From an uncultured Pseudomonadota bacterium (GTDB lineage Bacteria > Myxococcota_A > UBA796 > SXON01): a DNA stretch of 50,401 nucleotides. The notes below the pieces were generated by a model. That model had not been told where the DNA came from. It saw only the letters and a list, made by a program, of their open reading frames with translations, and did not search any database. The stretch lies in the NCBI GenBank assembly GCA_903844155.1, contig CAIMSU010000242.1, forward strand, positions 1 to 50,401, given 5' to 3'. Each line of letters starts with the position of its first letter. Positions within the stretch are counted from its first letter, which is position 1. Shown here in pieces: positions 1-50,401 of this stretch. The position numbers and the translations under genes are program-made.

Positions 1-50
1 AATTCAGGTGGATGGTCAGCGAGGGGTAGGCCGTCCCGCAGGGCGGCCGC

Positions 51-71
51 AGGGGCGCCTTCAGCGCCCCT
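51..71. other. 8-bp perfect hairpin upstream of cysC
   Basis: AGGGGCGC (51-58) and GCGCCCCT (64-71) are perfect inverted arms around a 5-base loop. No T-run follows on either strand, so this may be the terminator of a gene left of the window or a leader hairpin of cysC. The first 95 bases hold nothing else I can identify. Confidence 0.35.
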
Positions 72-176
72 GAAAAAGGGGAGGTAGCGCCTCGATTGGA
101 ACGCGATCTCGCGCTTAGCATCACCTCCAGTTTCTTGATAGGCCCCCCCCGCCCTTTCCCAACCCCAGGAGCGCCC

Positions 177-788
177 ATGTCGACCACCAAGAGCAGCAAC
201 ATCACCTTCCACGGTGCGAACGTCACCCAGGCCGAGCGCGAGGGCATCCTCGGCCAGAAGGGCGCCGTCGTCTGGCTCACCGGCCTCTCGGCCAGTGGCA
301 AGAGCACCATCGCCCGTCGTGCGGAGCAGCTCCTGCTCGCCCGGGGCGTGACCGTCTACGTGCTCGACGGGGACAACGTCCGCTTCGGCCTGAACAAGGA
401 CCTCGGCTTCTCCCCCGCGGACCGCACCGAGAACATCCGTCGCATCGGCGAGGTCGCCAAGTTGTTCGCGGAGGCCTGCACCATCACGCTCACCGCGTTC
501 ATCTCGCCCTACCGCGCGGACCGCGACGCCGCGCGGGCTATCATGCCGGCCGGCACCTTCGTCGAGTGCCTCGTCGAGGCGAGCGTCGAGGTCTGCGAAG
601 GCCGTGATCCGAAGGGGCTCTACAAGAAGGCGCGCGCTGGCCAGATCCCCGAGTTCACGGGCATCTCCGCCCCCTACGAGGCGCCCGCCGCGCCCGAGCT
701 CGTCCTCCGGACGGCAGATCTCACGGTCGACCAGGCCGCCGAGGCGTTGATCGCCCACCTGATCGAGAAGGGCTTCATCGCCGCTTGA
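177..788 (+). CDS. cysC: adenylylsulfate (APS) kinase
   Basis: The product (203 aa) phosphorylates adenosine 5'-phosphosulfate to PAPS with ATP, the second activation step of sulfate assimilation or of sulfate-group donation. The Walker A loop GLSASGKST lies at residues 36-44 and DGDNVR at 64-69. The family's FISPYRADR segment follows (the serine is the phospho-serine position of E. coli CysC), then [13 protein letters not shown] and APYEAP, all typical of CysC. Length equals a stand-alone CysC, with no fused ATP sulfurylase. The ATG at 177 is preceded by AGGAG at 167-171; the frame is open from 96 but the added residues are not conserved-looking. No cysN/cysD or sulfite reductase is nearby. 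Two arylsulfotransferase-like genes lie 20 kb away, but a PAPS link is speculative. Confidence 0.95.
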
Positions 789-840
789 CGCGTGAATGGT
801 GACGCGCTCGCCGTCGTACTACCGCCAGTTGGAGTCCCGC

Positions 841-1968
841 ATGCGCCCTCTACGCCCCGCCTTCGCCGTTCTTTGCGCGTTGTTCCTCGGTCCTCTCACG
901 GCGCTCGCGACGCCCGGGCGCGCGTTCGATCCCGCGACGGACGCCTGGAGCCGCGAGGCGCTGGAGGACGGCGCCAAGGCCGTGAAGACGGCCCCGCTGC
1001 CGACGCCCTTCCTGGGCGATGAGCAATTCATGCGGCCGTTCACCGGGGCGCATCAAGCCTGGTTCGCCGACGGGTTTCAGCTCGCGAAGTACCACCACAT
1101 CGTCCTGCCGACGTGGTCAAACAGCCTCGGCCGCTACCACGTGACCGGCCAGGAGCTGCTTCGGCGGTCGCTCGGCACCGCGCTCGGTGCGATGAAGCCC
1201 TGGCGCGGGGGCGTCGCCGCTCCCGCCGCAAACACCGCGGGCACCGCGATGCCCAGCGGGGACCTGACGATCTACGGCAACATCCACCAATTCAAGAACA
1301 CGGCGAACGACGTCGAGTACGTCATCGAGCTGCTCGCTGTCGACAACGCCGGGTTGATCCAGTTCAAGCTCCAGGACATCATCGGGACCTCTGGGACCGC
1401 GGGAATGGCGGTCGCCGGCGCCACCGCCTACCAGGCCTCCAACGGAAACCCGCTGTCGGCCGGCCTCGCCATGGCCATGAGCATGCCCACCGACCGGGAC
1501 CAGTTCAACTTCTACGGGATGGCCGGCGACGAGATCCAGCGCCGCATCCCCGCCACGCTCCTCGCCGCCGACAAGTCGATCGCCAAGAACAAGCCCGATT
1601 GCCCGCATTCTGCCGCCGTGCCCCTGACCGTCGCCCCGGCGGGTCTGATGGCCGCCAACTCCGAGGCGTTCGGGCCCACGCTCGCGGATCAGGTCGCCAG
1701 CTACATCGCCATCGTCAACGACCCGAAGGCGGACATGGGCGACCGTCGGGATCGGCTCCGCGATCTTGGCAAGATCGGCGCGCGTGCCGCCGTCCCCGTC
1801 GCCATCGCCATCATCCAGGACGACAAGGCCGACAACAAGCTGCAGGAGAACGCGGCCTGGGCGCTCGGTGAGATCGGGCATCCCGACGGACTACCGGCGT
1901 TGCAGGCGGCGCACGGGGTGGACGGGTTCAACGTCAAGGCTGCCATCACGAAGATCAGCGAGTACTGA
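841..1968 (+). CDS. secreted protein with C-terminal HEAT/PBS-lyase-like repeat
   Basis: The product is 375 aa. A signal peptide is visible at the N terminus (MRPLRPAF then a hydrophobic core ending in ALA), so export is expected. The middle is globular and I do not recognise it. The last 75 residues hold two helices of the HEAT/PBS-lyase type (DRLRDLGKIGARAAVPVAI and ENAAWALGEIGHPDGLPAL), usually protein-binding surfaces. GGAG at 831-834 sits 6 bases before the ATG at 841, which decides this start over an upstream in-frame GTG-type start at 796. It lies 52 bases after cysC on the same strand. Function unknown; the HEAT assignment is from repeat pattern only. Confidence 0.75.
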   Translation: MRPLRPAFAVLCALFLGPLTALATPGRAFDPATDAWSREALEDGAKAVKTAPLPTPFLGDEQFMRPFTGAHQAWFADGFQLAKYHHIVLPTWSNSLGRYHVTGQELLRRSLGTALGAMKPWRGGVAAPAANTAGTAMPSGDLTIYGNIHQFKNTANDVEYVIELLAVDNAGLIQFKLQDIIGTSGTAGMAVAGATAYQASNGNPLSAGLAMAMSMPTDRDQFNFYGMAGDEIQRRIPATLLAADKSIAKNKPDCPHSAAVPLTVAPAGLMAANSEAFGPTLADQVASYIAIVNDPKADMGDRRDRLRDLGKIGARAAVPVAIAIIQDDKADNKLQENAAWALGEIGHPDGLPALQAAHGVDGFNVKAAITKISEY

Positions 1969-2053
1969 CGGTCCCCGCCCTTTGCGACAAGCGTTGACCG
2001 TTCGGCGACCTGGCACCCCTCCAGCGCGCGACGGAGCTTGATATCGAGCGCCG

Positions 2054-2704
2054 ATGCGAACTCCCGGCCAGTCCCCATCGGCGTTCAGGGGGCTCATCCT
2101 CGGCGCGCTGCTGTTGCCCGCCTGCTACCTGAGCGCCTTTTCCCATGACAGCGGCGCGGCGCGCGACTGTGCGACGCGAACGCCGTTCTACCGGGACGCT
2201 GATGGCGACGGCTACGGGAACCCGCTCGACCTGGAGCTCGCATGCGCGGCAGACGCCGGCTACGTCGCGAACGGCGCTGACTGCGACGACGCCGATCCGC
2301 TCCACACCACCGTTTGCTGGACCGCCGGGGACGAGGGAAGGTCGGATTCGGACGCCGGCGACAGCGGGACCGGGGACAGCGGGGCGGGCGACACTGCGAC
2401 GGGAGACACTGCGCCGGGAGACACCGGACCCGCCGATTCGGGGCCTTCGGATTCGGGATCCGGAGACACAGGCCCGTCCGACACCGGCTCGGCGGACTCC
2501 GGCCCATCGGATTCCGGCCCATCGGATTCTGGCCTATCGGATCCCGGGCCTTCCGACACGGGTTCGCCGGACTCAGGCTCGTCGGACACCGCCACCCCCG
2601 ACACAGGCCCTCCGCCTCCCCCGCCTCCGCCCCCGCCGCCCAGCCAGACTGCGAGCGCCGCGCCCTCGGGCCCAGCCTACGCACACCAGGTTGCCCGTTG
2701 CTGA
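2054..2704 (+). CDS. lipoprotein with metal-binding motif and Asp/Ser/Gly linker
   Basis: The product (216 aa) starts with a lipoprotein signal ending in LLPAC (Cys24). Residues about 45-80 contain FYRDADGDGYGNP and GADCDDADP, the calcium-binding type-3-repeat-like motif common in myxobacterial surface proteins. From about residue 95 to 180 it is almost only Asp, Ser, Gly, Thr and Pro in DSG/DTG steps, followed by an 11-proline run. Such linkers hold domains away from the membrane, but here almost nothing follows the linker. The 3' end overlaps the plsB start by 7 bases. Its downstream domain may have been lost by fusion or truncation, or it is a small surface protein. Function unknown. Confidence 0.7.
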   Translation: MRTPGQSPSAFRGLILGALLLPACYLSAFSHDSGAARDCATRTPFYRDADGDGYGNPLDLELACAADAGYVANGADCDDADPLHTTVCWTAGDEGRSDSDAGDSGTGDSGAGDTATGDTAPGDTGPADSGPSDSGSGDTGPSDTGSADSGPSDSGPSDSGLSDPGPSDTGSPDSGSSDTATPDTGPPPPPPPPPPPSQTASAAPSGPAYAHQVARC

Positions 2705-5349
2705 AGGCCGACTCCCCGCTCGGTCGCGAGGAGTTGCCCGTACCGGTGCGACGCGACGGCCCTTCGGCGATGCTCGAGTCCTTCGGGCCGCTCTGGTACC
2801 TCTCCGGCTTCAGCCTCTTCTTTAGAAACCTGCGGATGGACGACCACAGCGCTGAGCGCGTGCGGAAAGCGGCGTTGCGGGGCCCGGTGGTGTTCGCGCT
2901 CCACACCGAGTCGCGAATCGACTGGCTCGCGCTCAACCGCGTGCTCCTCGACCGTCGCCTGCCGCTGCCGGTCTGCGCCAATGGGGTGACGGCCACGCCG
3001 TTCATGCCGCTCGGCCAGATGTGGCGCACGCTTCGCGAGGCGTGGAGCGACCGCAGCCTCGCCACAGACCCCATCCAGAACGGCCAGACCCTCGCGGCCA
3101 TCCTCGCTGGGCAGCCGGTTTGCGTTTTCCTCGCCCCACGCCGTGATCTGCGCGACGTCGCCTCACTGCTGGACCCCGGCGGGCGTGACGCGCGAGAGCG
3201 GAACGAGGAGTTTGACCCTGTCCGGGTGCTCTGGGACGCACAGACGCAGACCGAGCGGCCGGTTCAGGTCCTACCGGTGGTGGTGATCTGGGACCGCGCG
3301 CCCGAGCCCGCGCGGACCGAGGTCGGCCGGTTTCTCCTCGGCACCGAAGACCGGCCCGGTGCCCTCGGCAAGATCCGGGCGCTGGCGCGGTCGCAGGGCG
3401 GGGGAATCGTCCAGGTTGGCGAGCCTGTCGTGCTCTCCGAGCAGATGACCGTGTTCGCCGGGGAGACGGAGCAGCGCCGGGCGCGGGCGTTGAGGCTGGT
3501 GCTCCGCCGGTATCTCTACCGGGAGTCGTTGGTCGTCAAGGGGCCGCGGTCGCGCCCGCGCGGCTGGGTCCGCAAGCAGGTGCTCCAGAGCCGCGAGGTT
3601 CGCGATCTGATCCGGCGCGAGGCGGCGGCCACGGGGAAAACCGAGGAAGCGGTTGTCAAGAAGATCGTCCGGACCTTCGACCACATCGCCGCACAGTTCA
3701 GTTACCCGGTCGTGCGGATGTCCGCGTTCGTCACCCGGCAGATCTGGAATCGCATCTACTCGGGCGTGGATGTGCGCGAGGTCGACATCGAGCGCATCCG
3801 GGCGGCCTTGCGCACGGGAACCCCCATCCTCGCGCCATGTCATCGCTCACACCTCGATTATCTGCTGATCAGCTCACTCCTGCATGACAACGACGTGGTC
3901 ATCCCCCACATCGTCGCCGGCGAGAACCTCTCCTTCTGGCCGCTTGGCGCCATCTTCCGGCGTTGCGGGGCCTTTTTCATCAAGCGCAGCTTCACGGGCG
4001 ACCGGATCTTCCCGGTCGTGTTCGAACGCTACGTGCGCGAACTGGTCCGGATGGCTGTCCCGCTCGAATTCTTCATCGAAGGCGGGCGATCCCGCACGGG
4101 AAAGCTGCTCCCGCCCAAGCTCGGCGTCATGGCGATGGTGTTCGACGCCGCGCCCGAGCTACGCGCCGACCAGGAGGTGACGATCCTGCCGATCTACATC
4201 GGCTACGAGCAGATCGCGGAGGAGCGGGTCTACGCGCGCGAGCTGGCCGGCGCGGGCAAGAAGAAGGAGGACATGGGGCAGGTCGTGAAGGCCACCAGCG
4301 TGCTCTTCAAGCGGTACGGCAAGGTGTATCTGCGGGTCGGCGAGCCGCTCACCATCAAGGACGCGCTGGCACGCTCAGACACCACCGTGGCCGCTTGGCC
4401 GGGGCTCGGCGCGGCAGAGCGGCACGAGGCCCTGGAGAAGGCTGCGGAGCTGATCCAACACCGCATCAACGCCGAGGCGTTGGCGCTGCCGACGGCGATC
4501 GTCGCGCTGGCGCTGCTCGGGCACCCTCGGGCCGGCGTGAGGCACGCGGAGCTGGTGGCCCGCATCGAGCGGATCCGCGAGTTCCTGGCTGCTGCTGGCG
4601 TCCGCGAGGGCGGTGGGGCCTCGCACGTAGGTGCCATCATCGAGGAGGCCGTGGCGCGGTTTGTGAGCGGGCGCCTGCTCGTTCGGCTGGAGGCCGAGCA
4701 GGACCGGGTCTACCGCATCGTGCCGGAGGGGCGAACGTCGCTCGAGTACTACAAGAACACCGTGCTGCACGCGTTCGCGCCGGCCGCCTACGTCGCGTCG
4801 GCGTTGCGGGCGATCGGGAGCGACGCGGTCGACCAGGCCGAGGTGCAGCGGCTCTTCCGCATGCAGCAATTCCTGCTGAGGCATGAGTTCGTCCTCGACC
4901 CGGGCCTCGATACGGCGGGGCTGGAGGCCCGGGGGTACGCCGAGCTCGTCGCGTACGGCGCGCTCGCCGTCGACTCGCAGGGTGTGCACACCGTCGTCGA
5001 CCGTGCACGTGTTGGCGAGATCGCCAACTTGACCGCCAACTTCCTGGAGTCCTACCTGCTCGTGCTTCGCGCGGCCGACCGAGCGGCACGGGGCGCCGGC
5101 ATCGACGGCAAGACGCTGGCCAGGGACGCGATGGCGTTTGGAAAAACGCTGCTCGCGGTCGACGAGATCTATCGGCCCGAGGCGCTCTCCACGCAGAACC
5201 TCGAGAATGCCGTGCGCGCGTTCCGGGAGGAGGGCGTACTCACGACGCCTTCGGGAGGAGGGCATCGCCTGCAAATCGCGCGCGAGTCCTTTGACGCCTG
5301 GGTCCAGACGCTGAACCGGCTCCTGCTGACGCCCGCCCGGGACGGCTGA
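2698..5349 (+). CDS. plsB: glycerol-3-phosphate 1-O-acyltransferase PlsB
   Basis: The enzyme acylates sn-glycerol-3-phosphate at position 1, the first step of phospholipid synthesis, at the inner membrane. With a TTG start the product is 883 aa (E. coli PlsB is about 807). Acyltransferase motif I HRSHLD begins near residue 382, FFIKRSF and the block GENLSFWPLGAIFRR follow, and motif III EGGRSRTGK begins near residue 461. The sequence resembles PlsB along its length, including the C-terminal domain. The frame is open back to 2314, but that stretch only shadows the low-complexity lipoprotein gene, so the start is uncertain: TTG 2698 (coupled to the lipoprotein stop), GTG 2746 and ATG 2770 are all possible. 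The stop overlaps the next ATG (TGATG). Confidence 0.93.
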   Translation: MLKADSPLGREELPVPVRRDGPSAMLESFGPLWYLSGFSLFFRNLRMDDHSAERVRKAALRGPVVFALHTESRIDWLALNRVLLDRRLPLPVCANGVTATPFMPLGQMWRTLREAWSDRSLATDPIQNGQTLAAILAGQPVCVFLAPRRDLRDVASLLDPGGRDARERNEEFDPVRVLWDAQTQTERPVQVLPVVVIWDRAPEPARTEVGRFLLGTEDRPGALGKIRALARSQGGGIVQVGEPVVLSEQMTVFAGETEQRRARALRLVLRRYLYRESLVVKGPRSRPRGWVRKQVLQSREVRDLIRREAAATGKTEEAVVKKIVRTFDHIAAQFSYPVVRMSAFVTRQIWNRIYSGVDVREVDIERIRAALRTGTPILAPCHRSHLDYLLISSLLHDNDVVIPHIVAGENLSFWPLGAIFRRCGAFFIKRSFTGDRIFPVVFERYVRELVRMAVPLEFFIEGGRSRTGKLLPPKLGVMAMVFDAAPELRADQEVTILPIYIGYEQIAEERVYARELAGAGKKKEDMGQVVKATSVLFKRYGKVYLRVGEPLTIKDALARSDTTVAAWPGLGAAERHEALEKAAELIQHRINAEALALPTAIVALALLGHPRAGVRHAELVARIERIREFLAAAGVREGGGASHVGAIIEEAVARFVSGRLLVRLEAEQDRVYRIVPEGRTSLEYYKNTVLHAFAPAAYVASALRAIGSDAVDQAEVQRLFRMQQFLLRHEFVLDPGLDTAGLEARGYAELVAYGALAVDSQGVHTVVDRARVGEIANLTANFLESYLLVLRAADRAARGAGIDGKTLARDAMAFGKTLLAVDEIYRPEALSTQNLENAVRAFREEGVLTTPSGGGHRLQIARESFDAWVQTLNRLLLTPARDG

Positions 5350-5804
5350 TGCCCACGCCCGCAGGTGTCGACGACCTTTTTTCGGGCGCGAGCGAGCCTG
5401 AGGTCGACCCCCGTGTGGTCGTGCGACCGCTCAACCGGTGGTGCCTCGCGGCCGGACTGCTCAATTATGCGGCCTTCATCGCGGGTATCGGCATGGTGTT
5501 CCTGCGGGGCGTGGATCTGGCGTGGCTCCCGGACCCGCTCGGAACCGTCCTCTCAGGCGGGTTCCTGCTCGTGAGCTTGCTCGCCGCGCCTGGCGCGTTC
5601 GTGAGCGTGTGGGCGTGGGTCCGGGCAGACGAAACGCTCCGGAAGGCGCGCACGGGGGCACTTCCGGCGGCGATCGGGCCCGCGGCCTACATCGTCCGGC
5701 AGAAGGCCTTCGTGCTTCTCGGTGTCTCGGCGGTCTGCCTGGTGGTGCAGATCTGGGCGTTGCAGAGCATGCTTTCGGGGGCTGGCGGGCCGCCGGCGTC
5801 GTGA
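5349..5804 (+). CDS. small membrane protein after plsB
   Basis: The product is 151 aa with three predicted membrane segments (about residues 31-52, 60-91 and 119-141) and a polar 30-residue N terminus. The ATG overlaps the plsB stop codon by one base, so translation is probably coupled and the gene is in the same transcript. No family is recognised and no catalytic motif is visible. The context suggests a role in or near the membrane, but nothing more specific can be inferred. Confidence 0.75.
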   Translation: MPTPAGVDDLFSGASEPEVDPRVVVRPLNRWCLAAGLLNYAAFIAGIGMVFLRGVDLAWLPDPLGTVLSGGFLLVSLLAAPGAFVSVWAWVRADETLRKARTGALPAAIGPAAYIVRQKAFVLLGVSAVCLVVQIWALQSMLSGAGGPPAS

Positions 5805-5835
5805 CGGCGTTACTGCGGCGCACCCACAGGCCGGC

Positions 5836-6552
5836 ATGATCGAGCGACAAGCCCAGAAACGGACCCGGATCGCCGCCGCGGACATCCCCGAGCTCATCGA
5901 CCGCGCCTCACTGCTGCAGGCGGCGGACGAGGAGTCCCGCACCTTCAAGCCAACGCTCTATGCGGCCGGGAAGGACTCGCTGGTTCCGATCGGGGATGTG
6001 GCACGGGTCGCGAGAGAGATCGGCGTCGACCCGAAGTATTTGGAGATCGCGGCGACGAGTCTGGCGCGGGAGCGGGCCGACGCCGCCCTCGCCGCGGCGC
6101 GCTCGGTGGAGGCGAACGTGCCTGCGACCCTCATCGCCCGACCGACCACGATCCGCGGCCTCGCGCTGGGAGCGGTCCATGTCGGGCTCTGGCTGGCGAC
6201 GTTGGACGCGCTGGTCTGGCTCGCCGGCTGGCGCACGACGACGTCGGACGCGGGCTCCCATGCCCAGATCGGCCCGCCCGATGACCCCTGGTTCACGTAC
6301 GACATCCACATCCTCCCGAGCGGATTCACGGCCGGCCACATGGCCTCTCGGACGTCCCAGACGTTGGCGTACCTGGGCCTCTGGGCCGCATGCTGGCTTG
6401 CACAGCGCACCCTCGCGAAGCGGGCCGGGGAGCGCGTCTGGGCGGTCGACCTCGCGAACGCCGGGGTGCTGGTTGGGTTCGTGGCCCTGGCTGCTTACCT
6501 GATCGGGCTGGCCTTTTCGCTTCCACTCCCTCTGGCGCCGGGCCCGAGCTGA
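5836..6552 (+). CDS. membrane protein with N-terminal SHOCT-like helical region
   Basis: The product is 238 aa. Residues 1-100 are soluble and helical, with a pattern (IGDVARVAREIGVDP...) like the short helical domain found before 2TM modules in many bacterial proteins. Three hydrophobic segments follow: residues about 117-140, 185-200 and 212-232. It starts 31 bases after the previous membrane protein and is probably in the plsB transcript. The ATG at 5836 is chosen because the frame upstream (to 5722) only shadows the previous gene. Function unknown. Confidence 0.7.
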   Translation: MIERQAQKRTRIAAADIPELIDRASLLQAADEESRTFKPTLYAAGKDSLVPIGDVARVAREIGVDPKYLEIAATSLARERADAALAAARSVEANVPATLIARPTTIRGLALGAVHVGLWLATLDALVWLAGWRTTTSDAGSHAQIGPPDDPWFTYDIHILPSGFTAGHMASRTSQTLAYLGLWAACWLAQRTLAKRAGERVWAVDLANAGVLVGFVALAAYLIGLAFSLPLPLAPGPS

Positions 6553-6599
6553 GCAGTCGGGCGGCCGCCGCAGATGCCGGCGGTCGACGAGCGCGGCCC

Positions 6600-7475
6600 C
6601 TACCCCGGCCGCCGCGCATTCTGGATCCCGAACATCCGCGACAGCGCATAGTCCCCGACGAAGGTGGGGAGATTCTCGAGCAGGAGCGGCAGGATCCGGG
6701 TGCTGAGCGGCGCGACGTAGCGGACCATCGGCCGTCTCGCAGTGATCGCGCGCGCGATCGCCCGGCTCACCACGGCGGTGCCGGCGCTGGAGCTGTCGCT
6801 CGTCTCCTTGAGCTGAGCGGAGGCGGCATAGATCGGCGCCCAAGGCGAATTTTCGGACTTGTAGGCATCGACGCCCTGCATGCTCGTCGCCGAGAAGTTC
6901 GTGGCGATGGCGCCGGGCTCGATCAGCACCACCTGGATGCCGAGCGGTGCCAGCTCCATCCGCATGGCGTTCGAGAGCGACTCGACCGCGTATTTCGTCG
7001 CGTTGTAGCCGCCAAAGAGCGGGAACGTGACGCGCCCGCCGACCGAGGAGATGTTGAGGATCCTGCCCGAGCCGCGCGCGATCATCGGGCCAACGAACGC
7101 GCGGGTCACCGCCATGAGCCCGAAGACGTTCGTCTCGAACATCCCGCGCAGGTCCTTGTCGGACATCTCCGTCGCGGGCACGGCCCAGCCGTAGCCTGCG
7201 TTGTTGACGAGCACGTCCACGCCTCCGCCGAGCGCCTCGATGGCGTCCACAGCCGCCGCGATGCTGGGCGCGGAGGTGACCTCCAGCGCGACCGTGTGGA
7301 GCGATCCGCCGGCGCCCTTCACGGCGGGGTTCGCGTCCGCCTCCGCCTTCAACGCGGCGAGTTGGTCGAGCTTGCGCCCGCTGGCGATCACCCGCATTCC
7401 CAGGCTGGCGAGGTGGAGGGCTGCGGCCCGGCCGATGCCAGAGGTCGCACCGGTGATGAGGACGGTGGTGGGCAA
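6600..7475 (-). CDS. short-chain dehydrogenase/reductase (SDR)
   Basis: The product (291 aa) is a classical NAD(P)-dependent oxidoreductase. Near the N terminus is the cofactor motif TGATSGIG, then NNAGYG, the catalytic Ser in NISSVGG and the YNATK (YxxxK) active site. The GGYNATKYAVESLSNAMR stretch resembles SDRs acting on hydrophobic alcohols or ketones, but the substrate cannot be told. The start is a TTG at 7475 with GGAG 5 bases upstream; the frame continues to 7712 but those residues do not look coding. It converges on the plsB cluster with 47 bases between and is divergent from the Asp-box lipoprotein. Confidence 0.9.
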   Translation of the reverse strand: MPTTVLITGATSGIGRAAALHLASLGMRVIASGRKLDQLAALKAEADANPAVKGAGGSLHTVALEVTSAPSIAAAVDAIEALGGGVDVLVNNAGYGWAVPATEMSDKDLRGMFETNVFGLMAVTRAFVGPMIARGSGRILNISSVGGRVTFPLFGGYNATKYAVESLSNAMRMELAPLGIQVVLIEPGAIATNFSATSMQGVDAYKSENSPWAPIYAASAQLKETSDSSSAGTAVVSRAIARAITARRPMVRYVAPLSTRILPLLLENLPTFVGDYALSRMFGIQNARRPG

Positions 7476-7901
7476 GGAGGCTCCGTTTCGGGGCGAGTAT
7501 TCTGGCGCGTGCCGAGGGGCGACGGGCCGTGCGGGGGGCGGGCCAGCGCGCTTCGGGCGGTGGGCTGACAGGGCCCAGATGTCGCCGAACGGATCCTGAC
7601 CGGGGTCAAAAGTCGGCCGGGGATGGGTTTCGCCCTGGCAGTGGCTTTCGTCGGGCGTCCGGTGGGAGCGCCGAGCCTGCCCTTCGCCAATTCCCGGCGT
7701 TCGACTGTGCACCGCTCGCCGCCGTCGCTACCGTCGTGCCGCTCCGCGACCTCCGCGACCGGCCCACGCGACATTTGACCGGGGTCTCGGCCCGAAAGGC
7801 GACTTTTCGGGCAGGTCTGGGGCGGGGCCCGTTGCTCCACCCGCCCGCTCCCCACGAATCCCACCGCGCGGCTCACGCGCTCCCCGGGCTACTCTGGCGC
7901 G
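7476..7901. promoter_or_regulatory. 426-bp divergent intergenic region with repeated 11-mer
   Basis: This gap separates the dehydrogenase (-) from the Asp-box lipoprotein (+) and must hold both promoters. The 11-mer TGACCGGGGTC occurs twice in the same orientation, at 7597-7607 and 7776-7786. A 7-bp hairpin CCCGAAA/TTTCGGG lies at 7791-7811. Open frames here on both strands lack any recognisable protein and look like GC-rich chance frames. No clear -35/-10 pair was found. Confidence 0.4.
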
Positions 7902-10400
7902 ATGTTCGGCCTCCTCCTCGCCCTGACCGCGTGCACCTCGCCAGCCCCCGCGCCGGCCGCCCCGCCGCCCACCCGCGCCATCGCCCGTCCGACCGAATTC
8001 AACCTCGACCAGGACGCCGAGGAGAAGAGCAACGCTGGTCGAAAAGCCTGGATGGAGCAGATGCATCGCGCGCGACCAGGCGTGGACTGGCGCGCGGTCG
8101 AGGCGCAGAATGGCCTGGCGCAGGTCGAGAAGCGCAACCGGTTCGCGCGCGACGGTGCCCCGCCCAACCCACAGTGGCTTGAGCGCGGGAGCTGGAACCA
8201 GGCCGGCAGCATGCACGTGACCCGGCGTTCGACCAATGGAACGGCGCTCTATGCCGGCAGCGATCTCGGCGGGATCTGGAAGGGCTCACCCGAGGGAGGC
8301 GATTGGCAGCCGCTCGGCGACAACCTGTACGGCGGTGTGCACTGGTTGGAGGTCGTCCCGGGCGCGAACGACGGCGATTCGGACGTCATGATCGCCGGTA
8401 CAAACAGTGGAAGTCTGCACTGGAGCGACGACGACGGCGCGAGTTGGAACGTGTCGGAGTTCTCGGACGGGGCCAACCTCAGCAGCATCCGGCGGTTGTT
8501 GCAGACCAGCGATGGCACGCACACGCTCTACCTGCTCGGCGGTGACCGCTCCGGTTTCCGGCTCTACCAATCGACAGACGGCGGGGCGACGTTCACCGTC
8601 GTCTACGATCTCGGCGGATCCGGAGGCGACGTCTGGACATCCCGGACCGGTGCGAACCTCTATGGGCCGGACGACAACCTTTATCTGCTCGACGCCGGCT
8701 CGCTCCTGGTCAGCGGAGACGCTGGCGCGGACTGGGTGACGCTCGGCTCGACCGGGTCGGAGCACACCTACGGCGAGATCACGGGCTCCGAGGCGGGTGC
8801 GCCGAGATTGTGGGCCGCCGAATGGGATTATGGCAGCGCCGTCGAGCTTTATCGGTCCGACGACGCAGGCGGCACGTGGACCGATCTCGGCGAGATCTCG
8901 GACTACTGGAGCGCGCTGAACGCATCCACGACGGACCCCGACCAGTTCGCCTACGGCGGGGTTGAGCTGTGGAAGAGCAGCGACGGCGGCGTGTCCTTCG
9001 GCAAGCAGAACAGCTGGGACGCCTACTATGGCAACCCGCAGAACCAGCTCCACGCCGACATCATGGGCATCGACGTCCTCCCAGATGGCGCCGGGGGCGA
9101 GAGCTGGTACGTGAACTGCCACGGCGGTGTCTACGTCAGCGATGATGGGCTCCGCACCGTGCAGAACCTCACGCTCACCGGGATGCGCGTCAGCCAGTAC
9201 TACTCGACGCTCACCTCGCTCGCGGACCCCACGCATGTGGAGGCCGGCGCCCAGGACCAGGGCTACCAGGCGACCCAGAAGGAGCAGAACACGGGCGATG
9301 AGCTGGCGTTCAACCAGGTCATCTCCGGGGACTACGGGCATTTGACGTCCGGCGACGGCACACACCGCCGCGTTTTCGGCGTCTACCCTGGCTACGTGAT
9401 GAGGATGGAGGGCGAGGACGACCCGCAGGACATGGGGGGTTGGTATTACCCGGATGGGGAGACGGCAGCGTGGATAGCACCCATCGTCGCGGACCCGGAA
9501 GCACCCGACGACGTCTGGTTGGCCGCGTCCCACCTCTATCGTTACGAGTACACGGGGAGAAAGTGGAACACGGTACAGCCGAGCACCGAGGACTTCAGCA
9601 AGTCCGGCGGCTACATCTCCGGACTCGCTTTCTCCCCATTCAACGCCGATCACATGTATCTCGTCACCAGCATCGGCCGGCTGTACACCTCCACCGACCA
9701 CGGCGTGACCTGGGTGCGTTCGGGGTCCGCCCCGACCGGAGACTACTACTACGGCAACGCGCTGATCGCCTCGCGCAAGACGGACAATACGGCGTACGTC
9801 GGTGGTTCTGGCTATTCGGACTCGGCGGTGTATCGGACGACGGACGGTGGGTCGACGTGGGCGGCCTGGGGCGACGGGCTGCCGCCGACGTTGGTGTACT
9901 CGCTCGCAGAATCGCGCGATGGCACCGTGTTCGCGGGCACCGACACGGCCGCGTACAAGCGCGCGCCGACGGACGCAGCGTGGGTCGACATCACCGGCAA
10001 TTCCGCGCCAATCACCACCTACTGGTCCGCGGAGTCGCTCGCGTACGAGGACACCATCCGATTCGGGACCTACGGGCGCGGGATCTGGGACTACCGCATC
10101 TCGACCGGTCCCGGCGTCTGCATGGGCCAGGATGGCGACAAGGACGGCGTCCCCTGCACCACCGACTGCAACGACGCCGATCCGTCGATCGTGGCAAAGG
10201 CAGCCGAGATCTGCGGTGACGGCGTCGACCAGGACTGCGACGGGTCGGACCCTGCCTGCCCGGCGAAGAAGCCTGCGAAGGAGGCGAAGACGTGCGGGTG
10301 TGGGGTGACGGGTGGGTCCGGAGATGCAGTGGGCATCACGATCCTCGCGGTGCTGCTCGTCCGGCGTCGTCGGCAGGTTGAGCCGCGGTGCGCGGTGTGA
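7902..10400 (+). CDS. secreted Asp-box (BNR/sortilin-like) lipoprotein with MYXO-CTERM-like tail
   Basis: The product is 832 aa. A short lipoprotein signal (LLLALTAC, Cys11) is followed by a Pro/Ala linker. From about residue 105 to 740 there are at least seven Asp-box motifs of the S-x-D-x-G-x-T/S-W/F type (SDDGASW, STDGGATF, SDDAGGTW, SSDGGVSF, STDHGVTW, TTDGGSTW), as in multi-blade propellers of sialidase/Vps10/photosystem-stability-factor folds. No sialidase Arg triad is evident, so a glycan-binding or structural role is as likely as an enzyme. Near the C terminus is the DCNDADPS...CGDGVDQDCDG metal-binding motif, then CGCG, a hydrophobic stretch and RRRR, which matches the layout of the MYXO-CTERM sorting signal. 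It is likely exposed on the outer surface. Confidence 0.85.
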   Translation: MFGLLLALTACTSPAPAPAAPPPTRAIARPTEFNLDQDAEEKSNAGRKAWMEQMHRARPGVDWRAVEAQNGLAQVEKRNRFARDGAPPNPQWLERGSWNQAGSMHVTRRSTNGTALYAGSDLGGIWKGSPEGGDWQPLGDNLYGGVHWLEVVPGANDGDSDVMIAGTNSGSLHWSDDDGASWNVSEFSDGANLSSIRRLLQTSDGTHTLYLLGGDRSGFRLYQSTDGGATFTVVYDLGGSGGDVWTSRTGANLYGPDDNLYLLDAGSLLVSGDAGADWVTLGSTGSEHTYGEITGSEAGAPRLWAAEWDYGSAVELYRSDDAGGTWTDLGEISDYWSALNASTTDPDQFAYGGVELWKSSDGGVSFGKQNSWDAYYGNPQNQLHADIMGIDVLPDGAGGESWYVNCHGGVYVSDDGLRTVQNLTLTGMRVSQYYSTLTSLADPTHVEAGAQDQGYQATQKEQNTGDELAFNQVISGDYGHLTSGDGTHRRVFGVYPGYVMRMEGEDDPQDMGGWYYPDGETAAWIAPIVADPEAPDDVWLAASHLYRYEYTGRKWNTVQPSTEDFSKSGGYISGLAFSPFNADHMYLVTSIGRLYTSTDHGVTWVRSGSAPTGDYYYGNALIASRKTDNTAYVGGSGYSDSAVYRTTDGGSTWAAWGDGLPPTLVYSLAESRDGTVFAGTDTAAYKRAPTDAAWVDITGNSAPITTYWSAESLAYEDTIRFGTYGRGIWDYRISTGPGVCMGQDGDKDGVPCTTDCNDADPSIVAKAAEICGDGVDQDCDGSDPACPAKKPAKEAKTCGCGVTGGSGDAVGITILAVLLVRRRRQVEPRCAV

Positions 10401-10420
10401 TCACCTACTGCTGATCACAC
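10395..10420. terminator. 9-bp inverted repeat at convergent gene ends
   Basis: GTGTGATCA (10395-10403) and TGATCACAC (10412-10420) are perfect inverted arms with an 8-base loop. They contain the stop codons of both converging genes (TGA 10398-10400 on +, and 10415-10417 on -). There is no T-run, so termination is plausible but not certain. Confidence 0.4.
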
Positions 10421-11656
10421 CCAGAACGCCCCGGCCAACGCCCCGCCCGCCGCAATCCCGAACAGGATCAAGCCCGCGCCGCAGCCCATGCACCCACCCT
10501 TCGCAGCTGGCGCCGCCGCCTGCTTCTCCAGCTCGGCGCTGCGCGTGTACTTGATCGGGTTGTTCTTCAGCGAATCCGCGGCCACCGCCGCGTCCAGCTC
10601 GTAGTCGGTCTTCTGCGCGCTGGCTTTCAGCCGGGCCTCGGCCTCGGCCTTCTTCGTGGTGATCTCCTCTGCCTCCCGCGCGGCCCGCTCCCTCGCGGCC
10701 TTCTCCGCCGCCGCCGCAGCCCGCGCCGCTGCCTCAGCCGCGGCCGTCCTCGCCGCGTCCTCAGCTGCCTCTGCCGCCGCCTTCTCCGCGTCCCACTCCG
10801 CTTTCACGGCGTTCGCCGCCTCATGCAGGCATACCTCCGCGACGAGCGAGGCGCCGATCAACCGGTAGCTGTTCAGCGCGTCCACGCCCGTCGCCACCAC
10901 GCCGGTGACCTTGTCCGCCGTGCCGAGGATGTTCGGAACCTGCGCGGAGACGTAGGCCGCGAGCGGCTCAGCGTAGGCCGCCGCCTGCCCGACGCCCGAC
11001 TCCAGCGTGGCCATCAGGTGCGTCAGCATCCCGGCCGCTTCCTGGGCCTCGCCGCCTGCAACGGCCGCGAGACGCTGCGCGTTTTCAGCCGCCTGCCCCG
11101 AGATCATCCCGGTGATCGCGTTGATGCCGCCGCTCGCGAGGTTGTCCGCGAACGGGAGCACCAGATCCGCCGCTACGTACCAGGCCAGCAGGGCACGCCC
11201 CGCCTCCGTCGACGTCAGCGCTCGGACCTTGTCGGCCGGCGAACCGGGGAAAAGCTTCCACGTCGCCCACGAGATCCCGACGGCCTTGAGCCCGGCGTCA
11301 GCGGCCTGCTGCGGGTCCATCTCCAAAGCGCCTTCTTGACCCCGCGCTGCCTTGTAGGCGGTGCGGAGGCCGGAGAAGATGGCGATGCCCTTGTCGCCCT
11401 TGTCCAGAAAATCAAAGGCGGCCAACGCCGCTTGTGGGCCTTCCGCGCGCGCGAGCTGCTCGGCGCGCTCGCGGATGCGCGGGGCCAGGTCCGGCGCCCC
11501 GACGCGGACGGCTGCGTCGTGGGCAGCGGCGTCGAGGTCGACCATCGGCGCCCAGGTTGCCACGAAGGGCAGGACGCCGAAAAATCCGCGGACGATGCGG
11601 ACAGTGATGTCGCCGGAGTGGAATTCGGCGACCGCAGGGGCGAGTTCGTGGCTCAT
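10415..11656 (-). CDS. hypothetical protein, helical with C-terminal membrane anchor (paralog of 11653-12507)
   Basis: The product is 413 aa. Residues 1-270 are homologous to the neighbouring upstream gene, sharing the blocks GDKGIAIFSG, STEAGRALLAWYVAADL, LPFAD, ALNSYRL and AEVCL. Residues about 275-345 are an Ala/Glu/Arg-rich coiled coil. The end holds GGCMGCGAG and a hydrophobic segment, so a C-terminal membrane anchor is likely. Hydrophobic segments also occur inside the shared domain. The start ATG overlaps the stop of the upstream paralog by 4 bases, so the two are translationally coupled. I do not recognise the family. Confidence 0.75.
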   Translation of the reverse strand: MSHELAPAVAEFHSGDITVRIVRGFFGVLPFVATWAPMVDLDAAAHDAAVRVGAPDLAPRIRERAEQLARAEGPQAALAAFDFLDKGDKGIAIFSGLRTAYKAARGQEGALEMDPQQAADAGLKAVGISWATWKLFPGSPADKVRALTSTEAGRALLAWYVAADLVLPFADNLASGGINAITGMISGQAAENAQRLAAVAGGEAQEAAGMLTHLMATLESGVGQAAAYAEPLAAYVSAQVPNILGTADKVTGVVATGVDALNSYRLIGASLVAEVCLHEAANAVKAEWDAEKAAAEAAEDAARTAAAEAAARAAAAAEKAARERAAREAEEITTKKAEAEARLKASAQKTDYELDAAVAADSLKNNPIKYTRSAELEKQAAAPAAKGGCMGCGAGLILFGIAAGGALAGAFWV

Positions 11657-12507
11657 GCTTGGACTCCAGCCCCGGCGCGGGCGAGGCAGACTTCGGTGGC
11701 GAGGCGGGCGACGAGGAGGCGGTAGACGGGGAGCGCGTCAGCCGCCGTGGCGACGGCACCCGCGACGGTGCCGGCCGTCGCGATGGCCGCCGGAAGGTAC
11801 GCTTTTGCGGTATCCGCGATCTGGTGCGTGTACTTTGCGACGTTGACGATGACGTTGTCGAGCGGGCCCGACAGAGCGCCGAGCATCGCCTGTGCGTTGG
11901 CACCCGCACCCGCGCCCCCGAACATGTCGAGCTTCGAGAGGTGCCCGGCGCCATACTTGTCGATCAGGTGGCCGACCACCGAGCCGGTGCCGAGCACAGC
12001 GTCGTCCGCGAAGGGGAGCGCGATCTCGATCGCGGCGTACCAGGTCAAGAGCGCCTCGCCGGCTTGCGTGCTGCGCAGCGTGGCGACCTTCTCGGAGAGC
12101 GTGCCCGGGATGAGCTGGTGGATGAGGTATGCGAGCGCGAGGGCCTTGAGTGCGGCGTCCGCCCCCTGCTCGGGGTGGGTGTCGAGCGCCTTCTTCTTGT
12201 CGCCGAAGAAGAGCTGGAAGACGGCGGCGGCGCCTGCAAAGGCGGCGATGCCCACGTCCCCGGTGTCGATCCAGTCCGCGACGTCGAGGGCGCGGATGGT
12301 CCCGGGCTCGTGCGCGAACTGCAGCGCCTGGGCCAGGCCCTCCGGGGGAAGCGCGGGCGCCAGCAGCATCTGCGCTTCGGGCAGGGAGCTGTAGAACGAC
12401 ACCGCGGGCGCCCCCGGGATGACGGAGAACACGGCCCAGACGAGCTTCACGGAGGCGTCCTGCTCGGTGAACGTGGCGAGGCTGGTTTCGACGGTATGGG
12501 TGGACAC
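11653..12507 (-). CDS. hypothetical protein (paralog of 10415-11656)
   Basis: The product is 284 aa, with a GTG start at 12507 preceded by GGAG about 6 bases upstream. It matches the first two thirds of the downstream gene: GDVGIAAFAG, STQAGEALLTWYAAIEIA, LPFAD, ALPVYRLL and TEVCL stand at equivalent places, as does the Gln/Ala-Asp-Ala block (HPEQGADAALKA versus DPQQAADAGLKA). It lacks the coiled coil and C-terminal anchor. Several moderately hydrophobic Ala/Gly-rich helices are present but no clear signal peptide. This looks like a tandem duplication with later divergence. Function unknown. Confidence 0.75.
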   Translation of the reverse strand: MSTHTVETSLATFTEQDASVKLVWAVFSVIPGAPAVSFYSSLPEAQMLLAPALPPEGLAQALQFAHEPGTIRALDVADWIDTGDVGIAAFAGAAAVFQLFFGDKKKALDTHPEQGADAALKALALAYLIHQLIPGTLSEKVATLRSTQAGEALLTWYAAIEIALPFADDAVLGTGSVVGHLIDKYGAGHLSKLDMFGGAGAGANAQAMLGALSGPLDNVIVNVAKYTHQIADTAKAYLPAAIATAGTVAGAVATAADALPVYRLLVARLATEVCLARAGAGVQA

Positions 12508-12838
12508 TACGACTCCGGCCGGTTTTCGGCGTGGGAGGGGATTATCAAGGAAAAGGCGCCGTGTGGTCGAAGGTTGGTCCCGTTCCCAAACGGAAAACCC
12601 CCCACCGGCGAACCGATGGGGGGTGGGTGAGTCGGACGGGGTACTCGTCCAGCTCCGGCCGTTTGCGTCTCCGGTGACCGCTGCCGCACGATCCGTGCCA
12701 CCGTCAGATTTTGGGCCGTGACAACCGGCGAAGCTGCATTTTTTTTGCGCGCGCGCCCGGAAACAAGAAGTCTGGACCTGTCAAGTGCGACAAATATGTC
12801 AGCAACGCGGACCCCGCGGTCGTGGCGTCGGGCTCCGG
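12508..12838. promoter_or_regulatory. 331-bp intergenic region upstream of the paralog pair
   Basis: This stretch should hold the promoter of the 12507-10415 gene pair and contains the terminator of the alpha/beta-hydrolase gene at 12594-12624. A T-rich run lies near 12739-12748. Open frames in it are not supported by recognisable protein, codon bias or ribosome sites. Otherwise I see nothing specific. Confidence 0.35.
12594..12624 (-). terminator. rho-independent terminator of the alpha/beta-hydrolase gene
   Basis: On the + strand, ACCCCCCA (12597-12604) pairs with TGGGGGGT (12617-12624); inside, CGG/CCG pair around a CGAA loop after one mismatch. On the minus strand the hairpin is followed by TTTTCCG, the expected short U-tract. 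It lies 215 bases beyond the stop of the minus-strand gene 12839-13591. Confidence 0.7.
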
Positions 12839-13591
12839 TCAGCGCGCCGGGTTCGTCGCGAGCGTTTCGCAGAACGCCGTGACCGCGTCAGCCAGCGCCC
12901 AGGGGCGCTCTTCCGGATGTCCGAACCGCCCGCCGGGGATCGCGCGAACACGGCCGCCACCGAGGAGAACGTCGGCAGCATCGGCCTCAGCGAGGGGGTA
13001 CAGTGGATCGTCGTCGCCCCAGATCAGCGCCACCGGGACACCGGGCGCGGCGAACGCGGGCATCGGCGCGAGCGAGCGCACGTAGTCCGCCACGGCCCGG
13101 CGCTGACCGGCGTCCGCGAAAAGCGGCCCGCAGATCGCGGCAACGGTGTCGCGGTCCATGACGTAGGGGTTCGCGACGGTCCGTCGAAGGCCGGCCGAAG
13201 AGGCGAGCCAGCGCGTATAGACCGCTCCCGGCGCTCGTGAAAGCACGCTGGCCGACCGCGCAAACGCAGCGCTGAACGCATCCAGGCGGGTGATCGGTCC
13301 GTTCGTCAGCACCAGGCCTCGCAGCCCCGGCCGACCACGTCGCGCCGCCAGCATCGCCGCGGGCACCGCCAGGCCGTGCGCCACCAGCACGGTCCCCTCG
13401 TCCACCGCGACCCTCCCCGCCAGCCGCTTGGCGACGCTCGCCACGTCATTCCGCCCGCCCGCCTCCAACAGCGGCAGCAGCTCCCCGCCGGCCCGCTCGG
13501 CCGCGCCCCGGAGCAGCCCTTGCGTGAACGGCGGCCCCGCCACCCACAAGAGCCTGACACCGTGCGTCTGGTCCGGGGAAGGGGGGTGCAT
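12839..13591 (-). CDS. alpha/beta-hydrolase-fold protein lacking the nucleophile serine
   Basis: The product is 250 aa. The order of elements fits a small alpha/beta hydrolase: WVAGPPFTQG (oxyanion-loop region), the nucleophile elbow at about residues 70-76, IWGDDDPLYP (acid) and a C-terminal FGHPEERP (base). The elbow reads VAHGLAV where active enzymes have GxSxG, so the serine position is Gly73. If the alignment is right, the protein cannot act as a normal serine hydrolase. No ribosome site is obvious before the ATG at 13591, and the divergent dihydroorotase starts only 28 bases away, so the true start may lie further in. Confidence 0.75.
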   Translation of the reverse strand: MHPPSPDQTHGVRLLWVAGPPFTQGLLRGAAERAGGELLPLLEAGGRNDVASVAKRLAGRVAVDEGTVLVAHGLAVPAAMLAARRGRPGLRGLVLTNGPITRLDAFSAAFARSASVLSRAPGAVYTRWLASSAGLRRTVANPYVMDRDTVAAICGPLFADAGQRRAVADYVRSLAPMPAFAAPGVPVALIWGDDDPLYPLAEADAADVLLGGGRVRAIPGGRFGHPEERPWALADAVTAFCETLATNPAR

Positions 13592-13619
13592 TACGGGCTA
13601 CGTCTCTGGAGAGCAGCGC

Positions 13620-14987
13620 GTGTATGACCTCGTCGTAGAGGATGCCACCATCGTGAGTGGCTGGGAACCGCGGCGAGTCGCGGACATCTGTGTGGAGCAC
13701 GGACGGATCGTGCACGTTGGCGACGGCGCCTCCGGAGCAGCCCGAGCACGCGTCTCCGCCGCGGGGAAGCTCGTGATGCCCGGCGTGATCGACGGGCACG
13801 TGCACTTCCGCTCCCCGGGCCATCCCCACAAGGAGGACTGGGCCTCGGGTTCGCGGGCGGCCGCGAGCGGGGGTGTGACGACGGTGCTGGACATGCCGAA
13901 CACGAACCCGCCGACGCTCACGCGCATGGAGTGGGAGCAGAAGCGGGCGTTGGCGGCGGAGCATTCGCGCGTCAACTTCGGCATCTGGGTCGGCGCCTCG
14001 GCCGGCCGGAACGACGCGATCAACGAGCTCATGGACTCGGGCGACGCATGCGGCATCAAGGTCTTCATGGGCGCTTCGACGGGGCCGCTGCTGGTCGACG
14101 ACGACACCCTGGTCCGCCTCTTTGAGCAGACCCGCGGCCTCATTGGCGTACACGCCGAGGAAGAGAGCGTGCTGGAGGTGCTCCGGACGCGTTGTTCCAG
14201 CGTTGAGGCGCCGAATCACAACGTCGTCCGCCCGCCCGTCGCGGCGACGATCGCGGTTCGCCGGCTCATCGAGCTCGTCGAAGCGCACCTGCGCCCCGTC
14301 CACATCTGTCATCTCTCCACCGAAGCCGAGTCCGATCTCGTTGAGGCGGCTCGTGGCGTTGATCGCCGTAGATTGCCGATCACCACCGAAATCTGTCCCC
14401 ACCACCTCTACCTCTCCGCGGACCTGCCCGCGGCCTTCGGGCGCCCCCTGGAAAATGGCGCGACGACCGCCAGCGGGAATTGGATCAAGGTCAACCCGCC
14501 CATCCGCGACGACGCCGACCGGCGTGCGATGTGGTCCGCGGTGCAACGCCAGCGGATCGACACCATCGGCTCCGACCACGCGCCGCACACCATGGCCGAA
14601 AAAGCACTGCCGTACTGGAGCGCCCCCTCCGGGATCCCCGGCGTGGAGACAACCCTTCCGCTCCTCCTCACCGCCGTTCGCCAGGGCCGGATCACGCTGG
14701 AGCGCGTCGTCCAGCTCTGCTGCGAGGAGCCCGCCCGCGTCTTCGGGCTCAAGGCCAAGGGTGCGATCCGCGAAGGGCACGACGCCGACTTTGTCGTCCT
14801 CGGCGAGCCGGACCTCCGACCGCTCACCTCGGACGACATCGTCTGCCGCGTTGCCTGGAGCCCGTTTGAGGGCATGCCGATGGTCCCAAAGCCCGACGCC
14901 GTCTACGTCGCCGGCCGCCTCGTCGCGTCACACGGCCGCATCGTGGACGACGACGTTCGCGGCTCGCTCACGCGCCCGGGCGCCTGA
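13620..14987 (+). CDS. pyrC: dihydroorotase-like amidohydrolase
   Basis: The product is 455 aa. It has the metal-binding DGHVHFRSPG near residue 60, KEDW, GGVTTVLDMPNTNP, a Lys in IKVFMGAS that can be the carbamylated metal bridge, HICHLS, EICPHHLYL, and the catalytic Asp in SDHAPHT. SGIPGVETTLPLLL and EGHDADFVVL near the end are typical. This is the class I dihydroorotase/allantoinase branch; dihydroorotase (carbamoyl-aspartate cyclisation, pyrimidine synthesis) is favoured, allantoinase is possible. The GTG start at 13620 has GGAGAG at 13608-13613. No other pyrimidine gene is nearby, and the two-way terminator follows at once, so it is probably monocistronic. Confidence 0.85.
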   Translation: MYDLVVEDATIVSGWEPRRVADICVEHGRIVHVGDGASGAARARVSAAGKLVMPGVIDGHVHFRSPGHPHKEDWASGSRAAASGGVTTVLDMPNTNPPTLTRMEWEQKRALAAEHSRVNFGIWVGASAGRNDAINELMDSGDACGIKVFMGASTGPLLVDDDTLVRLFEQTRGLIGVHAEEESVLEVLRTRCSSVEAPNHNVVRPPVAATIAVRRLIELVEAHLRPVHICHLSTEAESDLVEAARGVDRRRLPITTEICPHHLYLSADLPAAFGRPLENGATTASGNWIKVNPPIRDDADRRAMWSAVQRQRIDTIGSDHAPHTMAEKALPYWSAPSGIPGVETTLPLLLTAVRQGRITLERVVQLCCEEPARVFGLKAKGAIREGHDADFVVLGEPDLRPLTSDDIVCRVAWSPFEGMPMVPKPDAVYVAGRLVASHGRIVDDDVRGSLTRPGA

Positions 14988-14990
14988 CTT

Positions 14991-15039
14991 CCCGCTGAGG
15001 TATCAAAACCGACGTCGTCGCTTTTGATACCTCAGCGGG
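14991..15039. terminator. bidirectional rho-independent terminator, 18-bp perfect stem
   Basis: CCCGCTGAGGTATCAAAA (14991-15008) and TTTTGATACCTCAGCGGG (15022-15039) are perfect inverted arms around a 13-base loop containing the palindrome CGACGTCG. The arms supply T-tracts in both directions. It lies just after the dihydroorotase stop and before the stop of the converging radical SAM gene, so it can end both transcripts. Confidence 0.85.
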
Positions 15040-15043
15040 GTAC

Positions 15044-15066
15044 GAAAAGCGACGTCGTCACTTTTC
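15044..15066. repeat. second GACGTCGTC palindromic element beside the terminator
   Basis: This 23-base element has GAAAAG and CTTTTC ends around CGACGTCG. It repeats, with changes, the terminator loop and its A/T flanks (AAAACCGACGTCGTCGCTTTT at 15005-15025). It may be a duplicated or backup terminator for the minus-strand operon. Confidence 0.45.
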
Positions 15067-16494
15067 CTAGGTGGGGAATTTCGCCCAGGAGTCGGTGGGT
15101 CGCAAGAGCGCGTTGTACTCGCAGAAGCTCGTTGCAACGCCGTTGGTGTCCATCAGGTGGTGGCAGCAGTTGGCGATGCGGTCCTGGTCGTAGGTGTAGC
15201 GGTCCATGAACGGCTTGATGGCGATGGTGAAGATGTCGGTTGACCGGACGAGGCGCTTGCCGGCGTTCGCGACGACGCTGCGCAAGGACCGGGGCTGGGT
15301 AGCCATGACGCCGCGCAATTCGTCGGTTGATAGCATCGTTTTGTACGCGACCTGGTTCATCACCGCGTCGAGGTCGATCCACGGCATGAGGTTCTGGACG
15401 AGGCCGAAGCGCCGGGCGAACAGCGTGATCCAGCCGCAGTTCGGATGGCTGCACGGGATGGGCTCAAAGTCCTTGTCGCCCAGCCGGAGGCCGGATTGGC
15501 GGACCACGGCCTTGACGATATCGGAGAGCGTGGAGCGACGCATCGGGTCGCGGGCGATGTCGTAGCGGCCCGACCAGGTCGCGGGTTGCAGCGCGACAAC
15601 CTTGATGTGGTCGTGCTGAGCCGCGACGCGAACCACCTGCCCGACGGCCTCGGCGTTGGTGTCCACGTCGATGGTCATCGTGAGCTGAACGTGAAGGCCA
15701 AGCTCGCCACAGAGCGCGATGACGCGGTCCTTGGCCACCTGCGGGTCGGCATTCCGGAGCTTCGGGTTCCCGAGTTGCCCGTCGTACTGGAGCAGGACCA
15801 TCAGCTTGTCGCGGTAGGGGACAACGCCCGCTGCCACACGCGAAAAGAGCAGCCCGTTCGTCGGCAAGTAGATCTTCTTGACCGTCGGCTGGCGATGCAG
15901 GAAGGCGACGAGGCGCTCATAGTCGGGGTGGAGCGTGGCCTCGCCACCGGTGAGCTGGACAGAGTCGAGCCCGCCTTTCTGGGCGATCAACGCAGTGAGT
16001 CTGGCCTCAAAGTCGGCGAGGGGGAGGAAGCGGTCGCCCTTCGCATCCGCGTAGCACACCGCGCACGCGAGGTTGCAGGCGTTGGTGACCTCGACGAGGA
16101 TGGTGCAGGTCTTGTTCCCGGACTGGTCGGTCGGGCCGCAGGAGCCGCTCTCGCAGCAGGTGCCCAGCTCGGGGATGGTGACGAGCCGGTCGAGGGCGTA
16201 GGCCCTGCCATTCTTGTCCTTGTTCGAGAGGTGGTACCAGCGCGCGTCGTTCTCCCAGACCGCGAGGGAGGGGCCGTGCTGCTGGCAGCGCTTCGTGGCG
16301 AGCACGCGCCCATCGTGCTCGTAGACGATCGCGGGCACGTAGGCGAGGCACTCGGGGCAGAGGCTCACCGTCGTCTTGAGCGCGCGACTCAGCGCCGGAC
16401 CGCCGAAAAACGTGACTGCGGCGGCTTCGTCCATCCCGCGCAGCACGGTGGCGATGCGGTCGATGGGGGAGCCGGTCAGCATCGGTAGCTTCAT
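15067..16494 (-). CDS. radical SAM protein of the tetraether-lipid-synthase (Tes)-like type
   Basis: The product is 475 aa. An N-terminal zinc/iron-type site CPEC (46-49) with a later C70-x2-H73 precedes the radical SAM cluster motif CNLACAVC (140-147, CxxxCxxC) in TNACNLAC. QLTGGEATLHPDY is the glycine-rich SAM-binding part. Toward the C terminus CSHPNC and NCCHHL...C offer extra cluster ligands. The rubredoxin-like CxxC...CxxH region plus CSHPNC resembles, from memory, archaeal Tes (MJ0619 family), which joins isoprenoid lipid tails by C-C bonds; a related radical SAM family is possible. ATG 16494 overlaps the previous gene's stop by 4 bases, and it is the last gene before the terminator. 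Radical chemistry on lipid chains is inference. Confidence 0.8.
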   Translation of the reverse strand: MKLPMLTGSPIDRIATVLRGMDEAAAVTFFGGPALSRALKTTVSLCPECLAYVPAIVYEHDGRVLATKRCQQHGPSLAVWENDARWYHLSNKDKNGRAYALDRLVTIPELGTCCESGSCGPTDQSGNKTCTILVEVTNACNLACAVCYADAKGDRFLPLADFEARLTALIAQKGGLDSVQLTGGEATLHPDYERLVAFLHRQPTVKKIYLPTNGLLFSRVAAGVVPYRDKLMVLLQYDGQLGNPKLRNADPQVAKDRVIALCGELGLHVQLTMTIDVDTNAEAVGQVVRVAAQHDHIKVVALQPATWSGRYDIARDPMRRSTLSDIVKAVVRQSGLRLGDKDFEPIPCSHPNCGWITLFARRFGLVQNLMPWIDLDAVMNQVAYKTMLSTDELRGVMATQPRSLRSVVANAGKRLVRSTDIFTIAIKPFMDRYTYDQDRIANCCHHLMDTNGVATSFCEYNALLRPTDSWAKFPT

Positions 16495-17216
16495 CCTGCC
16501 ATCCTCTCCATGAACCACGCACAGGCGGTGTACAGCGCGCGCCGGTCGGGGCGCTGTCCATGGCGGGCGACCCAGGTTCGGCATTGCCTCGCGGAAAAGC
16601 GCCAATTCGCGGCGGCCTCCGCGCGGCGATGCAGGTCGCGCGCTTCGTGGAATTCCCGGCCGGTCAGCAGCATCTGCGCCCACCGCGCGGTGTAGTCGAC
16701 ATGCCGCTCCTCGTCCTCCTGCACGCGGGCGATGACCGGCGCCATCGTCGTCCCGGTGCCGGAATCCAGCCCTTCACAGGCGTCTTTGTGCCAGGCGACG
16801 GACTGGGCGATGCGCGCTTCGAGAAAATGGGCGTGGAGGAGGAAGTGGCCCAGCTTCCGGCGTCGCTCGTTGGGGGAATCACCTTCTCGAACGCCGAACG
16901 TGTCGCCGCCGGCTTGCCGGATCTGGTGGTTGTAGACGTCGCCGTCGTCGACGTCGTCCAAAACCCGCCCGCCCAGCCCCTCGATCAAGGCTGCGTACAT
17001 CTTCGTGTGCCGCTCCTCGTCCGCCTGGTGGCGTCGCAGCAGCCCGGCCAGCTCGGGATCCGGCGCGTCATTCGCCGGAAAGTAGTCGGCGACGGTCTGG
17101 GGATGGCGCTCGCCCGCGCGGTAGAGGTTCAGCGCCCACGCGTGCGCGACGGGGTCGGCCGCGAGGTCGGTGTGCCACAAGCGTTTGACGGCGGTGACGA
17201 TCAATGGGAACCGCAT
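16491..17216 (-). CDS. ferritin-like di-iron protein
   Basis: The product is 241 aa. Four helices with the ordered ligands E, ExxH, E, ExxH can be seen: AGERH, DEERHTKMY, HFLEARIAQ and DEERHVDYT. This is the carboxylate-bridged di-iron pattern of ferritin-like oxidases, desaturases and hydroxylases (MiaE/Coq7 type) rather than an iron-storage shell. It overlaps the Tes-like gene by 4 bases and the upstream membrane protein by 16, so it belongs to the operon. Its likely role is an oxygen-dependent oxidation linked to the radical SAM step, but the substrate is unknown. ATG 17216 is chosen as the start of recognisable helical sequence. Confidence 0.8.
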   Translation of the reverse strand: MRFPLIVTAVKRLWHTDLAADPVAHAWALNLYRAGERHPQTVADYFPANDAPDPELAGLLRRHQADEERHTKMYAALIEGLGGRVLDDVDDGDVYNHQIRQAGGDTFGVREGDSPNERRRKLGHFLLHAHFLEARIAQSVAWHKDACEGLDSGTGTTMAPVIARVQEDEERHVDYTARWAQMLLTGREFHEARDLHRRAEAAANWRFSARQCRTWVARHGQRPDRRALYTACAWFMERMAG

Positions 17217-17539
17217 ACGGCCACGATCAAGCCGAAGAACAACGCAGTCCCGAGTGCTCCGAGGAGCGCGAGGCCGCCGAGGCCCAGGCCGGTCGCGAAC
17301 AGGACGATGGCGATGGCCCGGACCCACCCGGCACGTTGGGCGAGCAGCGCGGTGGCGAGCACGGAGGTCAGGGTGAGCCCGCCAGCGGCGTCGAAGAGAA
17401 TGGTGGCGGTGGCGTCGAGGCTGTCCGTCGGCGCTGTGAGTACGCCCACCAGGACGCCGGCCCCGAACCCGCCGATCTGCACGGGAATGAGCGGCAGGGC
17501 GAGCAACCAGATGGCCCTAGGCGGCGACGGATCGTCCAT
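17201..17539 (-). CDS. small membrane protein of the lipid-type operon
   Basis: The product is 112 aa with three hydrophobic stretches (about residues 9-35, 50-67 and 72-108), rich in Gly, Ala and Leu, and no catalytic motif. It overlaps the Lgt-like gene upstream by 23 bases and the ferritin-like gene downstream by 16. That tight packing, with the codon preference of its neighbours, supports it as a real gene. No family is recognised. Confidence 0.7.
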   Translation of the reverse strand: MDDPSPPRAIWLLALPLIPVQIGGFGAGVLVGVLTAPTDSLDATATILFDAAGGLTLTSVLATALLAQRAGWVRAIAIVLFATGLGLGGLALLGALGTALFFGLIVAVCGSH

Positions 17540-18233
17540 CGACCCCTCCTTTCCGGAGGTGAAAGGCGAGGAGTCCGGCGACCATCATCAACGCGGCGAG
17601 CGCCTGGTAGACGCTGAACACGCCAAGCAGGTGCGGCGTGTCTCGCAAAGGCTCCGTCGACATGCGGAACGCCCCGTACAGCACCAGGTACATGCTGAAA
17701 ATCCGCCCGACAAGCAGCTTGTTTCGGACAAGGCTCACGAAGGCGATCCCACAGAGCGCGTGGAACCCCATCTCCACATAAGGAGCGGGAAAGCGCCCGA
17801 AGTCCTCACCCGCGTAGTGCATCGCGAACGGTCCGTCCCACCGGATCCCCCGGCAGCACCCGCCCAGCACACAGCCGATCCGGCCGATCGCCACGGAGAA
17901 CGGGAGGATCTTCGCAAAGTGATCATTCGGGGGCAGCGGGTAGCGCAACAGCGGCTTGAGTGTTTCCGCCACGAGAAAGCCGCCAAGCAGCCCGCCGACG
18001 ATGGACCGACCGGATGTCCACCACGAAACACTCGCTGGCAACGCCGCAAATGGCCAGCCGTAGTCGCCCGCCAGCTCCGCGAGCTTCGCGCCAACGACCG
18101 CGCCGAGCAGCGTGCAGAGCTGCAGCCCGCGGTAGACATTCCGGTATTCCGCCGGGATCTTCTGGCTGGCGGGGAACAGCAGCGCGAGCAGGATCGCGAG
18201 TACGACGGGGATCGCGTAGCCGGGAACGATCAC
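17517..18233 (-). CDS. Lgt-like membrane protein (prolipoprotein diacylglyceryl transferase family)
   Basis: The product is 238 aa with about seven membrane segments. It has the Lgt-type pattern GRSIVGGLLGG, the signature-region GRIGCVLGGCCRG and a late FRMSTEPLR. True Lgt moves a diacylglyceryl group from phosphatidylglycerol to lipoprotein cysteine, using a His in HGGLIG and Arg in GRIGN. Here the His position is Val and GRIGN reads GRIGC followed by a Cys pair, so this is a divergent paralog, not the housekeeping enzyme. It could handle a phospholipid head group or diacylglycerol unit. The GTG at 18233 gives a 4-base overlap with the upstream stop; GTG 18245 is possible. Confidence 0.8.
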   Translation of the reverse strand: MIVPGYAIPVVLAILLALLFPASQKIPAEYRNVYRGLQLCTLLGAVVGAKLAELAGDYGWPFAALPASVSWWTSGRSIVGGLLGGFLVAETLKPLLRYPLPPNDHFAKILPFSVAIGRIGCVLGGCCRGIRWDGPFAMHYAGEDFGRFPAPYVEMGFHALCGIAFVSLVRNKLLVGRIFSMYLVLYGAFRMSTEPLRDTPHLLGVFSVYQALAALMMVAGLLAFHLRKGGVDGRSVAA

Positions 18234-18556
18234 GCGGTGACCCACGCCGCCAAGAGGAAGAGCATGAGCGAGAGGTGCTCCTTTGCGTGGTAGTCCGCCT
18301 CGACCGCCGGGAGATCACGGTGGTAGCCGAACTCGTCGGCGGCGCCTGCGAGGGCGAACAGGCCCGCGAAGATCGGCAGGCGAACGGGGTCGAGGCGGAC
18401 GGCTGCGGTGACCAGGCCGATGAGCAACAGGCCGATCACGCCGTGCAGGACGTGCTCTCCGCGGGTGACGACGCGCCCCCTGAAATGGAACGCGTTGTCC
18501 CGCCACGCGTAGTACCCGAAGGTCGCGAGCGGGACGGCGAGGAGGGCGAGGCGCAC
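18230..18556 (-). CDS. small membrane protein with His/Glu cluster
   Basis: The product is 108 aa from a GTG start at 18556. A longer frame runs on to 19225, but that part only shadows the hydroxylase gene. Hydrophobic segments lie near residues 1-14, 38-53, 60-73 and 96-107. Between the last two is EFGYHRDLPAVEADYHAKEH, with three His and four acidic residues that could bind metal. It starts 7 bases after the hydroxylase stop and overlaps the Lgt-like start. No family is recognised. GGAG lies 12 bases before the GTG, so the ribosome site is weak. Confidence 0.6.
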   Translation of the reverse strand: MRLALLAVPLATFGYYAWRDNAFHFRGRVVTRGEHVLHGVIGLLLIGLVTAAVRLDPVRLPIFAGLFALAGAADEFGYHRDLPAVEADYHAKEHLSLMLFLLAAWVTA

Positions 18557-18563
18557 GTCGGGA

Positions 18564-19403
18564 TCATACTCCGCGGAGCGGGGCTTCTTGCGCGTCCGCG
18601 ATGAACCGGCGGAACGGGAACGCGAGCTGCCCGGGGAGGCCGTCGGGTAGGGGCTCGCCGGCGCCGAATTGTGCCGTCGCGACTTCGGGGAGGTCAAACG
18701 TGCCGAAGATGAGGTCCCAGACCGGGAATACGCCGGCGAAGTTGGCGCTGGGGCGGTCCTCGGCGTGGTGACGGCGGTGGAGCGCGGGCGTGGCCAGGAG
18801 GCGGGCGAGGGGACGGCCGGGGACGCGCGGAATGGCCAGGTTGGCGTGGAGGAACATGTCAAAGAACAGGAGGAACGGGCCGGTCGCCATCCAGACCGGG
18901 ACCGGCACGCCGCACGCGGCGAGAAGGAGCCCGACGCCGACGTTGTCGACGAGGTCGTCGACGGGGTGGATGCGCGCGGCGGAGAGCCAGTCGAGCCGGG
19001 TCGGGCTGTGGTGCACCGCGTGGAAGGGCCAGAACCAGCGGGTGTGACGGAGGCGGTGGTTCCAGTAGTTGACGAGGTCGCCCGCGAACAGCGCGAAGAA
19101 ATACTGCGCCAACACCGGGGAGCGGCCAATCCCCCAGGGCACCGTCGCCAGCGCGGGCAATGCCCCGATCGGCGTCGATGCCAGGCCCGTCGCCATTGCC
19201 ACCTCCACCACCAGGCCGACGGCAAGCGCTCGTGTGAGGTTCCCCGTCACGAACGCCGAGAATGGCCACCAGAGCCAGTCGCTCAGCCTCGCGCGCGTCC
19301 ACTTGGGGGCGGGCGCGCGCTCCGGGGAAACCGACTCCAGCAGCGCGGAGAGGCCGCCGCAGAGCACAAAGAGTGCCGTCATCCCGAGGACAGAGTCCCC
19401 CAC
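18564..19403 (-). CDS. sterol desaturase / fatty acid hydroxylase family protein
   Basis: The product is a 279-aa integral membrane protein. The three His boxes of this di-iron membrane oxygenase family are present: HRLRH (116-120), HAVHH (128-132) and HRRHH (209-213), with an extra H186. Family members hydroxylate or desaturate sterols, fatty acyl chains, ceramides or alkylglycerol ethers using O2. The GTG start at 19403 lies 4 bases after the upstream dioxygenase-like gene's stop; ATG 19382 is an alternative. In this operon the most likely substrate is a membrane lipid chain or glycerol ether (inference). Confidence 0.88.
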   Translation of the reverse strand: MGDSVLGMTALFVLCGGLSALLESVSPERAPAPKWTRARLSDWLWWPFSAFVTGNLTRALAVGLVVEVAMATGLASTPIGALPALATVPWGIGRSPVLAQYFFALFAGDLVNYWNHRLRHTRWFWPFHAVHHSPTRLDWLSAARIHPVDDLVDNVGVGLLLAACGVPVPVWMATGPFLLFFDMFLHANLAIPRVPGRPLARLLATPALHRRHHAEDRPSANFAGVFPVWDLIFGTFDLPEVATAQFGAGEPLPDGLPGQLAFPFRRFIADAQEAPLRGV

Positions 19404-19407
19404 CGCC

Positions 19408-20211
19408 TCAGACCGCGATGGTCAGCGCCGCCGTCATGCCGGTCGTCGCGTCGCCGCTCATGGCAGCCTGCTCCAACGTATACCCGTCCGAGAAGCACTG
19501 ATCATCCGCGTTCTTCGTCGTGTTGTCGCCACCGGGGTAGAACTGCGTCGCCGTCGTGTAGACCTCTGTGTTGGTCGCATCCGGGAAGCACAGCTGGGTG
19601 GTCTTTGCGGGGGCTGCGCTCGCGTCCCGGAACACCTGCATGTGGATGTGCGTGCAACGACCGGGGTACCAGCCCGGGTAGATCGACGTGAACGTCACCT
19701 TGCCGGCCGCATCTGCGATCTGCAGGCCGCGCAGGTAGGTCGTGCCGGTCTGGTCCGGGCCTGTGGGCTCGCCAGCGTACTCCGAGTACAGGCCGTCCTT
19801 GTCGCAATGCCAGACCTCGACGATCGCGCCGGGGACCGGAATGCAGCCCGCAGCGACGTCGATGACGGTGAACGTGAGCGCCAGGGGTAGGCCAGTCTTG
19901 CCCTCCGTGATGTCGGCCCGGTAGTACGCGCTGTTGTCGATCATGCCGGTCTTGTCTGGGTAGGGGCCGGCGATCTCATCGGGCGTGACCGAGCACGCCC
20001 CCGTCCCGGAGTCTCCGCCCACGGAGTCGGCGGCCCCTGAATCGCCGCCGCCGGAGTCGGCATTGTTGGTCCCGCTTTCGCCCGTCACGGAGTCCGCTGC
20101 CGCCTTGCCGCGGCACCCTGCCAGGACCGCGGCTGCGCCGAGGCCGAGGAACCGAAACGTGAACTCGCGCCGGGTGGTCCCGACAACCGGATCGCTCGCA
20201 ACTCGCCGCAT
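19408..20211 (-). CDS. Tat-exported lipoprotein of the intradiol ring-cleavage dioxygenase fold
   Basis: The product is 267 aa. The N terminus has a twin-arginine signal (TTRREFTFRFLG, Arg14-Arg15) ending in a lipobox LAGC (Cys33), so it is folded, probably with iron, before export and is then lipid-anchored. A DSGGGDSG linker follows. The domain shows GPYP, then EVWHCDKDGLY (Tyr142) and YPGWYPGRCTHIH (Tyr182, Arg185, His188, His190), the non-heme Fe(III) ligand set of intradiol dioxygenases. The substrate is unknown; extracytoplasmic members need not act on catechol. It is the first gene of the minus-strand operon, with a GGAGAGG ribosome site before ATG 20211. Confidence 0.85.
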   Translation of the reverse strand: MRRVASDPVVGTTRREFTFRFLGLGAAAVLAGCRGKAAADSVTGESGTNNADSGGGDSGAADSVGGDSGTGACSVTPDEIAGPYPDKTGMIDNSAYYRADITEGKTGLPLALTFTVIDVAAGCIPVPGAIVEVWHCDKDGLYSEYAGEPTGPDQTGTTYLRGLQIADAAGKVTFTSIYPGWYPGRCTHIHMQVFRDASAAPAKTTQLCFPDATNTEVYTTATQFYPGGDNTTKNADDQCFSDGYTLEQAAMSGDATTGMTAALTIAV

Positions 20212-20441
20212 GGACACCTCTCCTCGCTGTCTAACGCCGACAACGGCTTGACAACGACCCGGGGATAGATTTGGTGCCAACGGCGCACTTGAAGGGGGAC
20301 ACCCGCGCTTCCCTCCGGGCGGTGTGGCTGCGCCGCCTTCGTCGATTGAATTCACAAAAAGTCGTAAAAACAGAAATACTCTTAGAAAAGGCCTCTCAAG
20401 TGCCACCAACTGAGCGTACATTCTCCTCGAGGCTGAACCTG
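20212..20441. promoter_or_regulatory. divergent promoter region with AT-rich island
   Basis: This 230-bp gap lies between the first gene of the minus-strand operon and the + strand arylsulfotransferase-like lipoprotein. Bases about 20345-20395 are clearly AT-rich against a GC-rich background, as expected for a promoter. TTGTCA on the minus strand (20250-20255) is a possible -35 element, but no well-spaced -10 was found. Confidence 0.4.
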
Positions 20442-21764
20442 ATGCGGCACCCCTCCGTCCCACTCCTCGCCGTCTTCGCGCTCGTCGGCTGCGCCGGCCC
20501 CTCGCCGGGAGTGACCGAGTACGCGATGGACCTCGTCTGGCGGCCGAGCGCGGCGATGGCGACGTCGGGCGCAGTGGCGTGGGCCCCCACCAGCGAGGTC
20601 GCGGACGCGTCCGTCGAGTACGGCACCACGACCGACTACGGCCAGTCCGCCCCGGAGGTGGCTCCCGGAAGTTCGGTGATCTACGGCCTTTCTCCGGCTA
20701 CCACCTACCATTACCGCCTCGTTGGCGACGGGTGGGTCTCGGGCGATGAGACGCTGGTCACCGGCGCCGCGGCGTTGGGCCTGGCGCCCCTGCACCTCGT
20801 CGAGAGCGATGGGAGCGACTGGGGCCACTACCTGCTCACGACCACGTTCGTCTCCGGGCAGTCGGGCCAGATCCTCGTGCTGGATCCGAACCTCCAGCCG
20901 GTGTGGTGGTCGACGAGCCCGACGGATTTTGTGTGGAGCGCCAAATTCGCGGCGGACGGCCAGTCGATCCTGTACCTCCAGGGGGACGGCGGCGCGAACG
21001 CCAAGATCGTGCGGCTCTCACTCTCCGGCGAGGAGATCGCCCGCTACCCGACCCCGTATGGGCGTCACGCCTTCCTCGAGCTTCCGAACGGCGACATCGC
21101 CTACATCGCCTCGGACTCGGAGGTGTGGAACGGCCAGAACGTCGTCGGTGACCAGATCGTTGCCCTTTCGCCGGATGGCTCGTCGCGGGTGCTCTGGGAC
21201 TCCTTCAACGACCTCACGCCGGTACCGGCTCCCAATTGGTCAGGTTCGACCAACCCGCTCGGCGCGGACTGGACGCACTGCAACGGCCTCGCCTACGACC
21301 CGGACACCAACGCCTTCCTGATCTCCAGCTACTACCTGCACAGCATCTACAAGATCGACGCCGCCAACGGCGACATCCTCTGGCAGCTCGGCGGGACCGG
21401 CAGCGACTTCACCTTCCCCGATGATCCCGGCTTCGGCCCGCAGCACTCCCCGCAGTTCACCTCCGACGGCGTCCTCCTCTTCGACAACGACCAGGCCGGC
21501 ACGATCTCGCGGGTTGTCCGGTACGCCCTGGACGCGAACGCGGGCGTTGCAACCCGCAGCGCCGACTACCCCAACCCGGCCGGCGGCTGGTCCGCCACGC
21601 TCGCCTACGCGGACACGCTCCCGGGCGGCGACATCGCCTCGACCTGGGCCGAGCGCGGTGAGGCGATCGTGTTCGACCCGGACGGAGCGGTGGCCTGGCA
21701 CGCGCAGATGGACACCGGCGGGATGATGTTCGGGATGGATGTTTTCGACAGCTTCTACCACTGA
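20442..21764 (+). CDS. arylsulfotransferase (ASST)-like lipoprotein, propeller fold
   Basis: The product is 440 aa. It has a lipoprotein signal ending in LVGC (about Cys17), then a domain of about 90 residues like the N-terminal Ig-like region of purple acid phosphatase/ASST proteins (TTYHYRLVGDG), then a six-blade-type propeller with repeated LDPNLQPVWW, HAFLELPNGDIAYIA, THCNGLAYDPDTNAFLIS and GFGPQHSPQFTSDG. The last three resemble ASST blades that carry the catalytic His of sulfate-ester transfer. The activity is not proven; many relatives are uncharacterised. ATG 20442 is preceded by GAGG at 20429-20432. Confidence 0.75.
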   Translation: MRHPSVPLLAVFALVGCAGPSPGVTEYAMDLVWRPSAAMATSGAVAWAPTSEVADASVEYGTTTDYGQSAPEVAPGSSVIYGLSPATTYHYRLVGDGWVSGDETLVTGAAALGLAPLHLVESDGSDWGHYLLTTTFVSGQSGQILVLDPNLQPVWWSTSPTDFVWSAKFAADGQSILYLQGDGGANAKIVRLSLSGEEIARYPTPYGRHAFLELPNGDIAYIASDSEVWNGQNVVGDQIVALSPDGSSRVLWDSFNDLTPVPAPNWSGSTNPLGADWTHCNGLAYDPDTNAFLISSYYLHSIYKIDAANGDILWQLGGTGSDFTFPDDPGFGPQHSPQFTSDGVLLFDNDQAGTISRVVRYALDANAGVATRSADYPNPAGGWSATLAYADTLPGGDIASTWAERGEAIVFDPDGAVAWHAQMDTGGMMFGMDVFDSFYH

Positions 21765-21770
21765 TCCGGG

Positions 21771-23198
21771 TCAGTCCGCCGAGCTGCCGAGGGTCGCGAG
21801 GTGGGAGGTGAACCCCGTGAGGTTGCCTTCGAACTGCGCCGAAAACTGGACCTCGCCGGCGCTTGAAACCTGCGTGAGGACGCCGTCGCTCCCCCAGGCG
21901 ACGAGCATGTCGCCCGCGTCGTCGACGGGAACGACGCTGCCGGTGGTGATGTTCCTGTGGATGCCGCCGTCGTCGAAGTGCCAGGTGCGGGTGGCGCTGC
22001 GCGAGATCCAGTCGAGGTGGTAGACGGCCGCTTCGGCGGGATCGGCGGACGTTCCGGCGCCGTTGTCGAAGACCGCCAGCTGCTCGTCGTACGTCATGAG
22101 TAGGGGGGAGTGCTGGCGGGAAAAGGTCTCGCCATCCTGGAACGTCCAGTCTGAGTCGTCGCCGCCCATCGTCCAGTCCGCCAGTCCGGTCGTGGGATCC
22201 ACCATCGCCAGGGCATCGGCTTCGTAGAGCGAGAGCAGGACGTGGCCGCTCTGGGGGTCCACGCTGACCGAGTTCGTGTGCGGATACTGGGTGCTGACCC
22301 CGTCCGAGATCGCTGTCCCGGTGTACGGGAATTCGTCCCACGATGACCAGACGGTGCTCACGTCCGCGCCGTCCGCGGAAACGTGGAGGAGTCGGTCCCC
22401 GGTGACGTCCTGCGTGGCGCCGTCGTCGCTGTCCACGGGGCGTTCGTCGTACGCGAGCACGTACCAGCCGCCAGCGGGATCGGGGGTCAGGTCGTGGTGG
22501 GTCAGGGGGAGGGTCGCAACGGCCTCGGGTTGGCCGTCGAGCGCACACCGCCAGAGGACGGTGGTCTCCGGCGTCGCGTTGGCGAGCCAGAGCAACGAGT
22601 TCGAGTCCGCGTCGTACAACGCCCGAAAGTCGGCGATGTTGTTGACGGGCTGCCAGAACACGTAGCGTCCCTGACGGTCGAGCACCGCCACGACGGCTGC
22701 GGGGTAGGAGACGAGGACGGTCACGGTGTAGCCGCTGACGTCGTCCGTGGCCGCCGTGGTGATGTCTGGCTCGGGGATGTCGCTCGTCGGGGCGGCCGGG
22801 GTGACGTCGAGGGGGTCGCTGACGTACTCGGTGTCAGGGCCCGACGCCTCGACCGCCACCTGCCAGGAAAACCCGCCGGCGAGCCCGTCCAGCTCAACCT
22901 CGTGATGCAGGGCGCCGCCGGTCGTCGAGCCGGTGGCGACGTGGTCAAACGCCCCGCCCTCCCCGTACACGACCCGGCTCTCCGCGGGTTCCGGCGTGTC
23001 CCAGGTCACCACGGCGGCGGTGCGCCCCGCGACTTCTGTGACGGTCGCGTCAACCCGCTCGGTCGGCCCCGCGAGGGCCCGCGGGGGGCTGTCGTAGGCC
23101 GGGGCGTTGACGGGGCCAAGCGGGATGAGCGGTGACGTGCACCCGGTGGCGAGCGCGAGGACGGTGAGCGGCGCCAGGAGCGAACGCGCGGGGAGCAT
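21771..23198 (-). CDS. arylsulfotransferase (ASST)-like lipoprotein, second copy
   Basis: The product is 475 aa from ATG 23198, chosen because it starts a clean lipoprotein signal ending in LATGC; ATG 23222 is an alternative. An Ig-like region and a propeller follow, with VLDRQGRYVFWQPV, THHDLTPDPAGGWYVLAYD, QYPHTNSVSVDPQSGHVLLS and FSRQHSPLLM, lining up with the same blades of 20442-21764. The two genes converge with only 6 bases between their stops, so they are probably distant paralogs in tail-to-tail array. Substrate unknown. Confidence 0.75.
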   Translation of the reverse strand: MLPARSLLAPLTVLALATGCTSPLIPLGPVNAPAYDSPPRALAGPTERVDATVTEVAGRTAAVVTWDTPEPAESRVVYGEGGAFDHVATGSTTGGALHHEVELDGLAGGFSWQVAVEASGPDTEYVSDPLDVTPAAPTSDIPEPDITTAATDDVSGYTVTVLVSYPAAVVAVLDRQGRYVFWQPVNNIADFRALYDADSNSLLWLANATPETTVLWRCALDGQPEAVATLPLTHHDLTPDPAGGWYVLAYDERPVDSDDGATQDVTGDRLLHVSADGADVSTVWSSWDEFPYTGTAISDGVSTQYPHTNSVSVDPQSGHVLLSLYEADALAMVDPTTGLADWTMGGDDSDWTFQDGETFSRQHSPLLMTYDEQLAVFDNGAGTSADPAEAAVYHLDWISRSATRTWHFDDGGIHRNITTGSVVPVDDAGDMLVAWGSDGVLTQVSSAGEVQFSAQFEGNLTGFTSHLATLGSSAD

Positions 23199-23526
23199 GC
23201 ACCCGAAGTCTGCAAGTTTCATTCCGTCCGTATTGGGGCGAGCAGCGCGCGCGGAGGCGAGAAAAAACACGATTCATCCTTGGTGACGGCGTGAGGGCAG
23301 GGTCCGCTGGGTGACGTTTTTTGTCAACGCCTTCTTCAAACCCGGTGGCGCTTGACACTTTACGTCATCTTGACGCGGCGGGTGAAGGCCGGTCATGGCT
23401 CGCCGACGGGTGGTGGGATTGGCACAGGCGCTGGGCGTATTCCCCCGGGCTCGCGGAGGCCATCATCCAACGATAACAGCCTTAGTACCTGAATCGTTCG
23501 ACACTGGCCCGGTGCCGTCGCCCGGC
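23199..23526. promoter_or_regulatory. divergent region with paired TTGACA-N4-ACGTCA motifs
   Basis: The motif TTGACAAAAAACGTCA is on the minus strand at 23312-23327 and TTGACACTTTACGTCA on the plus strand at 23352-23367. They face opposite ways with 24 bases between, each toward one of the divergent genes. Each half contains TGAC...GTCA symmetry, so they could be binding sites or -35 boxes. A reading frame continues from 23395 to 23527, but its third positions are less GC-biased, so I do not count it as coding. Confidence 0.45.
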
Positions 23527-23934
23527 ATGATCCTTGCTTCCGGTCACGACGTGTACCTGCGTCGGCTCCTCATCCGCCTCGTCCTCCCGCTCACCTGGCG
23601 GCGGTTCGCGGGGATGAAGGCGGCGCGGTTGCTGCGCTTTTCCGTGACCGAGACCGACAGCGCCTGGCAGATCCTGCAAGCGTTGACGGTGGTCGAGGAC
23701 CCTGTCGTGCGCGCGCAGGCGCTCCAGCACGCGTTCGAGGAGGTGCACCACGCCTCGGCGTTCGCGACCGTGGCCGCGGCTGCTTGCGAACGGCCACCGG
23801 ATCGGCCGGTCCCGGCGCGCGTACCGATCTTCCAGGCGGGCAGCCAACACCGGCCCCTCCGGTCCGGTGTTGGCTGTTTCTTCTCGTCGCGCCTTGGCTT
23901 TCGACCAACTGCGCGTGTTCGTGACATCGCTTGA
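23527..23934 (+). CDS. ferritin-like protein, N-terminal half (gene broken)
   Basis: This frame (135 aa) encodes the first two helices of a ferritin-like di-iron protein: SVTETDSAWQILQAL gives the first Glu and FEEVHHASAF the ExxH pair. After residue about 105 (VPIFQAGS) the sequence loses family character, runs through a 12-bp hairpin and stops at 23934. The other half of the iron site is encoded in the next frame (23867-24391). ATG 23527 is chosen; an ATG at 23395 is in frame but the added sequence looks non-coding. The simplest reading is one ancestral gene interrupted by an insertion plus frameshift; two half-proteins or a sequencing error are alternatives. Confidence 0.55.
   Translation: MILASGHDVYLRRLLIRLVLPLTWRRFAGMKAARLLRFSVTETDSAWQILQALTVVEDPVVRAQALQHAFEEVHHASAFATVAAAACERPPDRPVPARVPIFQAGSQHRPLRSGVGCFFSSRLGFRPTARVRDIA
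23842..23884 (+). terminator. 12-bp hairpin followed by T-rich tract inside the ferritin-like gene
   Basis: AGCCAACACCGG (23842-23853) and CCGGTGTTGGCT (23864-23875) are perfect inverted arms with a 10-base loop, followed by GTTTCTTCT. This has the form of an intrinsic terminator, yet it lies inside the first ferritin-like frame and covers the GTG of the second. It may be an inserted element or an attenuator before the carbamoyltransferase genes. Confidence 0.55.
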
Positions 23935-24391
23935 CGTGTCGAGCCCTACGCGGGAGTCGCTGAGCGCGACCGCTGCTGACCGCGTCGAAGGCACGCTTCG
24001 TGCGGGGCACGAAGTCGCGCCTTCTCCTTGGCCAGCCGGCCTGGCAGACTTCTACGCCTACGCCAACGTGGGCGAGGACGACGTCTTCCGGCAGTTTGAC
24101 GCCTACGCCGCTGGGATCGGCGACGAGGACGCGCGGCGGGTCTTCCGGGAGGCGAAGCTCGACGAGCTCGGTCACGTCGGTCTCACGCGTGGCCTCCTTC
24201 TCCGGTTGACGGGCGACGAACGGACCGCCCGTCGAAAGGTCCTTTGGGTTCGGCTCACCCGGCTCTGGGATGCCTGGCTCCGGTTCGGGAAGGCCGTTGG
24301 AGAGCTGAACGCCTCGATCCTGCTCGGTGCGCTCTACATCGTCGCCGCACCGCTCCTCACCGTGGCGGCGCGACGGCGGCTGGTGGGCTGA
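23867..24391 (+). CDS. ferritin-like protein, C-terminal half (gene broken)
   Basis: The frame is 174 aa from a GTG at 23867, +1 relative to the N-terminal half. From about residue 55 it has DFYAYANVGEDDVFRQF (third Glu) and REAKLDELGHVG (ExxH), completing the di-iron ligand set, then a hydrophobic C-terminal helix. The first 50 residues show weaker codon bias and no resemblance to the family, matching the suspected insertion between about 23840 and 24030. It ends 2 bases before the carbamoyltransferase ATG, so it was or is part of that operon. Confidence 0.55.
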   Translation: MLAVSSRRALAFDQLRVFVTSLDVSSPTRESLSATAADRVEGTLRAGHEVAPSPWPAGLADFYAYANVGEDDVFRQFDAYAAGIGDEDARRVFREAKLDELGHVGLTRGLLLRLTGDERTARRKVLWVRLTRLWDAWLRFGKAVGELNASILLGALYIVAAPLLTVAARRRLVG

Positions 24392-24393
24392 CG

Positions 24394-26010
24394 ATGCGGG
24401 TGCTTGGGCTCGCGCTCGGTGACGCTGGCGCTGCTGCGGCGCTGGTCGAAGACGGCATCGTCGTCGCTGCGGCGACGGAGGAGCGCTTCAGCCGGCAGCG
24501 CCTCGATCCCAACTACCCAGCGCAGGCGGTCGAATTCGTGCTCGGCGGCCGATCACCCGACGTTGTCGCCGCGTCCGGCGAACCGACGGAGCGCTTCACC
24601 CGGGTGCTGACGGCGTCGCTCGCCAGCCCCTTTCCGGCCGGCGCGGGAGCCTTTGTCCGCAACATGAAGGCCTGGATCGGACACCATCTCTGGACGCGGG
24701 ACAGCGTCAGCCGTCGCCTGGACGTCGACCCGGATCGCATCACCTTCGTGCCGCGCGACCGCGCGCTCGCCAAGCACGCGCTGGCGGCTGCGGGGTGGGA
24801 GCAGGGCACCGTCGTCGTCGCAGACACGGCGGGTGATTGGGCCTGCACGTCGACGCTCGCGATGACCCCTGCCGGCCTTCGCGTTGTCGAGAGCGTCGCC
24901 TACCCACACTCGCTCGGTCTCTTTGCCGCCACGATCGCCGGCTTGCTCGGCTTCGCCCTCGACGATCTTGAGCGGCTGCCCGCGTTGGCGGGGTTCGGAC
25001 GGCCCGTGTACGCAACGCGGATGCGCCGGATGCTGGTGGTCGCGACGGATCCCGGGAAGCCCGCCTACACCCTCGACCCCGCCATGTTCGACTTCGCGCG
25101 TCTGGCCGAGTGGCCGCGCTCCTCGCCGTGGACGGGCGGGCTGACCGACCAGCTTGGCGCGCCCCGCGATGCCCGTCGCCCGCTCCCGTTTCCCGGTCCG
25201 GTGGAGGCCGAGGATCAGCGCTACGCCGACATCGCAGCGTCGTTTGTGGTCGTCGTCGAGGAGGCCCTGACCGAAGTTTTCAAGCGCGCAGCCACGGCTG
25301 GGGCACCGTCGGCCGGGCTCTGCTTCACGGGCCCGGTCGCGGCGTGCGCGCCCGGTGCAGCTCGTATGGCAGTGGCCGCGGGGTTTGGCGAGGTGTTCAT
25401 CCCCGATGAGCCCGGGCCCGCAGGAGGGGCCGTCGGCGCGGCGCTGATCGTGGGTGCCACGCCCGACCGCGCCGACTCCCGCATGGCTGGGCCGTTCCTC
25501 GGGCAGGCCTACGACGAGCGCGCGGACGTGCTCGCGCTCATGCAGATGGACACCACCTGGTGGCAGCGCTGGCGCAAGCCGGGGTCGCGGCCGATCCGGG
25601 GCGCGCGCCTGGAGTTCTGCGACGCGCCCTCGCCCGCCATGGTCGCGGAGGAGCTCGTGGCTGGGCGGGTCGTCGGCTGGTGTCGCGGCGCGTTTGAGTG
25701 GGGCCCGCACGCGCGGGGCCATCGCTCGCTGCTGGCCGGACCGGAGTCTGCACCCGCGCTGCTCGCTGTTCGCGGTCAGCCGGCCTGGTGTCCTGTGGAG
25801 CTGGTCACGCAATCGGCGGACCCCGCGCTCAACGATGTCATCGCCGCCCACGCCGTGATCACGGGGATCGTCGGCCTCGCGCACGCCGATCTGTGCGAGG
25901 ATGATGCCCCGCTCGTCGCCTCGCCAGCGGACGCCGTGCTGCTGTTCATGCGCACGGACGTCGACACCCTCATCCTCGGAAACACGCTTTGCAGGAAGTT
26001 GTACCCATGA
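24394..26010 (+). CDS. carbamoyltransferase-like protein (NodU/CmcH family), degenerate sites
   Basis: The product is 538 aa with the two-part layout of O-carbamoyltransferases: an N-terminal Kae1-like ASKHA domain (VLGLALGDAGAAAALVEDG, then AAATEERFSRQRLD) and a C-terminal YrdC-like domain from about residue 400. Known enzymes use carbamoyl phosphate and ATP. Several signature positions differ: GHDAS reads GDAGA, HHLAHAASA reads RALAKHALAAA, GGVALN is replaced by TGPVAA, and GPRALGNRS reads GPHARGHRS. ADTAGDWA keeps the metal-side Asp. Activity may be lost or changed. It is followed at a 4-base overlap by the DUF5989 gene and then the SGNH hydrolase, a set often found together. Confidence 0.82.
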   Translation: MRVLGLALGDAGAAAALVEDGIVVAAATEERFSRQRLDPNYPAQAVEFVLGGRSPDVVAASGEPTERFTRVLTASLASPFPAGAGAFVRNMKAWIGHHLWTRDSVSRRLDVDPDRITFVPRDRALAKHALAAAGWEQGTVVVADTAGDWACTSTLAMTPAGLRVVESVAYPHSLGLFAATIAGLLGFALDDLERLPALAGFGRPVYATRMRRMLVVATDPGKPAYTLDPAMFDFARLAEWPRSSPWTGGLTDQLGAPRDARRPLPFPGPVEAEDQRYADIAASFVVVVEEALTEVFKRAATAGAPSAGLCFTGPVAACAPGAARMAVAAGFGEVFIPDEPGPAGGAVGAALIVGATPDRADSRMAGPFLGQAYDERADVLALMQMDTTWWQRWRKPGSRPIRGARLEFCDAPSPAMVAEELVAGRVVGWCRGAFEWGPHARGHRSLLAGPESAPALLAVRGQPAWCPVELVTQSADPALNDVIAAHAVITGIVGLAHADLCEDDAPLVASPADAVLLFMRTDVDTLILGNTLCRKLYP

Positions 26011-26195
26011 GTCGACCCGCTGGCGCGAGCCTCCGCGCCATCACCGGCACCGTCCGCGACGTCTTCCAGTCGCTTCGCCAGCATCGGCTCGGTTGGGCCC
26101 TCCCCATCGCGCTCGTCCTCCTCACGCTCGCCGGCATCCTCGCCCTGCTCGCCCTCGTCCCGGCCATCGCCCCCTTCATCTACCCGGTCCTGTGA
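26007..26195 (+). CDS. DUF5989-type small membrane protein
   Basis: The product is 62 aa. A basic helix (LRQHRLGW) is followed by one strong membrane segment and the ending PAIAPFIYPVL, the pattern of the short DUF5989 proteins that sit between carbamoyltransferase and SGNH-hydrolase genes. The ATG overlaps the carbamoyltransferase stop (ATGA), and its own stop overlaps the next GTG (GTGA). The role is unknown; it may anchor the neighbouring enzymes to the membrane. Confidence 0.8.
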   Translation: MSRPAGASLRAITGTVRDVFQSLRQHRLGWALPIALVLLTLAGILALLALVPAIAPFIYPVL

Positions 26196-27613
26196 CGACG
26201 CCCCCCGATCGAGCGGAAGGCCCAGGTTGCTGGCGATCCATCCTCGTTTTTGTCGTGGGCCTGGTGCTCGTCGGCGCTGGTCTGGAGCGATGGGAGGATG
26301 TCTACGCGTGGCCGGTCGACGCGAGCTGGTATCGGGTGACGGAGCAGGCTGGCTCGGATGGGAGGACGATGATCGAGTTTGGTTGCCAGAACTTCGCGCC
26401 CGTGGAGTTCGCGGAGGTGCCCGACCGCCCGCGGATCTTCGTCGTCGGCGGGTCGACGACGTTCGGCTTTCCGGAGCGACCGGTGGGAACGGAGCCGCTG
26501 CGCGGGAGCCCGTACGGCGTGGTCGGGGCGTTGGAGGCCGCGCTTTCGCCGGGCGTCGAGGTCGTGAACCTTGGCGTGAACGGCGGCACGAGCGAGGACA
26601 CCCTGCGCCTGGTCCGTCGGGCGATGGCCTGGGGCCCCTCGGGCATCGTGGTTTACGACGGGAGCAACGAGGTGATGGCGGTCCCGCAGCACTTCAGCGC
26701 CGGACTCTGGCGATTCGCCTTGTACCGCCGTTTTGCCGGACTTGCCCCGCGCGCGACCGAGTCGCCGGGGTGGGTCGGGCCGGCGTCCTACGGCGACGAC
26801 GCCCACTTTTCCGCGGTTGTCAGCCAGTTCCGCCACAACCTCGACGCGACCGTCGCGCTCGCCCGCGCCGCCGGTGTCCCCATCGTGCTGGCGACGCAGG
26901 CGCGCAACCTCGTCGATTTTGACCCGAGCTGGAGCACGGAGGGGCCGACGGGCTCGCTGGCGACGGCGTCGGACGCGGAGGTCGAGGCCGCGCTTGCGGC
27001 AGCGCCCCGATCGGCAGAGGCGGCGTTTGAGGCGGGGAGACGGCGACGGGCGACGGGCGGGGACGCGCGAGCTGCGTTCATCGCCGCGGTGGACGAGGAC
27101 GGGATGCCGTTTCGGGTATCCACGGCGATCAACGGGGCGATCCTGCATGCCGGAGCGCTTGGGGACGCCAGGGTCGTGGTCGCCGATGCGGAGGCGGCGG
27201 TGGGCGCGCTGCCTGGGGACGATGAATTCTACGACTGGATTCACCCCCGTCCTGCTGCGGCTGAGAAGATCGCGGCCGCCATCCTGGTCGGGATGCGCGA
27301 GTCCGGCATGATCAGCGGGGCCGTCGGCGCGCCCGTCCACGCGTTCGTCCCCGATGCGGCCGTCGACCTACGCGAGGCGGCGTCGTGGCTGCAGTGGGCG
27401 TGCGTACGGCGTCAGGACCCCGCGCACCGACTGGCCGAGGCCGACCGCTGGGCGCTCGCGGCGATGCCCGGCCCCGAGGCCGACGCGATGCACGGGATCA
27501 TCGATGTGCTCGCCGGCCGGGCCGAACACGTCCTCATCGCCGACCCGGCGCTCGCCGAGCGGCTCGGGCACATCCACGCGTGTGTTGCTCGGGCGCTGGC
27601 GCCTACGCCGTAG
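26192..27613 (+). CDS. membrane-anchored SGNH/GDSL hydrolase
   Basis: The product is 473 aa from GTG 26192, coupled to the preceding stop. Residues about 15-30 form a signal anchor. The hydrolase blocks are visible: FVVGGSTTFG (nucleophile Ser88), NLGVNGG (block II Gly), YDGSNEV (block III Asn) and DWIHPRP (Asp348, His351). A TPR-like helical insert (AEAAFEAGRRRRATGG) lies between blocks III and V, as in SGNH proteins of carbamoyltransferase clusters. It probably acts on an ester or glycan at the periplasmic face. Its last 11 bases overlap the converging LuxR-type regulator. Confidence 0.85.
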   Translation: MTTPPDRAEGPGCWRSILVFVVGLVLVGAGLERWEDVYAWPVDASWYRVTEQAGSDGRTMIEFGCQNFAPVEFAEVPDRPRIFVVGGSTTFGFPERPVGTEPLRGSPYGVVGALEAALSPGVEVVNLGVNGGTSEDTLRLVRRAMAWGPSGIVVYDGSNEVMAVPQHFSAGLWRFALYRRFAGLAPRATESPGWVGPASYGDDAHFSAVVSQFRHNLDATVALARAAGVPIVLATQARNLVDFDPSWSTEGPTGSLATASDAEVEAALAAAPRSAEAAFEAGRRRRATGGDARAAFIAAVDEDGMPFRVSTAINGAILHAGALGDARVVVADAEAAVGALPGDDEFYDWIHPRPAAAEKIAAAILVGMRESGMISGAVGAPVHAFVPDAAVDLREAASWLQWACVRRQDPAHRLAEADRWALAAMPGPEADAMHGIIDVLAGRAEHVLIADPALAERLGHIHACVARALAPTP

Positions 27614-28250
27614 GCACCGGCTCGATGAGGCCGTGGCGCAGCGCGTAGAGCGTGGCGTCGGCGTTTGAGGCGAGGTGCAACTTCAAGTAGATCCGTGACC
27701 GGTAGGTGCTGACGGTCTTCGCGCTCAGATGGAGCGCGCGGGCGATCCCGCCGACCTGCTCACCGCGAGCCAGGCGTACGAGCACGTCAAATTCGCGCGC
27801 GGATACGCCACCGTGCGCGTCGTTATCGACACCGTCCACCACCGCGTGTGCGAGCGCCTCGCCGAGCGACGGGGAGACGTAGCGCCCGCCGCTCAGGATG
27901 CGGCGGACGGCCACCCCGAGATCCGCCACGGCGCTCGCCTTGCTCACGAATCCGGCCGCGCCGAGGCGCAGAGCGCGGACCGCGTAAGCGCTCTCCGGGA
28001 GCGCGCTGACCATCAGGACGGGAATCTCAGGGCGGAGGGCGCGGAGCTGCTCCAGCACCTCGATCCCGGAGCGCCCGGGCATCACCACGTCGAGGATGAC
28101 CAGATCCCAGGGCGCGGAGCGGCACGCCGCCAACACGGCGTCGCCATCGCCGACCTCGGTGACCTCGGCGCGTTCGACGGTCTCGCTGATCGTGAGCGTG
28201 AGCGCGCGACGCATCAGGGGGTGGTCGTCTGCGACGAGGATTTTCAACAT
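27603..28250 (-). CDS. NarL/FixJ-type response regulator
   Basis: The product is 215 aa. The receiver domain has the acidic pair DD (8-9), phospho-acceptor Asp54 in VILDVVMPG and the conserved Lys in FVSKAS. The C-terminal LuxR helix-turn-helix includes LSAKTVSTYRSRIYLKL. ATG 28250 begins the receiver; upstream frame extension is not conserved. It lies 95 bases after the HD-GYP regulator on the same strand. No histidine kinase is adjacent, so it is an orphan or is fed by another kinase. Confidence 0.93.
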   Translation of the reverse strand: MLKILVADDHPLMRRALTLTISETVERAEVTEVGDGDAVLAACRSAPWDLVILDVVMPGRSGIEVLEQLRALRPEIPVLMVSALPESAYAVRALRLGAAGFVSKASAVADLGVAVRRILSGGRYVSPSLGEALAHAVVDGVDNDAHGGVSAREFDVLVRLARGEQVGGIARALHLSAKTVSTYRSRIYLKLHLASNADATLYALRHGLIEPVPTA

Positions 28251-28345
28251 CGATGGCCCGCCAGCAGTCCTGCTTGCTCCGGATGTAACCGCCAGCTCGT
28301 CGTCGCGGCGTCGCGGCGTCGTCAAGAGTTGCCACCCGAGGCCCG

Positions 28346-29314
28346 TCAGAGCGAGACGGCCTGGGCCCCAACCGGGTGGAGGAGGTCCAGGAACGCGTCG
28401 GCGACGAGCGGATCCAGTCCTGTTCCGCGTAGCCGTCGCAGCTCGTCTGCCCCCTCCTGAAAACTCAGCCCCCGCTTGTACGACCGCTCCGTGGTCATCG
28501 CGTCGAACACGTCCGCCACGGCGACGATGCGCGCCTCGATCGGGATCGCCTCTCCGATGAGCCCCGCTGGGTATCCGCTGCCGTCCATGCGCTCGTGATG
28601 GTGGAGGATGATGTTGATGATCGGCGAGCCCAGCCCGGCCTGGCGACCGAGGTCGGCCCCCCAGCCCGGGTGCCGCCGGATCACCGTGTACATCTCCGGC
28701 GTCAGCCGCCCGGGAAAGTTCAGGATGCTGCCCGGCACACCGATCTTCCCGCAGTCATGCAACCAACTCCCGTACCTGAGGTCGTGCTTGTCGGCCTCCG
28801 ACCACCCCAGCGCCGTGGCGATGCTGAGCGCGTACCCGGCCACGCGATCGCAGTGCCCTCTTGTGTTGTGGTCCTTCAGTTCGACCGCCTGGGCGAGCGA
28901 CCGGACCGTCCCGTCGCTGCCGCTTCGCAGGCCCATGATCAGGCGGTGGCGCTCACAGGCCTCGGTCACGATCGCCAGCAGGTCCGCGTCCACCCAGGGC
29001 TTGAGGACGAACCGGAACACCTCGCCGTGGTTGATCGCCTCCATCGCGGTTGGCAGATCCGCGTAGCCGGTGAGCAGGATCCGCACGGTGTCGGGGCGAA
29101 AAGCGCGCGCGCGCTCAAGGAGGTGCAGGCCGCTCTCGCCCGGCATCCGATTGTCCGTAAGCAAGACGGCGACGTCGTTTTCTCGCAGCACTTCCATCGC
29201 TTCGTCGGCGCTGTTCGCGCTGAGTACGGCCCAGCCGTCGAGCTCCAGGAGCCGCCGGATGGCGCTGATGATCGCGTGCTCGTCGTCCACCACGAGCACT
29301 GTGCCGATTCCCAT
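28346..29314 (-). CDS. response regulator with HD-GYP domain (c-di-GMP phosphodiesterase)
   Basis: The product is 322 aa. The receiver has DD (10-11), Asp54 in LLTDNRMPG and Lys in FVLKPW. The output is an HD-GYP domain with HDCGKIGVP (HD dyad), HHHERMDGSGYP (GYP motif) and DVFDAMTTERSYK, all typical of active RpfG-like phosphodiesterases that cleave cyclic di-GMP. GGAGG lies 8 bases before ATG 29314. It is divergent from the universal stress gene across a 344-bp region. With the EAL-like protein at 41068-42198 it is one of two potential c-di-GMP readers or degraders here. Confidence 0.93.
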   Translation of the reverse strand: MGIGTVLVVDDEHAIISAIRRLLELDGWAVLSANSADEAMEVLRENDVAVLLTDNRMPGESGLHLLERARAFRPDTVRILLTGYADLPTAMEAINHGEVFRFVLKPWVDADLLAIVTEACERHRLIMGLRSGSDGTVRSLAQAVELKDHNTRGHCDRVAGYALSIATALGWSEADKHDLRYGSWLHDCGKIGVPGSILNFPGRLTPEMYTVIRRHPGWGADLGRQAGLGSPIINIILHHHERMDGSGYPAGLIGEAIPIEARIVAVADVFDAMTTERSYKRGLSFQEGADELRRLRGTGLDPLVADAFLDLLHPVGAQAVSL

Positions 29315-29658
29315 CCGCCCAACCTCCAGACCTCCCCCAGTCTACTCCGTCCGACACCGGCGGCGTGTCAGCGTGCAACGCCAGTTCGGCGCGAATTTGG
29401 CGACGCTTCGGGTCGGGCTTTTGCCTACGGGCAATCCGCTAGAGTTTCGACACCGAGTGACACGAGGTTGGACACGCTCGGCCTCGGTCCCCGCACGCCC
29501 ACGCACCCGCCAGTGCCTTCGAGCGCCGCGCGCCGAGCAGCGCGAGCACTGGCACAGCGTTTGCACCGCATCGGCGTCGAGGTGCCCATGCCCCGTCCGA
29601 TCCCGACCGCACGCCTCCACGCCCGCCCAACCTCCGTCACCTGTTTGGAGTGTGCCTC
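29315..29658. promoter_or_regulatory. 344-bp divergent intergenic region
   Basis: The gap lies between the HD-GYP regulator (-) and the universal stress gene (+). It contains a strong sigma-54-type promoter match at 29549-29565. No gene is supported in it; the long open frames on both strands have no recognisable protein. Upstream activator sites for a sigma-54 enhancer-binding protein would be expected between about 29350 and 29500, but I could not pick out a clear palindrome. Confidence 0.5.
29549..29565 (+). promoter_or_regulatory. sigma-54 (-24/-12) promoter of the universal stress gene
   Basis: CTGGCAC-AGCGT-TTGCA fits the consensus YTGGCAC-N5-TTGCW at every position, with the key GG (29551-29552) and GC (29563-29564) separated by exactly 10 bases. 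The expected start of transcription is near 29576, about 80 bases before ATG 29659. Transcription would need RpoN and an enhancer-binding ATPase, neither seen in the window. Confidence 0.75.
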
Positions 29659-30099
29659 ATGACCTTCCACCGCATCCTCGTCCCGACCGACTTCTCCCCC
29701 GCCGCCGACAAGGCCGTGGCGCTCGCTGTCGAGCTTGCCCGCCGCGACAAAGGGGCGATCACCCTCTTTCACGTGACGCCCTACCCGGCCCCGCTGATCA
29801 CCGACTACGGGCCGCTGCCCATCGCCGACTTTCAGCCAAACCTCGAGGAGATCGGCAAACAATGCCGCGCCCTGCTCGAGCGCGAGGCTGGCAAGGCCGT
29901 GCCAACGGACGTTCCGTGGACACCCAAGGTCGTGCTCGGCATGCCGGCCGACGAGATCACCACGGAGCTGCAGACGGGCGCCTACGACGTAGTCGTGATG
30001 GGCACGCACGGGCGCACGGGCGTGAGCCACCTGCTGCTCGGCTCCGTCGCTGAGCGCGTCCTGCGGCACGCGACGATCCCGGTGCTGGTGACGCGATGA
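29659..30099 (+). CDS. universal stress protein (UspA family), ATP-binding type
   Basis: The product is 146 aa. It has ILVPTDFSPAADKAV (Asp11 of the nucleotide site) and GTHGRTG followed by GSVAERV, the G-2x-G-9x-G(S/T) loop of ATP-binding Usp proteins, and ends in IPVLVTR. These proteins help survival in starvation, low oxygen or redox stress. The ATG at 29659 follows GGAG (29647-29650) and lies about 80 bases below a sigma-54-type promoter. It is followed by a 167-bp gap with a second such promoter. Confidence 0.95.
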   Translation: MTFHRILVPTDFSPAADKAVALAVELARRDKGAITLFHVTPYPAPLITDYGPLPIADFQPNLEEIGKQCRALLEREAGKAVPTDVPWTPKVVLGMPADEITTELQTGAYDVVVMGTHGRTGVSHLLLGSVAERVLRHATIPVLVTR

Positions 30100-30217
30100 G
30101 CACCATGCCCGCCCGGTTGGGGCGATTGGCCCCCAGGGCTGGGCGAGAACACACACCCGGACAGTCGTCTTTCACGGTCAACGCTCAATAACAACGGCCG
30201 TTGGCTGGTTTGTGCCG

Positions 30218-30233
30218 CGGCCCAGACCTTGCT
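30218..30233 (+). promoter_or_regulatory. second sigma-54-type promoter, before the attachment/ppsA/formate dehydrogenase genes
   Basis: CGGCCC-AGACC-TTGCT matches TGGCAC-N5-TTGCW at most positions and keeps GG (30219-30220) and GC (30231-30232) with 10 bases between. Expected transcription start is near 30243, just before the AAAGGAGGG ribosome site (30252-30260). The position suits the gene at 30267 very well, but two -24 bases differ from consensus. Confidence 0.5.
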
Positions 30234-30266
30234 TCAGCGACGGTCAGCCCGAAAGGAGGGCTACAC

Positions 30267-30716
30267 ATGGTCAAGCACTGGATCCTGGTTGGTGATGGTT
30301 CGGGCGCTCGGGTCTACGAGACCGACGCGCTCCTCGAAAACCTCAAGCACGTCGAGGACCTCGCGTTCTCGCACGCCCACGTTCACCGCGATGAAGGCGG
30401 GCATTTGTCCAACGCGCACCTGCCGGGCGCCGGCCGCGATGCCGGTCAGGGCGAGTACGATCCGCACAAGGTCACGGAGGAGCGCTTCGCGCGCGCCATC
30501 GCGAAGGACATCAATGACGCGGAGCTACGGCATCGTTTTGAACGGCTCGTCGTTGTCGCGCCGCCGCGCTTCCTCGGCGACATCCGGGCGAGCCTGTCGA
30601 CGGGCGCCACGAGGCGGGTGGTGGCCAGCTTCCACCACGACTGGACGCGGCTCTCGTTGCAGGATCTCTCCGCGAACCTGAAGAAGAACATGCCCGACAC
30701 TGCCGGGCTCAAGTGA
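30267..30716 (+). CDS. host-attachment-family protein
   Basis: The product is 149 aa and resembles the family named for a protein needed by plant-associated bacteria to attach to host cells: KHWILVGDGSGARVYE at the start, a Gly/His-rich middle (HRDEGGHLSNAHLPG) and VVVAPPRFLGDIR with ATRRVVASFHHDWTRLS. Many members are stress-linked and have a release-factor-like fold, so attachment itself is not implied. A strong ribosome site AGGAGG lies 8 bases before ATG 30267. The stop overlaps the GTG of ppsA (GTGA), so the two are coupled. Confidence 0.8.
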   Translation: MVKHWILVGDGSGARVYETDALLENLKHVEDLAFSHAHVHRDEGGHLSNAHLPGAGRDAGQGEYDPHKVTEERFARAIAKDINDAELRHRFERLVVVAPPRFLGDIRASLSTGATRRVVASFHHDWTRLSLQDLSANLKKNMPDTAGLK

Positions 30717-33181
30717 CATCCGGCGGCTCACCCTCAGGGGGCGCGCGGGACCCTGGAAGGACGGCGGATCCGCTCGTCCTCCCGTTCTCGGCGTTGGCGC
30801 TGTCGGATGTTCCCCGTGTGGGCGGCAAGAATGCGTCCCTCGGCGAGATGGTTCGTGCGCTCGCGGGCGAGGGGGTCTCGGTGCCGCCCGGGTTCGCCAC
30901 CACGGCGGACGCGTTCCGGGCGTTCCTGGCCCAGCCTGCCGACGATCCCCTGCGGGCGCGCATCGCACGGGCGCTCGTCGGCCTGGACACCCGTGACACG
31001 GACGCCCTCGCGCGCGCCGGCCTCGTTGTCCGCGACCTGATCCTCGCCTCGCCGCTGCCCGTGGATCTGGAGTCCGCTGTCCGTGCGGCCTACCGGCTGC
31101 TCGGCGAGGGGCGTGCCGACATCGCCGTTGCCGTCCGCTCCTCCGCCACCGCGGAAGACCTGCCGGATGCGAGTTTTGCTGGTCAGCAGGAGACATTCCT
31201 GAATATTCGCGGCGAGGCGGCGCTGCTCGACGCCGTCCGCAAGTGCATCGCCTCGCTCTACACCGATCGCGCGATCTCCTACCGGGTCGACAAGGGTTTT
31301 GCGCACGACGCCGTCGCGCTCTCCGTAGGCGTGCAGCGCATGGTTCGCTCGGACCTCGCCTGCTCGGGTGTGATGTTCTCCATCGACACCGAGACCGGCT
31401 TTGCCGATGCCGTGCTGATCTCCGGGGCCTGGGGCCTCGGCGAGACGGTGGTGCAGGGTGCCGTGAACCCGGACGAGTACCTCGTCTACAAGCCCGGGCT
31501 GGCGCGCAAGGAGGGCACGGCGATCCTGCAGAAGACGCTCGGCGCGAAGGAATTGAAGATGGTGTACGCCGGAGGCACGCGGGGGACGAAGACGATCCCG
31601 GTCGCCACGGCTGACCGCGACCGGTTCACGCTCAACGACGCGGAGGTGGTCACCCTCGCCCGCTGGGCGTGCGCGATCGAGCGGCACTACGCTGGTCTCA
31701 GGGGCACAGCGGCCTGCCCGATGGACATGGAGTGGGCGAAGGACGGGGAGACGGGCGAGCTGTACATCGTGCAGGCGCGCCCGGAGACCGTGCAGGCGCG
31801 AAAGCGCATTGACGTGCTTGAACGCTGGGTTTTGGACGGGAAGGGCGGCGAAGTGCTCGTCACCGGGCGCGCCGTCGGCGACCGCATCGGGAGCGGTCCC
31901 GTACGGCTCATCACCGACGTGCACCACCTCGCGAGCTTTGAAGACGGCGACGTGCTCGTGGCGGACCGGACGGATCCCGACTGGGAGCCGATCATGAAGA
32001 AGGCCGCTGCCATCGTCACGAATCGCGGCGGTCGGACCTGCCACGCGGCGATCGTGAGCCGCGAGCTTGGCATCCCCGCGGTCGTTGGGGTGGGCGACGG
32101 GACGACGAGGCTGAAGGCAGGCCGGCAGGTGACGGTCGCGTGTGATCAGGGCGACGAAGGGCGTGTATTCAAGGGTGCGCTGCCGTTCCATGTGGACCGC
32201 ACGCCGCTGCGGGAAGGGGATCACGAACTCGCCCGTCCGCGCACGAAGATCATGATGAACGTCGGGAATCCGGCGGAGGCGTTCCGACTCTCCCAGCTCC
32301 CCAACGACGGTGTCGGCCTCGCCCGCCTGGAGTTCATCATCAGCAGTTGGATCGGCGTGCATCCCCGCGCGCTCATCGACTACCCGACCCTCGCCCCCGA
32401 CCTCCGCCGTCGCATCGCCGAGGCCGCCCGGGGCTACGAGCCCGGTCCGGACTGGTTCGTCGACAGGCTCGCGCAGGGCGTCGGCACGCTGGCGGCGGCG
32501 TTCGCACCGCGCCCGGTCATCGCCCGGCTCTCCGATTTCAAGACGAACGAGTACGCCCACCTCCTCGGGGGCGAGGCCTATGAGCCGAAGGAGGAGAACC
32601 CCATGCTCGGGTTCCGCGGCGCCTCGCGGTACTACGATCCGCGCTACCGCGATGCCTTCGCGCTGGAGTGCCGCGCGATGAAGCGCGTTCGCGACGAGAT
32701 GGATCTGACCAACCTCATCCTCATGGTGCCGTTCTGCCGCACCCCGGAGGAAGGCCGGCTGGTGATCGCCGAGATGGCGAAGCACGGCCTGGTGCAGGGC
32801 CAGAACGGCCTGCAGATCTACGTGATGTGCGAGATCCCCTCGAACATCGAGCTGGCCGACGAGTTCGCCGATGTGTTCGACGGCTTTTCCATCGGCAGCA
32901 ACGACCTGACCCAGCTCATCCTCGGGCTGGATCGCGACTCGGAGCTCGTCGCCCGGCTGTTCGATGAGCGGAGCCCGGCCGTCACCCGAGCCATCGCGCG
33001 CGTCATCAAGGCCGCCCACGCGCGCGGTCGAAAGATCGGCATCTGCGGCCAGGCTCCGAGCGATCATCCGGACTTCCTGCGCTTCCTCGTCGGCGAAGGC
33101 ATCGACTCGATCTCGCTGAACCCCGACACCGTGCTGCGCGGCACGATCGAGGCGCTCGCCGCAGAGGCCGCCCTGCGATGA
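30713..33181 (+). CDS. ppsA: phosphoenolpyruvate synthase
   Basis: The product is 822 aa (E. coli PpsA is 792). It converts pyruvate and ATP to PEP, AMP and phosphate. Domains in order: the ATP-grasp PPDK-N part with GGKNASLGEM and AVRSSATAEDLPDASFAGQ, the swivelling His domain GGRTCHAAIVSRELG with the catalytic His, and the PEP-binding barrel with SIGSNDLTQLILGLDRDS and the catalytic Cys in GICGQAPSDHPDF. The GTG at 30713 is coupled to the previous stop, and the stop overlaps the next ATG (ATGA). This places gluconeogenic PEP formation in one transcript with formate dehydrogenase. Confidence 0.96.
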   Translation: MTSGGSPSGGARDPGRTADPLVLPFSALALSDVPRVGGKNASLGEMVRALAGEGVSVPPGFATTADAFRAFLAQPADDPLRARIARALVGLDTRDTDALARAGLVVRDLILASPLPVDLESAVRAAYRLLGEGRADIAVAVRSSATAEDLPDASFAGQQETFLNIRGEAALLDAVRKCIASLYTDRAISYRVDKGFAHDAVALSVGVQRMVRSDLACSGVMFSIDTETGFADAVLISGAWGLGETVVQGAVNPDEYLVYKPGLARKEGTAILQKTLGAKELKMVYAGGTRGTKTIPVATADRDRFTLNDAEVVTLARWACAIERHYAGLRGTAACPMDMEWAKDGETGELYIVQARPETVQARKRIDVLERWVLDGKGGEVLVTGRAVGDRIGSGPVRLITDVHHLASFEDGDVLVADRTDPDWEPIMKKAAAIVTNRGGRTCHAAIVSRELGIPAVVGVGDGTTRLKAGRQVTVACDQGDEGRVFKGALPFHVDRTPLREGDHELARPRTKIMMNVGNPAEAFRLSQLPNDGVGLARLEFIISSWIGVHPRALIDYPTLAPDLRRRIAEAARGYEPGPDWFVDRLAQGVGTLAAAFAPRPVIARLSDFKTNEYAHLLGGEAYEPKEENPMLGFRGASRYYDPRYRDAFALECRAMKRVRDEMDLTNLILMVPFCRTPEEGRLVIAEMAKHGLVQGQNGLQIYVMCEIPSNIELADEFADVFDGFSIGSNDLTQLILGLDRDSELVARLFDERSPAVTRAIARVIKAAHARGRKIGICGQAPSDHPDFLRFLVGEGIDSISLNPDTVLRGTIEALAAEAALR

Positions 33182-34689
33182 CCCAGCGGCTCCTCGGATG
33201 GGCCGGCCGGCAGGCGCCGACGGCGCTCGCTGGAACGGCGCTCGAGGATCTCGCCGGGGGCGTCGACGCCGAAGCCGTCGCGCGCAGACGGGGCCTTCCG
33301 CGCGCTGCCGTCGGGGGGATCTCCAGCTTCTACGACCAGCTTGACCCGGCGCTGCGCGTGTGTGACGGCACCGCATGTCACTACGCCGGTGGTCCGGCCC
33401 TCGCCGCTGAGCTTGGGGCCGGCGTGGTGCGCTGCCTCGGCCTGTGCCACGATGCCCCCGCGCTCCGGGTCGGCGACACGGTCGCGGGTGCCTCGGACAA
33501 TCCCCTGTCCATCGCCGGTTTTCCGGCCTCGCACGCCCCGGCACGGCGCAGTCTGGTGGACCCGCCGATCCTGCTCCGGAACGTCCTCGGCGCGCGCGTT
33601 CAGCCGGCCGCCGAGTACGAGATGCCCGATGGCGACGCGATCCTCGCGCTGCTCGACGCCTCCGGCCTTCGTGGCCGCGGTGGCGCGGCCTACCCCACCG
33701 GCGCCAAGTGGCGGAGCGCGCGAGACACCCCCGCAGACCTGCGCTACGTCGTCGTGAACGGCGATGAGGGCGATCCCGGCAGCTTCGTCGACCGCGTGCT
33801 GATGGAGGAGGACCCGCACGCCATCCTCGCGGGGATGCAGGCCTGCGCGCGGGTGATCGGGCGCGGGGCGAGCAGGTCGGGCGCACCGGCGCGCGTCCAC
33901 GGGATCGTGTTCGTACGCGGCGAATATCCGCGAGCGCGGGCGACGATGGCTGAGGCGGCCGCCGAGGCCCACGACGCCGGCTGGCTCGACGCGGACTTCG
34001 AGGTAGAGGTCCGCGGCGGCGCCGGCTCCTACGTTGTCGGCGAGGAGACGGCGCTTTTGCGGGCGATCGAGGGCCTGCGCGGGGAGCCGTCGCCAAAGCC
34101 ACCGTACCCGGCGCAATGCGGGCTGTACGGTCTGCCGACGGTCGTCCAGAACGTGGAGACGCTCGCGCAGGTGCCGTGGCTGGTGCGGAACGGGCGACGG
34201 GCGGACACGAAGGTCGTGAGCCTCTCCGGCGCCGTCGCGAGGCCCGGGCTGGTGGAGATCGCCCTTGGAACGCCGCTCTCGCGGGTGCTGGCGGAGGGTG
34301 GCGGGGGCCCTGCCGCCGGGCGGCGCTGGAAGATGGTGCTGATCGGCGGGCCCATGGGGCGGGTCCTGCCGGTCGACCGGTTTGACACGCCGCTTGGCTA
34401 CGACACGCTCCCCGGCCTCGGCCACGCCGGCGTTGTCGTCCTCGACGACACCGTCTCCGCGAGAGACCTCGCCTTGCACCTCATGGACTTCGCTGCCGCC
34501 GAGTCCTGTGGAACCTGCACGCCCTGTCGCGTCGGCACCGGCCTCCTCGCCCGCGCGCCCGACCGCGTCGCCCTCGAGCGCCTCTGCGACACCCTGGAGA
34601 TCGGCAGCCTGTGCGGGTTTGGGCAAGGCGTACCGCGCCCCCTGCGCGACCTCCTCAGCCATTACGGCTCGGAGCTGTACCCGTGTTGA
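33178..34689 (+). CDS. fdsB: NAD-linked formate dehydrogenase beta (diaphorase) subunit, NuoEF-like
   Basis: The product is 503 aa. Residues about 1-115 are a NuoE-like [2Fe-2S] domain with four Cys (CDGTAC and CLGLC). The rest is NuoF-like: GRGGAAYPTGAKW (FMN site), VVNGDEGDPG and GGAGSYVVGEETAL (NADH site), and the [4Fe-4S] site SCGTCTPCRVG with a later LCGFGQ. Such subunits pass electrons from formate dehydrogenase or hydrogenase to NAD+. The E and F parts are fused, unlike the separate FdsG and FdsB of Cupriavidus. Its ATG overlaps the ppsA stop and its stop overlaps the alpha subunit start. Confidence 0.9.
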   Translation: MTQRLLGWAGRQAPTALAGTALEDLAGGVDAEAVARRRGLPRAAVGGISSFYDQLDPALRVCDGTACHYAGGPALAAELGAGVVRCLGLCHDAPALRVGDTVAGASDNPLSIAGFPASHAPARRSLVDPPILLRNVLGARVQPAAEYEMPDGDAILALLDASGLRGRGGAAYPTGAKWRSARDTPADLRYVVVNGDEGDPGSFVDRVLMEEDPHAILAGMQACARVIGRGASRSGAPARVHGIVFVRGEYPRARATMAEAAAEAHDAGWLDADFEVEVRGGAGSYVVGEETALLRAIEGLRGEPSPKPPYPAQCGLYGLPTVVQNVETLAQVPWLVRNGRRADTKVVSLSGAVARPGLVEIALGTPLSRVLAEGGGGPAAGRRWKMVLIGGPMGRVLPVDRFDTPLGYDTLPGLGHAGVVVLDDTVSARDLALHLMDFAAAESCGTCTPCRVGTGLLARAPDRVALERLCDTLEIGSLCGFGQGVPRPLRDLLSHYGSELYPC

Positions 34690-37313
34690 CGATCGACGGC
34701 CGCGCCGCTCCGGCCACCGGCTCGGTGCTCGAGGCGTGCCGCGCTGTTGGCTCCGACGTCCCGGCCTTCTGCCACGATCCGCACCTCACCCCGCGCGGCC
34801 ACTGCCGGTCCTGCGTGGTGGAGGTCGACGGGCACATAGTCGCGGCGTGCTCGACGCCGGCCCGGGACGGGTCGCGGGTGGAGACGGGGACACCGCGCGT
34901 TCGGGCCTACCGTCGTGATCTCGGCGAGCTGATGCGCCTGGAGAGCGCGCCGGGCGGGTTCGTTGGTGCCACGCTCGCGCGCTGGGGCGTGGACGGGCAG
35001 CGCTACGCGGCCCCGTCCGTGCGGCCCGCTCCCGTCGTCGATTCCAGTCACCCTTTCATCCACGTTGACCTCTCCGCGTGCATCCTCTGCCGACGCTGCG
35101 AGCGCGCGTGCGATGAGGTTCAAGGCCAGTTTGTCTTTGCTGTCGAGGGTCGAGGGGCCGAGACGCGGCTCTCCTGGGGCGGCGGTGCGTTCGTCGACAC
35201 CGACTGTGTGAGCTGCGGCGCGTGCCTGCAGACGTGTCCGACCGGCGCCATCATCTCCGGCCCAGTCGTCGCCGCGCGCCCGGATTGGCCCCCCTCCACG
35301 ATCCGCACGACCTGCGGCTACTGCGGCGTCGGCTGCGCGTTGGACGTCCACACCGACGCCGACCGCATTGTCCGGGTCGACGGCGGCGACGGGCCCGCAA
35401 ATCACGGCCATCTCTGCGTGAAGGGTAGGTTCGCCCACGACTTTGTCCATCACCCGGACCGCCTGCGTACCCCGCTCGTCCGCGTGGGCGGCCAACTCGT
35501 GCCCGCGACCTGGGGCCACGCGATCCGCCGCGTTGTCGACGGGCTCGCGCGCAACCGCGGCCACGTCGCCGGCCTCTCGTCTTCCCGGGCGACGAACGAG
35601 GAGAATTACCTGTTCCAGAAGTGGATGCGCGCCGGCCTGGGCACCAACGACGTCGATTGCTGCGCGCGGGTCTGCCACGCGCCCTCCGCCGCCGGCATGC
35701 GCGAGGCGTTCGGCACGGGCGCGGCCACCAATTCCTTCGCGGACATCGAGGCCGCCGACCTCCTCCTCGTCGTTGGCGCGAACGCCACCGAGGCCCATCC
35801 CGTGGTCGGCGCGCGGATCAAGCAAGCGGCGCTGCGAGGGGCGGGCGCGTCCCGAAACGTGCTGATCGTCATCGATCCGCGTCGCACCGAGCTCGCCGGG
35901 ATGGCGGACATCCATCTGCAGCTTCGCGCGGGGACCAACGTGGCGCTGTTCAACAGCCTCGCCTGCGTGGTCGTGCGCGAGGGGTTGGCGAACGCCGATT
36001 TCCTGGCCCGCAGGGTGGAAGGCTGGGAGGAATACCAGGCGTTCATCCACGACCAGACCCCGGAGCGCTGGGAGAGCGTCACCGGCGTTCCCGCAGGGCT
36101 GGTGCGGGAAGCCGCCCGGCGGTATGCCGCAGCTTCGCGGCCGATGATGCTGCACGGCCTCGGCGTGACCGAGCACATGCAGGGGAGCGAGGGCGTGATG
36201 CTGCTCTGCAACCTTGCGCTGCTCGTCGGCGCGATCGGCCGACCTGGCGTTGGCGTGAACCCGCTGCGCGGCCAGAACAACGTGCAGGGTGCCGCCGACA
36301 TGGGGTGCCAGCCCGATCTGCTCCCGGGCTACCAGCGCGTGGATGACCCGGTTGTTCGTGCTCATTTTGAGGCGGTGTGGGGGCGGGCGTTGCCGACGGC
36401 GCCGGGGCGGACCCTGCCGCGGATGTACGACGGCATGCGCGCGGGCGACGTGCGTGCGCTGATCGTGTTCGGCGAGGACGTCGTCCAGACCGACCCGGAC
36501 GCGACGGCCGTGCGCGCGGCGCTGTCAGCCCTCGATCTGCTCGTCGTCATCGAGCTCTTTTTATCGGAGACCGCGAAGCTGGCGGATGTGGTCCTGCCCG
36601 GCGCCAGTTTTCTGGAGAAGGACGGCACGTTCACGAACGGCGAGCGCCGCATCCAGCGCGTCCGCAAGGCCGTCGAGCCGGTGGCGGGCCGCGCGGACTG
36701 GGAAGTGGTGCTGGCGTTGATGGCGGCGACGGGGTTGCCGCAGACATTCACCCACCCGTCAGCGGTCCTCGCGGAGATCGCCGAACTCACCCCCATGCTC
36801 CGGGGCGCGGCCTGGGATCGTCTGGATGAAGGCCTGCAGTGGCCGGTCCCGTCGGTCGACCACCCGGGCACGCCGATCCTGCACACACAGACGTTTCCGC
36901 GGGGCCGAGGGAAGCTGTCGTGCGTCGCGTGGACGGCGTCGCCGGAGCTCTGCGGCAGCGATCGGCCCGGGGAGCTGCAGCTTGTGACCGGGCGCAGCCT
37001 CGCGCACTACAACTCGGGCAGCATGACGCGGCGTGGCCGGAACGTGGTGATCCAGGACCGGGATTGGCTCGAAATGAGCGCTGCCGACGCCCAATTGCTC
37101 GGTCTGGTCGACGGCGACGAGGTCGTCGTGGCGACACCCCGGGGCGAGGCGAGGGCGATGTTGCGGGTGAGCGAGCGTGTCGCAGAAGGGACGACCTTCC
37201 TGACGTTCCACTTTCCCGAGACGGGCACGAACTCGGTCACCAGCGATGTCGAGGATCGGCTGACCGGGTGTCCGGAGTACAAGCTGAGCTCGGTGACGGT
37301 GCGTCGGGGCTAG
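34683..37313 (+). CDS. fdsA: formate dehydrogenase alpha subunit (Mo/W, cysteine type)
   Basis: The product is 876 aa. A NuoG-like [2Fe-2S] domain has Cys30, 41, 44 and 56; two [4Fe-4S] sites follow (CILCRRCERAC and CVSCGACLQTC); then comes the molybdopterin oxidoreductase body with its own cluster TTCGYCGVGC. The active-site Cys331-His332 in CARVCHAPS takes the place of selenocysteine. RGQNNVQGAADMG, EKDGTFTNGERRIQ and HFPETGTNSVTSD are formate-dehydrogenase hallmarks. It oxidises formate to CO2, or reduces CO2, with NAD(H) through the beta subunit. GTG 34683 overlaps the beta stop; TTG 34686 is possible. No fdhD chaperone is in the window. Confidence 0.93.
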   Translation: MLTIDGRAAPATGSVLEACRAVGSDVPAFCHDPHLTPRGHCRSCVVEVDGHIVAACSTPARDGSRVETGTPRVRAYRRDLGELMRLESAPGGFVGATLARWGVDGQRYAAPSVRPAPVVDSSHPFIHVDLSACILCRRCERACDEVQGQFVFAVEGRGAETRLSWGGGAFVDTDCVSCGACLQTCPTGAIISGPVVAARPDWPPSTIRTTCGYCGVGCALDVHTDADRIVRVDGGDGPANHGHLCVKGRFAHDFVHHPDRLRTPLVRVGGQLVPATWGHAIRRVVDGLARNRGHVAGLSSSRATNEENYLFQKWMRAGLGTNDVDCCARVCHAPSAAGMREAFGTGAATNSFADIEAADLLLVVGANATEAHPVVGARIKQAALRGAGASRNVLIVIDPRRTELAGMADIHLQLRAGTNVALFNSLACVVVREGLANADFLARRVEGWEEYQAFIHDQTPERWESVTGVPAGLVREAARRYAAASRPMMLHGLGVTEHMQGSEGVMLLCNLALLVGAIGRPGVGVNPLRGQNNVQGAADMGCQPDLLPGYQRVDDPVVRAHFEAVWGRALPTAPGRTLPRMYDGMRAGDVRALIVFGEDVVQTDPDATAVRAALSALDLLVVIELFLSETAKLADVVLPGASFLEKDGTFTNGERRIQRVRKAVEPVAGRADWEVVLALMAATGLPQTFTHPSAVLAEIAELTPMLRGAAWDRLDEGLQWPVPSVDHPGTPILHTQTFPRGRGKLSCVAWTASPELCGSDRPGELQLVTGRSLAHYNSGSMTRRGRNVVIQDRDWLEMSAADAQLLGLVDGDEVVVATPRGEARAMLRVSERVAEGTTFLTFHFPETGTNSVTSDVEDRLTGCPEYKLSSVTVRRG

Positions 37314-37822
37314 TCGAGCGGGCAGTTCGCGTGCCCCAGCATCGTGCCCGGCGTCACGCCGAGGACCGCGTGAACCGGCGCAGACACCGCGTTGTAGGCG
37401 AGTGTCCCGTCGATGGTCGTTCCGGTGACGGTCCCGGTGAAGGTGGCCGGGTCCGCCCCGCCCGAGGCTCCGGGGCCCTGCCACGTCCAGGTGAGCGTGC
37501 CGGCAAAAGTGCCGTCGCCCGCCATCGGGAGCGCCGCGAGGGGGCCGTCGCCACAAACGCCCATCAGGACGGCGGAGCATTCGGGGGAGACGTCGAGGCT
37601 CCAGTTCGGGTCGCCGTAGAGCCCGGCGGGCACGCAGCCGGCGCTGGTGTCCGTGTCCGTGTCGGTGTCGGTGTCCGAGTCCGTGTCCGTGTCGGTGTCC
37701 GTGTCCGTGTCGGTCTCCGTGTCCGTGTCGGTATCCGCATTGGTGTCCGCATCGCCGGAATCCGTGGATGAATCAGGTGCTTTTAACGTGCAGGCAAGGA
37801 ACAGGGCGAGAAGGAGGGCCAT
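37310..37822 (-). CDS. small lipoprotein with (Asp-Thr)n linker
   Basis: The product is 170 aa. The lipoprotein signal is short (LLLALFLAC, Cys11). Residues about 20-58 are nearly pure Asp-Thr repeats, encoded by 15 hexamers of the GTGTCC/GTGTCG type at 37647-37736. The C-terminal 110 residues form a small beta-rich domain with four Cys (SPECSAVLMGVCGDG) that I do not recognise. Its stop overlaps the formate dehydrogenase stop region (37310-37313, convergent). It is likely a surface protein. Confidence 0.75.
   Translation of the reverse strand: MALLLALFLACTLKAPDSSTDSGDADTNADTDTDTETDTDTDTDTDTDSDTDTDTDTDTSAGCVPAGLYGDPNWSLDVSPECSAVLMGVCGDGPLAALPMAGDGTFAGTLTWTWQGPGASGGADPATFTGTVTGTTIDGTLAYNAVSAPVHAVLGVTPGTMLGHANCPLD
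37647..37736. repeat. 15 tandem hexamers encoding Asp-Thr
   Basis: Fifteen back-to-back 6-base units, mostly GTGTCC or GTGTCG on the + strand with single changes in a few copies. Because the unit is two codons, slippage would change the linker length without shifting the frame. Confidence 0.9.
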
Positions 37823-37906
37823 GCGGGCACCGTGGTGATGCTCACGATGTAATCACCCGTCGAGCGCCGGGATCGGCGGCGCGTCGTCGTCGAACAACGG
37901 AAGGAT

Positions 37907-38323
37907 CTACCGATGCGCCGCGTTCTTCGCCGGCCCTTTCGCGGCTGAGGCCACCACAGCCGGGGCCGGGGCCGCGGCCGGGGCCGCGGGGGTGGTCGCG
38001 GCAGCGGCAGCGTCAAGCCGGGCTTCGATGCGGTCCAATTGCTTGTCAACCGCATCAAAACGCAGGTCGGTCTGCTCGTCGATCTCGGATGCCGCCTGAC
38101 GCGACGCGTCCACGTCGATGATCATCGAGTCGTAGCTGCGCTCGGACATCCACAGGTTCAGCGCGATCATCCCGAAGATGAGCGTGATCAGCGTCACCCG
38201 CGCCCACCACGTGTCGCGCGCGTGGCGCTCATGGAACTCCTCCAGATCGCGCGCGTTGACGGCGCTGTCGGCCTCGGCCTTGTACGGAAGCCCTACGGAT
38301 TTGACCTCGTCGCGGAGAGACAT
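37907..38323 (-). CDS. single-pass membrane protein with coiled coil
   Basis: The product is 138 aa. After a polar 45-residue N terminus comes one membrane helix (RVTLITLIFGMIALNLWM), then a short coiled coil (DEQTDLRFDAVDKQLDRIEARL) and an Ala/Pro-rich tail. GAGG lies 6 bases before ATG 38323, which is chosen over the longer frame to 38386. It is 93 bases downstream of mlaD on the same strand and may belong to that operon. No family is recognised. Confidence 0.7.
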   Translation of the reverse strand: MSLRDEVKSVGLPYKAEADSAVNARDLEEFHERHARDTWWARVTLITLIFGMIALNLWMSERSYDSMIIDVDASRQAASEIDEQTDLRFDAVDKQLDRIEARLDAAAAATTPAAPAAAPAPAVVASAAKGPAKNAAHR

Positions 38324-38416
38324 GAGAACCTCGGGTTTCTCCGAGTTTACAAGTTCTGGACAAAAAAGGGGGGCGCTGGCGCTCAACGACGTCTTTTTCC
38401 GCGGCGAGGCCCGTCG

Positions 38417-39394
38417 TTACTGCTTTTGCGCCGCGTCCTTCGCTGCTTTTTCCTGCTTCTTGAAGTACGGCCGCAGCAGGAAGTTGTGCTGCAGGGCCTC
38501 CAGATCCTGCGAGAGCAGCAACGAGCTCTTGTTCAGGTTCTCGAGCGTCTCCTTGACCTGTGTGCCCGACTTGTCGTCCTGCACCAGCGCGCCGATCGGC
38601 GTGGACGGGTCGCTCGCGCCCTTCGCCACGCCGTCCATCAGCGCGGAAGCCTTCTCGCTCGCCGCCTGCAGGTCGCTCACCGTCTTTGCCAGCTCGGCGT
38701 ACGTGGTCTTGTCGGTCACCAGGTCGTTCGGCAGGTTGCCGGCCTGGTTCAGCTTGGCGCTGAACGTCGCGAGCGAGTTGGTCACCGACCGAGCGCTGTC
38801 AGAGGCAGCGTTGAGCTTCGCGATGGTGTCGTTCGCGCCGTTGTAGAGCGTGTCGTCCTTCAGGAGCTTGCCAATTGATCCGTTGCCGGCGGCCAGATCG
38901 GCGCTCACGGTCTTGAGGTTTGCCGTGATGGCGACGAGGTTCTTGTTGTTCTCCTGCAGCGTCGCCATGATGTCCTCGGAGGAGAGCGCCTTCTCCGTCT
39001 CCAGCACGTCCCCGTCCGCGAGCGGGGCCGCACCTGTGGTCCCGCCGTACAAGACCACGATCTTGTTCCCGATCAGCCCGTCCGTGTCGACCTTCGCCTT
39101 CACGTCCCCATGGATGTATTGCGTCGCGTCCACGTCCACGCGCATGTCCACCTGCACCTGGGAACCACCGTGGAACGCCAGCTTCTTGACCGTTCCGACC
39201 TTGACGCCCGAGTACCAGATGTTGTTGCCCGTCTGCAGCCCGTTGACCTCGTCAAAGACGGCGCTCACCTGCACCTTGCGCGTGAACGTGTCGTTGAGGT
39301 CGCCGATCGTGAGGATGGCGCCGCCGAGGATCGCGAGCGCCAGCGTCACGAACAGCCCGACGATGACCGCCTGCGGGTTTGGACTTGGTGTCAT
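38417..39394 (-). CDS. mlaD: MCE-domain substrate-binding protein (MlaD-like)
   Basis: The product is 325 aa. One N-terminal membrane helix is followed by an MCE domain: VSAVFDEVNGLQTGNNIWYSG VKVG-type sequence, GDVKAKVDTDGLIGNK and LYGG, as in MlaD rings that carry phospholipid across the periplasm. The C-terminal 180 residues are long amphipathic helices ending in a basic stretch; longer than E. coli MlaD (about 180 aa) and closer to the longer MCE proteins of other phyla. ATG 39394 overlaps the mlaF stop by 4 bases. It works with MlaE and MlaF in lipid transport. Confidence 0.88.
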   Translation of the reverse strand: MTPSPNPQAVIVGLFVTLALAILGGAILTIGDLNDTFTRKVQVSAVFDEVNGLQTGNNIWYSGVKVGTVKKLAFHGGSQVQVDMRVDVDATQYIHGDVKAKVDTDGLIGNKIVVLYGGTTGAAPLADGDVLETEKALSSEDIMATLQENNKNLVAITANLKTVSADLAAGNGSIGKLLKDDTLYNGANDTIAKLNAASDSARSVTNSLATFSAKLNQAGNLPNDLVTDKTTYAELAKTVSDLQAASEKASALMDGVAKGASDPSTPIGALVQDDKSGTQVKETLENLNKSSLLLSQDLEALQHNFLLRPYFKKQEKAAKDAAQKQ

Positions 39395-40164
39395 TGCTGC
39401 TCTGGGGGTTGCATGAAGTTGTACTTGTAGAACCCGGCGACGCGGGGGTCGTCGGTCGCGAAGACCTCGTCGAACGAGCCGATGCGGAGCATGGTGCCGT
39501 CGATCAGCATGGCAACGCGATCGCCGGTGGTGCGCGCGCACGTGAGGTCGTGGGTGATGATGATCGAGGCCGAGTGGTACTTGTGCTGGACCTGGTTGAT
39601 CAGCTCGTTGATCTCGGCGGAGGTGACGGGGTCGAGGCCGGCGGTGGGCTCGTCGTAGAGCACGATCTCGGGGCGCAGGATGAGGGTGCGGGCGATGCCG
39701 ATGCGCTTGCGCTGCCCGCCCGACAATTCCGACGGCATCTGCAGGAGCGCGTGGGCCAGTCCGACCTGCTCCAACGCGTCGTGGACGCGATCGCGGACCT
39801 CGCCCGCCTGCAGCCCCTTCGTGTTCATGAGCAGCGGAAACTCCAGGTTCTGCTTCACGTTCATGCTGTCGTAGAGGGCAGAATTCTGGAACGAGAAGCC
39901 GACGCGCCGGCGCAGGGCGTTGAGCGCACGGGTGCGAAGCCGATGCACGTTGTGCCCGAGCACGATCGTCTCGCCCTGGTCTGGCTTGAGGAGGCCGATG
40001 AGGATCTTGATGAGGACGGACTTTCCGCTGCCGGAGCGCCCGAGGACGACGACGTTCTCGGCCGGTCGCACGTCGAGGTCCACGCCACGCAGGACCTCGC
40101 GCTCGCCGAAGGCCTTGGTGAGGCCGTGGATGCGGATCACCGGCTCGGTGGGGTCGAGCGTCAC
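39391..40164 (-). CDS. mlaF: ABC transporter ATP-binding protein MlaF-like
   Basis: The product is 257 aa from GTG 40164. It has Walker A GRSGSGKS, the Q-loop region FSFQNSALYDSM, signature LSGGQRKR, Walker B IVLYDEPTAGLDP and switch His in IITHD, plus the MlaF/Mkl-type ALYDSMNVKQNLEFPL. It powers lipid movement by the MlaE permease. The GTG lies 4 bases after the mlaE stop, so translation is coupled. The longer frame to 40332 only shadows mlaE. Confidence 0.93.
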   Translation of the reverse strand: MTLDPTEPVIRIHGLTKAFGEREVLRGVDLDVRPAENVVVLGRSGSGKSVLIKILIGLLKPDQGETIVLGHNVHRLRTRALNALRRRVGFSFQNSALYDSMNVKQNLEFPLLMNTKGLQAGEVRDRVHDALEQVGLAHALLQMPSELSGGQRKRIGIARTLILRPEIVLYDEPTAGLDPVTSAEINELINQVQHKYHSASIIITHDLTCARTTGDRVAMLIDGTMLRIGSFDEVFATDDPRVAGFYKYNFMQPPEQQ

Positions 40165-40168
40165 GACG

Positions 40169-40963
40169 TCACGTCCGCAGCCAGTGGACGATCTGGACGA
40201 TGAGGATCTCCTCGATGAACACGATGAACATCGCGAGCACGACCGACGCGTTCGCCGCGCGGCCGACGCCTTCCGTGCCGGACGTGGCATTGTAGCCTTT
40301 GTAGCAGGCGATGATGCCGATGGTGAGCCCAAAGACGAAGGACTTGCTGACGGACGAGGCGACGTCCAGGTAGGTGATCGTCGAGAAGCCCGACTTCAGG
40401 AACGCGGCCAGGCTCGTCGCCTCGTTGCCGTGAACGTTCAGGTACGACCCCGTCATCCCCACGAAGCAGCAGTAGATCATCAGCGACGGCACCATGAACG
40501 TGGTCGCGATGGTTCGCGTGACCACGAGGTACTTGAACGGGTTGATCGCCGAGACCTCCATCGCCTCGATCTGCTCCGTCACCTTCATCGACCCGAGCTC
40601 GGCGCCGATGGACGAGCCCACCTTGCCCGCGCAGATGAGCGCGGTGATCAGCGGCGCGAGCGATCGCAACAAGGCGACCGTGATGAGCGACGGTAACCAG
40701 GATGTCGCCCCGAACGCCGCCAGTGACGGCCGCGACTGCTTGGTGAAGACGATGCCGGTGATGAACCCGGTGAGCGTGATGAGCGGGATCGACCGGACGC
40801 CGACCTCGTAGCACTGGCGGATGATCTCGCGCAGGTGGAAGGGCGGCCGGACCGCCTCGAGCAGGAAACTCCCGAAGAACCTCGCACCATCGTACACACC
40901 CGTAAAGAACGAGTCGACGCCGCGCGCGATGACGACGGTCCTGCGTCGGGGCTTCGGGGGCAA
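40169..40963 (-). CDS. mlaE: lipid ABC transporter permease MlaE-like
   Basis: The product is 264 aa with five to six membrane segments and the MlaE family core: GVRSIPLITLTGFITGIV, AGKVGSSIGAELGSMKVTEQ and IEAMEVSAINPFKYLVVTR. It is the membrane part of the phospholipid transporter that keeps outer-membrane asymmetry. The only reasonable start is TTG 40963, after AGAGAG, because the frame closes further upstream. It is first in the mlaE-mlaF-mlaD order; no mlaB/mlaC-type genes follow. Confidence 0.93.
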   Translation of the reverse strand: MPPKPRRRTVVIARGVDSFFTGVYDGARFFGSFLLEAVRPPFHLREIIRQCYEVGVRSIPLITLTGFITGIVFTKQSRPSLAAFGATSWLPSLITVALLRSLAPLITALICAGKVGSSIGAELGSMKVTEQIEAMEVSAINPFKYLVVTRTIATTFMVPSLMIYCCFVGMTGSYLNVHGNEATSLAAFLKSGFSTITYLDVASSVSKSFVFGLTIGIIACYKGYNATSGTEGVGRAANASVVLAMFIVFIEEILIVQIVHWLRT

Positions 40964-41067
40964 GGTCTCTCTCGTTGGACGACCGCGCGCGGTCGGGTGG
41001 GGACGATAGAACGGGCCCCCGCCAGCTTACTCGCTCGGGACGCTCTCGCAAGGTCGGCGGTTCGGGC

Positions 41068-42198
41068 TCAGGCCTCCGGCGACCGCCAACCGGTGATCCA
41101 CCCCGGCACCGCCTCGCCGCTCATCGGCGCGGCGACGTAATGCCCCTGCGCTGCGTCGCAGGCGCCCCGGACCAGCTCCCAGTCATCCTCGTCCTCGACA
41201 CCGAGCGCCACCACCTTCATGCGGAGGTATCGGGCAACGCCGCAGCTTGCCTCAAAGATCGCCCGCAGCGCTGGGTCGTGCGCTGCGCCGTGGACGAAGC
41301 ACCGGTCGATCTTGAGCTCGTCGTAGGGAAAGGCATGGAGCTGGTCGAGGGTGGTGCGACTCATGCCGAACTCGTCGACGGCGAGACGCACGCCGCTGTC
41401 ATGCAACGCGTGCAGGGCCGTGAGGCGCGCAAGCGGGTTGGCGCTCACGTGAGCCGCCGGAACCTCAAGCCGCAGGCGGGTCAGCGGGACCGATCGGGCG
41501 CGTGCCTGCTCCACGAGCATGGTCGCGAACGAGGGGTCTGCGAGGTTCGCGGTGGCCACGTTCACCGCGATGTCCAGGTCGATCCCCGAAGCGCGCCAGC
41601 GCTGCGCGTCGTCCAGGGCCCGCGTGAGCACGACGCGGGCGATCTGGGGCATCAACGCCCGATCCGCTGCGGTGGGAAGGAACTCCTCGGAGGTCAAGAG
41701 CCCGGCCGTAGGGTGATTCCAACGCACCAGCGCCTCGACGCCGGTCACGGCACCCGTGCGCACGTCCACCCGGGGCTGGTAGGCGTTCGTGAGCTGTCCC
41801 TGCGCGATCGCGCGGCGCAGGCCGACGGCGAGCAAGCCCGCGAGCGCCTCATCCAGGACGGGCCGACTGAGCGCCGCCACCACGTCGAGGTGCCCGGCCT
41901 GCGCGAGCGCTGCGTTCAGGGCGTGCTCGCAGGCTGGGCGAACGATCGCGATCCGCCCCCGGTAGTCGAGCCGGGCGAGGTGGCTGATCACGGCAACGCC
42001 GTCCTCGCGCTGCAGGTCGCAGACGATGAGGCCGATGGGCTCGACGCCGGCCTCGACGAGACGCACCGCCTCCACGCTGGACGAACACGCGATCACGTCG
42101 CCGCACCCGAGACCGAGCAACCGCGCAGCGAGCTCACGGAGCGCCTGGGCGTTGGAGTCGATCAGCAGGAGCTTCACGGCGCGGTCCGGAGCAGGCAC
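41068..42198 (-). CDS. response regulator with degenerate EAL domain
   Basis: The product is 376 aa. A receiver domain (LLLIDSN, phospho-acceptor Asp61) is followed by an EAL domain from about residue 130. EALVRWNHP keeps the EAL motif, but other catalytic positions have changed: LEITE reads LEVPA, DDFG reads DEFG, and AEGVE reads ALGVE. Loss of metal-binding Glu residues suggests it binds c-di-GMP or a partner instead of cleaving it. The start is GTG 42198 or GTG 42177. It lies 72 bases after the response regulator 42271-42912 on the same strand. Confidence 0.85.
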   Translation of the reverse strand: MPAPDRAVKLLLIDSNAQALRELAARLLGLGCGDVIACSSSVEAVRLVEAGVEPIGLIVCDLQREDGVAVISHLARLDYRGRIAIVRPACEHALNAALAQAGHLDVVAALSRPVLDEALAGLLAVGLRRAIAQGQLTNAYQPRVDVRTGAVTGVEALVRWNHPTAGLLTSEEFLPTAADRALMPQIARVVLTRALDDAQRWRASGIDLDIAVNVATANLADPSFATMLVEQARARSVPLTRLRLEVPAAHVSANPLARLTALHALHDSGVRLAVDEFGMSRTTLDQLHAFPYDELKIDRCFVHGAAHDPALRAIFEASCGVARYLRMKVVALGVEDEDDWELVRGACDAAQGHYVAAPMSGEAVPGWITGWRSPEA

Positions 42199-42270
42199 AT
42201 CGTCTGGGCCTATCGGACCCGCCCGGCGCCGTGGATAGGGGCTGACCCCTAAATCCGTCGTCTGTTGCCC

Positions 42271-42912
42271 CTAATCCAGCCCGATGATCCCCCGCCGCAC
42301 CGCCCAGCGCACCAGCTCGGGGCCGGCGATGTTGAGCTTTCGGAGGAGGTTGGACCGATGGATCTCCACGGTCCGGGCGCTGACGTGAAGGCGCCTGCCA
42401 ATTTCGGCGTTGGCGTGTCCCTCCGCCGCGAGCTGGAGCACCTCCCGCTCGCGGGCCGTGAGCGTGTCGTAGGGATCCCCGGGAACAGCGGGCTGGTTCG
42501 CATAGGCTTCCACCGCGCGGTCCGCAAACGGGTGGCTCAAGTAACGGCGACCGGCAGCGATGGCCTCCACGGCGCGAAGGAGCTCGGTCACCGCGGTATC
42601 CTTGAGCACGTACCCGTACGCCCCCGCCCGCAGCGAGGCGAGGACGTACGCCTCGTTGGCGTGCGTTGACAGCATCAGCACCCGCGTCGGGCCGCCCGCC
42701 ACCGCGATCTGCCGGCACACCTCGATGCCGTTGAGCCCCGGCAGCATGACGTCCAGGACCAGGACGTCGGGCGTGAGCCGCTGCACCAGTTCGGCCACCC
42801 GGAGCCCGTCCGAAGCCTGCCCGACGATCTCACAGCGACCCTCGGCGCAAAGCACCGCGCGCAGTCCTTCGCGGACCAACGCATGGTCGTCGCACAGCAC
42901 CGCCCGGATCAT
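42271..42912 (-). CDS. NarL/FixJ-type response regulator (module A)
   Basis: The product is 213 aa. The receiver has CDDH (7-10), Asp54 in LVLDVMLPG and Lys in YVLKDTA; the output is a LuxR helix-turn-helix with LTAREREVLQLAAEG and VSARTVEIHRSNLLRKL. The ATG overlaps the stop of the histidine kinase gene by 4 bases, so the two form a cognate pair. It is a clear paralog of 49497-50141, with identical stretches such as PGLNGIEVCRQ and HANEAYV. Confidence 0.95.
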   Translation of the reverse strand: MIRAVLCDDHALVREGLRAVLCAEGRCEIVGQASDGLRVAELVQRLTPDVLVLDVMLPGLNGIEVCRQIAVAGGPTRVLMLSTHANEAYVLASLRAGAYGYVLKDTAVTELLRAVEAIAAGRRYLSHPFADRAVEAYANQPAVPGDPYDTLTAREREVLQLAAEGHANAEIGRRLHVSARTVEIHRSNLLRKLNIAGPELVRWAVRRGIIGLD

Positions 42913-44372
42913 CCGCTGGCCCCGGCGACGTCGCGGACGGGCAGGCGGACGAGGATTGCGGTGCCGTTCGCACCCGTCTCCACCGTCACCTCGCCACCAA
43001 CGCGGGCGGCGCGCTCACGCATGCCGTCGAGGCCCAGCGTGGCGGGCGGCGTCGCCGCGGATTCGGGAGGGGCGCCCGGGTCGACGGGGCGTGGTGAAAA
43101 CCCGCGTCCACTGTCCTCGATCTCGATGGTGAGGTAGGTCGCGTCCGCGGAGGCCGAGACGCTCACCCCGCTTGCCCCGCTGTGCCGGGCCACGTTCGTG
43201 AGCGCCTCCTGCACGATGCGAAAGGCGGTGGTCTCCGTCGCCACGGAGAACCGCCGGTCGATGCCGGCGTGAGCAAAGTCGACGGTCAGTGCCGTGTGAG
43301 CAGAGTAGCGTGAAAAGAGCCCTTCCATGGCCGGTAGCAGCCCGAAATCGTCCAGGATCGCCGGCCGCAGGTCGAGGGAGAGGCGGCGGATCCGGGCGAG
43401 GAGGTCGCTCACCAGGGCCCTGGCGGCAGGAATATGGGCGCTCGGCACCGCCGCGTCGGCAGCCGCAAGGTCGAGGCGGATGGCGAGGAGCGTGAGGATC
43501 TGCCCGACCTCGTCGTGGAGCTCACGTGCGATCGCCCGCCGCTCCTCCTCCTGCGAGGTCACGAGCCGCTCGTGGGCGTCTGTCAGCGCCGACAGCGCCT
43601 GGGCACGCTCGGCCTGGAGGCGACGTTCAGCCGTCAGGTCGCGGAAGACGCTCACCTGGAGCTGGGCGCCGTCGAGGGTCACGCGCCGGGACGTGAGCTG
43701 TGCGGGGATCGTCCGCTGGGGCGTGTGAACGTCGTCCTCGTAGCGGACGAACCCGGAGCCGATGAGCTCCGCCCGCGCGGCCGCGAGCCTGGGCGTCTCG
43801 GTCATCCGGAAGAGGTCGAGGACCGGCCGGCCTTCCATCTCGGCGCGGCTGAGCCCGGTGAGGGCAGCGGCGGCGGCGTTCGCCTCCACGACCCGACCAG
43901 GGCGCCCGGATGCGTCGAGCTCAAACGCAACGACCGCGTCTGCAACAGCGTCGAACAGCGCCCGATAGCGCGCCTCGCTGGCGCGGAGTTCACGTTCGGC
44001 TGCATTGCGTGGGCGCAGATCCCGAAGCACGACGACGGCGACATCCTGGTCGTCGACGGTGGCGAGGCGGCTGGACGCCTCGACGGGCACCAGATCGCCC
44101 GACGGCGTCCGCACCGTGGCCTCGTAGATCGCCGAGCCGGTCGCGCGGAGCCGCGCCAGGTGCTCGGGGTAGGTGGGGTTCAGGTCGCGGGGGATGAAGT
44201 CCGGCATCTGCTGGTCGAGGCGCACCCTGGGGACGATCCCGAGGAGGCGGACCGCGTCGGCGTTCGCGTCGAGGACCAGGCCGGGCCCGTCGGCGCCGAG
44301 CTCGACGACCACCGCCGCGACGCCGATGGCCTCGAACAAGAGCCGGGCGCGGGACGCTTGTGCGGTCAGCAT
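42909..44372 (-). CDS. PAS-PAS histidine kinase, HisKA_3 (NarX-like) type
   Basis: The product is 487 aa, cytoplasmic, with no membrane helix. Two PAS domains (about residues 8-118 and 135-248) are followed by a HisKA_3 helix with phospho-His286 in ARELHDEVGQ and an ATPase domain with NVARHSGA, EDSGRGF and GLDGMRERA. ATG 44372 begins the first PAS; the frame runs on to 44936 but only shadows the divergent giant kinase. It feeds the overlapping regulator 42271-42912. Its kinase core is closely similar to the C terminus of 44431-49500. Confidence 0.92.
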   Translation of the reverse strand: MLTAQASRARLLFEAIGVAAVVVELGADGPGLVLDANADAVRLLGIVPRVRLDQQMPDFIPRDLNPTYPEHLARLRATGSAIYEATVRTPSGDLVPVEASSRLATVDDQDVAVVVLRDLRPRNAAERELRASEARYRALFDAVADAVVAFELDASGRPGRVVEANAAAAALTGLSRAEMEGRPVLDLFRMTETPRLAAARAELIGSGFVRYEDDVHTPQRTIPAQLTSRRVTLDGAQLQVSVFRDLTAERRLQAERAQALSALTDAHERLVTSQEEERRAIARELHDEVGQILTLLAIRLDLAAADAAVPSAHIPAARALVSDLLARIRRLSLDLRPAILDDFGLLPAMEGLFSRYSAHTALTVDFAHAGIDRRFSVATETTAFRIVQEALTNVARHSGASGVSVSASADATYLTIEIEDSGRGFSPRPVDPGAPPESAATPPATLGLDGMRERAARVGGEVTVETGANGTAILVRLPVRDVAGASG

Positions 44373-44430
44373 GCGGGAGCGCTTAGCGCGGCGAGGAGGC
44401 GCCGCGGGCGGGTTTCGGGTAGGGACGGCG
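44373..44430. promoter_or_regulatory. 58-bp divergent region between two kinase modules
   Basis: Only 58 bases separate the start codons of the two divergent histidine kinase genes, so their promoters must overlap each other or the coding ends. An AGGGA ribosome site precedes ATG 44431. No clear promoter hexamers are seen. Confidence 0.4.
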
Positions 44431-47400
44431 ATGCCCGTCCCAGAGCTCCCCGGCTTCCTCCGTGCCGAGCCGTTGTACCGCAACGACCGGATGATCTGGG
44501 TCCGTGCCGTGCGAGCCGGCGACGGCGCCCGCGTCGTGCTGAAGAGCGTGGTGCCGGGGACCACGGATCCGTGGGCGCGCCAGCGGCTGGGCCACGAGGC
44601 GCTCATTCTCGGCCAGTTGCGGGTTCCCGGCGTGGTTCGAAGCCACGGTGTCGTGCTCACAGGCCTCGGCCCCACGCTGGTTCTCGACGATGTGGGCACG
44701 TCCACACCCGTGCCACCCGGCGGGGTCCCCCTTCTGGATGCGCTGCGAGACGTTTCGCAGCTCGCGCGGACCGTCGCGGGCCTGCACGCGGCCGGCGTCT
44801 GCCACCGCGACGTCCGGCCTACCCACGTCGTGCGCGACCCCCAAACGAACGCCCTCACGTTGATCGGATTCGGACTCGCCACCCGGCTCACGCGCACCAC
44901 GTCCGAGGCGGTGCCGCTCAGCCGGCTGGAGGGCACGCTGGGCTACCTCTCCCCGGAGCAGTCAGGGCGCATGAACCGGGCGGTCGACTGGCGGACGGAC
45001 CTCTACTCCATCGGCGTCACGCTCTACGAGCTGCTGGTTGGACGCCGACCCTTTGAGTCAGCGGACCCAGCCGAGCTGCTGCACGCGACCGTCGCCCGGC
45101 TCCCCCGTCCGCCGCACGTCCTCCGCCCGGGCATGCCCGCGGTCGTCTCCCGCATCGTTCTACGTCTGCTCGCCAAGGATGCCGAAGACCGGTACCAGAA
45201 CGCGCTCGCCCTCGCCGCCGATCTCGACCACTGCTGCACGGAGCTCCTGGGTCGCGGCGCCATCGAGCCCTTTGAGATCGGCAGTGGCGACCGGCGCCAG
45301 GCGTTCTCCCTGCCCGCGCGCCTGTACGGTCGGGATGCCGCGCTCGGCCGCCTCGACGCCGCACTGGAGCGGTCCTACGCTGGCGAGTCCGTCTTCGTCT
45401 CCATCTGCGGCCCAGCGGGCATCGGAAAGACCGCGCTCTGCCGGGAGCTTCAGCGCCGGGTGGGCGAGGGCGGGTTGATGGCCAGCGGGGTGAGCAATCC
45501 CACGGATGGTTCGCCTTACGCGCCAATTGTGCAGATCCTGCGCTCCATCCGCCGCAGCGTGGCGCACGGGCCGCGCGACCGCTGGGCCTTTCATCAGGAG
45601 CGGCTGCTACGGGCGGTCGGCGGCGACGGGGCCCTGCTGCTCAGGCTCGTCCCCGAGCTGCGGCCGATGCTCGGCGGCGAGCCGGACGGGGGCGACGTTG
45701 CGTTGAGCGACGCGCGTGAGCGGATGCTCGCGATGCTCGTGCGGCTGCTGCGGGGCTACCACGACGCGGAGACGCCCTTCGTCGCGCTTTTTGACGACCT
45801 TCAATGGGCGGATCCAGGCACCCTGGACGTGCTCGAGCGACTGATCACGGCCGACCCACGTGGCGGCCCGCTCGTGGTGCTGGCGTGGCGCGAGGAGGCG
45901 GGCGTGGCCGCGCCGGGCCTCAAACGCCTGGGCGCCAGCCCCGTCGAGGTGCTTCGCCTTGGCCCGCTCGATCTCGCGGACGTGGGCGAGCTGGTTGCCC
46001 AGGCGCTGGGGAGGTCGACCTCGGACGTCGGGGAGTTGGCGTTGGCGGTGCGCGAGAAGACCTCCGGCCACCCGTTTTTCGTGCGGGAGTTGCTCGCGCG
46101 CCTGGCCACGGACGCGATCGTGAGCTTCGACCCGATGGCGCAGCGCTGGGAATGGTCGATGGAGCGGGTGCTGGCGGTCCCGCCCGCGGGCGACGTCGTC
46201 GAGCTGCTGGCGCAGGTGCTGGCGCAGCTGCCCGAGCGCGTGCGGGGGGTGCTGCGGGTCGCGGCGTCGGTCGGGCGGCGGTTTGATCTGGCCGCCGTCG
46301 CGACCGTCGCCCGCGTCGATCTGGCGGAGGCCTGTCGCCGGATCCTGTCCGCGATCCAGGCCGGGGTCGTCACGGCACCGGCGAACGTGCTTCTCGTCGT
46401 CGAGGTGACTGCAGCGGACGAGCGGAGGGGCACGGCAGCGGCGGGGGCAGGGGTCGAGCCGCTGATCCTGTCGTTCGTCCACGACGAAGTGGTGCGAGCC
46501 GCCCTCGGGCCTGTGCCGACGTGGGAGCAGGCGGCGGTGCGGGTAGCCGTCGGGCGCGTGTTGCTTCACCGCTGGCACGTGTCTGGAGGGTCGCCGTTTC
46601 CGGCGGCAGACCTGCTTCGCGACGCGCCCCCCTCGCAGGATCCGGCCGAACGCCGCCTCATCGCGGAGGTTGCCATGGTTGCCGGCGGCCAGGCGGCCGA
46701 TGCCCTCGCGTTCCCCACCGCGATGCGGTACTTCCAGTCCGGGGTGCGGGCGTTGGGGGCCGACGGGTGGGAGCGGTCGCACGATCTGGCGTTCGAGCTG
46801 CACTTGCGAGCGGCAGAGGCCTCGCGCATGTGTCCGCTGGACACGCGATCCATCGATTTCGTGGCCGAGGCGATGCGTGGCACCACGGACGTGCTTCAGC
46901 GGACCGCGCTGCAGCGTGTCCGGATGCTCGATCACGCCGCCCGATATGAGTTTGATGTCGCGCTGAACCTCACGTTGGAGGCCCTGTCCTGGGTTGACGT
47001 GCGCCTTCCACGGGGCGCCAACCTCGGGCACGTGGCGCTCGCGGTGGCCCGGACGACCTGGCATGTGCGCGGCATGACGCTGGAGCGGCTCCGGGCGCTG
47101 CCCGAGAACCGGAATCCGCGGGTTGCCCGGGCGATGGAGCTGCTGGCCGACGCTGCGTCGGTGACGTATTACTCCGATCCGCTGCTGCTGCCGATCCTGC
47201 TGTGTCGCATGGTGGATTTGAGCCTGGAGCATGGCGTGTCCGGGACGACCGCTTTCGGTTGCGCGGGCTGGGCGTTCCTGCAGGTCGTCACTCGGAATTC
47301 GCTGCGGGGGGCGCAGCTCTGGGGCGCGTTCGCCCGCGAGCTCGTCTACCGGTTCAACGACCGTCGCATGGCGCCGAAGGTCGAACTGATGGTCATCGGC

Positions 47401-49500
47401 TTCGTCGACGCGCTCACCCAACCGCTCGCCTCGCTCGTGGCTCCGTTTCAGCGAGCAGGGCAGGCGGCACGCGCGGTGGGTGACGCCGAGTACGCGGCGC
47501 TCTGTGCGATGAATCAGCTCAATTTCTCGCTCATCGGCGGGGTCGACCTGGCCGAAGTCGGGCGACGAGGGGAGGCAGCGCTCGCCGTATGCCGGGAGAT
47601 GGGGCAGGAGATGCCGACGAACGCCAGCTTGCTGACGATGCAGTTTGTGGACTGCGTCAGTGGCCGCGCGCCAGACCGGCTCGTGCTGAAGGGCGCGCAC
47701 GCGGACGAGGCGCGAATGACCGAACGGATGCGGGTGTGCGGCGACAAGTCCGGCATGGCGACCTTGCTGCTTCATCGCGCGCACCTCTGCGTCTTGTTCG
47801 GGGACGCAGCGCAGGCCGTCGCAGCGGTGGTGGCAGCCGGGCCGGCGCTCGCCGACTGGCCGGGCGCGCCCCAGGTTCCGCCGTTCCTGCTGCACAGCGG
47901 CCTTGCGTGGATCCGGCAGATGCGGGAGACCGGCCGGGTCGGTGGCGCACCGCTGCGGGCGGCTCGCCGGGTACACCGCAAGCTCGCGGCCATGGCGCTT
48001 CAGGCACCGCTGAACCACGCGCACAAGGCCCGACTTCTGGAGGCGGAGCTTCTCGATCTGCGCGGCGACGTGGCGGCGGCGCAGCTGGTCTACGAGGAGG
48101 CGGTCGGGTTGGCGCGGGCTTCGGGAATGCTGCACGAGGAGGCGCTTTGCCTCGAGCGAGCGGCGCAGGCGGCTCACCGGTTCGGGAACACGAGGCTCGC
48201 GGGGGTGCTCGGCCGGGAGGCGCGGTCGGCGTGGGAGGGCTGGGGCGCGGGTGCGTGCGTGGCTGCGCTCGACGCATCGGGCATCGCGCCGGAACATGGC
48301 GTTGTCGGGGGTGTCCGGGCTGGCCTGCCCGAGTTTGACTCGGTGCTCCGGGCAGCCCAGGCCGTGGCCGGCGAGATCCAGCTCCAGGAATTGCTGCGCA
48401 AGCTGATGCACATCATCCTGGAGAACGCGGGGGCGACGTGGGGGATGCTCGTGCTCAACGTGGGGTGGCGGCTCCTGGTGGCGGCGCGGGCGGAGGCGGC
48501 GGAGTCGGGCAGCATCGCCGTCCTCGTGCACGCTGACCGTCGCCCCGTCTCACAGGAGCGTCCCCTCGCTGATCGGGTCGTGCGCGATGTCGCGCGGACG
48601 GGCGAGGCCATCGTCGTCCACGACGGCGCGAGCGACACCCGGTATTACGCCGAGGCCCTGAACCCACCGCGCTCGGCGCTCTGCGTGCCGGTGCGAAAGG
48701 GCAGTGTCCTGGTTGGGGTGATGTACCTTGAAAACGAGGTCGCCCGGAGCGCCTTCAACGTGGCCCGCAGCGACGTGGTTGGCGTGCTCTGCGCACAGGC
48801 GGCGGCGGCGATCGAGAACGCCTCGCTCTACGAGGATCTCCAGGCGGCGCACGAGCGCCTGGGTCAGGTCTCCCGGCAGCTCGTCGATGCCCAGGAGGCC
48901 GAGCGTCGGGCTGTCGCCCGGGAGCTCCACGACGAGACCGGTCAGGTGCTCACGGCGCTCGCGCTGCAGCTCGATCTGGCCTCGGCCCCGGACCCGTCGG
49001 GCGACTCGCTCAGCACCCTTCGTGGCGCCAGGGAGATCGTCGGCGACCTGATCCAGCGCGTGCGTCGGATCTCGCTTGACCTCCGGCCCGTCATGCTCGA
49101 CGACCTTGGCTTGCTCCCGGCGCTGCTCTGGCTCATCGACCGCTACTCGGAGCACACCGGGCTACGGGTGGAATTCGTGCATGCGGGGCTGGATCGTCGC
49201 TTCCCGGCGGCGATTGAGACCGCTGCCTTTCGGATTGTCCAGGAGGCGCTCACGAACGTTGCGCGACATGCCGCCGTGAACGCCGCGATGGTCTCCGTCT
49301 CGGCCGATCCGGGAACGCTCTCGGTGGAGGTGACGGACCGCGGCGCGGGCTTTGATCCTTCAGCGCTGCCCATCGGGCGTTCGGCCGGCTTGAGCGGGAT
49401 GCGCGAGCGCGCTACGCTCCTCAGCGGGACTTTTGAGGTTCAGAGCGGTCCGGGAGGGACGATGGTGTTTGTGCAGCTTCCGTGCGGGGACCGGTCGTGA
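44431..49500 (+). CDS. protein-kinase-like / AAA ATPase / GAF / histidine kinase giant
   Basis: The product is 1689 aa. Residues 1-270 are a Ser/Thr kinase-like domain with Lys38, Glu56 and HRD (125-127), but the catalytic-loop Asn is His132 and DFG reads GFG (Gly146), so phosphotransfer is doubtful. Next comes an AAA_16 ATPase with Walker A GPAGIGKT (328-335) and LFDDLQWAD near 454, a long helical TPR-like region (about 660-1270), a GAF domain (about 1300-1470) and a HisKA_3/HATPase kinase with phospho-His1500 in ARELHDETGQ. This is the known trifunctional sensor layout. ATG 44431 follows AGGGA. The stop overlaps the regulator start (GTGA). Confidence 0.93.
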   Translation: MPVPELPGFLRAEPLYRNDRMIWVRAVRAGDGARVVLKSVVPGTTDPWARQRLGHEALILGQLRVPGVVRSHGVVLTGLGPTLVLDDVGTSTPVPPGGVPLLDALRDVSQLARTVAGLHAAGVCHRDVRPTHVVRDPQTNALTLIGFGLATRLTRTTSEAVPLSRLEGTLGYLSPEQSGRMNRAVDWRTDLYSIGVTLYELLVGRRPFESADPAELLHATVARLPRPPHVLRPGMPAVVSRIVLRLLAKDAEDRYQNALALAADLDHCCTELLGRGAIEPFEIGSGDRRQAFSLPARLYGRDAALGRLDAALERSYAGESVFVSICGPAGIGKTALCRELQRRVGEGGLMASGVSNPTDGSPYAPIVQILRSIRRSVAHGPRDRWAFHQERLLRAVGGDGALLLRLVPELRPMLGGEPDGGDVALSDARERMLAMLVRLLRGYHDAETPFVALFDDLQWADPGTLDVLERLITADPRGGPLVVLAWREEAGVAAPGLKRLGASPVEVLRLGPLDLADVGELVAQALGRSTSDVGELALAVREKTSGHPFFVRELLARLATDAIVSFDPMAQRWEWSMERVLAVPPAGDVVELLAQVLAQLPERVRGVLRVAASVGRRFDLAAVATVARVDLAEACRRILSAIQAGVVTAPANVLLVVEVTAADERRGTAAAGAGVEPLILSFVHDEVVRAALGPVPTWEQAAVRVAVGRVLLHRWHVSGGSPFPAADLLRDAPPSQDPAERRLIAEVAMVAGGQAADALAFPTAMRYFQSGVRALGADGWERSHDLAFELHLRAAEASRMCPLDTRSIDFVAEAMRGTTDVLQRTALQRVRMLDHAARYEFDVALNLTLEALSWVDVRLPRGANLGHVALAVARTTWHVRGMTLERLRALPENRNPRVARAMELLADAASVTYYSDPLLLPILLCRMVDLSLEHGVSGTTAFGCAGWAFLQVVTRNSLRGAQLWGAFARELVYRFNDRRMAPKVELMVIGFVDALTQPLASLVAPFQRAGQAARAVGDAEYAALCAMNQLNFSLIGGVDLAEVGRRGEAALAVCREMGQEMPTNASLLTMQFVDCVSGRAPDRLVLKGAHADEARMTERMRVCGDKSGMATLLLHRAHLCVLFGDAAQAVAAVVAAGPALADWPGAPQVPPFLLHSGLAWIRQMRETGRVGGAPLRAARRVHRKLAAMALQAPLNHAHKARLLEAELLDLRGDVAAAQLVYEEAVGLARASGMLHEEALCLERAAQAAHRFGNTRLAGVLGREARSAWEGWGAGACVAALDASGIAPEHGVVGGVRAGLPEFDSVLRAAQAVAGEIQLQELLRKLMHIILENAGATWGMLVLNVGWRLLVAARAEAAESGSIAVLVHADRRPVSQERPLADRVVRDVARTGEAIVVHDGASDTRYYAEALNPPRSALCVPVRKGSVLVGVMYLENEVARSAFNVARSDVVGVLCAQAAAAIENASLYEDLQAAHERLGQVSRQLVDAQEAERRAVARELHDETGQVLTALALQLDLASAPDPSGDSLSTLRGAREIVGDLIQRVRRISLDLRPVMLDDLGLLPALLWLIDRYSEHTGLRVEFVHAGLDRRFPAAIETAAFRIVQEALTNVARHAAVNAAMVSVSADPGTLSVEVTDRGAGFDPSALPIGRSAGLSGMRERATLLSGTFEVQSGPGGTMVFVQLPCGDRS

Positions 49501-50141
49501 TCCGTGTGCTCCTCGCCGACGACCATCCGCTCATCCGCGAGGGCGTGCGCGCCGCCCTTCAGGCGGATGGCCGCTTTGAGGTGGTGGGCGACGTCGGCGA
49601 GGGGCTGCGGGTCGCCGAGCTCGTCGAGCGCCTCGCACCCCATGTGCTCGTCCTGGACGTGATGATGCCAGGGCTGAACGGGATCGAGGTCTGCCGCCAG
49701 GTCGCCCGGCGATGGCCGGCGACGAAGGTGCTGATGCTCTCGATGCACGCCAATGAGGCCTACGTCGTCGAGGCCCTCCGGGCCGGCGCGCTCGGGTACG
49801 CACTCAAGGACACGGCGGCCGACGATCTGGTGCGCGCTGTCCGACTCATCGCGTCCGGCGCCCGCTACCTGAGCCCCCCGTTCTCGGATCATGTCGTGGA
49901 GACCTACGCCGCCCGACTCTCCGAGCTCGCCGACCCGTACGAGACGTTGACCGAGCGCGAGCGCGAGGTCCTCCAGCTTGCCGCCGAGGGAAACGGAAAC
50001 GCGGACATCGGCAAGCGCCTGCACATCAGCCCGCGGACCGTCGAGATCCACAAGTCCAACCTCCTCCGCAAGCTGAACCTGGCCAACGTCGACATCGTCC
50101 GGTACGCGCTGCGACGGGGGCTGGTGGCGTTGGACGGGTGA
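49497..50141 (+). CDS. NarL/FixJ-type response regulator (module B)
   Basis: The product is 214 aa from GTG 49497, which overlaps the giant kinase stop. Receiver: ADDH (7-10), Asp54 in LVLDVMMPG and Lys in YALKDTA. Output: LuxR domain with LTEREREVLQLAAEG and ISPRTVEIHKSNLLRKL. It is the cognate partner of the giant kinase and a paralog of 42271-42912. An extended frame start at 49482 is possible but less natural. Confidence 0.95.
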   Translation: MIRVLLADDHPLIREGVRAALQADGRFEVVGDVGEGLRVAELVERLAPHVLVLDVMMPGLNGIEVCRQVARRWPATKVLMLSMHANEAYVVEALRAGALGYALKDTAADDLVRAVRLIASGARYLSPPFSDHVVETYAARLSELADPYETLTEREREVLQLAAEGNGNADIGKRLHISPRTVEIHKSNLLRKLNLANVDIVRYALRRGLVALDG

Positions 50142-50170
50142 GGGGGCCGGTTCGGGGGGAGGCTTGGCCC

Positions 50171-50401
50171 TGCGCCCGGCGGTGGGGCCGAAGCCGGCGG
50201 CCGGCCCGGACCTTTGCGCGACCGCCCGCCGGTCCTCCGGCGCTCGCGGTCGCGCAAAGTCGCTCGATTCGCCCAAGCGAATCGAGTCAGGGCCCGGCCC
50301 GGGGGAGCAACGTTGCCTTGCGCCCGGCGGTGGGGCCGAAGCCGGCGGCCGGCCCGGACCTTTGCGCGACCGCCCGCCGGTCCTCCGGCGCTCGCGGTCG
50401 C
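50171..50401. repeat. structured direct repeat, 148-bp period, running off the window
   Basis: Bases 50171-50253 recur exactly as 50319-50401 (83 of 83), where the window ends, so more copies may follow. The flanks before each copy are also similar. In the first unit CTTTGCGCGACCGC (50212-50225) pairs perfectly with GCGGTCGCGCAAAG (50246-50259) around an inner GCCGG/CCGGC hairpin. A second hairpin, CTCGATTCGC (50263-50272) with GCGAATCGAG (50277-50286), lies in the spacer. No coding sequence is recognised. Confidence 0.85.

Follow-up and report, generated by a model that had tools for sequence, protein, structure and literature searches.

A conserved six-gene cassette with a Tes-like radical SAM enzyme, an LGT paralogue, and a small membrane protein, and its possible role in membrane-lipid modification

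The window, a 50,401-nucleotide stretch of DNA from an uncultured bacterium, contains a run of seven minus-strand genes, six of which form a cassette conserved in distantly related bacteria. These six encode a four-helix protein, an LGT-family protein, a small membrane protein (X), a ferritin-like protein, a radical SAM enzyme homologous to Tes, and a hydroxylase-family protein. We tentatively propose that the cassette makes a modified membrane lipid, in which the LGT paralogue would load X, and Tes-type radical chemistry together with oxygen-dependent chemistry would alter the chains. The initial annotation knew of no described system with such a gene set, and a literature search, with most subscription papers outside its reach, also found no description of one.

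All seven open reading frames of the run were found in place, and so was the spacing reported for them, with gaps of 4 and 7 bases and overlaps of 4, 23, 16, and 4 bases; the first 4-base overlap assumes that the LGT gene starts at 18233. The features are as follows.

14991..15039, no strand: inverted repeat of 24 nt (96% complementarity between the arms, 1-nt spacer), a candidate terminator for both directions
15067..16494, minus strand: Tes/TrsS-type radical SAM enzyme (475 aa; cassette core)
16491..17216, minus strand: ferritin-like di-metal protein (241 aa)
17201..17539, minus strand: X, small membrane protein (112 aa; C-terminal end FFGLIVAVCGSH; proposed lipid acceptor)
17517..18245, minus strand: paralogue of the LGT family (PF01790; alternative starts 18245 and 18233)
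18230..18556, minus strand: four-helix membrane protein (108 aa)
18564..19403, minus strand: fatty-acid-hydroxylase superfamily membrane protein (279 aa; PF04116)
19408..20211, minus strand: Tat lipoprotein with an intradiol-dioxygenase domain (PF00775; same run, probably outside the cassette)

Four of the seven proteins scored above the Pfam cut-off (PF04055, PF01790, PF04116, and PF00775), and the Pfam search gave no family for the other three, the ferritin-like and four-helix proteins among them. The motifs previously described for the radical SAM, LGT, hydroxylase, ferritin-like, and Tat lipoprotein products were all located in the translations. The run had been said to end at one terminator. 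A near-perfect inverted repeat does lie at the end of the operon, between it and a convergent gene, but a terminator scan did not flag it, so a single terminator for the run is plausible only.

The seventh gene encodes a protein with a Tat signal and lipobox (RREFTF...LAGC) and a PF00775 match at 43.7 bits. It is the only listed gene without a match in any other cassette locus; its earlier inclusion in the system was therefore rejected, and it probably lies outside.

The cassette was found, whole or split, in 23 genomes of Myxococcota, Verrucomicrobiota, Planctomycetota, and Gammaproteobacteria, and the order (four-helix protein)-LGT-X-ferritin-like-radical SAM-hydroxylase is kept across all four groups. 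The co-occurrence count suggested by the initial annotation gave a strict result: the ferritin-like, LGT, and radical SAM proteins occurred together in an identical set of 7 of the 379 Myxococcota genomes, with a chance probability of ~2e-29 if genomes are taken as independent. The association of the genes thus exceeds chance. Where the operon is split, the missing genes were found elsewhere in most such genomes. Two loci, L066 and L074, were considered as solo radical SAM systems, a reading rejected for these two (not for L069) because LGT-X-ferritin-like genes lie on another contig. The six genes appear to be a mobile cassette that moves jointly between distantly related bacteria; a plasmid collection searched with the ferritin-like protein gave no match. 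Cultured carriers are Lysobacter dokdonensis DS-58, Pleionea sediminis, and Roseiconus nitratireducens, and probably also the isolate Sandaracinus amylolyticus. The hypothesis is therefore open to experiment, with these isolates as material for testing the pathway.

The radical SAM protein (PF04055 at 43 bits, with an HMPTM zinc ribbon) carries the motifs CNLACAVC (C140/C144/C147), C46PEC49 with C70xxH73, and C348SHPNC353. Its profile aligned over the full length with the Tes structure 7tol (E 4e-66). The Cys residues of the CX3CX2C and rubredoxin CX2CX20CX2H sites are conserved in 21/21 orthologues and the rubredoxin His in 19/21. The C-terminal cluster Cys, the labile Met, and a nearby Tyr, matched to Tes by alignment, are likewise kept in all 21 cassette proteins. 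These results bear out the claim that the enzyme is Tes-like, with homology over its whole length and with the radical SAM and C-terminal cluster residues retained. By contrast, the N-terminal [4Fe-4S] cluster of Tes (three Cys and one His) has lost its His and third Cys in 21/21, and most of the cassette proteins have a different pattern in this region, (T/A)DQxxNK(T/S)C.

Against the NCBIfam Tes profile (NF045702), the window protein scored 178 bits and two other cassette proteins 157-198 bits, below the curated cut-off of 450. The TrsS profile (NF045646) scored slightly higher at 197 bits, also below its cut-off (490). The proposed comparison with Tes therefore held in its full-length match and not in family assignment, and filing the enzyme as either Tes or TrsS was rejected. 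In a tree that included Tes letters taken from the profile alignment, with Mss absent, the cassette orthologues formed one clade (support 100/100); Tes sat on a long branch, so its placement is unsure. One Pirellulaceae locus (L092) encodes a fusion of an LGT domain with a Tes-like radical SAM domain. In a related radical SAM subclade, 12 of 16 loci contain an LGT gene and 9 a lipobox protein. The ligands of the C-terminal cluster are missing from this lipobox-linked subclade, which makes the parallel with the cassette imperfect.

It is improbable, in our view, that the enzyme belongs functionally on the TrsS side and acts on a cofactor or metal-linked compound, with the membrane partners serving in transport or anchoring. 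Such a role would agree with the top NCBIfam score of TrsS, for which a 2026 review gives no function (PMC13188914), and with sister clade 2, in which 26/27 loci share another conserved neighbour, a methyltransferase in the locus checked. It agrees poorly with the LGT association and the LGT-radical SAM fusion, with a partner gene from the hydroxylase family, and with the finding that a lipid enzyme, but no cofactor-maturing enzyme, matched over the full length. Given the full-length Tes homology, the kept sites, and the neighbourhood shared by four phyla, neither an outright best match to a non-lipid family nor an unconserved neighbourhood was found.

X, with its invariant terminal Cys beside the LGT gene, had been missed by the initial annotation. 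In 24/24 copies, its C-terminal end consists of a transmembrane helix followed by a Cys that is located 2-9 residues from the end of the chain. X was present in 15/15 gaps between the LGT and ferritin-like genes, as opposed to 0/6000 shuffles. It adjoins the LGT gene both in intact operons and where the two are split from the remaining genes, and a second X stands beside the ferritin-like-radical SAM pair in two split operons. The invariant Cys and the adjacency to LGT suggest a dedicated lipid-loading step. X does not fit the canonical lipobox [LV][ASTVI][GAS]C. Its motif is loose, with V, I, L, T, or F frequent at -1, which makes cleavage by LspA unlikely, and only 2-9 residues follow the Cys, leaving no mature lipoprotein part. 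Lgt acts at the periplasmic face on a Cys that ends an N-in helix (PMC8689077, PMC4728403). Judged from charge, which gives a trend only, most X proteins would likewise have N-in orientation with the Cys at the far end of the helix, the geometry of an Lgt substrate.

Small conserved peptides typically adjoin radical SAM genes in RiPP systems. X might accordingly be a precursor peptide that the radical SAM enzyme modifies, for example by a cysteine crosslink, while the other proteins finish a membrane-bound peptide. Conservation in X lies at the C-terminal end, as such a system would allow, and SkfB was a distant second PDB match of the radical SAM protein. We consider this reading quite improbable, since SkfB matched the core alone and the enzyme has the domain plan of Tes, no RiPP recognition domain was found in the Pfam search, X is mainly a membrane helix with a single conserved Cys, and two of the partners, LGT and the hydroxylase-family protein, are enzymes of membrane lipids.

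The LGT paralogue scored 79.9 bits against PF01790 (cut-off 24.9), carries the motif GRIGCVLGGCC, and missed both curated equivalog cut-offs (54.3 vs 334 bits and 45.3 vs 118.9). Counterparts of E. coli Y26, R143, Y235, R239, E243, and R246 are retained, those of the essential Arg143 and Arg239 (R122 and R194) being invariant in 15 cassette LGT proteins. H103 and N146, both essential in E. coli Lgt, are not kept; at the position of the catalytic His103 of HGGL, the cassette proteins have V, T, A, or M. All five LGT proteins in the window's genome are missing this His, and its loss was therefore rejected as proof against a transferase. The GCC motif was rejected as a system-specific mark, because it is also present in the LGT protein that scores highest in this genome.

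The ferritin-like protein has two Glu and two ExxH as candidate di-iron ligands, E36 (nearly invariant) and E67xxH70, E133, and E169xxH172 (all invariant), together with many further conserved His residues. Its AF2 model (pLDDT 90.6) gave ferritin-superfamily folds in Foldseek with probability up to 1.0 and all E >0.001, and ligands and model agree on a di-iron four-helix bundle. For the four-helix protein, neither a Pfam family nor a PDB fold match was found. Its AF2 model (pLDDT 95.7) has four helices, and D20, H24, R28, E34, H38, D74, H79, E86, and H90 are invariant in the alignment. The hydroxylase-family protein (PF04116, 97.7 bits, above cut-off) keeps the His boxes H116xxxH120, H128xxHH132, H186, and H209xxHH213 in 90% or more of 12 members. 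In most other cassettes, its gene lies next to that of the radical SAM enzyme.

From these residues and partners, we infer the chemistry, substrate, and step order of a pathway. The LGT paralogue would draw a diacylglyceryl unit from an inner-membrane phospholipid at the outer face and join it as a thioether to the conserved C-terminal Cys of X. The radical SAM enzyme would then activate a saturated alkyl chain by hydrogen abstraction and, through its C-terminal iron-sulfur cluster, form a new bond at the activated position, as in Tes, which forms its bond via a carbon-sulfur intermediate (PMC9433317). Oxygen-dependent steps on that lipid would fall to the ferritin-like and hydroxylase-family proteins, and possibly also to the four-helix protein. 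A more specific version, which we regard as rather doubtful, makes X a lipid-carrier peptide that a specialised Lgt loads with diacylglycerol and whose chains the radical SAM enzyme and its oxygen partners rebuild, giving a peptide-borne and perhaps membrane-spanning product. The lipid-tail pathway originally suggested thus gains from the Tes homology and the four-phylum neighbourhood; tail joining, membrane-spanning lipids, and ether lipids found no support, and the N-terminal Tes cluster is lost.

Single-helix accessory subunits are common, and X could simply anchor the soluble enzymes of a pathway that works on ordinary phospholipids, joining or functionalising their tails to give membrane-spanning or otherwise changed lipids; the LGT paralogue would load diacylglyceryl onto a small molecule or just bind lipid. 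Tes and the bacterial Mss do act on free phospholipids (PMC9433317, PMC13274423), and hydroxylase-family members such as OlsE, to which the cassette protein has a weak match, use free lipids. We judge this free-lipid route rather unlikely, because it leaves unexplained both the helix-end Cys in every copy of X and the X-LGT pairing in split operons.

If the X-loading pathway is true, it would be new, with radical chemistry on the C-H bonds of lipid tails while the lipid is held by a membrane peptide, and would represent lipid biosynthesis of a kind without earlier description. The poorly understood bacterial relatives of Tes would gain a defined gene set and the uncharacterised LGT paralogues a function. 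The link between LGT and Tes-like radical SAM proteins, fusion included, bears on the origin of bacterial membrane-spanning lipids.

Among known systems, the predicted Skillet-1 lipocone (PMC12419801) resembles the cassette in having a dedicated membrane enzyme that would lipidate the lipobox-like GS protein of its own operon; its enzyme is unrelated, the residue is Ser and not Cys, and a radical SAM partner is not mentioned. The cassette paralogue shares with Lgt the fold family and six active-site counterparts (Y26, R143, Y235, R239, E243, and R246), whereas it is without H103 and N146 and would pair with one mini-protein and not with all lipoproteins. TrsS, a radical SAM (seleno)protein, aligns over the full length with the best NCBIfam score (197 bits), but the window protein falls below its cut-off, and the cassette enzymes form a separate clade with different partners. 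Mss, the bacterial membrane-spanning lipid synthase, is reported to have the catalytic architecture of Tes and acts on bacterial lipid tails (PMC13274423); compared by description only, its proposed partners Ger/PlsA were not seen in the cassette. Tes (GDGT-MAS; MJ0619, PDB 7TOL) has the same full-length domain plan and shares the rubredoxin site, CX3CX2C, the C-terminal cluster Cys, the labile Met, and the Tyr. The cassette enzyme differs in its low score (178 bits, cut-off 450) and in the lost N-terminal His/Cys pattern, and it is bacterial and encoded in a fixed operon with oxygen-type enzymes, LGT, and X.

The seven minus-strand genes of the window were found with the coordinates, spacing and motifs that the initial annotation had given, and that observation was strengthened by what follows. 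Pfam assigned PF00775 to the first gene (dioxygenase-like), PF04116 to the second (hydroxylase), PF01790 to the fourth (LGT-like) and PF04055 with a zinc ribbon to the seventh (radical SAM), but no family to the third (four-helix), fifth (small membrane protein X) or sixth (ferritin-like). As for the proposed terminator, a 24-nt inverted repeat lies beyond the end of the operon, although the terminator scan did not flag it. The gene heading the run was present in none of the other cassettes:

window 19408-20211, minus strand: Tat lipoprotein with an intradiol-dioxygenase domain

Two convergent arylsulfotransferase-family genes adjoin the cassette (20442-21764, plus strand, and 21771-23270, minus strand). 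The window also holds a carbamoyltransferase-family gene (Carbam_trans_N and C; 24394-26010, plus strand) and, in tandem, genes for a NuoF-like protein and a molybdopterin oxidoreductase (33178-37313, plus strand), a pair that looks like an NAD-dependent formate dehydrogenase.

A profile (A1) built from four radical SAM sequences retrieved 49 loci from GTDB genomes, ~20 of which were orthologues with 41-57% identity (74% for one partial locus); the remainder, termed clade 2, showed about 30-36%. The recurring order among orthologues was four-helix protein, LGT, X, ferritin-like protein, radical SAM and hydroxylase, with the four-helix gene occurring singly or twice (as a fusion in L064); unlike this order, the hydroxylase gene lies upstream in the window. 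The order was seen in Myxococcota, Verrucomicrobiota, Planctomycetota and Gammaproteobacteria, and the cassette, whole or split, in 23 genomes (A1 loci plus loci from a further search). This sparse distribution across four phyla suggests horizontal transfer.

Co-occurrence was borne out when the same 379 Myxococcota genomes were searched with three cassette proteins: the ferritin-like protein and the cassette LGT (each >280 bits) and the radical SAM protein (>640 bits) coincided in the identical seven genomes. Three weak ferritin-like matches in other genomes (45-53 bits) were left out of this count, and the eighth radical SAM genome, G061, holds a clade 2 member that is itself in the profile. 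The chance of the coincidence is ~2e-29 with genomes taken as independent draws, and its true significance is weaker because genomes share ancestry. Apparent exceptions mostly resolved: the missing genes of the L059, L062, L066 and L074 genomes were found on other contigs, and neither the ferritin-like nor the LGT gene was found in the L069 genome. In the congener G001 (locus L043/L075), a genome search found neither of these two genes, and the locus reflects either decay of the cassette or an error in assembly:

L043, 1763-2555: C-terminal 45% of the radical SAM gene, adjoining a piece of the hydroxylase gene

Tes, to which the initial annotation had likened the radical SAM protein, ranked first among solved structures in single-sequence (E 2e-36) and profile (E 4e-66) searches, the latter aligning over the full length. 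All 21 cassette proteins retained the rubredoxin and radical SAM cysteines, together with the Cys, Met and Tyr of the C-terminal domain that align with their Tes counterparts; the Tes N-terminal cluster pattern was not conserved. Tes carries a carbon-sulfur intermediate on its C-terminal cluster, and its M439A and Tyr459 variants are still active (PMC9433317), so the conserved Met and Tyr do not prove mechanism. NCBIfam scores were 197 for TrsS and 178 for Tes, both well under cut-off. In the tree, the cassette proteins formed one clade (100/100 support), sister to clade 2 (L077-L104). Of 27 clade 2 loci, 26 share a conserved downstream neighbor, which in L044, the one locus checked, is a methyltransferase. 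An FAD disulfide-reductase also occurs there.

The His boxes of the hydroxylase were conserved. The ferritin-like protein carries a complete di-metal ligand set and weakly matched Pfam ferritin, rubrerythrin, AurF and desaturase families; its confident model resembled ferritin-like folds, with no match at E < 0.001. The four-helix model (pLDDT 95.7) matched no known fold. Judged by sequence position, its invariant D, H, E and R lie at one bundle end, and the two similar sets among them (D20-H24-E34-H38 and D74-H79-E86-H90) suggest a metal site.

A small ORF, X, lies between the LGT and ferritin-like genes in every cassette readable there (15 of 15 gaps tested vs 0 of 6000 shuffles). In two split-operon genomes, one X directly follows LGT and a second precedes the ferritin-like gene. 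Each of the 24 copies closes with a hydrophobic helix, then a Cys and 2-9 further residues, and the charge distribution mostly, if weakly, favors a cytoplasmic N-terminus. Lgt approaches its substrate from the periplasm and acts on a Cys placed where a helix of this kind ends (PMC8689077, PMC4728403), so X may be the natural acceptor for the cassette LGT's lipid.

In the cassette LGT, the counterparts of Y26, R143, Y235, R239, E243 and R246 were conserved, and those of H103 and N146 were not. His103 is essential in E. coli Lgt but absent from all five LGT-family proteins of the window's genome (contigs C166, C370, C228, C268 and C242), so its loss in the cassette paralogue does not demonstrate that this protein is inactive. 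The LGT-radical SAM link reaches beyond the cassette. In a Pirellulaceae MAG (L092, 9266-11410), a single 714-aa ORF encodes both a Tes-like radical SAM enzyme and an LGT-family domain. In a separate Myxococcota radical SAM subclade, an LGT gene lies near 12 of 16 loci (chance about 5e-23, assuming five LGT genes per genome), and nine encode a lipoprotein of one family (about 200 aa), with an ALWACxP lipobox in nearly all cases:

L049, 7987-11038 (own genome, C268): subclade LGT, ALWACxP-lipobox lipoprotein and TrsS/Tes-like radical SAM
L048, L105, L108, L109, L110, L112, L117 and L120: further loci with these three genes

The C-terminal cluster ligands are lost in this LGT-linked subclade, so its chemistry must differ from that of the cassette. 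Separately, in L046, L047, L107, L115 and L121, Tes-like radical SAM genes occur in pairs or triples, accompanied by FabG-like reductases and a small membrane protein that bears a W-x-C motif (plus ACP and ketosynthase-like genes in L107); these groups likely represent another lipid pathway.

Of the pathway first proposed, modifying or joining membrane lipid tails, the lipid part stands as probable, and the joining of tails counts as one of several options. The most specific idea open to testing is that X is loaded with lipid. In the open-access literature searched, no described system combines these parts.
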